Source: Prunus persica
Taxonomy: Eukaryota > Streptophyta > Magnoliopsida > Rosales > Rosaceae
Length of the DNA stretch: 64,000 nt
Direction of reading: 5' to 3'
NCBI RefSeq assembly: GCF_000346465.2
Contig: NC_034009.1
Span: 22,096,706 to 22,160,705, forward strand
The notes beneath the pieces are model-generated. The model did not search any database. It saw only the letters and a program-made list of their open reading frames with translations, and had not been told where the DNA came from. Numbering within the stretch: the first letter of the stretch is position 1; every line of letters begins with the position of its first letter. The translations under genes and the position numbers were made by a program. This document shows, piece after piece, positions 1 through 64,000 of this stretch.

Positions 1-680
1 TCTAACAATTATCACAAGAGAAGTGTTCGAGTTGGTAAAGCCAACAAAGAGAGTTGACTAATCAGGGTGGACAAAGTTAGTGAGTGGGCTTTTATCTTCA
101 TAAATGATTTTATGCAATTAAGTTTCATTATTTGATCTTGAATAAGTATTAAATAGCTCAAGTTTTTCTAGCATATTTTGCTGAGGTTAAATATTTTATT
201 TATATGCTACCAAGTTGAAAACGCTTAAATAATAAGGAAAATAAGAATTTCAGAGAACTATCATATGAGTGGCAACAGAGTTCTAAGACAAAAAGAAATT
301 TTTTTATTTATTCCAAACCTTCCATAAATTTATATTTTCTTAAAACCACCCTAGGTACCCAAATATAATAAATATTGCCTTCGGTATTTCAGTTGCCTTC
401 AAATAAATTGTTTGCCTTCGGCTAGGTCAGCATGCTTGACTTTTCTCCACGAGTCTTAGGGGTACCCGGATCATGGGAGCGAGGAATGCGGACTAGGCTG
501 ACTAAATGTCTCCTGGATCCAGTGAGGATTGCGGCTCGGGTCGATTTTATGTTACCGAGACCTGTAAGGATGTGTCACAAATGTGACACGAGGAATTGAC
601 AGTTATTTGTGGGATTAAACGGAAATAAAGGAATTGACGGAAATAAAATGGGCACGCCTAGGGTGGTAGACTAAATTTCA
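1..680 (+). repeat. Ty3/gypsy LTR fragment, plus orientation
   Basis: This stretch matches the reverse complement of roughly 4660-5260. Shared landmarks, in the same order, are GCCTTCGG-type repeats (about 380-420), GTCAGCATGCTTGAC, an 'acgag-tc' block, GAATTGACGGAAATAA and CCTAGG-GGTGG. It is therefore a diverged copy of the same LTR in the opposite orientation. The left end runs off the window and similarity stops near 680, so neither LTR end can be placed. No coding potential is seen. Confidence 0.7.
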
Positions 681-1559
681 TTTACAATGTCTTTAGCGGA
701 AGGATGTTTTGAATAATTGTGTGAATGGTTATTTAATATAGATATGAATGCGTGTTGTTCAGGTTGAACCAATAGGAGGTCACATTCGTTGTGGTGCCCT
801 AAAATAGGAAACTTGTTGTTTGAGGTGATTAAGGTAAGCAAATCACATGGAAGTATGTACCTTTTGAGGTCCTTAAGGGCACTTCTATGTCATGGAGGGG
901 CACTAAAAGAGTATGTCATGGAGTTAATTATGGAAGATTGGGAAGGTACTCATGGCGAGATGGATGAAGATTACAATTCGGTAAAGATGATCCTTTCTGG
1001 TATTCCTCTCGAATAATCAAATTGGTAATACCGTTTGTCAATTCTAAAGAAAGAAAGAAAATTTTAGCAAGTCAAAGAATTCTGACTTCCCTTAGTGGGA
1101 GAGCCAGAGAGAATCAATCACGAATGGAAGTGTTTAGTTTTCAGAGGAAGACTAAGCATTACATCCACTATTAAAGGATATTCTTATTTTGAGAAGGAGA
1201 TTTCTCCTTCTCTGTTCATTTGGTCAAAGCTGTGGTTTGGTTGTAAATCTGGTTGTGACTTTTGTTGACCCCAGAGGGTCTTTGATGCTGAAGTATTCAA
1301 AAGCCTTGAGTTATGTGGAATAATTAGAGGCATGGGGATGTATAGTATTGCATAAGGTGTGGGTTCACAGCATGAGCCATCACCCTTCTCTGATTAAATT
1401 ACGCCCTGATTGCATAATCAAAAATTTTTCTCATGCCGATTAGTTTCTTAGCTCCTTTGTTTATGAACGGAACAGGTTCTAAATTTGGTTTCATCAGGAT
1501 TTGATCAGGGGACTTGAGTCCTTGACAGCAAACAAAAGTCCGGAGAGGTACTAGAGTCC
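681..1559. other. unassigned non-coding stretch
   Basis: About 880 bases between an LTR fragment and a decayed pol tail. The longest open frame (789-1016, 75 codons) matches no family I know, and nothing supports it as a gene. The stretch is probably the heavily mutated interior of the plus-strand gypsy element that ends at 1811, but I could not recognise reverse transcriptase or integrase motifs in it. Confidence 0.4.
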
Positions 1560-1811
1560 CGGCATTTAAGTTTGCGTTTAGGTGATATTCATGTTTTAAA
1601 GCCCAGCATTTGGAATGTTTTGAAACCGAGTGAACCTTGGATCGAAGTTTCATCTTGTAGAGATGTGGGAAACCCGAGAAGTTGTGTTCCCGTTATATCA
1701 AGTCAAGGAGGGTACCACTTGGGAACTCGAGGAGCTGATGCGAGCCTAATATCCTTATCTCTTATAGTGACAGATATGAAATTTCGAGAACGAAATTTTT
1801 ATAAGGGGGGT
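1560..1811 (+). pseudogene. chromovirus-like Ty3/gypsy pol 3' end with polypurine tract
   Basis: Read across frames, about 1700-1765 gives KEGTTWELEELMRA followed by a stop and then YPYLL. This resembles the end of a plant chromovirus integrase/chromodomain, where an ATWE-x-E-x-MR-x-YP-x-LF motif is usual. It is followed by the sequence for a short FENEIF-type tail and a purine run, ATAAGGGGGG, at about 1801-1811, the expected position of the polypurine tract. The reading frame is broken by several stops and shifts, so this is a relic. Assignment to chromoviruses rests on that terminal motif only; the rest of pol is not recognisable upstream. Confidence 0.6.
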
Positions 1812-2440
1812 AGATTATAAAAACCTGATCCTAAATTAATATTTAATTAATAAAATAATCACTTAAAAGACAATTATACCCCTAGAATATTTTATTAGGT
1901 TTCAAGTTGACTTTTTGATTGGGAAGGAATTTGAACATTTTGACTGTACCATTCTGTAGATCACATCGAAACGAGTCCGTAGACACGTAGTGGACTTAAA
2001 TCGGAGTTGTAACGAAGAAATTACGATCAAAAGAAGTTCAGTGGCACAATCATAAATATCTCGAAGTTCAAATTTTTTTTAAACCCAGATTCTGCTATTT
2101 CGCGATTTTGGGGAGGACCAGCCATTTTCAAACTTCGATTTCTCCTCCGCCACCATCTCCGGCAAGTGAGGTACGGTTTCTCATCGACTTTTCGAGATTT
2201 AGCTGATGGTTGGGTAGGATTGGATCAATTCCTAGCGTAGATAACCCAAATCACGAATTGAAATTTGGCCGAATTTCGGGATGAAATTCTGGTCACTTCC
2301 GGCCATTTTTAAGGGTAGGTCCAAGAATAAAAAGTGACTCCAAATGAGGTTTTACACCTAGGGTAAGAATCTTGGCTGGCGGTTTGGAGTATTTCCGACC
2401 GCCGGAATTTGATTTGCACACCCACGCCCACCGGCGCATG
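1812..2440 (+). repeat. probable 3' LTR fragment of the preceding chromovirus relic
   Basis: It starts directly after the polypurine tract (TAGATTATAAAAACC). It holds the cytosine-rich 'tctcctccg-ccaccatctccgg' type of sequence often seen in chromovirus LTRs, and no open frame. It ends abruptly where a minus-strand gag-protease of another element begins, so the LTR is truncated on the right. No second copy is present in the window to define its ends. Confidence 0.5.
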
Positions 2441-3998
2441 GGCGGCTCATGGGCAATGCGTTGGGGGCTACACTCTGTCCTAAAACGATCCTCATGATCT
2501 CACGAGCATTGTGGGCAAAACTAGGTGTGACAAACAAGTGCGTAGCCCCAAGATCAATCAAAACTCTAGCAGGGATTCCAAAGACAGGTAAAATACCTGT
2601 AATTACATCAGGTGATGCATGTGCCTCCTACTGGGACATATTGTACACTCTGCATGTGGCCCTGGAACGTCCACCACGTCCCCTTTGCTGACTGCTGTCT
2701 CGGCTGGCTACACTGGTCTGGGCCCCACCACTGGACGAAGCCGCCACAAACTGTGGCATCCTCTGTGATCTACCCTGGATACCTGTCCCCGGAGTCGATG
2801 CAGTTGTGGTCTCTCTATTCTGAAGGAGCAGCGGGCAATCCTTCCGAAAATGTCCAGACTGTCCACAATAATAACATCCAGTAGTGCCCTGTTGGCAAGT
2901 CCCAGAATGGTACCTACCACACTTGGCACATTGGGGGCGACTCCTCCTGCCAGATACGGACAACAACTGTCTCCCAGTACCTTTAGCTGCACTACCCCCG
3001 GAACGGTTCCCAGAACTGCCACTCTGGTTGGACCCTCCACTAGAACTGAATCCAGGCCGGTAACCTCCGTAGCTGCAGCCACTAGATGATCCAGAACTGT
3101 AACTACCTCTCCTGGATGATCTCTGACTTGGACTGCCTATGTCAAACTGTTGCCTACGGGGTTCACCCCGTGTTCTGACCATCATCTGGCTGCTCTCAAT
3201 CAACGAGGCAGACATCACCACATCACCAAAGTTAGTCAACTGCTGACTGATCACGATATCTCGAATGGAAGCTTTTAACCCCATAGTGAAAAGTTAACAC
3301 TTCTTGATTTCATCCTCCACCAGTGGAACACAATACTTAGACAAATCATTAAACTTTTTCTCGTACTCTAATACTGTCATTATCCCCTGTTCCAGTTGTA
3401 AAAACTCTTGCATCTTCACATTCTGGTAGGCTTGTGGATAGTACTGACTGTCAAATGCGGCTCTAAATACATGCCACGTAATGGCTAAAGGATCCCAATA
3501 TCTCCTCTTAACCAAGTCCCACCAATGTCTGGCATTTCTGATCAAGAAGAAGATAGCTAGAGTAACCCTGTAGTTCTGTGGAACAGCCATGACTTCCATG
3601 ATCCGCTCCATCCTTTCTATCCATTCCTCAGCTACCGCTGGGATACCATCACCATCAAAATCAATAGCCCTAATCCTCTTAGCTTGATCAGCATATCCCA
3701 GGGAGGGATCTCTGGACTGCCCAGTCCTGGATAAAGCCTGAGTCAGCAACTCCAAAGTCTGCTGGAAGTTGGGATCTCCCAGCATAGTAGGCACAGTAGG
3801 TACGGCTCCAGACGGGCCTCCAACAACGGACTGCTCTACCGGTTCAGGTACCGGTGCAGGAGCTGGGAATCCTGTCTCTTTCTGTCTCTTTTGTCGGGAC
3901 GACTGTCCAGTCCCTCTACGGACACCACCATGCTTAGGGCCCATCTTTACTGTCACAAGAAACAGATATTCAGGAAAACGAGAATGCACAAAGTGCAA
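2440..3998 (-). pseudogene. Ty3/gypsy gag - zinc knuckle - protease (broken)
   Basis: On the minus strand this runs from an ATG at 3998: a gag capsid-like domain (motifs RHWWDL and a QEFLQLEQG-like segment), a stop near 3294, then a second open part (3284-2628) with a serine/glycine-rich linker and a CCHC zinc knuckle (CYYCGQSGHFRKDC). An in-frame TAG follows the MSQ residues at about 2626. Beyond it lies a retropepsin start with DLGATH in place of the usual D-S/T-GA (about 2560-2540), ending near 2440. Order and motifs are those of chromovirus-type Ty3/gypsy elements. Reverse transcriptase, RNase H and integrase are missing: the element is cut at about 2440, where it abuts an oppositely oriented LTR. 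The primer site and 5' LTR follow immediately upstream at 4021 and 4038. Confidence 0.85.
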
Positions 3999-4020
3999 AG
4001 TCTACAGGAAATGAAACCTA

Positions 4021-4034
4021 ATGCTCTGATACCA
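4021..4034 (-). other. primer binding site (initiator Met tRNA)
   Basis: The minus strand reads TGGTATCAGAGCAT, complementary to the 3' end of plant initiator methionine tRNA, the usual primer of Ty3/gypsy chromoviruses. It lies four bases from the LTR end and about 25 bases ahead of the gag start codon. This fixes the element's orientation and the LTR boundary at 4038. Confidence 0.85.
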
Positions 4035-4037
4035 AGT

Positions 4038-5260
4038 TGACAGGACCCAACCCAAATTCTGCTTTGGAATCCGAGCCGGACCTTGTGCGTGTCCGACACC
4101 TGGCGAATGACGGGCACGAATGACCTAATTACCCTTCTATACAAAGCACAATAAAATAACAAGGTTGACTTCTACCGAAAAATCGGCAGAGTCTCCCTTG
4201 TAACTGGGTCAATACCAAAACATTTACACCTGCCAAACAAGTATATATATAAACAACCAACTGCCAGCATACGTATATATACATTCCAACAGTTAAATGC
4301 TAAGTCTAGGGCAAAATATCATAGCGACTACTAAGAATTTACAAAGGAGTAAATCTTTTTACAAAACAAAAGTCCTACATCAAAAAGGAAAGCGCGGAAG
4401 GTGGAAAACGGCACGGTGGTGGATCCCTGTGCACGCCTACTGCTTGGGGGCGCAAACAATTAAAAAGGGTGAGTGGACCCAAAAACAAAGTTTAGAAAAT
4501 AGCATATGAACATACTAACCCCACTGTAAAAACAGTTATACAAACTAAACTATTCTCTTTATTTCTGAAATCAATGCACTCATATAATTATACATGTATA
4601 TAAGCCAGCATACTCATGGTCAACATTAATTTCTTAAGGCATTGAAAACAGTTTAAAACTACCACCTAGGTGTACCCCTTATTTCCGTCAATTCCTTGCA
4701 TCACCATGGGTGATACGTACTCACAGGTCTCAATGACACAAGGTCAGTCCAAGCCGTAACTCGTAGGATTCAGGGGACCGTAGTCCACCTGATCCGCATT
4801 ACTCGCCCCACACGAGTTCGAGTACCAAAGAACTCGTGGGGCAACTGTCAAGCATGCTGACTAAACCGAAGGCAACCAATACAATCTGAAGGCAACATTT
4901 AATGTAAAGGCAACTTATTTACGGAAGGCAACATTTGTATATCTGGGTACAAGGTGGTTTAGGAAAATATAAAGTTTCTATTGAAAATCTGTTGAATAAC
5001 TGAATTTCTGTAACCTCTAAAATTCTGCTGCCATTTATCTGATAAGTAACTAGAATTTCTTTTCCGATATCCTTTAAAGGGTATTCCACTCGGCAGCATG
5101 CAAAACAAAATATTCAAAAGCATAGAACAGCTTATAAAACACTAATCTTTGAATAAAATTTATTCAAGATCAATTACTGTAACTGAAACTGAACTGCTTA
5201 AATTCATTTATATAAACAAAGAGTCCACTCACAGATGGTTCGTGCTCGCTGGACCTCTTG
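4038..5260 (-). repeat. 5' LTR of the minus-strand gypsy relic
   Basis: On the minus strand it ends ...GGGTCCTGTCA next to the primer site. Its 3' part matches 7130-7362 on the plus strand (TCGGCTTGGATTCC-like, CGACACCTGG-like and TATATATAAAC-type blocks), and its upstream part matches 1-680. It is therefore the reference copy for the three related LTRs. A TATA-like tatatataaac lies at about 4242-4254. The far end is uncertain: similarity to the copy at 1-680 continues to about 5260, where the window edge limits comparison. Confidence 0.7.
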
Positions 5261-6619
5261 AAGGTCCCTCCTGTGGGCCAACCGGTGCCCGAGTGCCTGA
5301 TTCAATCTCTCCAAGAATTGCCAACAAAGAATATGCTGCAAAAGGGCAAAGTTTAAAGCTAATTCTCTGTGGTAAAGTCAAGTAATCTCCACACTAGCAT
5401 GCAAAAATATGAACTTCACAGGCCAAGCAAAGCAAGCTATCTCATGCCAAGCGGAATGTGTAACAAAAATATTTTTGGAGCATCATGCAATCTATTACTC
5501 TAGCTTATAACAGGCAAAGTTTCCATTCCATGCCCAATCAATCATTCCAGCAGACCTTTTTTCACAAAGTAAGTGTTACGGACTGACCACAATTTACTTG
5601 CTCTTGCAGACCCATCATACACATGTTGATATCTATCCCTATAAAGCCAAAATAAATAAATAGTTATCCATGTCCAAGCTCTAAGCTCATAAAAATAAAC
5701 CAATGGTGCTTTCCCCAAGCTTTCAACAGCCTCTAATCCTATGTCTTAATCATGCAGTTACAAGCATAAGCTCGTGATGCATATAGCTCAACAACAATAA
5801 ATAAGGTGGTCAAGAACGTAGCACATGCAAAATATACGCCAAGCAAGGCAAGTCAAGCTCACGCCAAAGAAAACCCTTAAGCAAATGTCCAAGCAGCATG
5901 CAATTGACCCATAGCAAGCAAAATTCTCAAGCAATTCCCATGACAAGCAAATTCTCCCTCAAAATGCAAAAAGATTCAAGCATTGCAGAGCATGCTTTCT
6001 GTCAATTTCTATTTTCACAACATGGGAGAAAAGTCCAGTTTTAATCAAGCATGTGTTCACAAGAAAGACAAGCCTAGACCAAGATGTTAATCTATATCTA
6101 TTCCTACAGAGTTAAAAAGAAGGACTTGAGATTCCAGTAAATGAGTAGAGCTACTTACAAAGAGAACAAGATGGAAGTCTAAATGCTCAAGTTATGAAGT
6201 CAGTGCACTCAAAGTTTCTAGCAGCGAGGAATGCGACACAAGCTTTCGACACCTCTCCCTTTCCTATGCCAAAGAAGTATAAATCTACAAACACAGGAGC
6301 AGTGGATCACACAAAATTTACCCTTTTGCGTAGCACAGAGGGCCCATCACGCAATAAAGAAATAAAGAAAGGGAGAGAAGCAATACATACCAGCGGTGTC
6401 TCCTCGCGGTTTCGTCTGTACCCTTCCAGCAGCTTGTGAAAAATCAAAAAAGAGAGAACCCATCTTTGAACTCAGGCACATGGGATAATTTCATCCATCT
6501 ACTCTTTACAGCAGCCCAACCCATTTATAGCTGCCGGAAGGAAAAAGCCCATATAGGTATCTCCAAGGCCTACAAGTATTGCTGCTTGAGTAGACTTGAT
6601 GTCTCCGAGGCCTACGAGG
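5261..6619. other. unassigned A-rich non-coding DNA
   Basis: A-rich sequence with many AAGCAAG/CAAGC tracts and no recognisable domain. It may be the 5' end of the minus LTR or the start of the plus LTR that becomes recognisable at 6620. Short open frames at 6194-6439 and 6436-6693 look accidental. Confidence 0.4.
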
Positions 6620-7362
6620 ATGGAATTGACGGATCAGGAATGGGGGTACGCCTAGGTGGAGAGAATCTCGGTTTTGAGATGTTCTTAAACTAAAATAGAG
6701 GGAGTACAGTATATGACATATTTATAATCAGTATATGACTGTTACGTGCATTGGAAAGTTGCAAAGTATTGTTTTAGAATTGTGAATAGGATTGAGTACA
6801 TCACGCACATGAGAATTCAGTTTGATTTGCAAAACACATGGCAATATGATGAATGAATAAGATATTCAATTACATTATTAAATAGAAGAACTACGTGTGG
6901 CTTGATCCCTTGTTAAGGGTACGTAGGCAACCAAGAATTCTAGGTACAGCCGAGAGGTCAAATGATTGAAAAGCAGTCCAGTTAAGTTATTTTGAAACTT
7001 CATACGGTTCTGGAGATGTTCTAAGAATTAGAATTGAGTTTTGTTGGCAGAATATTTTATTTGAATTATTGAGGCCTGAGGCCAGAGTGATATGATGCTT
7101 GATTTTCTTGGATATAATTTATTGCATGCTGGCAGTTGGATTATATATAAACATACATGCTTGTTTTACAAGTGGGAATTTTTGGAACATGTTCAATTTA
7201 CAGGGTAGACTCTGTCGAATTTTCGGTAGAAGTCGCACTTGAATTTCATAGAATTTTAGTTAGAAGGGGAATTTGATCAATTATGTCTGGCAACCACCAG
7301 GTGTCGAACACGCATAGGGTTCGGCTTGGATTCCAAAGTGGAATTTGGGTCGGGTCCTGTCA
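6620..7362 (+). repeat. gypsy LTR copy, plus orientation, ending CCTGTCA
   Basis: It matches the reverse complement of 4038-4680: GAATTGACGGATC, CGCCTAGGTGG, a TATATATAAACATAC box, a GTAGACTCTGTCGA-like block, AACCACCAGGTGTCGAACACG and a GGGTCGGGTCCTGTCA end. It is a solo or truncated LTR facing away from the minus copy. It also holds TTGATCCCTTGTTAAGGGTACGTAGGCA-type sequence, seen in related form at about 46020 and 46280. No primer site follows the CA end, so no internal region is attached. Confidence 0.7.
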
Positions 7363-7398
7363 AGTCAATCCTCTGATCGGCTTATAGAACAAAAATAA

Positions 7399-7815
7399 GA
7401 TTGGGCTTGATTTGCCGCATAACGACACCCTTGTCATCAACATCTAGACTGTGCAGGCCGTGATTGATTGACTTCACATGGATGAGGGTAGCACAGCCAC
7501 CATCTTGCAGCTTTCAATTGTCCGGCAAATTGGCATGGAGACTAAGATCAAGAAGTTAGCCAGGCCATTGACCAGCCTCAATTGATCGACCATAGTCACT
7601 GTGGGGACAATAGCGCTAGATGTCTATTCTCCAAAGGTGATTAGTTCATAAATATTCAAGATCATTGACGAAGTCTGGAATCTTGAGCAGGCCATGCATT
7701 AGCAAGATTAACGTGATCATTTTTGCAACACATCAGAAAATCTGCTACCCGATTCTTGGAGGTAGTGTTGGATAGATCAACAGCGATGAAGTGATGGCGA
7801 GAAGATTCCCAACCC
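7399..7815 (+). pseudogene. Tat-lineage protease relic
   Basis: It aligns by eye with 14165-14580 of Tat-B. Shared residues include GLDLPHNDTLVI, a DEGSTATIL segment in place of the retropepsin active site, TVGTIALDVYSP and the SE/QK-type tail. At least six stops or shifts break it. Only the protease region of the gag-pol polyprotein is present; the flanks are unrelated LTR sequence on the left and unassigned DNA on the right. Confidence 0.7.
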
Positions 7816-8689
7816 AAGGTGTTGGCTGTGCAAAATCTCACGGCCTGGTGCTCCAACATAGGTCATCCTACTTTGTGTTGGATGGGTGTGCGCAGGCATG
7901 CCAGCATAGTCTATCGAGCATTCGAAGATGATTTGGATGGATGGATGGATGGATTGAGTGCGCCTGTTTGGATCTGACTTCGCTCAAAGCAATTGTGGCT
8001 GAGAGAGGAACAGTTATCGACTGTCAATTGGGGTTAATGGTGGAAGACAATCAGTGGATTTGGATGGTGCTCCAGTGCCTCGCTAAATTGCAAAGGTTAT
8101 ATGATATATGGGGTGGACAAAAAAGTAACAGGGATGGTGCTCCTACGCCTTGAAAATCAAATGTCGTATGATATATTTGATGGATAGAAGGACTTAATTT
8201 TACCACAACCCCTAGAAACGCATTTAAAGATATTGAAAGTACATTACAGGAAGATAAATTACAAGTAACGATAATTTGCTATGTGCAAGGATTGTTTGGT
8301 CGAGGCCCTTTTGAACATTGCTGATGGTCAAGTATTTATAGTAAGAAGATGAAGATGGTGGAGGTATGATTTGGGGAGCTGCATCTGCCCTTTTTCTTTA
8401 ATGGCAAGTCCCTAAGACTCCTGGCTTTGGATTTGTTTATTTCAAGTGGTCTGAATGGCGGACAACCTGGAGATGGTGGGCATGCCAAAACCTCCACCTT
8501 CGGCCGAGTATTGTTCATACCCTCGGTTTGAGTGGGAAAAGAAGAAAAGATTGCACCAATATGATTAAAATAATTATTTTGTGGGCAAGTTGAGTTGGTG
8601 GGAAAGCATGGAGTATTAATTGATTGGAGAAAGTCATTGTGGGAGCGATTTTCATCCCACTAGAATATTCATCTAAGATTTAGTCTTCC
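7816..8689. other. unassigned stretch with a short GGAT microsatellite
   Basis: No gene or element is recognised. A (GGAT)n run lies at about 7934-7955, and a GATGGTGCTCC-(a/c)TGCCT-like segment repeats at about 8063 and 8132. It may be LTR sequence of the minus-strand Tat relic that begins to its right. Confidence 0.35.
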
Positions 8690-9010
8690 TCTTCGTTGTC
8701 TCTTTCTCCCTGCAAAACAAATCGGAATAAAAGGACCATACACGCGGGGTGTTGGCCAAAGGTCCTCTGATGCCTAAGTTAGTTCAAGTGTTTGTAGGAA
8801 AATAATAGCTAACAAAAGGGTACATAGATGCATGTATAGTATGAACCGGGTGGCCGGAGAATTGTGTGAGAGAGAAAGAGTTATGGCAGCTATAGTTTGT
8901 GAGATGGAATTTCTGTAGAGTTTCAGACAGAAGTTTAGATGTACCTCAACCCTTGGTGTAGCCATGTATTTATAGGAGCCTCAGAGGGTAGGGTTTCAGA
9001 AGAATAATTT
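8690..9010 (-). repeat. LTR-like segment with TATA box, minus orientation
   Basis: On the minus strand a TATA motif, CTATAAATACATGG (about 8963-8977), is followed by a stretch that looks like an R-U5 region. It lies directly downstream of a minus-strand integrase relic, where the 3' LTR would be. It does not visibly match the LTR start at 10954, so identity as this element's own 3' LTR is not shown. Confidence 0.45.
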
Positions 9011-9029
9011 TGCTGATGGAAATGAATTA

Positions 9030-10400
9030 TTCTTCCCTAATTCCACAGTATCTTTGGCCACTCGCCTTTGGCAGCTCCAAGCTTCTTCTTTAGCGTCTTT
9101 TTGATGATCTTGTTGGTGGTGTCCACTTGTTCGTTGGAATGTGGGTGTGCTGGAGACGCAAAGAAGATGTTGATGTTGAATCGGGAGCAGAAGTGCCGAA
9201 AGCGAGAGGAATCAAACTGCTTGCCATTATTCATGATGATTGCCTATGGGAGGGCAAAGTGATAGATGATGTATTTCCACACGAAGTGTTCTATCTTGGC
9301 TACAGTTATCATGTCTAGAGCTTCGTCTTTGACCCATTTGGTGAGTAATCAACGGCAATGATTGCGAATTTGACTTGTCACTTTCTTTGCACGAACGACC
9401 AAGGACTGATGATTAGGAAGAGGGGCTCGGTAGGTAGGTTCAGCACGAAGCTGAAGCACTGGCACTTACACAGTCGTGGACGAGTTTGAGAGCATCGACA
9501 TGGAGAGTCAGCCAGTAGTAGCCTTGCCGAATGGTTCTGAAAGCTAAGGATCGAGCGGCCGAATGTTCGCCAGAAGCACCTTCATAGATTTCTCTCAAGA
9601 CATAGTTTCCCTATTAAGGTGTAATGCATCGCAGCAATGGTATGGAATGACCTCATCAATAAATAGTTTGTGAAGAATGAGGTATATTGCCGAACGGTAG
9701 CAAATGCTTTTGGCTTCTGCCTTATCTTCTGGTAGCGTGCCATTGGCAAGGCAGGCATAGATGGGATCCATCCAACTGGGGTCCTATCGAACGACATGTA
9801 CCTCAACTTCGGTTAAACTGGGTCAAGTGAATATTTCGATCAGTACGCGCTGCCTAACTTGATCGTTGATGTCCGAGGCACTGGAGATTGAAAAATGACT
9901 GATCGCAAGTATATGGCGACCGATCATTTTCTGGTGATTTTCCAGATCTACAGTCTGCTTTGAAATGACCGGTGGTGTATACTCGGTGACCAATCGCTTT
10001 CTTCGAAGCTTGCATCTTTTGGTGAGCCAATTTTCCAACATCGTCCACGTGAAATGTCAAAAAAAGGATCTTTGGGTTGAACGGTCCTTCGGCTAGAGGT
10101 AGGTTGGGCAGTGATGTGGATGGCTCTGGCAAGAGTTCGTCTGCTGATGATATTGTGAATTTAGAGATGAAATCAGCTACAGCTTGGCCTTTTTCAGCAC
10201 ATCTGGGCTAATAGTGAATGTCGAAATTGTCGAGCTCAGTGGCCTATTTGATTAATCTTCCTAACGTTTATGGCCTCTATAAGACTTGGCACAAGGGCTG
10301 ATTAGTGATCACTATGATGGTGTGAGCTTGGAAGTAAGGCCGAAGCTTGCAAGCAAAGATGACAAGGGCATAGGCGAGCTTCTCCGGCCTTGGGTACCAA
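9030..10400 (-). pseudogene. Tat-D pol relic: RNase H and integrase
   Basis: Read on the minus strand, the RT-linked RNase H comes first (10400-10160): HALEDVELWYPRPEKLAYAL, then YFQAHTIIVITN, then GQAVADFI. A Tat-type spacer follows (10132-9854). Further down is an integrase segment with NNGKQFDS (second catalytic position, usually DNG) and SPAHPHSNEQVD, containing the region of the third acidic residue, at 9234-9037. The canonical order is kept, but RT, protease and most of gag are missing and many stops and shifts interrupt the frame. Together with the gag start at 10932 and primer site at 10934 this is a strongly deleted minus-strand Tat element. Confidence 0.8.
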
Positions 10401-10483
10401 AGCTCAACATCTTCCAAGGCATGGCTGGTGCAGAAGAAGAGGATGTTTGATACCTTCGGGCTTACGAATCAGCACAAAGATGA

Positions 10484-10932
10484 ATGCCATTGTCGAGACC
10501 GAAAGGTCACGAACAGGTGTTAGGAGGTGGAAGGCTTGGCGGCTACCATTTGCTTCCCCATGTCACGACCACTAGGCTTGGGTACACTCTTGAGCGACTG
10601 CTCCTGCCGATGATGCATGATCTGTTCAAGGCCATTCCGCACCTAGGCCGAATGATTTTGTTGCTCGTACAACTGCCTCTGAGTGTCATCGAGCTTGGAA
10701 GAAAGGATGTTGGTGTGATCCTGCATCTTCGCCATGTCCTGCCGTAGGGATTCTATTTGAACCAAGAGGTTGGCTTCAACAGTGCTTTCCCGAGTAGATG
10801 TCTCTGCCACGATGTGATGGGTGGAGGAGCATGACTCGCTCCGGTGTTAAGGCCGAGGATAGAGCCATCAGGTGTGAAGGATGAAGGTGCATTCATATTC
10901 ACTCCAGAGAGATATGGGTCAATCAGTGACAT
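10484..10932 (-). pseudogene. Tat-D gag N-terminus
   Basis: The minus strand opens with an ATG at 10932-10930 (MSLIDPYLSGVNMNAP). After a frameshift near 10790 it continues in another frame as a coiled-coil-like stretch (IESLRQDMAKMQDHTN, then KLDDTQRQLYEQQ) up to a stop near 10650. Tat gag proteins commonly start with a short proline-rich part followed by a predicted coil. It directly follows the primer site. The capsid domain is absent: the reading jumps to RNase H near 10400. Confidence 0.65.
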
Positions 10933-10933
10933 T

Positions 10934-10951
10934 TCCCATAGATGGCACCAA
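10934..10951 (-). other. primer binding site of Tat-D
   Basis: The minus strand reads TTGGTGCCATCTATGGGA just inside the LTR end (10954, ...CACCAACA). TGG(T/C)GCCATCTGTGGG is the arrangement usual in Tat-lineage elements, commonly attributed to an arginine tRNA; I could not check the tRNA. Confidence 0.65.
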
Positions 10952-10953
10952 TC

Positions 10954-11074
10954 TGTTGGTGCTCAAAACTAGACGAGTAGTGGTGGGCCCAACTTAAAGA
11001 TGAGGTGGATGATCGATGGATAAAATATGCCTTCAGTAAAGACTTCGCTTCAGTAGGTTGAGTGTTATTCTACG

Positions 11075-11115
<41 letters not shown>

Positions 11116-11139
11116 AAATTCTTGGAGGAGATATAGGGC
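10954..11139 (-). repeat. 5' LTR end of Tat-D with (GA)n microsatellite
   Basis: The minus-strand LTR ends ...TTGAGCACCAACA at 10954. A pure GA run of about 32 bases occupies 11079-11110. The LTR cannot be followed past about 11140, where an oppositely oriented LTR of another family takes over. Confidence 0.55.
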
Positions 11140-12010
11140 TTAGCTTGTATTTTCTTAAATTGGAGCAACGCTTTGGAATTGAGGTAGGGGTTTCTTTGGG
11201 GCCTTTACGGGGATTGATCTAATTAAATTTTGCGAGCACTATATTATGCATGATATTATTATTTGATTATTATTGATGTTGGGTGTTTAAGTGTTATTAA
11301 TTATCATTATTTTATTTTATTAATATTGACATAATTATATGTTATCGATGATGGCTGGAACTCTTAGGTTGATAAGGAAAGTATGGAAAAGAATGGGAAG
11401 GATCTTTTGTGTAGTTGAGTCTAACTCTTGGCAGGTACTAGGTCTCAGGGATCCCATAGTGCACATGATTTTTATTGGGTGATTCGGGACTGGCGACAGG
11501 GAGTTAGACAAGATAACTAACAAAAGGGGAATTATAGGATGATTGAGATGGGTGTTAGTTGATATAATGGGCATTCGAGACCAAGTGGTATAAGCATGGT
11601 ATGGGACGTGCAGGTCTGCTTGTCCAGTTATATGAATTAACGGGATTAGATGAAGAGCATTCATGCATTAACACTATTAATGTGATATTTGGTTGTGCGA
11701 TTGCATGTCACTTAATTTAGTTTTATCAATCTACTAAGGTAAGGTCTCATTCCCTACTGAGTGGTGGTTGCTCACACCTTACCTTGTTTAATTTTTTTCA
11801 GATGAATTAGTGGGCAAAACAAAGACTAAACCAGTTGAGGCTGAATTGGATGAGAATGATAGAGCTTTATTTTTTAATTGTAAAGTTGTATGATTTTGGG
11901 AGCTATTTTTATAAGAGAATTTTATTTTAAACTCATGCTTCTTTTAATTTTATTTTACATTTTATTTTCTCACGCACCGGGCGCGGGGTTTCCACCGCTA
12001 GGGCGTGACA
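11140..12010 (+). repeat. LTR fragment of a chromovirus-type gypsy element
   Basis: The sequence carries an R-U5-like end: GGTCTCATTCCCTACTGAGT, GTGGTTGCTCACACCTTACC and a terminal GGGCGTGACA. This GGGCGTGACA ending is typical of plant chromovirus (Tekay/Del-like) LTRs. No primer site follows; a minus-strand gag relic of another family begins at once. No coding potential. Confidence 0.5.
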
Positions 12011-13411
12011 AAGCATCCACATTGGTTAGATCAAAGAATAGACCTTGTTTTGTGCTGGTTTGTTCATTACAAACTTGCCTGTAAATGGAGGTGGCTTTTA
12101 ATCCTTTGGTGGCTTGATCAAAGCCTTGCAGCCTGAGCCTTGTTTCAACTTTGCGTGATAGGATGTTTCGACTTTGCCATTTCTGCCACTACTATCTCCG
12201 TTTCTGCATAATCTTCTTGGTCTTCTTCTGACTCTACCTCAACCAAATGGACTGAGGAAGATGGCGTTTTGTAATATGTGCCCTTGGAAGAATTTCTCTT
12301 CTGTTGCTCTTCCTTCAATAGATCTTCATATTTAGAGGCCTTGTCTGCCAGTTCTGCCAGATCTACAAAGAGTATTCCATCAAATCTCTTTCACAAAGAG
12401 ATCTTGAGGGCAGCCTGGGCCATTTGGATGAAGTGTCTTTCTTCTATTAGAATCCTACATTTCATTTTTAGCTTCCTGAACCTGGTAATGAACTCCTGGG
12501 CAGGTTCGTCTTCAGCCTGTTTGAGAGCTGCCAGGTCACTAATCGTGATTTCTAGCTGGATCCTGAAATAGTAGCCACTGGTAGATTAGCATACTAGGTG
12601 AAGGCTTGACCGGATAATGAATTTCCAAAAAGCCTGAGCTTCAAAAGAGGATTGTTCTCAATGGCTATGCACTGGATAGAAAATCTGCCTATATGTTCGA
12701 TATCTTCTTCATTAAACAAAGTGAAATTTGGTACTTTAAAATCGGGGGGGGGTGAGAGGGTTGAGGCATCCAATCAATATAGGCTAGACATGGCTTTCGG
12801 TAAGTACAGGGGCTACGTTATGTCCCTGTTCTAGCTGATTCTGTTCAACCCTTTATTCCATTCTGTAAGCTCTGGGAGCTTCTTCTTCCTTATGTTCCTA
12901 TTCTTCTTCAAAATATGGAAGATTCTCCAATTTGCCCCCGATCTGTTCCTGTCATTATTGGCTAGAGGGTTAGCTCCTCCTCTGCCTCTTCTGCCTTTCG
13001 GTAGTGGGGGAAACGGATGAGGATCCATTCTCCTAGTTTTGTATGGTAGTACCATCTGCTGTTTAGGCAGATAAGCAGCTAGTTGGTTGCGTGGAACTTC
13101 TGGCGGCAGAGGAAGAAGTTCTGGCTGGTTCTGGGGAGCCTAGATTGGTGGCGGACCTATTGCAAGAGCTAAAACTTCCTGTTCTTGGACTACAAGAGCT
13201 TCCCCCCCTCTGTCTATCCTAAATTCTTGCATGTTCTGGTATTCCAGCTATCTGTGCAATTAAAGGGTTCTCTTGATATGGCCATACGTCTGCTCATGGT
13301 ACTGCCGTGAGCTGACTGTCTAGCATCACTTTCTTTTGATTCGTGTACTTCCAGCCGGGCAGTTGGCTGATCTCTCTCCATGGTAAAGCTTGGATTCTGG
13401 CTAGAACTTCC
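12011..13411 (-). pseudogene. gag fragment of the Tat-A family
   Basis: The minus strand is a degraded copy of the gag of Tat-A (26043-27750). The start (13411) keeps the ESDARQSAHGST motif found in Tat-A at 26088-26120. Then comes a deletion joining SRR to a WPYQENP-equivalent in a shifted frame. The RRMDP-x-PFPPL block lies at 13030-12950 and the capsid part at 12800-12280, and the end at about 12011 matches Tat-A's DLTKVDAL segment. Multiple stops and frame changes are present. It shows that the family inserted more than once here and in both orientations. Confidence 0.8.
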
Positions 13412-13429
13412 AATAGTCATACACTAAAT

Positions 13430-15632
13430 GATATCTTTTTAGGGGAAAAGGCCAACATTGTAGGATGTGACGACCGAATCGCGTCCTCTGCTTTCAAGAA
13501 AGGCCTTCCAGCTGAACACAACTTGTACCGTGAGCTAACTATCACTCACAGCCAGACTCTGGCAGAGGTCTTCACGACCGCGGAATGCTACGCGCTCTGG
13601 GATGACGATCGAATCGCCGTAAAAAGGTCTACTAAGTAGGAAGATCAGCCGACTAAACGGGCAAGCCAAAGAAGCGACAGGTTTAGCAACAGGAACAAGG
13701 ACAAGCGCAGGTCACACCACAAGGAGACGCTGTGGCAGCAGAGAACTACACCAAGTTCACCATCCCCATGCATCAAATCTTAGCTCAAGTGAAAGACACA
13801 CCTTGAGTAAGAAGACCGCCACCCTTGAAAGAAGATCTGGACAAGAGGGATACTAGCAAATACTGTGCCTTCCATGGGACACATGGGCACACTACGAACA
13901 ACTGCTTCGCTTGGAAAGCGCACCTTGAAGAACTCATGAGAGAAGGTCACGGCACGAAATTCATTGCGAAGTAGGCCATCCAGCAGATTGAGGATCGTGA
14001 CACCGCCAAGGAGCCACCTCAGAAGGTCATAAGCCGACTCCGAAGAGTCTGGGCTGACCAGCAAAGAAAAGGAAAGGAAGATTAAGTAGGCCACTGTCAT
14101 CTCCTAAGTCTTGACTGACCTTTCACCGGCAGAAGACGATCCTGTGATCAGCTTCTAAAAGAAAGATCTGATCGGCCTCGACATGCCACATAACGATGCC
14201 CTTGTCATCAGCATTCAAATCGCTCAGGCCATGGTCGACCGAACCTATGCAGACGAGGGTAGCGCAGCCAATATCCTACAACGGGCGGTCATCTAGCAGA
14301 TGGGCTTGGAGACAAAGATCAACAAATCAGCCAGATCGCTGACCGGCTTTAATGGTGCAACAACGGTTACTGTGGGAACGATAGACCTCGACGTCTACTC
14401 CCCACCTGTAATCAGCTCGCAAACATTCATGGTCATTAATGAGGTCTCACCCAACAATGGCATTCTAGGCAGACCATAGATAGACAAGATCAACGCCATC
14501 ACCTCCGCCATACATCAGAAAATCCGGTGCCTAATCCTTGGGGGTGGTGTCGGCCAAATCAACAGCTACCTGGCGATGGCGAGGAAATGCTCTGCCTAAG
14601 GACTGAAGAAAAGCAAACAAGCGTAGTTCCTCCATGTGAGTCAGGCAGATCTGAAGGAGGTTGAACAACCGAATCTTGCTCCCTTATAGCAATCAAAGCG
14701 TCAGGACCAAGCTGAGGAAATCTGTTCAAAGGTTTCTCCTGAAGATGGATGGAAACCTGAAGAGGACGTCGAGCTAATACCCTTGGATCTTGACCAGCCA
14801 GACAGGAAAGCGCGGATCGGCTCGCGCCTAATCTCAGACGAGAAGGTGAAGCTGACCACCTTCCTCCAGAACAACAAACACATGTTCGCATGGTCGCCAA
14901 CAGACATGCCTGGCATTGACCCAATCATCATATGCCATCGACTCCACATCAACCCTGCCAGCAAGCCAGTGGCACAGAAAAGACACAACTTCGCTCCTGA
15001 GCGGGTCGTTATCATTGAAGCCTAGATGGACAAACTCCTAGCTGCCGGCTTCATCAAAGAGGTCTCCTACTCGAAGTAGCTGGCCAACGTTGTTTTGGTG
15101 GCAAAACAAGAAAAGGGCAAATGGAGAGTCTGCGTCGATTCCACTTCTAGCAATCAGCTGCTCAGCTTCATGGACGCTTACTCTGGCTATAACCAAATCT
15201 TGATGCACAAGGATGACAAGGCAAAAACTTCTTTCATCATCGAGAGAGGGACCTACTGCTACAAGGTCATGCCCTTTGGGCTGAAGAACGCCGAAGCAAC
15301 CTACCAAAGGCTCGTGAACAAAATCTTTAGGGAGCAGATCGGTAAAACTATGGAGGTCTACGTGCAGTTCACATCAAATATCTCGCCGAGGCATTCAGCC
15401 TGCTTCGCCAGTATCGCATGAAGTTGAATCGAACTAAATGCACATTCGGTGTATCCTCCGGCCGATTCTTGGGATACATAGTCACACAACGGGGTATCGA
15501 GGCACACTCATAGTGAAGGAAATACAAATTCTGAATGGCAGAGCAGCAGCCCTGAACCGATTCCTCTCGAGATCTACCGACAAGTGCAGACCATTCTTCA
15601 AAGCTTTGAAGAAACGACAAAGAGACAAATGG
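13430..15632 (+). pseudogene. Tat-B gag C-terminus, protease and reverse transcriptase (left half)
   Basis: Collinear Tat-lineage pol across shifted frames. A gag tail (13430-13640) ends with a Q/K-rich region and the CxFH...H...C-like motif of Tat gag (CAFHGTHGHTTNNC, about 13863-13905). The protease (14165-14580) has DEGSAANIL at the active site, D-x-G-S instead of D-S/T-G. RT starts at 14780 (PDRKARIGSRL, then FAWSPTDMPGIDP, then NFAPERV) and runs through WRVCVD, SFMDAYSGYNQI and MPFGLKNAEATYQRLVNK to MEVYV (15366). The YVDD catalytic acids are lost at that point. The segment between WRVCVD and LLSFMD is also deleted. The thumb continues in another frame to GIEAHS, and the connection (NGRAAALNRFLS to KKRQRDKW) ends at 15632. 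The remaining pol resumes at 46549. Confidence 0.88.
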
Positions 15633-15737
15633 CTAAATTGGTTTAGGCCCAAATGAATTAATATAAATATGTTTACAAAGAAAATATTAGCGTACTGAAA
15701 GCAATATCAGAACATGTACGTTGAGGGGGTGATTGTA
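15633..15737 (+). other. 3' internal end, polypurine tract and first LTR bases of an inserted LTR element
   Basis: Non-Tat-B sequence begins after the RDKW codons. A purine run GAGGGGG (15723-15729) followed by TGATTGTA looks like a polypurine tract and LTR start. Eight bases into this putative LTR the CACTA element begins; the LTR continues at 43772. The 5' LTR and body of the element are missing, so only its 3' end entered or survived in Tat-B. Confidence 0.5.
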
Positions 15738-15751
15738 CACTACTACAAAAA
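15735..15751 (+). repeat. CACTA 5' end: target duplication GTA and TIR
   Basis: GTA (15735-15737) is followed by CACTACTACAAAAA (15738-15751). The reverse complement of the far end (43768-43755) starts with the same 14 bases, and GTA follows it at 43769-43771. A 3-bp target duplication plus a CACTA terminal inverted repeat defines the En/Spm superfamily. Confidence 0.95.
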
Positions 15752-17400
15752 GTGAAAAAGACGACCAAAAAACAACGACGGTCTAAGTGAAAACCGTCGT
15801 GGTTTTTAAAAAGACGACGGTTCTAAAAACACCGTCGTGTAATACAACCTTAGACAACTAAAAATGGAGATTCAAATGGCTGTTCAGAAACAACGACGTA
15901 CCTAATTAAACAACCAACGTCTATTTGAAACAGATTTCCGCAGTGTAAAATCAATGCTAACAAAGAATGGCAGAAGTTATGAATCGACCGACGTAGAAAG
16001 TAAAGACGACGATTTCAATAAAAACCGCCGTTTTTACTCATAAAATAAAACGACGAGGTTTTCGTATAAGACGTAGTATAATTACAAACAAATCCACGGC
16101 TTATACAAAATATCGCCGTATTAAATTAATGTACAACGACGGAAAATATAAATATATCAACGTCATTCTCGTATAGTTCTACGACGTTATCTTTAAATCG
16201 TACTATAAAATTTAACGTCGTATTTATTCATTTTATACGTCGTACCTTTAATTTAAACCGTCGTCTTAATAAGAATTTTTGTTAACAATTTTTTTCATTG
16301 ATTTTCTTATCCTACGTCGGTAGATCTACTTAATGACAAGAATTGAAATAACCACGACGGTTTATATAGAAAACCGCCGACATAATCAGATTTGTCTGAG
16401 ATCCCAAGGGTTACGAAATCTTACCAGATGGAACTCTGTTCCACATCATAATCTTAACAGATGACACAGATTTGCAATCAGAGAGACAATTTTTTGGAAG
16501 TTGATGATGTGTGTGCGTTTGTGTATCTACAAATATTATACCTAACGTCGTTGCAAATTTGCAATCAGAGAGACAATTTTCAACGACGGTTATATTATAC
16601 CTAACGACGTTTAAAAAACAAATCAACGTCGCTCAACAAATCTATTACGTCGTCTTAGTCTTACTTAAGACGACGAAAAACGACGACAGTAATACAAAAA
16701 CAGTCGTTGTTTTTATATTCTTATTTTATTTAAATCTGTCATCCAAAAAAGAAACTTTACATATTCCAGAACATTAATTTCCTTCATTTTAAATTTCCTC
16801 CGGAAAAAAAAACTCTATTTATAACGCACTGTAATTGAAAAATAAACTGAAAGGTCACGGGAAAAAAAATTCTATTCATAATTTAAAAATTCAAATCCAC
16901 GTCGGTTATATTAAACCTAATGACGTTAAATGAAAAGATTCCACGTCGCAAAACAAATATTGCGTCGTGTTAGTTGAAAACGACGGCATAACAAAAAACC
17001 GTCGTTGTTTCAAACTGAATTAATTTAAAATTTCTTCGGGAAAGCAAAATCTATTTATAATTTCCTCGGGTTAGTAATATTGCATCGTGTTAGTTTACAA
17101 ATTCTAGAACATTAATTTCCCTCATTTTAAATTTCCTCGGGAAATAAAAATCTATTTATCACGCTTTGTAATTGAAAACTAAAACTGAAAGAATTCGGGA
17201 AAAAAAACTCTATTTATAATTTAAAAATAAAATCCACGTCGGTTGTAGTACACTTAACGACGTTTAACAAAATAATCTACGTCGGTAATTATAAATCTAC
17301 CGCCATCTTACCTTAATATAGACGACGAGAAAAGACGACGGTAGAACAGAACATCGCCGTTGTTTCAGTTTCTTTAACAGTATGGTCCTTTATCTTTCTG
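15752..17400. repeat. CACTA left subterminal motif array
   Basis: Dense copies of ACGACGGT/ACCGTCGT and shorter ACGTCG, CGACG and CGCCG forms occur in both orientations, separated by AT-rich spacers. Such subterminal clusters are where CACTA accessory proteins (TNPA in Spm) bind. A direct duplication with a period of about 334 bp is seen: the block starting CAGAACATTAATTTCC near 16767 and its copy near 17103, each followed by ATTTCCTC-GG, a TCTATTTAT box and CCACGTCGGTT. A shorter repeat, TTGCAATCAGAGAGACAATTTT, occurs near 16470 and 16558. Confidence 0.85.
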
Positions 17401-17428
17401 CAGGACTTGTATAGTTCAAAGCATTGAC

Positions 17429-17860
17429 AATGTCTTCATCATATCTCCCAGCAACTACTGATTCGATTGCTCATGCTTTAGAGGCCATCTGAAGCCATTT
17501 CTATTCTTTATCGCATTCTTGAAACCCATCTTCTTCTTCTGAAGCTCTACGGATAAAGGAAGAGGCTATCACAAATCTGACGGATCTTCTTAGCCAAGAA
17601 AATCAAGCAGAGGATCAGGGACATCTGATCTTCAGATTTCCCTGAGAAGCGAACTTTCCTTCGACAGCGAGTGGAGGCCAGGCTTGCATCTCTTTTGATG
17701 GAAAGCAAGGAGTATTCAGAAGCACTAAGTGTCCTATCAGGCTTGATCAAGGAAGTGAGAAGGCTAGTTGACAAGCTTCTTCTTGTGGACATATATTTGA
17801 TGCGAGTAAGCTCAATTTCTCTTTGAGAAAGACATCCAAATTATTGTCTTTGAGACGTGA
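17429..17860 (+). pseudogene. RPN6: captured fragment of a 26S proteasome RPN6 (PSMD11-type) gene
   Basis: From the ATG at 17429 the translation gives MSSSYLPATTDSIAHALEA, the start of plant RPN6, a subunit of the proteasome lid. It goes on with SSSEALRIKEEAITNLTDLL and a Q-E-N-x-AED block. After a gap it resumes with GTSDLQISL, then KRTFLRQRVEARLASLLMES, KEYSEAL-VLSGLIKEVRR and DKLLLVDI, and fades after an ESKLNFSLR equivalent. Two internal segments of the RPN6 N-terminal helical-repeat region are missing, and there are at least three stops or shifts. No intron-like sequence is visible. It lies inside the CACTA between two motif arrays, on the element's coding strand, so it is a transduplicated host-gene piece and not the working gene. 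Family identity rests on residues I recognise; a database search was not possible. Confidence 0.88.
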
Positions 17861-17929
17861 GAGACAGTGTCTCTGAGAGAGGAAGAACTTGGAACCCTAA
17901 ATGTAAACCGAAAATGAATGAAAGGGACA

Positions 17930-18270
17930 AATTTATAGAATAAATTTTTAAAACCAACGGCGGTCCTTACAAAAAAACCGCCGTTTAAATTGTAAAATCA
18001 ACGTCGGTATGACAGACGTATATTACAGAAATCCACGTCGGTACATTAATAAAAACGACGTGTTAAATAATATACCATGACGCGAGTTATTACTTATGTA
18101 CTTTAATTTTTGAGTTTACTACGACGGTACCTACAAAATTACTGTCGTATTTATTTACCACGTCCGAAGTTAAATGTACCATCGTATTTTGTAATTTATA
18201 CGTCGTAGTTATATGTAACCGCCGTATTATTTTTTTGAAATGGTTTTATATGTAAGAAACTTTTCGTCTA
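17930..18270. repeat. second block of CACTA CGTCG-type motifs
   Basis: Motif density resumes right after the RPN6 piece (CCAACGGCGGT, ACCGCCG, ACGTCGGT, CCACGTCCG and similar), then stops at about 18240 before the ORF1 leader. The captured fragment therefore sits inside, not outside, the subterminal region. Confidence 0.75.
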
Positions 18271-18289
18271 CCTGGCTTACACATGCGCT

Positions 18290-18757
18290 GTTTCCAAACC
18301 CGATTAAAAATTTCAATCTCCCAGAGAAAACTTTTAGACTTTTTTCCTTGTCAGAGCACTGTCAGAGTATCTCATCGTCTTCCTCTCGTCTTCTTCGTCG
18401 TCTCTGAACTTAAACATCGTATTCCTCTTGCTTTCATTGCACGCAAAAAGTAAGCTTTCATTTTCACTATTTTGGTTGCTGTTTTGCATGCTCATACGTT
18501 TTTTGTTTGAAAAATCTTTTTACCTTTTTTCTGGCCAAAATCATTTTACTTCTTTCCAAGTTTGATAAAATATACAGACAAAGAGGGAAAGTTTCCAACT
18601 TTGAAGACAACTACCTCAACTAAATAAGATGACGGTAGCTTCTTATTTACGTGGTTAAATATGTAGACCACGACGGTTCGTCAGTCGTTCTAGCGTCGTA
18701 TGAAAATTGACAAAGTTGTTTTTAAAATTATAGTCTTTTTTTTATTTGCTTGTTTAA
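18290..18757 (+). promoter_or_regulatory. probable leader/promoter region of CACTA ORF1
   Basis: A motif-free pyrimidine-rich stretch (TCTTCCTCTCGTCTTCTTCG near 18380) is followed by GCACGCAAAAAGTAAGC (about 18437), which could end a leader exon with a GTAAGC donor. A TTTAATTGCAG acceptor-like site ends at 18763. This layout (leader exon, intron, coding exon) mirrors the TNP2 leader at 23820-24600. The transcription start cannot be placed. Confidence 0.45.
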
Positions 18758-19008
18758 TTGCAGGTTTGATTTCTCTGAACAATGGTTTTTGTTTTTCCCT
18801 AATTTGATAAAATATAAAGAAAAAGAAAGTAGGGTTGGTATCTAATATAGACGACAGTATCTTATTGTTTTACGTCTTGTGAATGTTAATACCACGACGT
18901 CATATTAAAATACCGTCGTCTATATAAGATTCCAAAACTTTCTTTCTTGGCCTTGTATTTTATCAAATTAGAAAACAAAAACCATGGTTCAGAAAAATCA
19001 AATCTGCA
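18758..19008. repeat. imperfect palindrome of about 250 bp at the start of ORF1
   Basis: The left arm (about 18758-18872) and right arm (about 18894-19008) are inverted copies. Both read, in opposite senses, TGCAG-TTTGATTT-TCTGAAC, ATGGTTTTTGTTTT, AATTTGATAAAATA, AGAAAGT, then ATATAGACGAC-GTAT, with only a short loop between the arms. The right arm runs into the ORF1 coding exon. A transcript crossing it would fold into a long hairpin. Confidence 0.85.
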
Positions 19009-19767
19009 GAGAAGTCTTGGAAGAAGTCTTGGAAGAAGATGAAGTCTTCGAAGAAGATGAAGTTTGCTTCATCATCTGCTGAGACAGAACCAAACAGCAC
19101 GACAACAATCTCTGATGATTCAAAGTCTGGTCGAGGTATGAGCACAATGCCTCGTGTTGTGAAGAGAAAACTTCAGAAACTTAGGCCAATTGTTGAGTAC
19201 AATAAAAGGGGGAAAGGAATTGGCCGAGCACATAGTGAGATGCAGTCCTACATTGGTGTGTTGGCACGCTCCAGAGTTCCACTTGTGGACATGAAATGGG
19301 CTCAAATCCCCAAGGATATAAAGGAGCAGATTTGGGAAGCAGTTGACATTGCTTTTGTGTTAGGTCAAGGGGGCAAGAACTCTGTGTTAGCTTCTGCTGC
19401 CAAGAAATGGAAGGATTTCAAGTCTACACTAACGAGGCATTATATCCTTCCATACACCAATGACAGGGAGAGATTAAGCCAACCCCCTGAAACATATAAA
19501 TTCATAGAGAAAGCACAATGGGATGCCTTTGTAGCTTCAAGGTTATCCAAAGATTTTGAGTCTGTGCATTCTCAACATGCACAGATTAGGGAGAAACTTG
19601 AGTACAATCATCGATTGTCTCGAAAAGGATATGCTAGTTTGGAGGATCAATTGGAGGAAACCATGCCTGGGGTAGAAATTGATCGATCTACCTTATGGAA
19701 GAGAGCTAGACAGGACAAACATGGTAACATCCCGGATCCAAAGGTGGCAGAGAAAGCAAAATTAATT

Positions 19768-20248
19768 GTAAGCCTACTCACTCTGTTTTAAATTTTTATT
19801 AAACTGTGAATAATTCTTATTACGTCTTATGTTATATTTTGCGTCGTGTGAATGATATTACCACGTCGAAATTTTTTAAAAAACGTCGTTAAAGGTCTAA
19901 ATAGGAATCACTACTCTGTTTTCTGTAATTATAGCATAAGATGTCGGTGGTTCATTTTCGCGTCGTTTGTATTAAATTACTACGTCGAAATGTTTTAAAC
20001 AAGGTCGTTAAAGGTGTGAATATTGAATCATCCCTCTGTTATCTGTAAATAAAGCATAAGACGTCGGTGGTTTATTCATTTCGTCGTTTTAAAAAACTAA
20101 CCACGTCGGTATAACTACCGTCGTGATAAATTATAATAACGTCGATTTATATGTTATTGCGTCGTCTGAAATTATATAATACGTCGTTTGTATATAAATA
20201 ACCGTCGTGTGTTTTTTGTTCTTACTTTTTTATATATCTTTGTTTTAG
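19768..20248 (+). other. ORF1 intron 1, built of CGTCG-type motifs
   Basis: Contains a tandem duplication with a period near 121 bp (blocks beginning ACGTCGAAAT at about 19861 and 19982). At its 3' end (20096-20220) is a module of about 125 bp that recurs in introns 4 and 5. About a dozen motif copies fill the intron, while the flanking exons have almost none. GT at 19768 and AG at 20247-20248. Confidence 0.8.
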
Positions 20249-21484
20249 GATGAATTGCAAAAACAAGTCTCGGAAGGCAAAGAAATTGTATATGGCAGCA
20301 ATGATGTGCTGACCATGGCTTTGGGCCCCGAGCATCCAGGCAGAGTGAGAGGGGTAGGTGCTGGGATTTTCCCAAGGCAATATTTCAATTTACCCAAACC
20401 ATAGAGGATGAGCTTTGACGACCATTTAAAGGACAGTTTAAGAGTTCTCCTTCAATAAGAGAATAAAAAGATGGAGGCTAAGGCAAGGGAAGAGGCTTTA
20501 AGGATGGAGGCTAGAACCAAGCAATTGGTAGAGGCTGAGAGGGAGCATTTCCTGAGTCAGCTTTCCCAATTAATTCCCAATTTTGATCCAAGCATGCTTA
20601 AACCAAGAATTAGCCAAAGTCCCAAAAATCCAATGTCTGACAAAGCAAGCTGCTCTGGAGGTGATGTGAGATCCCTACATTTTGAGGATGATACTGCCAA
20701 AAATGGGAAACATCAGGAAGAAAAGGTAACATATCTGAACTTTGAATTCTCTGTTTTTTTAAAAACTATTAGACGTCGTTATTTTTAATAAAACCGTCGT
20801 TTGAAATACATACCACGACGTTTTAAAAATAAACCGTCGTTTGTATTTCAATACCACGTCGTATTTAGTTTACTTGTTTTACACGCCATTAAACGTCGTT
20901 ATTTTTAAAACTTTGTGGTTTTTAGACGACGGGGTTAGTCATTCCCGACGTAATAGATGAAGAGAAGAAAGAAGAAAAACAAGATGAAAAGGAGAAAGAA
21001 GATGAAGTAAAGCATGACGACCAGGTATGTTCACATAACTTTGCCTGTTTTATTTGTTTTTCAAAATTTCAGACGTCGATATTTTTCTTTAAACCGTCGT
21101 TTGTTTACAACTTAGACGTCGGAATTTTTTTTAAGACGTAATAAATTATTCACCACGACGGTTTTTTCGCCGTCGTTTAAATTCTTTTCAGACGACGTTT
21201 TGTTCCTTAAACCGTCGTTTTTATTGAACTACCACGTCTTTTTTTTATTTCTTTAAACAGGTTTTTGAAGTTGTTGATTATTCAAATATGGAGGCGCCAT
21301 CTTCTTTAAAATCCCTTTGTCGTTATGTGGAAACGACACTCGTGCCTCAGGATAAGACCCTGAACTTTACAATTGATAAGGAGGTGTTTGGTCTAGAGCG
21401 CGATACCTTCCTCCTGCCTGAAGATATTACACAATTTGCAGGCATGGAAGAAATAGGAGCTACGGTCATTGCTGTATATATGAG

Positions 21485-21706
21485 GTTTGTCATTCTAAAA
21501 TAACCACGTCGTTAGTATGTACCGTCGTTATTGCATCGTCTTAACTAACTAACCACGTCGTTAGTATGTACCGTCGTGATAAATATATTATAACGTCGTT
21601 GTCTATTTCAGTACGTCGTGTGAAATTTTATAATACGTCGTTTTCTTATACATAACCGTCGTGTGTTTTTTTGTGCTGACTTGTTTATATTATTTTATAT
21701 ATTTAG
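21485..21706 (+). other. ORF1 intron 4 carrying the shared motif module
   Basis: 21547-21672 aligns with 20096-20220 and 21976-22100: AACTAACCACGTCG, a CCGTCGTGATAAAT block, AACGTCG, then a CGTCGTGTGAAAT-like block, ATAATACGTCGTTT and ATAACCGTCGTGTG follow in the same order and spacing. A shorter extra copy of the module start lies at about 21500-21535. Confidence 0.8.
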
Positions 21707-21877
21707 GTACTTACACGATGTTTTGAAAGAAGCAAATATGTGCAGGATGGTAGGCTTTATCGACCCTGCTACAGTTAGTGCCAACTCTAGCACAATAGCT
21801 GACAGATCACGACTGGTAGCAGCTCGACTTCAGAGGACTGACGGTGAACAGATTTCCATGATGCCTTACAATCCAGG

Positions 21878-22112
21878 GTTAGTCTCCTTAACAGGATTTT
21901 GTTTTTATGATTTTCAATAAATGACAGCGTATAAACTAACCACGTCGGTGTTTTATTTTATTGAGTCGTTTGAAACTACTAACCACGTCGGTAGTTATTT
22001 ATCGTCGTGATAAATATATAATGTCGTCGATTGCTACTTTATTTCGTCGTGTGAAATATTATAATACGTCGTTTATGTAAATAACCGTCGTTTTAATATT
22101 AATTTTGTGCAG
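21878..22112 (+). other. ORF1 intron 5 carrying the shared motif module
   Basis: 21976-22100 is the third copy of the module seen in introns 1 and 4 (ACCACGTCGGTAG, ATCGTCGTGATAAATATATA, GTCGTGTGAAAT, ATAATACGTCG, AATAACCGTCGTTTT). Canonical GT-AG ends. Exon 5 ends inside the PYNPG codons and exon 6 starts with the RHWILL codons, so the intron splits the protease active-site region. Confidence 0.8.
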
Positions 22113-22657
22113 CCGTCATTGGATTTTGCTGATTGTGAGACCAAAGAGGGAAACCGTCTATTTTCTGGATCCTCTGCCAGGAAATCGTGTGGTCGATGAA
22201 GAATCCAATAACATCGTGAACAGTGCTATAAAAATTTATAATTCTCACATAGCCAGATCAGGCCGTAAGGCAGTAATTTGGAAAACTCTGTCAGGCACAC
22301 CAAAGCAACCCAGCAGTGTCGAATGCGGGTATTATGTGATGCGCTTCATGAGGGACATCATCATGGATCCTTCCTTGGCGTTTGAGAAGAAGGTAAGAAG
22401 AAATTACCTTCATACATTTTACGTCGTTTTTTGTATTATCAACGATGGTCATGTAAAATTACCGTCGTTGAATAGATATACTACGTCGGTTATGAAAAAT
22501 ATCGTCGTCTGTGATTGAATTTCTTTTTATTTATAAACCCTAATAGTCATTGTTTATGCAGTATGCCAAGGGAAAACAGGAAGCGCCATACCCCCAAGAA
22601 GCAATTGATGAAGTCCGAAATGAATGGGCAGAGTTTGTTTGCCTTCACCTGGAATAG

Positions 22658-23809
22658 GGGAATTATTGAACACTTGATATTTATGTATAATGTACAAATT
22701 TTGTCTATAATATATAATGTAAAAATTTGTTGAGGTTTTCTTAAATTAAAAAAAAAAAAACATACAAATTGCGTAACCGACGTGTAATACATTTTCAACG
22801 ACCTAATAAAGTCAAAAACCGTCGTTTTTTGTTGTTTCGTTTTAAACAAATCCGACGTAAAAGGATATTTAGACGACGTTCTTTGAACAATTGAGTCGTT
22901 TATGGTTTACAACGTCTTCAATTTCTTAAGGGTTCAGGGTAGTACTTTGTAACGACAGCGGTTAAGTCGTGGAATATATATTTTATGTCGGATAGTTAAA
23001 TATCCGCCATGGTTTCTCATTTAAACGACGTCATTTTAACAACTTAGTCGTCTATTAAAATTTACAACGTCTACAATTTATTAACACCGACGTGGTTTGT
23101 TGTTGTGATAAGAATATTTTATTATTTTTATATCAAAATATTCAAAATAAATTTAAAATAAATCAGAAAAATGAAAAGTCAACTCCTATGAAGTCATTGA
23201 TATATTTTCTTCCCCCTAAACCTTGAAAAAATTCATTTTGAATAACAAAAATTTAAAATGACCATCCAAAACAAAATTGTTTTGATGAGTCATAAAATCA
23301 CTTCTAGTTTTATGGTTTAGGGTTTAGAGTCTAGGGTTTAGAGATTAGGGTTGTTATTTATTGGGGTTTATTTTTAAAGTATAATTTTTGGGTAGTCTAG
23401 GGTATATATTAGGCTGTAAAATCATAAACCCTTTTATAAACTTAATTTTTAAAATTATATAATTTAGTTTTAAGGGTTTAGGGTATTAATTTTTAACGAC
23501 GGTGGTTGAGTCGTGGAATACATATGTTACGTCGTTCAGTAAAATATCCGACATGGTTTATACTTTAAACGACGTCATTTCAATATGTAAGTCGCCTATT
23601 ATAATTTACAACGTTTTCAATTTTTTAACCCCGACGTGGTTGTTCAGTCGTCTTTATATCAAAATATTCAAAATAAATTTAAAATTAATCCGAAAAATGA
23701 AGCGTCAAAATAAACGGCGTTACGTTCAGTGTTTCCATCGTGGAATATTACATTTACGTCGGTTCTTGTAGAACTTTCGCCATGGTTTTTCTTTCGACGT
23801 TTTAAAGAG
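22658..23809. other. ORF1-TNP2 intergenic region with a direct duplication
   Basis: CGTCG-type motifs return at 22770-23100 and 23490-23790. The block 22926-23173 is repeated at about 23476-23705 (GGGTT-AGGGTA, AACGACGGTGGTTGAGTCGTGG and its counterpart, then ATATCAAAATATTCAAAATA), a period near 550 bp. Between the copies 23300-23360 is a degenerate run of TTTAGGG/TTTAGAG units. No gene is seen here. Confidence 0.65.
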
Positions 23810-24598
23810 CGCGCTCTCTAAAAATTTTCGCACGCCCTAAATTTTTTAGATTTGGCTCTTATTCTTATACTTCTAACCCTGAACCCTAAAATTTTCAGAT
23901 TTCGCGCAACATAACATTTCGCTCTCTCACTTCTGCTCTAATTAAAAGTTGCACTCTCCAGGCTCCGTCGAATCTGTGAGCTCGTCCAACCTGTAAGTAC
24001 AAACCCTATCTTCCCCTTGTAAATTCATTGAATGATATTAGGTTGTTTTGTTAAAGGGTTTTAGGTACATGCTTTGCGATCTGTTAATAATGTGCTTATA
24101 GGTATGGGTTCATGGATTTTCTGTTTAATGGGTTCATAGATTACATTATCTGTTATGTTGAATTGGGAATGGATTTAATTTTGTCAGATCTTTTAATCAC
24201 CCTATGTTATGTTGAATTGGGATGGATTTATTGTTTTCATGCTTGGTTTCATGTATATGTTGGTTTCTTGCTTTGTTTCATATATATGTTGTGTTCTTAA
24301 TGGGTTTTGGGTTCTTGAAAATAAACTGAGACACGACGCCTTTTTAGGCATACGACGATGATTACACGACGGTTTATGAAAAAACCGTCGTTGTATTACT
24401 TATACACGACGGTTTTTTCATAAACCGTCGTTTGTATTACTTATATTAGACGACGTCTGTTGAAAATCCGTCGTCTATATATGCCAAATACGTCTGTTTT
24501 TGTTTAAAACCCGTCGTCTCTGTTGTGTATTACTTGCTATTAGATCTTTTTATAATCTGCTATAGTGAGGGTCATTGCCTGTATTTTCACTTTATTAT
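23810..24598 (+). promoter_or_regulatory. TNP2 leader exon and leader intron
   Basis: A motif-free segment (about 23810-23992) resembles an untranslated leader: pyrimidine-rich and ending CCAACCTGTAAGTAC, a strong splice donor. The putative intron runs to TTATTATAG at about 24598 and includes a compact cluster of ACGACGGTTT/AACCGTCGT motifs at 24333-24520. The coding exon follows within 25 bases. The arrangement matches the ORF1 leader. Confidence 0.55.
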
Positions 24599-24638
24599 AG
24601 ATAATAGGTTATAGTGTCGGACATGGATAAGTCATGGA

Positions 24639-25943
24639 TGCCTCAGCTTTGGAAAAGTCAGCAATTTCAACTAAAATTTAAAAATGTGAGAGGGACGTCT
24701 CTGAAACACTGCCAATTGAAGATCAAAAACCCATCTGTGTTCAAGATTTTGCTCCAAATCAATACACCATCTCCCAAGAAATTCACAGATCACGCTTTCT
24801 AAATTAGAACGGAAAACAGGGAACCACTCAGAAAATACAAAAGAAAAAGAGCCAAAACCGCCATAAAAAGCCCACACAGACGGTGGCGTTGGTTGAATTA
24901 GAAAGCTGCCACCCAGAAAACCAGGGAAGGGACTGTTTTTAGGAGGTGACTGCTCAGAACCTATCTAAAAAACCCTTATTACTTTACATTATAAGAGATC
25001 TTTTGCCGCCCATTGTTTAAAAGATTAAAAATGACCTCCTTAGGAGGATCTCTTATAAAAGCGAAAGAAGGCAAAGAAACGAAAGACACTCAATTCATCA
25101 ATCAATCAAAAAAAAAACAAATAAGAAAAAGTTCACTTGGATCCCAAGAGAAAAAACAGCTTTAGATCAGAATCCCAAAGTTCAGACTTAGAAAATAAGT
25201 CTTCTGAAAATGAGATCCTTCTCGTTACAAATTTGGTTCAGCAAAAGCCAAGACAAATATAGTTTGAGTTTTCACCAATATGAAAACCTCAACAAATTTT
25301 ACAGCATAGTTCCAGCTTGCTAAATCCTCGAGAATAGCCACTTCTGTCCCTTCAAACTGAAGAATTCCTGCAGTTCTGCCCGCTCAAAAGTCTCCCAAGG
25401 CTTGAAGTAGAGTGAAGCTCTGCCAAAATTGAACTTTGGTATCGATTTACAGCTGAAGCCAAGCAGCCAAAGTTGTTGACAGCACAGTCCAGCACAGACA
25501 TACCCAATCCAGCCCGGATCAGAAGTTTCTACCTAGGCAGAAATGGGATTCCAGCCATCTTCTTGTCTTTCTAGGGTTGATTTCTCCCTTCTTAATTTTG
25601 TAAAAGGCAGTTCTGCCTGAAACAGTATTTTATTATTATCTATTCTGGCCAGAACAACCATTTGATACTGAGATAGATTATGAAAGTCCTCACCAGTCTG
25701 AGGCAAGAAAAGAACTTACCTGGGAGATATTCCTCACCCAAATTCACAATCCTTTGTTTTAGAAGTCAGTAACTTGAGGCGCAAGTTATCCAATCTAAAA
25801 ATAAGTCTGCTAGAATTTACATTGCTAGCAGTGGCACGCTCGCACACCAAAGAAAGCTGACTTGTCGACCAACAAGTGGTCTCCAAGCCAGTGGGGAACT
25901 TCGCCCTTCCACCTCAGGAGTAAAACACGAAAACGGGTGAACA
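24639..25943 (+). repeat. Tat-A 5' LTR, truncated at its 5' end
   Basis: Matches 37658-38962 over its whole 1,305 bases. It ends ...CGGGTGAACA at 25943, immediately before the primer site. The expected LTR start (TGTTTGGGCCC, seen at 37408) and the next 250 bases are absent here. A TATA box lies at 25054-25060 (CTTATAAAAGCG), so the core promoter survives while part of U3 is lost. Confidence 0.9.
25054..25060 (+). promoter_or_regulatory. Tat-A LTR TATA box
   Basis: TATAAAA within TCTCTTATAAAAGCG, identical in the 3' LTR about 13.02 kb downstream. It is preceded by the small palindrome CCTCCTTAGGAGG (25036-25048). Position within the LTR fits a U3/R boundary. Confidence 0.6.
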
Positions 25944-25946
25944 ATT

Positions 25947-25964
25947 TGGCACGCCCAGTGGGAC
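25947..25964 (+). other. Tat-A primer binding site
   Basis: TGGCACGCCCAGTGGGAC, three bases after the LTR end. TGGC(A/G)CGCC-x-GTGGGAC is a common primer site in dicot Tat-lineage elements. The tRNA is not assigned here. Confidence 0.7.
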
Positions 25965-26042
25965 TTCTCAGTATACATGCTCTGACAGAATCATTCACAG
26001 ATTTACAAACACCGGAAGATCTAGTCAGAACCCACACCAGAT

Positions 26043-29000
26043 ATGGAGAAAAACAGGATGGTTCTCAGGGAAGGCCTCGAGTCAGAAGAAAGCGATGCTA
26101 GGCAATCTGCCCACGGCAGTACAAGAAGTAGACGTTCCAGGACTGGCTCCAAAAGGATGAATCAAATACAGGAGTCAGTACTCCGACAAGAAATCACAGT
26201 GCAAAGGAGCCAGGACACTCTCAATAACATGACAGCCATGATGCAATGGCAGGTTAACAGACAGTTCCAGAAGGACCGAGAATACGCCATGGCCAGAATT
26301 CCAAACCCGGATCCTATACTCCAGCAGTTAGATCTCCCGTATGGCCCTCCGCCAGGATTAACGTGGCCATACCAGGAAAATCCCCTAGTTGCACAGATGG
26401 CTGGAGTGCCAGACCACAGAGAAATCCAGGCTGGCCCGAGGGAAGGAGCCCTTCCTAATCAAGGACATGAAGCCCCAGCTCAACCAGATAACCTGGCATT
26501 GGCTCAGAACCAGCCAGAACCTCAGCCCGTTCCACCTCATGTGGCCCCACATGATCAACCTTTGGCGCTTCTGCCTGAACCACCGGCAGTATTGCCATAT
26601 AGACCCAGAAGGATGGACCCTAATCTATTCCCTCCACTTGCAAGAGGGAGGAGAGGCCGAGGAGGGAACAACCTTTTTGCTAATCATGACATAAATAGAC
26701 CAGGGGCAAACTGAAGAAATCATCCTGAAGTCGAAGAGCAGGAAGAACACAGGGAGGAAGTTCCACCCATACCACACAGAGCAGAACCCAGGTTTGATTA
26801 CGTTCAGCCAGAGCAGGGACAAAATCTTCCCCCCGTCAATGCTCTGAATGACATAGGAGCATTGCAAAGAATGATCAGAGAAATCATGGAGCCCGAGGCT
26901 AGAAGGGGGGAAAGGCCTACTTACAGAAAGCCATACCCAGCTTATATCGATCAAATACCGTTGTCTCCAGGTTTCAAAGTACCAAACTTCACTCTGTTCA
27001 ATGGGGAGGACCCCCATGCTTCTTCAGTTGAACATATAGGCAGGTTCTCCGTCCAATGCATAGCTATCGAGAACAACCCTCTGCTGAAACTAAGGCTTTT
27101 CGGCAACTCTCTCTCTGGACAAGCTTTTACCTGGTACACCAGCCTGCCAGCTAACTCTGTTCAAACCTGGGAACAGATGGAAAATGTCTTTCATGACTAC
27201 TATTACAGGATTCAGCTAGAAGTCACCATCAGTGATCTAGCTACCCTCAAGCAAAGTGAAGATGAACCGGCCCAAGATTTCATAACCAGGTTCAGAAATC
27301 TCAAAATGAAGTGCCGAATCCCCATGGAAGAAAGACACTTCATCCAGATGGCCCAAGCCGCCCTTAAAATCTCTCTCAGGAAGAGGTTCGACGGGATATT
27401 ATTCGGAGATCTGGCAGAACTGGCTGATAGGGCATCCAAATATGAGGAGTTACTCAGGGAAGAACAGCAAAGGAGGAAATCCTCCAAAGGTACATACTAT
27501 AAAACCCCTTCTTCTTCAGTCCACCTGATCGAGGTGGAATCACAAGAAGATGCAGAAGAATCAGAAGAGAAAGAGGTTTCAGTGGCGGAAATGGCAAAAC
27601 TAAAACATCCCATTAGTTGCAAAGCCCTCACAAAGCCACCTAAAGACCAAAAGCCACCACCATTCACAGGAGGATTCGTTCCAAACAAGCCAACACAAAA
27701 CAAGGTTTACTCTTTTGACTTAACCAAGGTTGATGCCTTGTTCGACGAAATGCTACTGCAGAAGGCAATAGAAACGCCTCACAGAATACCGAAGCCGGAA
27801 GAACTCAAGGGCAGACAGTACTGCAGGTGGCACAACTCTTGGAACCATTCTACCAATAGTTGTGTGGTTTTCAGGGACGTGATACAAGAAGGGATAGCGG
27901 CAGGAAGGTTGAAACTGGCAGAAAAACCACCATCGGTCACAACGGATCCTTTTCCTCAACCTCAAGTCAATATGGTCAACTTAAATTGGCCAGAACAAAG
28001 GAAAACCGAGCCAATCACAGATGCTGGTTGCAGCAGAGGTAGAAGAGTCATAAGGGAGACCAGTCAAATACCAAGAGCGACCATCTCGGCTGGGGTAGTG
28101 CTCTGCAGTAGGTGCAAATGTGAAACAGAGCTAGAGGTGGTTCTAGACAGACAAAATCAGCCCACACCTAGTGTCTTTGACAGGATTGGAACCTCATCCC
28201 GAGACAAAACAAGGCAGAAGAGCTGTCTTAGGCCTACACAATACAGCGAGAGGAGGACGGAGCAACCCAGAAAGGAAATACCAGTCAAGACACCCGGAAA
28301 CGAAAAACCCTTGGCAACGATCATAGAAGGGAGATGGTATTCCGTAGGAAGAAGCGGTAGACCGACTCTGGAGCTGACCAGAACTCAGAAAAGGAGAATC
28401 CAGAGGCAATACTGCACATATCTTAGGAGCCAAGATAATACGCAGGTACGTTCACAACCCAGTTCTGCCAGGAAAGGAAAGAATCCTGAAACACTTCCTC
28501 AGACAGAACAGAAAGCCTGCCAGTCAAGGGAATTGCTGAAAACAGAACCACCAGCCAAGTCTCCTATCCATGTAGCCTCGTCGTCCAGTAGTCGTCCTGA
28601 CACCACGCAGACACCAGAGAAATCCGGGTTTACCCCATTACAAGGAGAAGACGACTACACTGAGGAATATGAAGAAGAGCAATTGGACTATGAACCTTCT
28701 GCAGATGATCAGAAAGAGCCCCTCGAAGTAGCAGAACAGGATGACTGGACGGAAGAATACGGGGAAGAATTAATGGAATTTGGTGAAGAATTGGTCCCAG
28801 AAACAGAAGCTTTTGGCGCAGAATTAGAAGACCTCCTACAGGGTGATCTGGGAATTAACATGGTATTCATCCTACCAGGTAAATTCAGGGCTGCCGAAGG
28901 ACAAGAAAGCACTCTGGAAGGGGATGTTTTCTCTCAGGAAAGCTTTGAATGTAGATTGGCAGAAGCAGAGGAGCCACCAGAACCACAACCAGAAAACCCC

Positions 29001-29660
29001 AAGACAGGCAGAACAGCCAATAAACCAGCTACAGAGCAACCTTGTTTCGCCAAGCCAACCAGAGAAATGGCAAATCACCTCAGACCTTTGTTTATAACAG
29101 CAAATCTTGGGGGTAGTCCTATTTCCAAGATCATGGTAGATGGAGGTGCAGCCATTAATCTATTACCCCACAGAATGCTGACCAAGTTGGGCAGGACAGA
29201 GAAAGATCTGATTCCAACACGATTGACCGTCACCAACTTCGCTGGGGGCATCACCAAAATACATGGCATCTTAGATGTGGATGTCATAGTCGGAAGCAAA
29301 GAGTTGAAAATAGCATTCTTTGTTATAGACACTACTTCCACCACCTACAATGCACTACTTGGCAGGGATTGGATTCACCAGAGCCTTTGTATTCCTTCCA
29401 CCCTCCACCAGCAGTTAGCACTATGGAATGAAGAAGGCTGCATGGAGATTATAGAGGCCGATCCACGGCCATTCCTGCCCTCTGCCATGTGCTTTGAAGC
29501 AAGGTATTATCATGATGACCTCGGTCCCTTCACTTTCCTCGGAGTCAATCAGAACGGCCGCCCACATGGTGTCACGGCCCAAAGACTCATTGAAGAAGGT
29601 TTAGCCAGTTCTCTAGAGGACTGGAATAGACCCTTTTGTGCTGAACTTCCAGAACTCTGA
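26043..29660 (+). pseudogene. Tat-A gag-protease, one nonsense codon
   Basis: ATG at 26043 (MEKNRMVLREG). Residues 1-223 form a proline/glutamine-rich N-terminus. An in-frame TGA at 26712-26714 interrupts it. The same frame continues for about 980 codons to 29660. The capsid domain (retrotransposon gag family) spans about 26960-27480 (PGFKVPNFTLFNGEDPH; LRLFGNSLSGQAFTWY; QDFITRFRNLKMKC). A C-x2-WH zinc-finger-like segment (QYCRWHNSWNHSTNSC) lies near 27820. A spacer rich in acidic residues precedes the aspartic protease (29090-29400), which has active-site DGGAAINLLP and NALLGRDWIH. Compared with Tat-C the order is the same. Except for the one stop this ORF looks close to functional. Confidence 0.92.
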
Positions 29661-32600
29661 TGTTTAGTCCCAATCAACTAGACAAGGATCGAGCTGCAAC
29701 AATCCGATCCATCACAAAAAGATTGTTGATATACTGGGGAGAAATGAGGCTTTTCATACAGAATCCAGCCATCAATATGGCAGAATTCACCCATGAAAGC
29801 ACAAAAGAACAAGAGGAGGAAATTTTACAGGAGGAAGTATTAGATTTTGCACCAGTAGCACTGGATGACTCCCTGCCAGAAGTAGAGGATCCTCTACAGG
29901 AGATAAACTTAGGGACAGAAGAGGATCCAAGGCCTACTTTCATCAGCACACTTTTGAAGGAGCCACTCAAGACTGAACTCATGGTACTTTTGCAGGAATT
30001 CAGAGATTGTTTTGCCTGGCATTACCACGAAATGCCAGGATTGGACAGGCAGTTAGTAGAGCACAAGCTGCCAATTAAAGATGGCTACCTTCCAGTCAAA
30101 CAGGCCAGAAGAAGAATGTCTATGGACACAGAACTAAAGGTCAAAGAAGAGATAGAAAGGCTGCTCAAGGCAGGATTCATCAGGCCAGCCGTCTATGCCG
30201 ATTGGTTAGCAAATATTGTACCTGTTCTCAAAAGAAAAACAGGGGCAGTTAGAATCTGCGTGGATTACAGAAATCTGAATGAGGCATCTCCTAAAGACGA
30301 ATATCCTATGCCAATGGCAGACATGCTAGTAGATGGAGCTGCTCATAACCAGATGCTATCTTTCATGGACGGCAATGCAGGTTATAACCAGATTATGATG
30401 GCAGAACAGGACATCCACAAGACAGCCTTTATGTGTCCAGGACATATAGGTGCTTTCGAATATACTGTAATGCCCTTCGGTTTGAGGAATGCAGGGGCCA
30501 CCTACCAAAGGGCAGTGAATTCTATTTTTCATGATATGATAGGACATTCCTTGGAAGTATACATAGATGACGTGGTGATTAAATCCCCTGAGGAAGGAAA
30601 CCACGTAGCAAGCCTAAAAAAGGCATTCCTAAGAATGAGGCAACACAAACTAAAAATGAACCCCAAAAAATGTGTTTTTGGAGTCCAAGCAGGAAATTTC
30701 TTAGGATTCTTGGTCCACCAGAGAGGTATAGAGGTTGACAGAAATAAAGCAAAATCCATCATAGAAGCTCTACCACCTCGGAACAAGAAGGAACTTCAAA
30801 GTCTCTTAGGGAAAATCAATTTTCTAAGGAGATTCATATCCAATTCTGCAGGAAAAATCCAACCTTTTTCTCCCCTGTTAAGGCTGAAGCAGGAACAGAC
30901 ATTCAAATGGGAAGAACAGCACAAACAGGCTTTCCATGAAATAAAGCATTACCTCTCAAACCCACCAGTTCTGTCCCCGCCAAAAAGAGGCAGACCACTC
31001 AAGCTTTATGTATCTGCATCAGAAGTATCCATTGGAAGTCTTTTAGCTCAAGACAACAAAGAAGGAAAGGAACAAGCAGTCTATTATCTAAGCAGAACAT
31101 TAACAGAAGTAGAGAGAAGGTATTCCGCAATAGAAAGGCTCTGCCTGGCCTTGTATTTTACTGCTGTAAAGCTCAGGCACTACATGCTGCCACATACTAT
31201 CTACATCATTGCCAAAACAGACTTAATCAAATACATGCTAACGAGACCAATGCTGAGGGGCAGAATTGGGAAATGGATTTTGGCTTTGACAGAATTCACC
31301 TTCAGGTATGTCCCCCAGAAAGCTGTCAAAGGACAAGCTGTGGCAGACTTCTTGGCAGATCACCCGGGAGAGGAAATTGAAAACATGGATTCCTTGGACA
31401 TAGCAAATGCAGATCTACTAACTAGAGCTCATGTTTGCCTTAACAATCCAATCTACTCGATTCATCTCACACCGTGGAAATTATATTTTGATGGATCAAA
31501 GACAGATAAGGCTTCAGGAGCAGGGATTGTTCTGGAGGAACCATTAGGGGTCAGACATTGCTACTCCTTCCAGCTAGATTTCCAATGCACCAACAACAGG
31601 GCCGAGTATGAGGCTTTGATTATAGGGCTCGAGATGTTGGTAGAATTAGGAGTCCAGTCCGTGGAGATCTTGGGAGATTCCATGCTTGTCCTAAAACAGA
31701 TTGCTGGAGAATATAAGTGTCTGAATCCTTCTCTGGCTGTATATCTAGTAGCAGCTAGAAATCTGCTAACAGAATTTAGAGAAGCTACTTGGGAGCACAT
31801 CCCAAGGGAGGAAAACTTTGCAGCCAATGAACTGGCTCAGGTGGCATCAGGCATACAAATGCCCGAAGACTGGGTCCAAAGGATCATCAAGATAGGAAAG
31901 AAAAGTCTACCATCTGTTTTGACTAGAGGAATGGAGATAGAAGTCAATTCTGCCTTGATCACTGAAGATGATTGGAGGGAGCCTATCATGACTTACTTAC
32001 GATATCCCACTCTGCCCTCTAAGAAAAGAGTCAGAATCATGGCTACAAACTACCTCATATGGAATGAAGATTTAATCCGAAAAAGTAAGGATGAGGTACT
32101 ATTAAGGTGCCTCGGGAAGACATAATACATGAAAGTCATGGGAGAAACCCATGAGGGGATCTGTGGAGCTCACCAAGGGGGAAGGAAGATGTGCTGGTTA
32201 ATCAGAAGGTATGGCTACTTCTGGCCAACCATGATGAAGGATTGCATCAACTATTCCAAAGGATGTGAGGCCTATCAAAGGCACGGCCCAATCCAGCAGG
32301 CCCCTTCGGTTTCCATGAACCCAGTAGTAAAACCATGGCCTTTTAGGGGATGGGCAATGGATCTCATTGGCAAGATCTATCCAGCCAGCAACCAGTAGCA
32401 TTGTTTCATTATTGTTGCTACAGACTACTTCACCAAATGGGTGGAGGCCAAGCCAGTAAAAACCACAACATCTCAAGAGATCATCACCTTCATAGAAGAA
32501 CAGATCATACAAAGGTTTGGCATTCCAGAATCAATCACAACTGATAGGGGTTCTTCTTTCATATCTAGGGACATGCTAGATATGGCAGAAACATTCAAGT

Positions 32601-33268
32601 TCAAACTGCTTCAATCTACTCCTTACTATGCTCAAGCTAATGGACAGGCAGAGTCAAGTAACAAGGTGATTATCAATATCATCAGAAAAATGCTAGAGAA
32701 GAATCCAAAGCAGTGGCATGAGAAGTTGTCAGAAACTTTGTGGGCATACAAAACTTCAAAAAGAGAAGCAACTGGGATGACCCCCTATGCTCTAACCTAC
32801 GGCCATGATGCAATTCTTCCCATGGAGATAGCAGTCCAGTCTCTTAGAATTGCTCACCAGCACGGTCTCATTGGGGAGGATTACTCTCAAGCCATGTTGC
32901 TGGAATTGGAAGAATTGGATGCAAGCAGAATTGACACCCTCAACAAACTCTTAGCAGGAAAACAGGCTGTATCAAGGGCCTACAACAGAAGAGTCAGAAA
33001 CAAAAGTTTTGAAGAGGGAGAGATAGTCTGGAAGGCAATTCTGCCCCTTGGAGCACACATAGCTGGATATGGGAAATGGTCACCTACGTGGGAAGGCCCT
33101 TTTATAATTAACCAAATCCTCGGAATGGGGGCATACAGGTTGCAGGACCGAGATGGAGTTGTTCATTTTGCCCCAATCAATGGTAAATGGTTAAAGAAGT
33201 TCTATCCAACCATGTGGGATTCACAGGCTGTACAAACAGATCCCGGGATAGAAGAGGAACAAGCTTGA
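29660..33268 (+). pseudogene. Tat-A pol: RT, RNase H, second RNase H, integrase; two nonsense codons
   Basis: The pol ORF begins at an ATG that overlaps the gag-protease stop (TGATG, 29658-29662), in a different frame. RT (about 30020-30800) has RICVDYRNLN, MPFGLRNAGATYQ and the YIDD active site near 30560. RT-linked RNase H follows (31000-31350), then the Tat-specific second RNase H (31480-31850; FDGSK, NNRAEYEAL and LGDSMLV carry acidic residues; the usual last Asp is Asn in FAANELA). Integrase has its zinc region at 32129-32300, where the last Cys is Tyr (CEAY, codon 32273-32275), and the DDE core at ATDYFTKW, TDRGSSF and QAESSNK. The C-terminal domain ends with GKWLKKFYP. Stops at 32123-32125 (TAA) and 32396-32398 (TAG) flank the zinc region. 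All else is open. Confidence 0.93.
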
Positions 33269-33452
33269 CTTTTCTTGAAAAGAATCTTGCTTAGATCTGT
33301 TTTTTCTTTAAAGTTGTTTTTGTTTTTACTTTCAAAGCCGTGTCCGGTTATTGCATCAAGAATAAATAAAAAGCAGTAAAATGCTTTGAAAGCTTATATA
33401 AAAATAGCCACCTTTGCGGCAAATTATTCGAACAATAAAAGGAAAGAAGAAG
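33269..33452. other. gap between convergent pol and antisense gene
   Basis: 184 bases between the pol stop and the stop of the antisense gene. AATAAATAAAAAGC (about 33361) on the plus strand and TTTATTGTTCG on the minus strand (about 33440) could serve as polyadenylation signals for the two opposed transcripts. Nothing else is visible. Confidence 0.4.
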
Positions 33453-36400
33453 CTAAAATCCTAGTTTTCTAAGAGTCTCCTGCAGGTTCGCTTTCTTGAC
33501 AGAAAGCTCTTTCTGGAGCAGCACCCCCTGGTGAATTGAAGCCTCTGCAATCTCCAAGGCTGGCCTGAAAGCTGCAACCATACTTTGCACAAGGAAAGTG
33601 GCCTTAGTTTTAGAACTCAGTCCAGCCACAAGCCTGCTCTGCACCTCCCTGCATTCTGCCAGTTGTTTTTGGAGCTCTTCAATCTGCTTCTCCAGCTTGT
33701 CCGCAGTGGCCCTGGCTTCCTTGTATCCGGCCACCATCTGATCCAGTTCTGCTTTCTGCTTTGCAAAATCAGCCAGGTTGGCTTCATGAGTGGCCTTGCA
33801 GAATTCAGAAGTCTTGAAAGTAGGTCTGAGATCCTCATGGCGATCATGCAGATTGAGCACATCTCTGGCCAAGCTTAGGCCCATCTCAAGGATAGGTTTT
33901 GGAGCCATGTTCTGTCTGTGAAGCAGGTCCAGGTCCTTCATCAACTGATTTAAGGCTTCATTGTCTTGATCAAACTCCAGCTCATTAGACTGCCAGATTT
34001 TCAACCTCTCCATGGCCTCCTCCACTGCCCTAGATTTTGCCTTGCCTGGAGGAGAGCTGAGTTTCTCCAGTCTGTCCAATTGGGCATCCAGATCCATGGC
34101 TTCAAACTCTTCGAGTTCTGGATCAGCAAAAGAGGCCGTGGCAGATGATCCTGGAAGGGAATGAATGGGCATCTGCAAGAAGAAAGCATAAGGTAAGACC
34201 AGGCAGAAAGTGGAAAATAAAGGCCCAAAAGTTATGAAAACTTACAGCAACAATAGGAGGCTTCTGGGGACTGGTAACCGCTGCCAGGACGCCAACAGCT
34301 TTAGGCACTTCTACCAGAAAAGGCTACAACAGTTAAAAATAAAGAACAAGGCAGAAATGCAGGAGAGTGTGGACAGATAAGAAAGAAAGTTACCACAACC
34401 ACAGGGGCAGCGGCGGTTGTTTCCACTTCAGCCTCCGGAACCACAATAGACAGTTCTGCCTGATCCACAGGATCTGATGCAGACCGTTCCCCCTGATCCT
34501 CAGCCACTGGAGCGGCAGTAGAATGCTCTGCCTCGGCATCCTCAAATAGGGCTAGTTCTGAGCTAGTCAGCTCAGCCCTTGGACCCCCTTGTTGCTTCTG
34601 CGCCAAGGCAATGCTCTCTGCAATCACCTCAGCAGGGATCTCCTCCTACAAAACAGGGGTCAGAACGGAAGAAACAGGGCAAGAAGGGAACTGATGCGAA
34701 TCACAGAAATAAAACTTACCTCTCCTTCCACCACTGCCGTTTTTTCCTGAGGCGTTTCTTCCAGCTCTTCCAATTCTTTTTCCTGCTCCACCTCCTCAAA
34801 AGCCTCTCGCAGCTCTTCATCCGTCCCGGAGGTAGTGGTGGGAACTGCTGCCGTTTCTTCCACGACGACATACTCCTCCTCACTCCTCTTTTTAAGTTTT
34901 TTCAACTTGGTAGGAGGAGGGGAAGGACTTCCAGCTGCGCAGAACGAAAAGCAGTATTAGGGAAAAGGAGGCAAGACAGAATAAATTTAAAGGGAATGGT
35001 TGGAACATCACGAGCCTACCTGAAATGCCAGGCCACGTGGTATTATCCAAAGGAGGGGCAGGTCCTTTCCTTTTTCTCCTGCCAGAAAGAGCGGCCTCGG
35101 TAGGTGTTTGTTCTGTCTAGACCTCATCGCCTTCATCTGCAGAGGGGAGCTCCAAGTCCCCGGCAGCAATAACAGAAGAGACTGCACCAAGGCATTAGAC
35201 GTTAGAAACCAATCCAGCAGGAAAAGACTGAATAGAGTTAAAAGAAAAGACTTACCAATCACTTCTCCAGCATGAACAGACTGCCCACCTACGCTAGTCA
35301 AAGAAGGATCTAATACAGGCAGAATAGACATTAGAAATCAATCATCAGGACAGAACGAATCCCAGACAGAATCAGAAAATCTACCTTCTATAATTTGCGC
35401 GTTGATATCCTTGATAGTCTGGATCATATGCGTCTTGGCATCCCCATCCACAAAAACGACCCAGTTTTCCCAACCATCGAACAGCACCTTGAGGGCAGTG
35501 ACAGAAGCAGGCAGACTTTGGAATCTGGCTTTCCACCATGCGTCAAAGTCGGCAGAACTGCAGGACTTCAGCTCCTACGAGGGATAGAGGGCATCCGTGC
35601 TGTTGTTGATTTTGTTCACTGCACACCGGGCATCCTTATGCACCTCCAGGTCATCTGCATCCCTCCAAGAAGAGGCCCGGTTACAACTCCGATATGATTT
35701 CAGCGGAATGAGTTGGGGACAACCAAGCTGCCTTGCGCAGAAGTTGGGATGGTAGACTTCTGCCCCCAGATGATAGTTTGGAGGTTTGCCCCCACCATGG
35801 GGTAGATCTCTGGGCAGAGTAATGCTCAGAAATTTCCTCCTGAAATCTGTTCTGGCAGCTTCATCTTCTGGCTCCTTCTCAAACAACCGAAATCCGGTCT
35901 GGAATCAAGGATAGGTCCTCCTGATCACCACTTGCCACTGAGCTGCCGACCTCTTTATACAATGCCTGAAGAGCATCAAATACTCCTCAATAGAACGCTT
36001 GGGCACTTCTGCCGATATCAGAGGAAGAGCCAGGACTTGATCTTCAGGCAGAACTATGTCTGGGAACCTTATTTCTGGAAAATAAACCTGCAGCCAGATC
36101 TGGATCATCCAGAATGCGCCCGGGGCTGACAGGTTCAATGGGTTCTCCAGGGTGGCAGTGTGCAGATTCTTGAAAAGGTGAGCCAGAACTGTAGGCCCCA
36201 GCCCCACATCAGTGTGATTGTGGAGTGCTTCTGCCAAGTGTCTGTACTCTAGCAGAACTGCAGAAGACCGATTGGGGAGAACGAACCGATTCAGCCAATA
36301 CAGAAGGAACAACATATGTTGCTGGTCCTTGTCCTTCTCAGCACTGAATTTCTTCAGATAGTTGGAGAAAGAGCAGTTCTGGTTGATCACGGCTGGAGGG

Positions 36401-37047
36401 ATAACAAAAGGAGTGGCCACTTTCTCTTGATTCCTCCGCCTGTGATAATCTCCAACGGCATCAACAGGCCTACCATGGGGCCTGAACCCGAAAATCTGAG
36501 CCATGTCCAGCAAGGTTGGCGCCATGGGACCCACGCGGAAGTCAAATGTATTGCTGGCAGAATTCCAGAAGCATAGGGCAGCAGCAAGCATATTCTCATC
36601 TCTGTTAATCGATTGTTTGGACAGAAAAATGGCGTCATAAATCCCAGCTCTCCTCCAGTGACCCCCATATCTCGGGAGAAGTCTATCAATCCAGTCTGCC
36701 CATTTGACCGGACTGTTCCTCACCTCACTGGACGGGAAGGACCGGCTCAAATTCTTGCTAACCCAAGAATAAGAAGCCAGGGCAGAAGAGCTCTCAAAAC
36801 ACAAAGGAGCCTCGGCATCCTTTTTTAGCAATTCTGCCATCTCAGCTGGAACAGGACCAAACCAGTGAGGCCCTAACACCAGGGTATTCTTGAACAAATG
36901 GAGGACATTCTCGTCCAGATTATTCTGGGCAAAGGGATGAAGCTTGCTCCTGATTTCTATCGCGTGAGCATCAATCCCGCTCCCAGTGATATAATCGGGA
37001 GGAACTGGAGCGGAAGAAGACTGAGCGCGGGACCTTGGGGAAGACAT
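33453..37047 (-). pseudogene. antisense plant-mobile-domain gene inside Tat-A, seven exons
   Basis: Start ATG at 37047 (MSSPRSRAQ). Exons on the minus strand: 37047-35385, 35309-35256, 35181-35020, 34934-34720, 34645-34394, 34323-34246 and 34172-33453. The six introns of 70-85 bases all begin GT and end AG, and the reading frame is preserved across every junction (3,144 coding bases, about 1,047 residues). Exon 1 is a plant mobile domain (PF10536-like; WADWIDRLLPRYGGHWRRAG, MAQIFGFRPHGRP, VYHPNFCARQLGCPQL). The middle exons are acidic and low-complexity with a basic KLKKLKKR patch. The last exon is a predicted coiled coil (EKQIEELQKQLAECREVQ). Only three codons are broken: TGA 35907-35905, TAG 35577-35575 and TAG 35119-35117, each one transition from a sense codon. 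Function in the retrotransposon is unknown. Confidence 0.9.
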
Positions 37048-37407
37048 TTCTGATTCGAGGGAAGAAGCAGAAGAAGGGGAGGTCTGAAGAAAGCTATGGA
37101 GATCTCGAAGAAAGAGCTCGCAGGAACAAGAGTTGGAAGGTTTAGGGTTTTTCTTTTTCAGAAGCTATGAATTTGAATTTCTTTTAAAAAAAAGGGGCTC
37201 GGAAACGTGGGAAGAAGAAGATGGGACGACACCTGATGATTATTAGCTAGTAACTAGCTAATAACTAGCCGTTTTCCCACGAACTCTAGTTCGTAGCAGG
37301 CAAACGTGGCAGACGTGGGCGAAAACACGGAAGAAACTGGCGCGCGAATTAAATGGCAAAACATTAAGTCTGAAACCGTTCCAAAACGATTCAGACTTAG
37401 GGGGCAT
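37048..37407. other. antisense gene leader and sense polypurine tract
   Basis: On the minus strand this is the presumed 5' leader and promoter of the antisense gene; a clear TATA box is not evident. On the plus strand it ends with CTTAGGGGGCAT (about 37397-37407), the polypurine tract priming plus-strand synthesis of Tat-A. The same AGGGGGCA-TG junction occurs in Tat-C (54416-54405) and a GGGGGGCATT-TG form in Tat-B (53911-53922). Confidence 0.65.
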
Positions 37408-38962
37408 TGTTTGGGCCCAAATTCGGCATGCCCAAGACCAGAAGGCAGGCCCATGATAAATTGCCTGCCCAGCCCAGAGACTTGAGAAAAACAAAAAATA
37501 AAATCCAAACAGTTTGGGCTTCACACCAAGAACGTTGGAAATAAAGCCTCAGCCCAAAGAAAGCCCAGATGTGGAAACTTTCGAATTGGACTTCAAAGAT
37601 CAGCCCGTAATTTTCGATAGATTCAAAACCAAGGGATCAAAGACACACCCACGTGATTGCCTCAGCTTTGGAAAAGTCAGCAATTTCAACTAAAATTTAA
37701 AAATGTGAGAGGGACGTCTCTGAAACACTGCCAATTGAAGATCAAAAACCCATCTGTGTTCAAGATTTTGCTCCAAATCAATACACCATCTCCCAAGAAA
37801 TTCACGGATCATGCTTTCTAAATTAGAACGGGAAACAGGGAACCACTCAGAAAATACAAAAGAAAAAGAGCCAAAACCGCCATAAAAAGCCCACACAGAC
37901 GGTGGCGTTGGTTGAATTAGAAAGCTGCCACCCAGAAAACTAAGGAAGGGACTGTTTTTAGGAGGTGACTACTCAGAACCTATCTAAAAAACCCTTCTTA
38001 CTTTACATTATAAGAGATCTTTTGCCGCCCATTGTTTAAAAGATTAAAAATGACCTCCTTAGGAGGATCTCTTATAAAAGCGAAAGAAGGCAAAGAAACG
38101 AAAGACACTCAATTCATCAATCAATCAAAAAAAAAACAAATAAGAAAAAGTTCACTTGGATCCCAAGAGAAAAAACAGCTTTAGATCAGAATCCCAAAGT
38201 TCAGACTTAGAAAATAAGTCTTCTGAAAACGAGATCCTTCTCGTTACAAATTTGGTTCAGCAAAAGCCAAGACAAACATAGTTTGAGTTTTCACCAATAT
38301 GAAAACCTCAACAAATTTTACAGCATAGTTCCAGCTTGCTAAATCCTCGAGAATAGCCACTTCTGTCCCTTCAAACTGAAGAATTCCTGCAGTTCTGCCC
38401 GCTCAAAAGTCTCCCAAGGCTTGAAGTAGATTGAAGCTCTGCCAAAATTGAACTTTGGTATCGATTTACAGCTGAAGCCAAGCAGCCAAAGTTGTTGACA
38501 GCACAGTCCAGCACAGACATACCCAATCCAGCCCGGATCAGAAGTTTCTACCTAGGCAGAAATGGGATTCCAGCCATCTTCTTGTCTTTCTAGGGTTGAT
38601 TTCTCCCTTCTTAATTTTGTAAAAGTCAGTTCTGCCTGAAACAGTATTTTATTATTATCTATTCTGGCCAGAACAACCATTTGATACTCAGATAGATTAT
38701 GAAAGTCCTCACCAGTCTGAGGCAAGAAAAGAACTTACTTGGGAGATATTCCTCACCCAAATTCACAATCCTTTGTTTTAGAAGTCAGTAACTTGAGGCG
38801 CAAGTTATCCAATCTAAAAATAAGTCTGCTAGAATTTACATTGCTAGCAGTGGCACGCTCGCACACCAAAGAAAGCTGACTTGTCGACCAACAAGTGGTC
38901 TCCAAGCCAGTGGGGAACTTCGCCCTTCCACCTCAGGAGTAAAATACGAAAACGGGTGAACA
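37408..38962 (+). repeat. Tat-A 3' LTR (full length, 1,555 bp)
   Basis: Starts TGTTTGGGCCC just after the polypurine tract and ends ...CGGGTGAACA at 38962. The last 1,305 bases match the 5' LTR. The first 250 bases have no partner in the 5' LTR. The start is supported by Tat-C, whose 3' LTR also starts TGTTTGGGCC after AGGGGGCAA. The next bases, GGAAT, would be one half of a target duplication. Confidence 0.85.
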
Positions 38963-41900
38963 GGAATTCTAAGGGATCACTTATACTTTAATGGAATTGA
39001 CCAAAGCTATAAGAATTGGACATTTCGCGGAGAACCTTGGGAAGCAACTACTAATGCTAGTAGAAATGTTGAAGAAGATGATGGCCATAGTAGGTACAGT
39101 TTTGGGTCTGAAGAAATTGATATGGATGATAATGATTTTGGTGATTTTGGCTCCGATCCGTATGAGTTTGCCAATGTGATTGGGGATGGAGATCAACCAG
39201 TGTACCCTAGTTGTAGAAAGTACACGAAGTTATCGGCATTAGTGAAGTTGTATAATTTGAAGGCAAAACATGGGATGAGTGATGTCTGTTTTACAAATTA
39301 TTGATACTTCAAGGCGATTTGCTTCCAGAAGGAAATACAATACCAACCTCTATGTATGAGGCTAAAAAGACTTTGTGTGCATTGGGGCTGAGTTATGAGA
39401 AAATGCACGCATGCCCCAATGATTGCATCTTGTATAGGAAGGAGTATGAGGATTCAACTAATTGTCCTACTTATGGTATCTCAAGGTGGAAGGAAGGCAA
39501 AGATTCAATCTTGAAAGAGGGTGTGCCAGCGAAGGTGGTGTGGTATTTTCCTCCAATTCCAAGGTTTAAAAGGATGTTTCAATCACATGAGACAGCTAAG
39601 AGTTTGACTTGGCATGCTGCTAGAAAATCAATTGACGGTCAGATGTCTCATCCGGCGGATTCCCCGTCTTGGAAACTTCTTGATGATAAATGGCCTGAGT
39701 TTGGTAATGAGCCGAGAAACTTGAGATTGGCTCTTTCATCTGATGGATTCAATCCCCACAGTTCTCTAATTAGCAGATATAGTTGTTGGCCAGTTATCTT
39801 AGTTACATATAATCTCCCTACATGGCTGTGCATGAAACGAAAGTTCATGATGTTAACCTTATTGATTTCCAGTCCTAAACAACCCGGAAATGATATATAG
39901 ACGTCTACTTGGAGCCTTTGATTGATGATTTAAAATCTTTGTGGGATGGAATTAGAGGAGTGTATGATGCACATAATGGAGAATACTTTACACTCAGAGC
40001 TGCATTAATGTGGACAATTAATGATTTCCCCGCCTATGGAAACTTATCTGGTTGTGTTGTTAAAGGATATAAAGCTTGTCCAATATGCGGCGATGATACA
40101 CCTAGTCACAGGTTGAAAAATGGCCACAAAATTTGTTACATTGGGCATAGAAAATGGTTGCCAATCAATCATCCATATAGGAGGCAACGTGCAGCTTTTA
40201 ATGGGAAACCTGAATATGGCATACCTCCCGAGCCATTAACCGGAGAAGAAGTGCTGCATATGGTTGAAAATGGTGACAGAGTTTGTTGGAAGAAGAAATC
40301 AATATTCTTTGATCTCGAGTATTGGAAATACCTTCCTGTGAGGCATGCCCTAGATGTTATGCACATTGAGAAGAATGTTTGCGATAGTATCATTGGTACA
40401 TTGCTGGAGATCCCTGGAAAAAATAAAGATGGGATTGCTGCTCGATTAGATTTATTGAACATGGGGGTCAAAACTGATTTGCAACCCGAGTATGGAGAAA
40501 GACGTACTCATTTGCCTCCTGGGCCTTGGAATTTGTCAAGAGCAGAGAAGAGAGAGGTTTGCAATTCTTTCTATGGTATGAAGGTCCCTGAAGGTTATTC
40601 TTCAAATATTAAAAATCTTGTATCTTTACAAGATTCAAGACTTCTTGGCCTTAAATCACATGATTGTCATACCTTAATGCAACAATTGCTCCCTGTGGCA
40701 ATTCGTTCTGTTTTGGAGAAGCCTGCAAGGTATGCAATAACTCGTTTGTGCTTCTTCTTCAATGCTATATGTGCAAAGACTGTTGATGTTTCCAAGCTAG
40801 ATAAGTTGGAAGAAGATGTAGTAGTTACTCTGTGTTTGCTGGAGAAGTACTTTCCCCCTTCATTCTTTGATATCATGGTTCATCTAGTAGTACATCTTGT
40901 CAGAGAAGTTCGTCTATGTGGGCCAGTATATTTTAGGTGGATGTATCCGTTTGAAAGATATATGAAAGTGCTGAAGAGGTATGTTCAGAATCGTACTCGT
41001 CCCGAAGGTTGCATTGCTGAGCGGTATATAGCTGAAGAAGCGGTAGAGTTTTGTACTCAGCATTTATCTGATGTTAGTACAGTTGGAGTGCCTTCAAGCC
41101 AAAAGATGGGACTTTCAAAGCCATTATCAGGTTGTACAGTGAGCGTAGTTGATCAGGACCTGTTGAATCAAGCACATCTATATGTCTTGGAGAATACGGA
41201 GGAAGTCCTACCTTATATCGAGTACGTATGAGTTTTATTCTTTAAGTTTCCATTTTAAATTATTTCTTATGTTTATCTTCTATATTTGGGACCGTAATGC
41301 TTGAATTTTTCGTGTCATGTAGGCAACATATGATCCACATCAAGACTGCTTATCCAAAATTTAGAAAGAGAACAAAGTGGCTACAGGATAAGCACAATAG
41401 CACTTTCATTCAATGGCTACACTTCAAGGTATATGTTGTTGAATAACATATTTCTCTTTTAATTTTCTTCTTATTTCTATGTTAGATTGAATTAAGATAT
41501 GATTAATTTGCAGGTTCAAAGTGAACTTGAGGAAGACAATCATGGCGTATCAGAAAATTTAAGGTGGCTAGCAACTGGTCCAAACATGGCAGTGCCATTA
41601 TATAGGAGCTATCTTATTAAAGGTATTAAATTCAATATCAAGGCACAAGATGATGTGCGGACAACTCAAAATAGTGGAGTTTATTTACTTGCACATACCA
41701 TGCAAGTTGCTAGTGCCAAGGATAAAAACCCAATTCTCTCAAATATGGGTTTCTATGCTGTCATTCAAGAAATTTGGGACCTTGACTACCAAAAGTTTAC
41801 AATCCCAGTCTTTAGGTGTGATTGGATAGATAATTCTGGTCTTGTAGTCGACGAACTTGGATTTACCCTTGTAGATTTGAGTAAAATTGGACATAGGAAT

Positions 41901-42119
41901 GACCAATTTGTTTTGACTTCTCAAGTCAAACAAATATTTTTTGTTGACGACCCGATGCATCGTGGTTGGTCGGTAGTGTTATCAATGCCTAATAGAGAAT
42001 ATAATGATGTTATTGGTGATGAAGTCTTAGGTGATGTGATAATTGAGTGTGAGCCATTTACTAGAGGGATGCCAAATGTTGACACATTTGATGAACTAGT
42101 GGGTGAGTTAGGTGGTTAA

Positions 42120-43754
42120 AATATTCGAGATGGGTGTGAAGATATATGGATTGAATGATGCTTATGTAATTGGCAGTGTATGACATTAATTTTGTAATAT
42201 ATTGTAATGTGATTTCTTCACTTTCTACGTTCAAATAAAATACGACGTTATTGTGAACCAGTTATTCAGCATATTTACCGACGTCTTAAAGCAACGTAAC
42301 AATGAAGAACCACGACACTATTGTGAAGCAATTATTCAGGATATCACGTCGGGGAAGGATTAAGAACCGCCACGTAATTCAAAATAACACGACTCCAATC
42401 CCATAATACCGACGTCTAAAAAACGAGATATATAATCTGAACGTTAAAAAATACGACGTCATCATACATTTTCCACGTCGCAAGTTCTTTTATAAACGAA
42501 GAGGAACGAAATGAATTCCGACGGTAATTCATTATAACCGCCGTCTAATATCAATTAAACGACGTTATTTGTAATACTGCTCTCATCATAATCAACGCCG
42601 TCTATATGTTCTGTAATACGGCTCTCATTTATTTGAAACCAACGTTGTTTAGAAGTTCAACGTCGTCTATATTAATAAGTGCGTCGTGAGTAATGAATAC
42701 ATATAAATACAACGTCGACTATATAAATGCCACCGACGTTGTTTCGCATTTCAACGTCAACTATATAAATACATACGTCGTAAATAATGACACTGACAAC
42801 TATTTCCACGTCATCTTTTTTAGAAAAATTGAAGTGGAAAATGTATTTCACGACGGTTGTTTGTAAATAAGAGACGTAGTAGATTTCAATAACGTCGTCT
42901 TCTCATGTATTTAAAGACGTCATATTTTTTCTTGTCGTAAAAATTATATTTAACGGCGTAGTGTTTTAGTTGTCGTCGTTGTATGTCTATCTTGCGGCCT
43001 TGTTCTTTTAATATGTGTCATATTTTTCCCTTTTAACGACGGTGATTTGTTTGAGTTGGTCGTCTATTCTCATCCTCGACTATTTTTTAGAACTTTAGCA
43101 GACTAAACACGTCTATTTTTATTTGTTTTCGACGTTGTTTTATTTAACAACGTCTAATATTTATCGTCGTTGTTTGTTTCTGAAAATAGGACGTATAAAT
43201 TTTGTAATACGACTCTCATATATTTGTAACCGACGTTGTTTCGTTATTCAACGTCTACTCTATAAATACATACGTCGTAAATAATGACACTGACAACTAT
43301 TTCCACGTCATCTTTTATAGAAAAATCGAAGTGGAAACATTATTTTACGACGGTTGTTTTTATATAGGCGACGTAGTAGGTATCAATAACGTCGTCTTCT
43401 AATGTATTTAAAGACGTCATATTTTTTATTGTCGTGAAAATGATATTTAACGGCGTCTTGTTTTAATTTTCGTCGTTGTATGTCTATCTTGCGGCCTTGT
43501 TCTGTTAATATGTGTCATATTTTTCCTTTTTAACAACGGTTTTTTTAGAGAGTTGGTCGTCTATTCTCATCCTCGACTGCTTTTTTAGATTTTTTTGCAG
43601 TACAAAGACGTCGTTTTGTATTTGTTGATGACGTTGTATATTTTAACAACGACGGTGATTTAGCGTCGTGGTTTATGAGGGAAAAGATGACGGTGGATTC
43701 CACGACCATTGAAAAACCGAATACACGACGGTGATTTACCGTCGTCTTTTTTCT
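42120..43754. repeat. CACTA right subterminal motif array
   Basis: CGTCG-type motifs in both orientations from about 42240 to the end, densest in the last 150 bases (ACGACGGTGATTTACCGTCG). It contains a direct duplication of period 497 bp: a block including GACACTGACAACTATTTCCA at about 42789 and again at about 43286, extending roughly 42600-43094 and 43097-43590. The stretch also carries the TNP2 3' untranslated region. Confidence 0.85.
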
Positions 43755-43771
43755 TTTTTGTAGTAGTGGTA
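43755..43771 (-). repeat. CACTA 3' end: TIR and target duplication GTA
   Basis: TTTTTGTAGTAGTG (43755-43768) is the reverse complement of the first 14 bases of the element. GTA at 43769-43771 repeats the GTA at 15735-15737. Confidence 0.95.
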
Positions 43772-46548
43772 ATGGGAAGTTACTCCCACCCGCACAGTAC
43801 GTAAGGCCATAACTGGCTCTACTCTGTCAGTTCCTCTAGGTCTATAAAAAGGGACCAAAGGAGGCAAAGAAGGGAGAAGAGAAAAAGAAAACACTGAACT
43901 GCTGCAGAAATCCAAAAAATAGAAGCAAGCAAAAGAGATACGAAGCTCTGTCACAATACCATTGATAAGGTATAAACAAATTCATTTGAGCATCCTTTTA
44001 TGAACAACTGACTTGCAGGTAAAAATATATGTATGTGAGGCCATCCATGTTTGATATCAAGAAATGTATCATATCAACAGAGACCTCAGCAGTGGAAAAA
44101 TATGAACAAATCCTCCCAATTTGAAAATAATTGTGCTACTTACACAAAGAGAGCTCTCACAAGGACCTCTCTGTTGTGAATTACAGATGGGCTTCTGCAA
44201 GAACCCACTATATAAGTGTTGTGAACACCTTGTGAGCGTCCATAGGCACATTGTGGTACTCAGAGAAGACCTTGTGAGTGTTCTTGAGTACCAAAAACAG
44301 AAAACATCAATAGTCCAGACGCTTTGTTACATGCTCAACCCACCTTCAGCAGAGCAAAATTCCAAATCTGCAGATTGGAGAAAGAACAGGTAGCAAAATG
44401 TGCTGCAAATGGAGAAAATCAATAACTCTGTTTTAGTCTCACCCATTGGCATAAACAGAAGAAAATATATTAAAGGAGATGCAAAAATTACTGAGTGCCA
44501 GAAAGCTTACAAAAGCCACGTTATGTGCTTCAAAATTTGCCAACAAAGAAAAAATCCTCACCCAGACTGCCCAAGAAAATTATTAAGCCAGCACTCCTCT
44601 GTAGCAAATTGCAAATATCATAAATGCTTCTCACTTTGTTGCTGGCAAAACATGAAGCAACTGAGACAAAGCAAAGCCAGCACCTCAATTGGCAGTATGA
44701 TGGCCCTATCAAATTATGTGAGTTTGCAAAGGGAAATATGCAAAGCCTTAGAAATTTCAATCAAATTGGAAAGAAAAGAATGCACAAAGCATCAGCAAGC
44801 AAAAAAAAAAAAAACAGCAAAAGAAAAAATGTCTCACCAAGAAGCCTTCTGTGTTGCGGTTGTTGAAGAACCCAAAAGCAACATAAGCCAAGAACAAAGA
44901 AAGCCTTCCTGTCAAGTCAATACAAAACCAAAGATGAGTAATTGTTTTAATTATCCGAAGGACTCTAAACACATAATGGGTAAAGACAAAACCCATTTTG
45001 GTGGAAGTCTGCCACAAGTACATAGGAAACAACAAAAAGCCAAAAAAAGTCAAGTATGGATTCGTGGCTGAACTTTGAGATTAAAAAATGGGAGAAGCTT
45101 CAGCTATGAAGTTGGTACTGCCAAACTCAACAAAACACACGAATAGCTCTTTGGCTTGTGCATGTTGTGTTAGGCAAAGAAACCCAATTCGTGTTGCACA
45201 TAAGGAAAAGAAAGAAGAAATGGCTTACAGGACCTACTCTAAAATAAAAGAGGGTTGAGGTTATGTTATTGTGTCAGAACAAAAAACCACAGAGTTGGGA
45301 AGGCCAAGGAGAGACCAGCAAAAGCAAGGAAGATGAAAAGAAACAAAAAGACAAGGAAGAGGAAAAGCACAAAAAACAAAGGAAGGGAAAAAGTAGCAAA
45401 ACAAAGCTCTGTACAAACAGACGTGGCTTCTCTAAAAATTCGAGACTTTCAATTAGTAGTTTAATAGGCTACACGGTCTACTTTGACGAACATGAGTAAA
45501 GGAAAGGACTTACCTTGGTTTTGGCATTTCAAACTCCAAGCTCCGTATTGATTGTGACAGATGAGTAGTTGAAGAGATATATATATATATATAATTTGGT
45601 CCAGTTTGAATTGATTTGAATTACTCCAGATAAAGATGGGAGTGACTCAGTTTGGATTAATCTCTACTACTCCAAATAGATATCGGTTTCAAATGCAGCT
45701 GGCTCTCAAAGCCTCTCTAACATGGGCTTTTTGTTTATGGGCCAACTAACAGAAATGTTAAGGCCCGAAAACAAATTGATGGGTTGACAAAACAAATTAC
45801 CCTTTAACTCTCAAAAGCTCAAAATATTTTATGGGTGGTCCAAATAAATTATGTGGTTAATGGATTAATCTTTAAAACCATATGTGAGTAAAGTAATGGG
45901 TTCTTTAAAATCCCCTTTTAATTTTCTTTGGACATTAACAATAAAAAATGGTACAAAACCATTCTAAATTTTATCATGGGTCATTCATTCTTTGAAAGTC
46001 CAATCGAATTTTCAAGGAACTACATCCGGTTTGATTCCGACAAGGATACGTAGGCAATTTGGATATTCAATCCAAATACAACAGCAAGTCCAAACAGAAT
46101 CCCTGGTGTACCTTAACCAAATTCGCCCCAAACACTTTTTTTCCAACCACAAAATCAAATTGAATCCCTGGTCCAACCACATTCATCCAAATTCCATAAA
46201 ATATTTCTCATATCCCAAATTCTTTCAAGGAGTCATTCATTCCTTGAAAGTCTCAATCAAATTCTCTTGAGAACTACAAAAGGCTTGATCCTCAAAATGG
46301 GGTAAGTAGGCAGTCTAGGGTTCCCTGGATGCAGCTGTAACATCAAATCAAATTCTATTATTTATTTCATTCTTCATATTGGAATCAAAGGGTTTTTCTC
46401 CTTTCAAAGAGATTATAATTAAGAGATATTTTTATCTCGAATGGGTCGTACTCAATTAAAAAATAAAAACTCTTATTTGTAAATAAGAGTGAGATTATGT
46501 TGGGTGAATTTTTAATTTCTTTATTACACTTTTTATCTAACAAGGAGT
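43772..46548 (+). repeat. LTR of the element that received the CACTA
   Basis: It continues the putative LTR begun at 15730. A promoter-like segment with TATA box TCTATAAAAAGGG (43841-43853) lies near the left. Further right are GGATACGTAGGCA (about 46043) and GGGTAAGTAGGCA-like (about 46300) blocks of the kind seen in other gypsy LTRs, including 6920. It ends ...TTTTATCTAACA at 46548, directly before Tat-B RNase H sequence resumes. Length with the left eight bases would be about 2.8 kb. A lysine-rich 223-codon frame at 44400-45071 lies in A-rich sequence and has no recognisable domain. An (AT)n run lies near 45580. Confidence 0.55.
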
Positions 46549-48716
46549 GCTAAGTAGCTTTCCAAAATCTGAAGACTTACCTCACTTCACCTCCCCTGCT
46601 CTCAAGGCCAGTTCCTGGTGAAGACTCGTTCGTGTAGCTGGCAGTGTCCAACTTAGCCGCCAGCTCAGCTCTCATCCCAGAAGAACTGGGGGCCTAACAT
46701 CTGGTATTCTACACGTCAAAAGCTCTCCTCGATGCATAGACTTGCTATCCGAAATTGGAGAATCTCATTTTGGCTCTTGTAGTTTCCGCGAGAAAGCTGC
46801 GACCCTACTACCAAGCTCATCGAGTCATCGTCATGACCGACTTTCCTTTGAGATCAATCCTCCACAGCCTTGATGCTTCTCAGTGACTCATGAAGGGGCT
46901 ATGGAGCTAAGCCAATATGACCTCCTCTACAGGCCAAAAACTGCCATAAAAGCCCAGGCTTTAGTTGTCGTGGAATTCACCGCATTAGCCGAAGAGGAGA
47001 AGCTGGTCAACAAAAAGAAGGAAAGCTCAAAAGCAGACGGGACCTCCACTGAACCTAGCCAACCCAGAGACATGTGGCAATTACGCATAGACGGAGCGTC
47101 GAACCAAAAGGGAGCTGGAGCAGGTGTCGTCATCACCACCTCGGATGGAACCCTGTTGGAGCAAGCTATCACGCTTGGCTTCCTGGCCTCTAACAACAAG
47201 GCCTGCGCATGGCAAAGGAGCTCGCAATCAAGAAGCTAACCATTTATTTAGAGTCTCAGTTGATCACGAATCAAGCGTCAAGTGAATACATGGCAAAGCA
47301 CCTAAGGATGATCTTGTACCTTGACAAAGTCCAAGAGTTGTTGAAGGCATTTCCTACCTTCACCATCCAACAAGTGCCCCGAGCAGAGAACGCGCATGCA
47401 GACGCACTGGCAAGCCTGGGGTCAGCGGTGGACACCCAGTTCAGATGCTTCATCCCGGTCGAACACCTCAACTGACTAAGCATTGAAGAAATAGAGCCTA
47501 TCGACGCAATGCAGATTGATGAGGACCCCAGCTGGCAAGACCCCATCATCGACTACTTGATGAATGAAAACCTGCCAATGGACAAAGTCGAAAGCTCGAA
47601 AGGTGCAGCAGAAGGTCGTGAGATACTACATGCACAGCAACAAGCTCATCCGCAAATCATACTCCGGCCCTCATCTCACCTGCATAAAGTACCCTCAAAC
47701 ACTTGAGGTTCTCTGTAAAATTCATGATGGCGAGTGTGGCAACCACTCTGGAGGTTGGTCACTCGCCCAGAAGGCTCTAAACATAGGCTACTTCTGGCCT
47801 ACCAAGCGCCACGACTCCGCTGAGTGTGTCAAGAAGTGTGATCGCTACCAGCGATACAAACCGATCCCTAACCTGCATGCTGAAGTTTACCATCTGCAAA
47901 ACAGTCCATGGCCATTCATGCAATGGGCGGCGCCCACAAAGAAAGAAATGATGATCGTCACCACCAACTACTTTACTAAATGGATAGAGGCCGAAGCTCT
48001 ATCCTCTACTAAAGTAGCCGATGTGGAGCGATTCATTTGGAGAAACATCATCTACTGGTTTGGCTGCCCACAGTTGCTAGTTACCAACAATGGCTCACAG
48101 TTCATTGGCAAGCAGATCACCGTCTTCTTTGCGAAATACAAGATCAAGCAACACTTGTCCACCCCGAGGTATCCACAAAGTCATATTGGACTGATTGAAC
48201 AAAAGGCTGGAAGGCGCCGAAGCGAAATGGGTGGATGAACTTCCCGGAGTACTGTGGGCTTATCGTACCACCAAATGAAGATCGATTGGCGAAACCCCAT
48301 TCTCTCTCGCCTTTGGGACAAAAGCGATCATCCCCCCTCACATCACTGTTCCCTCCATAAACCTTGAGGTGGGCAGTGTTGATCAAAACTCTGAGCAGAT
48401 AAGGCTCAACCTAGACTTACTTGAGGGAGATCGCGAGAAGACCATTATCCGAGTCACCTCCTGTCAACAGCAGTTGAAGTCTTACTACGAGAAAAGAGCT
48501 AAGGTCAGACAGTTCCAACCAAGCGACCTCGTGCTGAGAAAGGCTTTCATCACTACACCAAGACAAGGGTCAAAAAAGATGAATCCTAACTGGGAAGGCC
48601 CTTATGTGATTAGCCGGTCCAGGGGTAGAGGAAGCTACACACTGGACGCCACGGATGGAAAGGAAATACCTCGACAATGGAATGCTCACCATCTCCGAAA
48701 GTATTATCCGTAATGC
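46549..48716 (+). pseudogene. Tat-B RNase H domains and integrase (right half)
   Basis: Resumes exactly where the left half stopped: a KEC-x-VAFQNLKTYL connection, RT-linked RNase H (LRPYYQAHRVIVMTD; SQYDLLYRPK) to 46960, a spacer, the second RNase H (LRIDGASNQKGAGAG; PRAENAHADALASLGS) to 47475 and integrase to TAA at 48714-48716. The zinc region has H-x-H and KKCDRY, with Tyr for the final Cys (47846-47848). The first two catalytic Asp codons are Asn: TTNYFTKW (AAC 47966-47968) and TNNGSQF (AAC 48086-48088). About ten stops or shifts occur. The C-terminal domain ends with QWNAHHLRKYYP. The element is dead but collinear with the left half. Confidence 0.9.
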
Positions 48717-48854
48717 TTCCTCCTGACTGCTAGAAGTTCCAAGTTTTTGTACCCAGTTATTTCTATTTTCGAATAAAGGACTGTAATCTTATGAATATCA
48801 ACATAAGTTTAGTTTCTCATTCCAGAATGTCTCATCTTGCCACAAAACACAACA
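48717..48854 (+). other. Tat-B post-integrase spacer
   Basis: Short AT-rich stretch with AATAAAGG (48773-48780), a possible polyadenylation signal, before the tandem arrays begin. Confidence 0.35.
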
Positions 48855-51010
48855 GTTGCCCATAAGCAGCGTCTTTTGGGAGATGCAGGGCAAAGATCGG
48901 AAGCCTCCTTCTGGAGACGTAGCTCGCAAAAAGTGTCCTAAGAGAGACGCAGGGTGCCCCAGGAATTTCTTAAAGGAGGTATCCAGGTTCCTATCCGTTC
49001 CCTAAGGGGGGCAGGATAGTCATATAGTTGCCCATAAGGAGCGTCCTAAGGGAGACACAAGGCGACGACCAAAAGCATCCTTCAGGAGACACAGCCCGCA
49101 AAAAGCGTCCTAAGGGAGACGCAGGGTGCGCCAGGAATTTCTCAAAAGAAGGTCTCCGTGCTTTTTGAGGGAGGTATTCAGGTTCCTGTTGTACAAATAG
49201 CAACCTAAAAATTAAGCAACTATATGCACGTTTTAACTCGCAAGTGCACAAGATCAGACAAATAGTATAGAAAGCAAATATGAGATCATTCCCACGAGGA
49301 TTGGATTAATTTGTGCTTAAAATTAATCTCCTTGAACTACTAACAAAGGGCACTCAGTGTAGACAAGGTGTTCAAAAGGATGATTTTACGATGGTATTGA
49401 AAACTGAAAATTTCGAAACTAAATATTGAAAACAGCGTTTGATTAAAAATAGAATTGGATTGAGGTTAAAACAATGAAAAAACTAGTTAGGGATTCGATG
49501 TTCACCGCTAATCTTCTTTCTTAAGCAAACGACATGCACAATGCCACAAAACAGATTTTAGATGCTTATGTTTGTCAACCTAAAAGCATGATATCTACTC
49601 TATAAGTTATTGATTTCCCTAAGCAACAAGTTAGGCATGGGTATCTACTCTAACTCTTTTCATTCTTAAAGTGTTTAGCATGGTATCTACTAAGTTGCAC
49701 TTTAAGAATGCATAACACAATGGAAATCGACAAACACACAACTCCTAGAACATGGTATCTATTCTAGTTATTCATGATATTAATTTCAAGAACTTATAAC
49801 CAGTTCTTTTGTTACTCTCTCATAGGCACAAGACTCGGTCATCTAAATTTACCTATGTAACAAACTCAATACACAGCATGCATATGGTGATCAAGCATAA
49901 CATAACGTATGTAAAGAGTAAAATATAATATGGAATTAATCAATTAAGCATCACAAAAGTAGTTTACAGCAAAGGCATATCGAAATCCTTAGAGAAACAT
50001 GATTAGGGCTTCAATCGAGCCCTAACTTAAGTACTTGGTTACCCATAATTTAAATAGACAGCAAGAACATACAAAACAGAAAATAAAAAGGGGAAGAAGG
50101 TAGCTCTTTGATGGTGTGTTGGTCAGCCAGCGTGATTGGTCTTCACCTTGATGTTCCTCCTTGCTTCCTAGGCCTTTCAAACCTTGGAATCTTGAAGGAT
50201 GGAGGAGAATGGAATAGTGTGGCTGCCCTCTTCTTCTCCTTTCTTTTTTTTCTATTTTTTACAACTCCAAAAATTAGGTCCTCCCCGTCTGTAACCTTTT
50301 CTTCTTTTTTCCTCTCACGTCTGGTGGCTTCTTTTGTATATGAGTTAACAACCCCTTAACAAAGCCCACATCCACAACCCAGTTTGACGACTCCTTCAAG
50401 GAATAATAAACAACTCCCCTCCTTTGACTTGGGGACTCATAGTGCTTGTTGAAAAAGGAGTTTAAAATAAAATCATATCACTTGGACTTTTCCGCTCCAA
50501 CGCAAGCCCATGTATCATCTCATGTGCATCTTCAATTCAGCCCACTATTTTCTCCAGTAAACTTGATTAGGCCCATTGAGACTTTTCCACCACAATTTCT
50601 ATAGACACTCAAAATTGCACTTCAACTTTATTTTTCATGTATTTCCGAAATGGAGCACCTATAATTCAAAACAATTAAATTTAGTGCAATTAACCAATCC
50701 AATTATACAAAATCTAAGGGAAATATTTATCAAAAAGTTATATAAATATTAACATATCAGTTCCTATCCGTTTCCTAAGGGAGGCAGGATAGTCACATAA
50801 TTGCCCATAAGGAGTGTCCTAAGGGAGATGCAGGGCGACGACTAAAAGCGTCCTTCGGGAGACGCAGGGTCCAGGAATTTCCCAAAAGAAGGTCTCCATG
50901 CTTTCTGAGGGAGGTATCCAGGTTCCTATCCATTTCCTAAGAGAGGCAAGATAGTCATGCAGTTGCCCATAAGCAGCGTCCTTCAGGAGACACAGGGCAA
51001 CTACCAAAGC
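48855..51010 (+). repeat. Tat-B 3' tandem array, unit about 160-195 bp, split by a solo LTR
   Basis: Units start TTGCCCATAAG-AG at about 48855, 49027, 50798 and 50962, each with GCGTCCTAAGGGAGACGCAGGG-like blocks, CCAGGAATTTC and AGGTTCCTATCCGTT-CCTAAG. The second unit is interrupted by the solo LTR at 49187-50759. Tandem repeats in this position, between integrase and the 3' LTR, are well known in Tat-lineage elements. Confidence 0.8.
49187..50759 (+). mobile_element. solo LTR, 1,573 bp, target duplication GTTCC
   Basis: Begins TGTTGTACAAATAGC and ends AACATATCA; GTTCC flanks it at 49182-49186 and 50760-50764. Removing it and one GTTCC restores the tandem unit read elsewhere as CAGGTTCCTATCCGTT. 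It holds a CATTCCCACGAGGATTGGATT segment of the type found in plant gypsy LTRs. There is no coding sequence, primer site or polypurine tract, so the internal region was lost by LTR-LTR recombination. The family is not identified. Confidence 0.88.
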
Positions 51011-51806
51011 ATCCTACGGGATGTGCAGAACACGCCCGGAGTCCCTTAAGGAGGACCCAGGCATTCACCAACTTCCTAAGGGAAAACATCCTACGGGATA
51101 TGTAAAACACGCTCGTATCAAGGGGCACCCTGGCTCTTATAAATCTCCCAAGGGAGATACATGATTAAGATACTAGCTGGTTACTCAAGCAGGTCACAAG
51201 TCAATATGTAAATTGAAGTTGAAAAAATAACTGAAATCTCCATAACAAGTTGACCAACCGGCCACGTTCAACAAAAATAAGATGGTCAAATAAGACCAAT
51301 TATTCTAAATAAGAAAGCAGACTGCAAAAGCTGAAAAGAAATAAAAGAGTCTTCATCTACTCCAAGACGCCAGCAGGAGATCCCTGATCTACAGCCTCAT
51401 CGGCGTCCGCCTAATCAGCCACGTTCTCAGCAGCTCCACCTGCATGATCGACGATGTCTACCACTACCTCATCTGCTGCATCCTCCTCTGTTTCCCATAA
51501 GTATCCTACGGGAGATGTAGAACATGCCTGGAGTCCCCTAAGGGGGACCCTGACACTTGTCGACTTCTTAAGGGAAAGCTTCCTAAGGGATATACAGAAC
51601 ATGCCCGGAGTCCCTCAAGGGGACCTTGGCACTTGTTAATTTCCTAAGGGAAAACATCCTTCGAGATATGCAGAACATGCCCGAATTCCCTCAAGGGTGA
51701 CGTTGGCACTTGTTAGTTTCCTAAGGGAAAACATCCTATGGGATATGCAGAACATGCCCAGAGTCCTTCAAGGGGGATCCTGGCACTTATAAAATTCCTA
51801 AGGGAG
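51011..51806 (+). repeat. Tat-B array of about 77-bp units and first copy of a 640-bp duplication
   Basis: Units of about 77 bases (ATCCTACGGGATATGCAGAAC, CCGGAGTCCCTCAAGGGG, TTCCTAAGGGAAA) start near 51011, 51086, 51502, 51578, 51655 and 51732. Between them 51165-51487 is a copy of 51807-52135, including the C-terminal coding end of the antisense gene (GGAAENVAD on the minus strand). Array unit and gene end were thus duplicated together with a period near 640 bp. Confidence 0.8.
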
Positions 51807-52006
51807 ATACACGATCAAGACACTGGCTGGTTACTCAAGTAGTTCACAAGTTAATATGCAAATTGAAGTTGAAAAAATAACTGAAATTTTCATAGCAAGC
51901 TGACCAACCGGCCAAGTTCAACAAAAGGAAGATGGTCAAACAAGACCAATTATTCTAAACAAGAAAGTAGACTAGAAAAGCTAAAAAGAAATAAAGAAGT
52001 CTTCAT

Positions 52007-52930
52007 CTACTTCGAGACGCCTGCAGGAGACCTCTGATCTGCAGCCTCTTCGGCATCCACCTGATCAGCCACGCCTTCAGCAGCTCCACCTGCCTGCTCG
52101 GCGACATCTGCCACCATCTCATCAACTGCGTCCTTTGCTCTATCCTCTTCAGCTACCTCCTCTTCGGCCACCTGCTCTTCAGTTCCTTCTATGTTCACAG
52201 CATTAACTTGCTCACCTTGCACATGGAACAAGTTATGGCAGAGAGTCTCGATGTCTCCATCTTCAATTTCATAGAAGGAAGCAATCTCATCTGCGTAGTG
52301 CAAGTAGCCCAACTTGTACGCATCTATGATGGCCTCAGACTTGTCGTAGCTGACGGAGATGTCAGCATTCTTGCACTCAAGATGGAAGTAGGCATCTTTT
52401 CGACTAGCCAAGTCAGTAGCAGAAGAGCTACGCTCAAAATCTTTCTCGACAAGGGAGCTTGTCAGCTCCGGTATCATTGCCCTCAAATTAGACGTCTTCT
52501 TCTCATAACAGATCTGCTCGACAGAGAACTTGCTAACCAACTCGCTTAGCTGACCAGAAGATGGGGCAACAACAGACGAGCTCCAGATAGTCTCAGCAGC
52601 AAAAACTACTCCTTTTTGAAGCAGATAAAATGTTGCTTCCCTTTGTTTTTCAAGGGAAGACTTGTAAAGGTATCAAGATTGCCAGCTTAACGGATATGAT
52701 CAATCAGCTTGAACCAGGTGGATGGGCTTGACATGGGGTTCGTCTTCAGCAGATCAAACACGTATGCATCCCCTGCAGGACTGGACTTGTCCATCTTGGG
52801 ATCAGTCGGTGACATTGCACAAGAACCCTTCATTGAGGTAGATGACTCTCTCACCTCCAAATGAGTCAATAACGCTGAATCGACTCCACGCTTGACTGCT
52901 CATGACTCAACCGCTGGATTGCAATGATTG
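52007..52930 (-). pseudogene. antisense gene of Tat-B (C-terminal half recognised)
   Basis: The minus strand carries an open 177-codon part (52540-52007) ending QRSPAGVSK. Its sequence has SYDKSEAIIDAYKLGYL and an acidic, alanine-rich tail. Upstream, across two stops and a frameshift, lies 52869-52690 (ESSTSMKGSC; DKSSPAGDA; TWFKLIDHI). A second copy with an intact frame over the same stretch lies at 60374-61155. I do not recognise a named domain. Position between integrase and the polypurine tract, and antisense orientation, are the same as for the Tat-A gene, but the proteins show no clear similarity apart from acidic tails. No introns were identified. Confidence 0.65.
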
Positions 52931-53910
52931 GGAGGATAAGCAGATCTCCCAGTTCGATCTCCATCCCTTGACTAGTGCAGACGACTCTCTACTTCAGAGA
53001 GGAATACCGGCATCCCTTTGCCTCCCAGCAGGTGAACTAGTTCACGAGCGTACCACTTCCCAAAGTAGATCACGGCTTCCAAGCTTGTCAGCAAGAGGCT
53101 TAAGTGGGACGTTCCGAGTGTTTCGCATACCGCCAACCTTGTTGTTGTTTGCCCCAACAGAGGTGCTTAACCCTAGTTAATGAAGGGGGAGTAGCTCCTA
53201 CTTATGTCTTCTCAGCAAAAGGGATCCTTGGTTTCTTCCACAACGGAGATACATCATTTGCCTGCGAAGCCGCAGCTCCATTTCTTGAAGACTTAACATC
53301 AACCTTCCGAACACTCCTTCTATTCTGCAAGCAGATCATCAAAGTCTAGAATGTTCTGCTTTCATCTTTCAACATCCTGGGTAGGGGGCAGACCATCAAC
53401 CTCCTCCCGATACTCGCTCAGCTAACATGGCCACAACGCATACGGCCCATCATACTCCAACCCAGACCTGCAATGATCGGCAGCAGCTGGTCCATTTGGG
53501 CGCACCTGCTCCTCCACAGCTGTCGCCCACTGCCAATCGTTGCATGTCACGATGACAACTAGCCGGGCTTCCTCCAGCTGGCCTTCACCGTAAAAAAGAA
53601 GAAAAAGAAATATACGTGCTCAACTTACCTTAGGATGCACGACTACTCCTCTCTTCGACAAGTAGTATAAATTCTCCAATAATAGTGAAGAGAAGCCCTG
53701 CATTTATACAGAATGGGCATCCTAGGTCAAGAAGGAATCACAAGGCCATTCCTACTGGGAACCCAACTCCAAGAACAGTCAAAATCCCACTCTAATTAGG
53801 AACCCAATCTTCAAAATGAGTCCAACTCACTGAAGGAAGCCCAGGCATAGTTAGACAGCCCAACAATCAATCCATATCTCCTACATGCCACCACACGCCA
53901 TGCAGAAGCT
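52931..53910. other. Tat-B 3' region, probable 5' part of the antisense gene
   Basis: Minus-strand open pieces (for example 53157-52972) may be decayed upstream parts of the antisense gene, but I recognise no domain. A CTATTATTGGAGAATTTATACT segment near 53665 could hold an antisense promoter. Nothing else is visible before the polypurine tract. Confidence 0.35.
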
Positions 53911-53950
53911 GGGGGGCATTTGTGGAACCCCGTGCCCCTTTAGTTTTTAG
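53911..53950 (+). repeat. Tat-B polypurine tract and start of its 3' LTR
   Basis: GGGGGGCATT (53911-53920) followed by TGTGGAACCCC. The form parallels the tract and LTR start of Tat-A and Tat-C. The LTR can only be followed for a few tens of bases before Tat-C's oppositely oriented LTR sequence begins. Confidence 0.6.
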
Positions 53951-54571
53951 AATTCTAGAATTGGCTGACCATTCGCCAAGGTGGGTGGTATGGGAACTCC
54001 AAATATTTGGATGTTGGGCTTGGCCCCACGTTGGACTATCTTTGAGTTCTCAAAATATTCGAATGTTGGGAACTTGGCGGACATGCCTCTAGTCGAACTT
54101 CAACTCCCTCGATGGAAATACTTCCCGCTGAACTTTAACTCCCTCGGCCCAAACATTGCCCCCTCGATTCAATCAGCTTGAAGTTGGCGGATGGGTGGAT
54201 GAATTGCAATTTTCTCGGATGTTGATTTCGAAGAATTTTTCTTAGGCCATTTGATGAATACTTGGCCATTCCCTAGAAAAAATTCCTTTCATGATACCTA
54301 TTTTCTCAACGAGAGTCATAGAACTCGGCGGACATGCCTCTAGTCGAACTTCAACTCCCTCGATGGAAATACTTCCCACCGAACTTTAACTCTGTCGGCC
54401 CAAACATTGCCCCCTCGATTCAATCAGCCTGAAGTTGGCGGATGGGTAGATGAATCGCAATTTTCTCGGATGTTGATTTCGAAGAATTTTTGTTAGGCCA
54501 TTTGATGAATACTTGGTCATTCCCTAGAAAAAATTCCTTTCATGATACCTATTTTCTCAACGAGACTCATT
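53951..54571 (-). repeat. Tat-C 3' LTR fragment with a 251-bp tandem duplication
   Basis: 54071-54320 and 54322-54571 are direct copies (GGCGGACATGCCTCTAGTCG to CAACGAGA-TCAT). Each contains, on the minus strand, AGGGGGCAATGTTTGGGCC, a polypurine tract joined to an LTR start (LTR starts at about 54406 and 54155). The duplication therefore repeats the end of the internal region plus the first LTR bases. Remaining LTR sequence continues to about 53951. Confidence 0.75.
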
Positions 54572-54572
54572 A

Positions 54573-56165
54573 TTTCATTATAATGATATTTGAGGCAGAC
54601 GATAATTCTGCCATTTCATAAGTCGTTGGGTAATATTTCTTCAAAAATTGACCATTGATAGGTGAATCATGGATCCGACAATTTTGGTCACTTAACTTAT
54701 ATGCCCCATTCCCCAGTACGTAGTGGACAAGAAATGGACCTTCCCAAGTTGGAGACCAGTTACCAAATTTTGGATCCTTTGATCTCATTGGAAGAATAGT
54801 TTTCCATACCAAATCTCCAACCCCAACAGTTTTGGCCTTGGTCTTTTTATCGTATGCCCAAACCACCGCCTCTTTTTGAGGTTTCAATTTATCCAAAGCA
54901 CCCAACCTAACCTCGTCGAGGTCATCTAATTCTTGTGCCATGGCTTCATCATACTCATCCTTACTCCATTCGGCATGACGAGCCACCCTTAAAGACTTGA
55001 TCGAAATTTCAAGTGGAAGGACGACATTGTGGCCATAAGTAAGGGCGAACAGTGTTGTTCCTGTACTAGACCTTTTCAAGTTTCTATATGCCCATAAAGT
55101 ATTGGAGAAAAGAGAATGCCATTTTTCGGGATTATTATCAATCATCTTTTCCAAGATCCCTTTTATCATCTTATTGCTAGCATTCTCTTGACAATTCGAT
55201 TGAGGATTGAATGGGTTGTATTGAACCATACTTACCTCTCAATCCTTGCAGCGGCTTGGACAGCTTCGCCCATAAAAATCATTCCTTGGTCGGACATAAT
55301 GGACTCGAACAAGTAAAATTGGTGGATAATAGTCTTCTCTATAAATTCTATCACCTCGACCTAGGTGACCTTCTTGAGTGGGGCGGCCTCCACCCATTTT
55401 GTGAAAAAATCGGTGGCCACCAAGATGTACTTGTGGCCCTTTGATGACTTTGGATGGATTTGGCCAATCACATCTATTGCCCAACCTTTGAAAGGCCAAA
55501 CAAAGTTTCTGCACCGGGGAATACTTCATTTCGGTGGCTGTTAGAATTCGACTGAGGTAGTATGCCACTTGCCCTTTCCTCTTATCGTTGTCTTGAGCTA
55601 ACAAACTTCCAATGGAGTTCTCCGAGGCCAAAATATAAAATTTCAAGGGTCGGCCCCTCCTTGGCAGAATGAGAATCGGAGGCTTGGCCAGACACTTTTT
55701 AATGATGTTGAACGCCCTTTGGTGTGTCTCCTCCCAACGAAATTTCACTTCATCCTTGGGTTTTAGCAAAGATGAAAAAGGCCCAGCTTTCCCTGGGAGT
55801 TAGCTATGCATCTTCGGAGGAAATTAATTTGGCCCTACAAAATTTGCAATCCTTTCTTGTTTTTCGAAGGGGTGCATCAATGATAGTCTTAGCCTTACTT
55901 TTGTCAATTTCAATTCCCCTTTGGTGCACCAGGAATCCTATGAAATTCCCGGTGGAAACCCCGAAGTCAGGACTTACAACTTTGGCCTAATAAATTTGGC
56001 TTTTACTAGCCTTATAATTTCTTTCTTGACCTGTAATTCTACTTCCGCCGACATTCGGCGGGGCGGTTGCTTGAAGGGCTTGAAATCTTCCGTTGTTGGT
56101 AGACAATGCTCGACCAAGTCACGACTCAATCTAGACATCTCAGTGTAATCTTAAGCGAAGCAATC
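54573..56165 (-). pseudogene. Tat-C pol with two large internal deletions
   Basis: From 56165 downward on the minus strand: RT start (LSRDLVEHCLP; KQPPRRMSAEVELQVKKEI), then an abrupt jump near 56010 to the thumb (STGNFIGFLVHQRGIEID), deleting the RT palm including the YxDD site. Connection and RNase H start follow (RWEETHQRAFNIIKK; YYLSRILTATEMKYS) to LCLAF. A second jump near 55495 leads to FKGWAIDVIGQIHP and the integrase core (ILVATDFFTKWVEA), losing the rest of RNase H, the second RNase H and the zinc region. The integrase C-terminus (54573-55229) ends with NGQFLKKYYP. Additional stops and shifts occur. The protein is closest to Tat-A within this window. Confidence 0.88.
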
Positions 56166-57160
56166 CTTGAACTCTCTTAAAAGCTTTTCCATCTTGGCCC
56201 GAAGTTCTGGCTTCATCAGGCCACTAAGATAGATTTTTCGATGGCGCCAATTCTACTTCCTTGATTTCGAGTGCATCATCTTCCGGACTTTCAGTTAGCG
56301 GTGGACTGCTTGGCCGCCCTTTCAGCCCAAAAACCATATAGCCGTCTCAAAGTGTCTTCCATCACTGCCCTTTTTTATTTCTCTATGGTTGCATCACTCA
56401 TCAAGAAAGAAGAAATCAGCTGCTATGGGGCGCTCCCCATCTGCTTGGGCATCGTGTGCCCCCAAGTCTATCAACTTTTGGAACGAGAGACTCCCGTAGG
56501 TCAGCCTTTCGTATCTGACCTTGTAAAATGAAGAAGCCCGATATCATCCTCATAAAATTTTGCCTCCACCACTTTGGCAGAAGCCCTGAAGGGCCGTGCA
56601 TTAGCCTACACAATCTCTACATTTCCATCCTTGTGCAAAAATTGCAAAAATTGATGAAGTGAAGAGGGCACACACATCCTTCCGTGGATCCAGTCTCTGC
56701 CCAACAAAGCATTGAAATGGGTCGTTGTCTCCACTACAAAGAAAGCCGTTATCCTAACCTTCTGCCCCACTCTAACTTGGAGTGGGATGATCCTTTTTGA
56801 TGTTGTTGTATGTCTCATGAATTTACCGACCGTTGTCTAGATCAGGATTAGTTCGTCCAGCCCCTTCTTCAATTTCCTCATGATTGAGGCCGAGAAGACG
56901 TTGACCGTAGCCCCCGTATCTACAAAAACCTTTCTCATCAAAAATTCACCAAGAACCTTTCTTGGTGGAAATTTCATAGCGCACCTTTTCTGGCAATTTC
57001 TCCTTCGCCTTGGGCACCACAGTGTAAAGTTGGACATTTTCTTCCTTTGGAACTTCTTGGGTTATCTTGATTTCTTTAGCCTCATTCATTTGGACCATGG
57101 ATTCAACTTCGTCAAAAACATCTCCATCTATGTAATTAGGTCAGTCTGGCCGAGCTTTGA
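56166..57160 (-). pseudogene. Tat-C protease and downstream linker
   Basis: Minus-strand pieces: 57037-56837 with KVFVDTGATVNVF (classic retropepsin D-T-GA) and 56818-56606 with FNALLGRDWIH and MCVPSSLHQ, both equivalent to Tat-A 29090-29420. The frame is interrupted between them. 56605-56166 is the linker to RT with stops. Confidence 0.82.
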
Positions 57161-60050
57161 AAAATAGTGGAAATGTGATTACCATGGCATTCACTTCGTT
57201 AAAGTCCCCAAACTTTGCTTTGGTCTTGCCCACCTTCAACTCGCTCTCAAACTTGGCCATCTCTTCCTTGCGTTCCTTTTTTAGATGCTCTATACCCTCC
57301 TCTAAAAATTCCTCTAAGTACTACTCATCAACCCCATATTCTTCATCTTCGGCCATCAAACCTTCGGCCGATGCAAAATTGGGCTAAGGGTTTTCCAATA
57401 CTTCTTTATCCTCTCATTCAGCCGTATATTCGGCCTCTTGTATTCCTTCGGCCGTACGTCCGGTCTCTTGTTCTATCCCGTTAGCCTCGGCCTCGACCAT
57501 GACTTGGTCTTCCTCCGCCTTTGGCCTACTTTCTTTCATATGGGGCTCACCTCTAGTTTCTTCGACCATGTTCTAGTTGTTTTCCCCTTTCTTCTTAACC
57601 TTAGTACGCTAAGCCCCCCTTGGTCACTATCGGAGTCTTGGCAACCAAAGATTTGGTTTTCGGTCGAGCAACCCTTGTTCTCTCACTTTTCAAAGGTTCC
57701 TCGCCCAGCATTTTGGTTGGCCTACTAACTTCAACCTTAGAATTGTTTGCCTTAAAAGCCTAGGTTAAATATGTTTCCAACTCCAAAATCGGTTCTTCTG
57801 GGGCCGTCACCACAACTCGGCCATTCATCCATTCTTAGTGCAACTTTATCTCCTCGGCCATCGTTGTCTCCAAAGATGCCATGGCATTGGCCTTGGCCAA
57901 TTCCAACTCCAATCGAAGCTTTTCCTGAAGCCTAACTAATCGGTCAAGTTGGGTTTACCTCTTGTTCGCCCATTCCAACTCCGCATTGCAGGTGGTGGCA
58001 TATTACCTCTAAGCTCTTCTTGTTTGAGTTTTGCTCAGAGGTATTGGATGAAGTTTTGGGCCCCTACTCATATACCATTAGCCCGCCTTAATGTTTGGCA
58101 TTTTGAAAGTTGAAACACCATTACCATCCGCCGGGCGAGGTCTTGATACATAAGCCACATCTTGATTTTTGCCTTTGCCCATCGGAATCTACATGCTTCT
58201 ATCTCGGCTGGGATTCAGTGGATCAATCTCTTCATACCTCAATGGCACATGTTGATTTCTCCTCTTAGGTTGATATTGTGGCCTCTCTTGCCTATCTTGG
58301 TACTCATGTAATGGCCATTTGTTCAGCCTCACTTCCATCCCCCCCTCGAGCTGTGTGGGCCGTAATTCTCGGTCGGACTTGTTATCATATTTCTTCCGAA
58401 ACTCCTCGGTCCGCCCACTTGGACTTGATCCTTGATTGGCTCCCTACTTGGCTCATTGGTTGTTTCCTTGGTTGTCTCCTTGGATTTTGGTGAAGCCACC
58501 TCGAGAGCTACCTCACATTGGCATCGATTATATAGCACAATTGCCATTGGAGGTTCTTCTTTGGTTGAAGCCTTTGTCTCAGGAACCTTGGCTACTTCTG
58601 GGTACATCTTGGCCTTGCCTTTTGCCTTAAGGTCCGCTGGATTCTCCCTTACCATTCTTTCCGCCACAAACTTCATTGAGGCACCCAAGTCCAACCTTAG
58701 ACTTGGTTGGTCTGGCCTTGGGAAATTGGCATTCACCATATTGAATTGGTTATTTGGGAAAGGGTTCTAGTCGATGCCCATGGTGCTTTCTCTAGAAACT
58801 TCAAGATCTTCCAATCGAAGAGGTTTTTTGGGAGGTTTCACTAAACTTGGAAATTTGGGCCGTCGTCGGCCTTTGATCCTTGAAGGCTTTAGACAAAGCC
58901 TTGCACACATATGGCCCATTGGCCACAATCTCAGCCAAGTTTACCTTGGCCGACTTTTCTTCCTATTCTAGGAAAATCTCCTCATCTCTTTCTTCTGAAT
59001 CTATATCTTCCACATCAACCGCGTGGACCGTCGTAGATCTAGGCGCGAAGGGTTTCATCGAATCTCTACAGAAAGTTGGTCGAGATGTCGGCCGACTCTT
59101 TTGTTGCTCCTCCTTTAGAAGGGCTTCACATCAATCCACCTGAAGCAATAGATCATAAATATCACGGAACTCAATTCCCTTGAACTTCTTCCTGAGATCA
59201 AGTGACAATCCTCCTTGGGCCAACTTTGCAAACTCATGCTCTAGCATGTTGACTGTGCATCTCACCCTTGCCTCTCTAAATTTCCCCAAGTACTCGGGGA
59301 CTGATTCATAAGGCCCTTGGCTTATCTTTGCCAAGTTGCTTATCAACACATCTGGCTAAAATTTCTTGTGGAAGATTTGTTTCATAGTTTTCCAATTCAG
59401 GACTGAGTTATGCAGAAGCTTGACATACTATGAGAAAATAGCTCTCATGAGGGTACTTGGAAACAACCTTAGTTTTAGGGCCTCACGATGCCCAATTTTT
59501 GCACACTGGGTCATGAATCGGTCAATGTGCTCTATGGTCGATTGAAGTCCGTCTCCCGAAAATAGTGCAAATTCTGAAACTTTGAACCCTCTTGGAAATT
59601 CCCCTTGATCGAAATTCTCCTGATATGGCCTCCAGTAGACTGGTCTACCAATTCTCCTAGCATCAGGCACTATGTCTTGGATCATTTGTTCGACCATACC
59701 TCGATCAATTGCTTGATTTCCAAGTGGCGAGTTATTCACATTTGCATTTCCTCCGGGATTACTCGGCCAGCCAATTCCTATGAATTGGTTGATATGAGGC
59801 CCGTCGAAATTGGCCCATGCCCCCTGATAAGCCTGAGGGAGGAATTGATTATAGGGCGGGAATATTTCGATTTGGTTGCTGCCGCATATGGGTTGCTTAC
59901 CACTGGCGAAACATTAATCTTTGGGCAGGGTTGGCCCTAGCTAGTGGATTAGGTTGGGGCAGATTGACCCCAAAAATATTTGGTTGGGCCTCCAGCTGAG
60001 GCCCCACCGCTGGCATTCCATTTGGCTTACTTGATTCTCATTTGGGCAAT
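57161..60050 (-). pseudogene. Tat-C gag
   Basis: Minus strand, N- to C-terminal: 59739-59428 (RRIGRPVYWRPYQENFDQGE; FPRGFKVSEFALFSGDG; the counterpart of Tat-A's PGFKVPNFTLFNGEDP), 59349-59131 (capsid C-terminus, GPYESVPEYLGKFREARVRC) and, after stops, 58739-58329 (NANFPRPDQPSL; YNRCQCEVALEVA, matching Tat-A's LCSRCKCETELEV). An acidic spacer follows at about 57700-57200. The order equals Tat-A, but many stops are present. The N-terminus above 59740 is poorly preserved. Confidence 0.82.
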
Positions 60051-60373
60051 TTTTTTATTTTGGCCTAGCAAACAATCAAACCGCTCATTGATCAAGTGGC
60101 TATGGTCTGAAGAATGGTTTGAGCCGCCTCTCGCATTCACTAATAGTTGAGGTTGTTCGAAGTGGCAAGCTTTGGCCTTAAGAATGGTCCTCCAGTGACT
60201 TCTGTAACATCTTCAACCAACACGTGGTCTAGACCGATGGCCGGGTTTCAGCCGAAATCATTTTGGTCGATGACCGTGGTTTAGCCGAGGCCATTTCGAC
60301 CTTGTTGAGCAGTCTGAATATTAATTGCTGAGTATATATGGAGAGTGAACCAACCATCTTATTATGATCGAAG
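60051..60373. other. Tat-C gag leader or junction
   Basis: Degraded sequence in which GGCC-GG/GGCCGA words continue the Tat-C composition. A clear primer site or LTR end was not found, so the 5' end of Tat-C seems lost here. Confidence 0.35.
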
Positions 60374-61155
60374 TCATGTGAATTCCTCCGACGGATTACT
60401 TAGGTGGTGGACATGCCCCCAAGTCATCCTTTGCCCACAAATCACAAACTTCCACTTCGCAGCATTGACCTGCTCACTTTGAGCAAGGAGTAAGTCAGGG
60501 CAGAGCTCCTCAATGTCTTTATCCCCAATGGCGTAGAAAGGAGCAAACCCATTTCTACAGTCCAAGTAGCCCAGCTTGTACGCATCTGTTATAGTTTCAA
60601 GCTTAGATTTTTCAGCAGACTTGTAATAGGCGCCAAATCTAGCCAGGGGCTTGTCATAACTTAGGGAGATGTCAGCATTCTTGGAGATGTCAGCATTCTT
60701 GCCCTCAAGACAGAAGTAGGTATCTTTTTTATTAACGAAGTCAGCAGCAAAAGAGGGGGCAACAGCAGACGAGTTCCGGATAGTTTCAGCTGCAAAAACT
60801 ACTCCTTTTTGAAGCAGAAGAAATGTTGCTTCCCTTTGTTTTTCCAAGGAAAGACTTGAGAAGGTATCAAGATCACTAGCCTGATGGATATGATCAACCA
60901 ACTTGAAGCAAGCAGACAGGCTTGATAGGAGTTTCGTCTTCAGCAGATGAGACATGCTTGCATCCCTCGCACGGCTAGACTTGTCCACCTTGGGATCAGC
61001 CGCTAAGGTTGCAGAAGAACCATTCACTCGAGCAGATGACTCTCTTGTCTTCTTAGCCGTCAACATCCTCACCTCCAGAGGAGTCCACGACAATGAAACA
61101 ACTCCACACTTGACTGCTCTTGACATAATAGCTGGATCTTAATGGTTGGGCGGAT
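60374..61155 (-). pseudogene. second copy of the Tat-B antisense gene
   Basis: An uninterrupted 250-codon minus-strand frame (61126-60374) aligned by eye with 52930-52200: DKSSRARDAS vs DKSSPAGDA, CFKLVDHIHQ vs WFKLIDHIR, ADISLSYDKP vs ADISVSYDKS, ITDAYKLGYL vs IDAYKLGYL, QSEQVNA vs QGEQVNA. It includes an in-frame duplication of a short SKNADIS unit. Similarity continues slightly upstream of the ATG to about 61155 and ends near 60450, after which the frame runs into unrelated sequence. No domain is recognised. It is a stray 3' piece of another Tat-B-type element next to Tat-C. Confidence 0.65.
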
Positions 61156-61432
61156 TGAAGGAAACATGCATCTAATGCTTAGTAAATAAACTTTAGCCAC
61201 AACCTATACAACAAAAACATTCTAAATGGCGGATTCATTTTGTTTATACTAGTTGAGCTAAACCTTTTTCATTATAAACCAAGTATCTTGGCCTATTCTC
61301 TTTGAACACAAATAGAAAAAGGAAAAAGGGAATAGATCTTTACCCTTAATGACCTTTTCTTGATTTCTCAAGAATGAACACCTTTGTTGGGAAGACCTTT
61401 TGTTTCTCTTGATTTTGATTCCTTCACCTTAA
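61156..61432. other. unassigned DNA left of the MITE
   Basis: AT-rich, no gene. Joins with 62597 onward once the MITE is removed: GATTTTGATTCCTTCACC on the left and GATTGGATTCCTCTACCTC on the right. Confidence 0.4.
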
Positions 61433-62593
61433 GGCCATGTTTGGTATGCTTCACTATGCCTCACTGGACTGGATTGGATTAAACAATACTTGAAACCCAT
61501 GTTTGGTAAGGGAGGGGATTATCTTAAATGAGATTATATAGTCCAATAGTTAAAAAAAGCCCGGACTCGCACAGCTAATATAGTGAGCCCAAAATTGGGT
61601 TCGCAAAATAGGACGCTCGCTATTTTGAACACGCGAGTCCGACTTCCTTATCGCTTGAATCAAAACCCCACCACAGATCCAATCAATGAAACCCAACGCT
61701 CATCGCTCTACCCTGGATTTCTTCTCAGAACGATCTCTCTTTGCACCCCAGCAACTAGCAGAACCCAAAACCATCTCTTTTCGCCATCTGAGTCCAATTC
61801 GTAGTAGTTCCAAAGAAAAAAAGAAAAGCAAAAAATAATGAAACCAGAAACAGAGAGAAGAAAGAAGGAAAAAGGAAGAAAAGAAAAGAAGAAAAAAATA
61901 TGGGTCTGTGTAATTATGATACTGCTCCTATTTGGGTAGCTTCCTTACTTACTGATGATATTTTGGGGATGTCTAGAATCCGCTTGATTTGTGTTGAGTC
62001 AGCTTAGATCGTTTTCATTCGAACGCACCATCCATTGAGCGCAGACAATGAAGACGGCAATGCTGGAAAAAATGGAGCCATCTTGCTGTTGTTGCCAAAT
62101 TGCTCATCTTGGATTACAGGTTTTGATGCGCTGCTTGGTGGAGACCACAAAAAAATGAGGACGGGCTGGGAAGAGAACAGGAGAACAGGAAGAAAGGAAA
62201 GGGAAAAAAAAAAAAAAAAAGGACGGGCTGGGAAGGAAAGGTAGAAGAAAAGGAGAAAAAAGGAAAAAATGAAGAAAGGATAAGATAGTTTGGCTTTTAA
62301 AAAATATTAAAATTTATTTGTTTTATTATTATTTATTTTAAGGTCATCCTTAATTAAAAGTAAATATTAGAATTTTATTTATTTATAATTAAAATTAATT
62401 ATTAAAATAATTATTTTTTACTCCGACACAACTCCAAACATAGGTCTTCACTATTTTCACAATCCAGCTTCTTAGTCCGACGCAGCACCAAACATAGGTC
62501 AGTACTTAATCCAGCTTAGTCCAGTCCGAGCTAATCCAAAACAGTCCCAGGATTTAGTCCAGTCCATGACAGTCCGCCGTACCAAACGACCCC
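61433..62593. mobile_element. PIF/Harbinger-like MITE, about 1,161 bp, target duplication TAA
   Basis: Ends: GGCCATGTTTGGTATGC at 61433 and, reverse-complemented, GGGGTCGTTTGGTACGGC at 62593. TAA flanks both sides (61430-61432 and 62594-62596). Subterminal GGACTGGATTGGATTA-like sequence on the left and TCCAGTCC/TAATCCAG copies on the right are inverted relatives. An internal imperfect hairpin (GGACTCGC near 61563, GCGAGTCC near 61633) and a long A/G-rich tract (61810-62280) fill the middle. No transposase. Placement in PIF/Harbinger rests on the 3-bp TAA duplication and the G-rich GTTTGGTA terminus; a hAT-like origin is less likely because an 8-bp duplication is not seen. Confidence 0.7.
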
Positions 62594-62596
62594 TAA

Positions 62597-64000
62597 GACT
62601 CCAAGATTGGATTCCTCTACCTCACCACAGCAAATGCTTCTAGTGATGAAGAGAAGGTAATCAAGAAGTATGGTTGCTAGTCTACTTCTTGATTGCACTA
62701 ATTTTTTATTTATGGAAGATGAGATACAAAGATGATCACTATCAACCCAAGTAGGAAAACCAAAAACCTTAGCTCTATTTTCTCCAACACTTAGCTTATA
62801 CAAGACAACACAAAAGACAATTGGGTGGGTATTTGGGGCTCCATTTGGTCCATGGGTCATGTCATCTTATGCCACTAATCCCTTGGGCCCAATAGCCTTT
62901 TGGGCTATTTTGTCCCTTTCCTTTTAAATCATATTTAAAAGCCCAATCCAATATTTCTATATGTCAATATTAATTCCATAATTAATCTTATAATTATAAT
63001 TCAACTAGTAAATTATAATTATAGTCTTACTTAATTGACCAGGTCGAACTATTTGACTTAGGTCAATTGCTCCAATCAACATGTTGACTTTTGACCATTG
63101 ACTTTGACATTTGATTATCAACCATTGACTCGTGTCTCCTTATTTCATTTCTCCTCATTTGTACATCAAATTACATTCTTTGGGTGTGCAAATCTGTAGT
63201 TTTCCTTTAGCAAGGCAGTGGGTTGACTCAACTCCTCCGAGATGATATACGAATTAAATTCCACAATTTAATTCTTCCTATTAATAAAGGTTAATTGAAA
63301 CCTTTTAGGACATGCACAAATCATGGTTGTCGCCTAGCAGCAAGTCACGATTATCCGAGCTAAATGAGACGTTGTGAAAGAACCTATTCAAATTGGAATG
63401 ACTGTGCAATTGAATCCTTCTCTTATGTTAATACTCGTTATTCATATTATTAGATCATGGAATCCAATTCTCAATATCCTAATGTGATTCATTCCTTTTA
63501 TATGATTATCCTAGTAAGATTTGAAGACTTCTTCTTTCAAGTCTTATCCACTACTCTGCGTAGAGATTTGACCAATCATATCTTGGAGTATTCTATCTCC
63601 TTTACTGAGAGTAGAGATTCCTTTTTGTACATTCATTTGCTTCCATGATTGTATTGAGAATCCTGATGAGCACCTTTAAGCTATGCCTGATTCAACATGA
63701 CTGTATAGTGCCCTCAAAGATTAATAACATAGCCACAAAACATCTATGATGCCTCAGGTCTAACGATTAGTTTGCACCATTGAAATTTATGAGTTTCAGC
63801 TTGACATGTGAGTAAAGACTTCCATGTTGTAACTCATGTGTTGGATCGCGTTCGGTGTACTTGTTCTTCTACAAGCACCTACACACATATCGATGTGTCT
63901 CCACACTTAATGACTTGAGACCTTTCCATTCCCTACATATAGAGACGATACTATGTGTACTGGTCTTTGTGGAATATTGACGCCCAATCAATATTCATAT
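62597..64000. other. unassigned AT-rich DNA
   Basis: No coding region, RNA gene or element end is recognised. Repeated TTGACTTTTGACCATTGACTTTGAC-type phrases (about 63080-63130) and the run of short words towards 64000 are of the sort found in gypsy and copia LTRs, so this could be the inner part of a long LTR that leaves the window. Confidence 0.4.

What the first reader, a model, noticed from the sequence alone, without database searches (positions are those of the whole stretch)
33453..37047. Retrotransposon carries an antisense host-type gene that kept its introns
Inside Tat-A, between pol and the 3' LTR, the minus strand encodes a plant-mobile-domain protein split into seven exons. All six introns (70-85 bases) have GT-AG ends and the frame survives every junction, giving about 1,047 codons with three nonsense codons. 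Seen directly: splice sites, phases, domain motifs. Known: extra ORFs, some antisense, have been reported in Tat-lineage elements. Inference: because the gene is antisense, its introns are invisible to the splicing machinery in the genomic sense RNA, so an intron-containing gene can be carried through reverse transcription. That would let a retroelement mobilise a complete genomic gene, promoter included.
Basis: partly seen in the sequence, partly recalled or inferred. Interest (0 to 1): 0.88.

Follow-up and report, generated by a model that had tools for sequence, protein, structure and literature searches.

The report
Spliced antisense gene inside plant retrotransposon
A retrovirus-like jumping element of a plant carries, on its opposite strand, a seven-piece gene whose piece boundaries recur in related Prunus gene models; antisense genes of this sort are known, but their introns may have been overlooked because surveys looked for uninterrupted reading frames.

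Summary
A Tat-type LTR element (LTRs 24639-25943 and 37658-38962, 98.9% identical) carries on its minus strand, between integrase and 3' LTR, a plant-mobile-domain (PMD) gene in seven exons: 1,047 codons, six GT-AG introns of 70-85 bases, three in-frame stops. It is not a quirk of one copy: Prunus gene models, including one of 1,048 aa standing for 40 sequences, keep most of the exon joins. Both protein ends are conserved and the middle drifts; two basic patches that need splicing to be translated are kept in 62 of 70 and 68 of 81 models. 'Host-type gene' is not supported: published work calls PMD clades A1/A2 exclusively Gypsy-encoded, reports PMD in 57% of Ogre elements, and treats antisense ORFs as typical of Tat elements. 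What looks under-reported is the multi-exon structure; two surveys seen in part used plain ORF finders. Splicing is unproven: no RNA data, and the genome search did not complete (17 tries), so introns of sister copies were not compared as DNA. Verdict: real, a new variant of a known kind, with a plausible mechanism that has a precedent in HTLV-1 HBZ.

The parts
24639..25943 (+). 5' LTR
   Evidence: 1,305 bp, 98.9% identical to 3' LTR; TG...CA ends
26862..29660 (+). gag-protease ORF (932 aa)
   Evidence: Retrotrans_gag 2e-12; protease-like PF13975 below its cut-off
29660..32125 (+). RT, RNase H and second RNase H-like domain (821 aa)
   Evidence: RVT_1, RT_RNaseH, RVT_3
32441..33268 (+). integrase C-terminal part; frame continues from RT across two stops
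   Evidence: rve 28.6 bits, under its cut-off of 32.6; stops
35385..37047 (-). antisense exon 1 with plant mobile domain; stops at 35907 and 35577
35310..35384 (-). intron 1, 75 nt, holds an in-frame stop
35256..35309 (-). exon 2
   Evidence: joins
35182..35255 (-). intron 2, 74 nt
35020..35181 (-). exon 3, first basic patch; stop at 35119
34935..35019 (-). intron 3, 85 nt
34720..34934 (-). exon 4, second basic patch
34646..34719 (-). intron 4, 74 nt
34394..34645 (-). exon 5
34324..34393 (-). intron 5, 70 nt; usual family acceptor probably 9 nt further in
34246..34323 (-). exon 6
34173..34245 (-). intron 6, 73 nt
33453..34172 (-). exon 7, conserved C-terminal region, coiled-coil-like, terminal stop
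37048..37657 (-). 610 bp between the antisense ATG and the 3' LTR: candidate promoter and 5' UTR (inference)
   Evidence: position only; no promoter test
37658..38962 (+). 3' LTR

Best explanation
A resident antisense accessory gene, with seven exons, of a Prunus Tat-type (Ogre/Retand-like) LTR retrotransposon. Shown: exon structure, recurrent exon joins in gene models, domain content. Inferred: the sense genomic RNA carries only the reverse complement of the splice sites, so the introns survive packaging and reverse transcription. From the DNA copy an antisense pre-mRNA starts in the 610 bp before the 3' LTR or in the LTR, is spliced, and yields a protein of about 1,050 aa: N-terminal PMD, two basic patches, an acidic linker, and a conserved C-terminal region that looks like a coiled coil. 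If intron 1 is kept, translation ends after about 570 residues, giving a PMD-only form without the basic patches. The full form most likely works in the nucleus as an element-encoded regulator, perhaps on the host silencing pathway that uses PMD proteins (MAIN/MAIL1). This copy is decayed.
For: Structure and PMD. Full-length models (P0127, P. armeniaca, 1,048 aa, 40 member sequences; P0124, P. brigantina, 1,038 aa). Joins kept in 45 of 53 (J1, same one-residue offset), 52 of 62 (J2), 46 of 56 (J4), 40 of 51 (J5, same three-residue offset) and 53 of 61 (J6) of the models that cover them, out of 181. Identity is high in exon 1 (0.84) and exon 7 (0.83), low between (0.56-0.68). Basic patches kept in 62 of 70 and 68 of 81 covering models. 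Exon-1 and exon-7 distances correlate among 30 of the 181 models (r=0.70; 0 of 1,000 permutations as high). Precedent: spliced antisense HBZ of HTLV-1 (PMC1459196 passages).
Against: No RNA evidence of antisense transcription or splicing. The models are mostly computer predictions that favour GT-AG introns, so the joins are not independent transcripts. J3 matches in only 9 of 40 models; J5 as read in this copy in only 2 of 51. Three stops exceed the mean of 0.5-0.6 that LTR divergence predicts (P 0.013-0.029; 0.083-0.115 at a doubled rate), so this copy may have moved with its antisense gene already broken, which would mean the gene is not needed in cis. Protein relatives were not shown to lie inside LTR elements. 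Nuclear action rests on basic patches and host relatives only.
Confidence: 0.72

Rival explanations
1. Only exon 1 is a real gene: an uninterrupted antisense PMD ORF of about 570 aa, as in published surveys; exons 2-7 are joined by gene predictors and are not translated together.
For: P0001, P0005 and P0007 are models of that kind, ending 17-29 residues after exon 1; P0001 stands for 27 sequences. Many joins come from predictions. J3 is poorly kept.
Against: Exon 7 is as conserved as exon 1 (0.83 v 0.84); basic patches in exons 3-4 are kept; J2, J4 and J6 keep exact length in 52 of 62, 46 of 56 and 53 of 61 models.
Confidence: 0.15
2. A host PMD gene, introns included, was captured recently in antisense by this element.
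For: The gene looks like an ordinary plant gene with short introns; PMD genes exist in hosts (PMC5418596, PMC7156037, passages).
Against: Many diverged family copies in several Prunus species; PMD-A clades are described as exclusively Gypsy-encoded and spread through angiosperms (PMC5418596 passages); no closer host gene among listed hits.
Confidence: 0.07
3. The antisense transcript, not the protein, matters: it makes double-stranded RNA or phased small RNAs that regulate or silence the element, and the coding look is a relic.
For: Review PMC7264820 raises dsRNA roles; in tea, 175 PHAS loci lie at PMD genes (PMC10673657 passages). This copy is broken.
Against: Uneven protein conservation with conserved ends and patches across copies argues for a selected protein.
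Confidence: 0.06

Closest known systems
Antisense additional ORFs (eORF-3'R / aORF-3R) of Tat-lineage plant retrotransposons: Ogre PMD ORFs, Retand TRP28 ORFs, maize Grande gene23 (PMC6317226, PMC7264820, PMC11963269)
   Same: Between pol and 3' LTR, antisense, present across families; PMD in 57% of Ogre elements; Grande gene23 is said to have its own promoter and a nuclear product (as reviewed in PMC7264820).
   Different: Surveys list uninterrupted ORFs (getorf, at least 250 codons; ORF Finder, at least 600 bp). Here seven exons, and nearly half the protein lies beyond the first intron. Whether gene23 has introns could not be checked (paper not held).
HTLV-1 HBZ (PMC1459196, passages)
   Same: Antisense protein-coding gene of a retroelement, transcript starting in the 3' LTR and spliced.
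   Different: Animal retrovirus, unrelated protein, one intron of 1,400 or 1,540 nt; splicing proven there, not here.
Host PMD genes MAIN / MAIL1 (PMC5418596, PMC7156037, passages)
   Same: Plant mobile domain.
   Different: Genic PMD-C clade acting in silencing; Gypsy-linked A1/A2 are separate clades. No tree made here.
Ogre gag-pol intron (cited in PMC6317226 and PMC12786077, passages)
   Same: Introns in a Tat-superclade element.
   Different: Sense-strand intron removed from only part of the transcripts; here the introns are on the antisense strand.

Membership tests
Tat lineage, angiosperm type (Ogre/Retand) | LTRs around gag, protease, RT, RNase H, additional RNase H, integrase in that order | tested here: met
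   LTRs; domains in order. Protease and rve hits are below their cut-offs; that RVT_3 is the additional RNase H is inferred.
Tat lineage, angiosperm type (Ogre/Retand) | Target-site duplication of 4-5 bp | tested here: not met
   Flanks ATGGA and GGAAT; mutation or inter-element recombination possible. A feature of an intact insertion rather than of the lineage.
Tat lineage, angiosperm type (Ogre/Retand) | Position in an RT phylogeny | not tested
   No reference RT set obtained.
Ogre | PMD in the extra ORF (57% of Ogre elements in PMC6317226) | tested here: met
   PF10536, 3.2e-34; a common feature, not a defining one.
Ogre | Intron between protease and RT ORFs (shown for pea and Medicago Ogre) | tested here: not met
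   The gag-protease ORF ends and the RT ORF starts at 29660. Not filed as Ogre.
Retand | Antisense ORF with TRP28 (PF04195) | tested here: not met
   No PF04195 at E up to 0.1 in antisense ORFs 35905-37047 and 33453-34178, nor up to 0.05 in full-length models P0127, P0124, P0144.
PMD-A1/A2 (Gypsy-encoded PMDs) | Placement in the PMD tree | not tested
   No clade reference sequences obtained (one search gave five proteins).
Spliced antisense gene (HBZ-like way of working) | Minus-strand splice sites with conserved exon joins | tested here: met
   protein-level only, J3 weak, J5 shifted.
Spliced antisense gene (HBZ-like way of working) | Spliced antisense RNA observed | not testable with these tools
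   No RNA data in the tools.
Captured host gene | A host donor gene closer than other element copies | tested here: inconclusive
   None among the 120 of 128 hits listed, but that search reaches close relatives only.

The most novel reading that the evidence does not exclude
LTR retrotransposons of the Tat superclade permanently carry a functional multi-exon protein gene by keeping it antisense: the introns pass untouched through the RNA stage in every cycle, and keeping or splicing intron 1 switches between a PMD-only protein and a nuclear PMD/coiled-coil protein. Antisense ORFs in published surveys would then often be only the first exon of larger spliced genes.
Probability: 0.42. Interest if true: 0.75.

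Novelty: new variant of a known kind. Interest (0 to 1): 0.6.

Why it matters
If the introns are used, antisense placement is a natural, heritable way for a retroelement to keep an intron-bearing gene, which a sense-strand copy of a spliced RNA cannot do. It would also mean that ORF-based surveys of extra genes in plant retrotransposons miss exons: here about 490 of 1,047 residues, including the basic patches and the conserved C-terminal region. That bears on the open question of what the antisense proteins of Tat elements do, and the predicted junctions make it testable in existing stranded RNA data.

Tried and rejected
Viral contigs: three scans (antisense exon-1 ORF, exon-7 ORF, RT ORF) gave 5, 53 and 10 pattern matches and no relative. 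Bacterial/archaeal genome contigs: 75 pattern matches, no relative. Structure prediction of P0001 on a 23-row alignment: mean pLDDT 39.2, so no fold search was made. PDB sequence search: three hits at E 0.34-0.67, taken as chance. A search from the Cornus PMD (P0110) gave five proteins, itself included, too few for a PMD tree. A second Tat-like gag stretch on the minus strand (12008-13284) had no clear PMD partner in the window: one tblastn hit, E 0.25, at 8054-8179. 'Chance ORF' rejected on conservation. 'Introns are coding in relatives' rejected for intron 1; for introns 2-6 only a weak test was possible: no 6-residue peptide from this copy's introns 2-6 occurs in the 181 models, which would also hold if introns simply diverge. 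A first, stricter junction count over the 120 proteins then held gave 0, 15, 2, 7, 0, 15 gapless matches for J1-J6; the zeros at J1 and J5 come from the one- and three-residue offsets, and one search replaced it.

Papers. PMC7264820: parts 1-2 of 3. PMC11963269: parts 1-3 of 5. PMC6317226, PMC9289625, PMC7156037, PMC5418596, PMC12786077, PMC1459196, PMC10673657: passages only. Others: search listings only. Gomez-Orte 2013 and Steinbauerova 2011 are not held. Searches bearing on introns in antisense retrotransposon genes: 13 listed; 20 of 31; 2; 15 of 650; 5; 10 of 35; 1; no title or abstract start shown describes them. Most subscription papers cannot be searched here, so priority is uncertain.

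Full report
Observation. The minus strand of 33453-37047 carries the described exon chain. Joined at the named positions it reads 1,047 codons with three in-frame stops, then a terminal stop. The six introns have GT-AG ends, and each would break the frame if kept: intron 1 by a stop, the other five by length. The donors are among the best 7% of the 165 GTs on that strand, and five of six acceptors among the best 6% of AGs (simple match to a recalled consensus). Exon 1 holds a plant mobile domain, PF10536, E=3.2e-34.

Setting. The gene lies in a 14.3-kb element with 1,305-bp LTRs differing at 14 positions, a gag-protease ORF, and a pol with RT, RNase H, a second RNase H-like domain and integrase (the protease and integrase hits are below their curated cut-offs). 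That domain order is the one given for angiosperm Tat elements (Ogre and Retand) in PMC6317226 (passages). Against a neat Ogre label: no gap or intron between the protease and RT ORFs. Against Retand: no TRP28 domain found. No target-site duplication is visible. The pol frame has two stops. The sense and antisense coding parts converge tail to tail, 184 bases apart.

Is it family-wide? Three protein searches were run. The exon-1 ORF gave 128 proteins, 120 listed; the named ones are Prunus except one from Cornus, and seven come from sources without an organism name. The window is therefore most likely Prunus (inference). The C-terminal 518 residues gave 77 proteins, among them models of 985-1,048 aa; P0127 (P. 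armeniaca, 1,048 aa) stands for 40 sequences. Pooling the 181 proteins listed in both, I asked which models align on both sides of each junction and whether the length across it agrees. J1: 45 of 53 with the same one extra residue, none exact. J2: 52 of 62 exact. J3: 9 of 40 exact. J4: 46 of 56 exact. J5: 2 of 51 exact, 40 of 51 with the same three-residue offset. J6: 53 of 61 exact. J3 sits in a variable linker. The J5 offset fits an acceptor 9 nt further in, where this copy has no AG. Thirteen of 181 models both begin MSS and end with the exon-7 C-terminus; they include two short ones, P0022 (610 aa) and P0143 (759 aa).

Is the intron non-coding in relatives? P0001 (longest contig 2,621 bp), P0007 (3,030 bp) and P0005 (P. 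campanulata) look like unspliced reading frames. They match exon 1 to its end, keep the Gly-Arg start that the donor site implies, then differ from this copy and end 17-29 residues later. That bears on intron 1 only.

Selection. Mean identity of this copy to long models is 0.84 in exon 1, 0.56-0.68 in exons 2-6 and 0.83 in exon 7 (13 proteins of at least 985 aa, 11 of which align in exon 1; P0165 and P0180 are chimeric models that match only the C-terminal part). Two basic patches in exons 3 and 4 are kept in 62 of 70 and 68 of 81 covering models. Among the 30 of 181 models with enough of both ends, exon-1 distances track exon-7 distances (r=0.70) and those of exons 2-6 (r=0.67), 0 of 1,000 permutations as high in either case, so the parts travel together. 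These point to selection on one protein, but codon-level tests need DNA of sister copies, which I could not get: the genome search did not complete in 17 tries.

Decay. The LTR divergence predicts about 0.5-0.6 stops in this gene since insertion; three are seen (P 0.013-0.029; 0.083-0.115 if the rate is doubled). With two more in pol, either this copy moved while already broken, with proteins supplied by other copies, or LTR divergence understates its age. The missing target-site duplication would fit inter-element recombination.

What it is. Most likely a resident antisense accessory gene, not a host-type gene caught in the act. [quoted passage not shown] its authors tend to favour domestication of host PMDs from such elements but call the ancestry fully open. 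PMC6317226 reports PMD in 57% of Ogre elements. PMC7264820 and PMC11963269 treat antisense ORFs between pol and the 3' LTR as common in this group. I made no PMD tree, so its clade is untested.

How it works. Shown: anatomy and recurrent joins. Inferred: the sense genomic RNA does not present these splice sites, so the introns persist through reverse transcription; the gene is transcribed from a promoter near the 3' LTR; its product is a nuclear regulator. The same logic operates in HTLV-1, whose HBZ antisense transcripts start in the 3' LTR and are spliced (PMC1459196 passages). Intron-marked retrotransposition reporters use the mirror image: there the intron lies in the sense of the element and is removed (PMC12786077 passages). 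The isoform idea (intron 1 kept gives a PMD-only protein) is mine and untested.

Novelty. Antisense ORFs and the PMD in them are known. A seven-exon antisense gene with joins kept across a family is not described in the titles and abstract starts listed, nor in the passages I saw. Two surveys, seen in part, used getorf (at least 250 codons, PMC6317226) or ORF Finder (at least 600 bp, PMC11963269), which would report exon 1 and perhaps exon 7 but not the joins. Key older papers were not available, so priority is uncertain.

Noticed in passing
P0165 (Prunus brigantina model): A 1,291-aa gene model joins a calcium-ATPase-like protein to the element's exon 7 at the junction-6 acceptor; many almond models of the element gene are named 'autoinhibited Ca2+-ATPase 11', perhaps from such fusions. 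Either exon 7 is trapped by a host gene or annotation has spread a wrong name.
   Followed up: partly
P0014 (Prunus persica model): A predicted protein holds an integrase like this element's followed by part of the PMD, although the two lie on opposite strands here; neighbouring inverted copies or a mis-model.
   Followed up: no
window 24614-24638 and 38963-38987: No target-site duplication at the LTR ends (ATGGA / GGAAT) despite 98.9% LTR identity.
   Followed up: partly
window 19039-19791 (+), 39301-41231 (+), 41499-42119 (+): CACTA/EnSpm-type transposase parts (Transposase_24; Transposase_21 and DUF4218; DUF4216) lie on both sides of the element; it may sit inside older DNA transposon sequence.
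   Followed up: no
window 12008-13284 (-): A 66-69% similar, inverted copy of this element's gag-side region: another Tat-like element.
   Followed up: no
window 2628-3998 (-), 47564-48238 (+), 55239-55769 (-): Further retrotransposon fragments: gag with zinc knuckle, integrase, RNase H.
   Followed up: no
window 54070-54570: Two head-to-tail copies of 250 bp, 96% identical.
   Followed up: no
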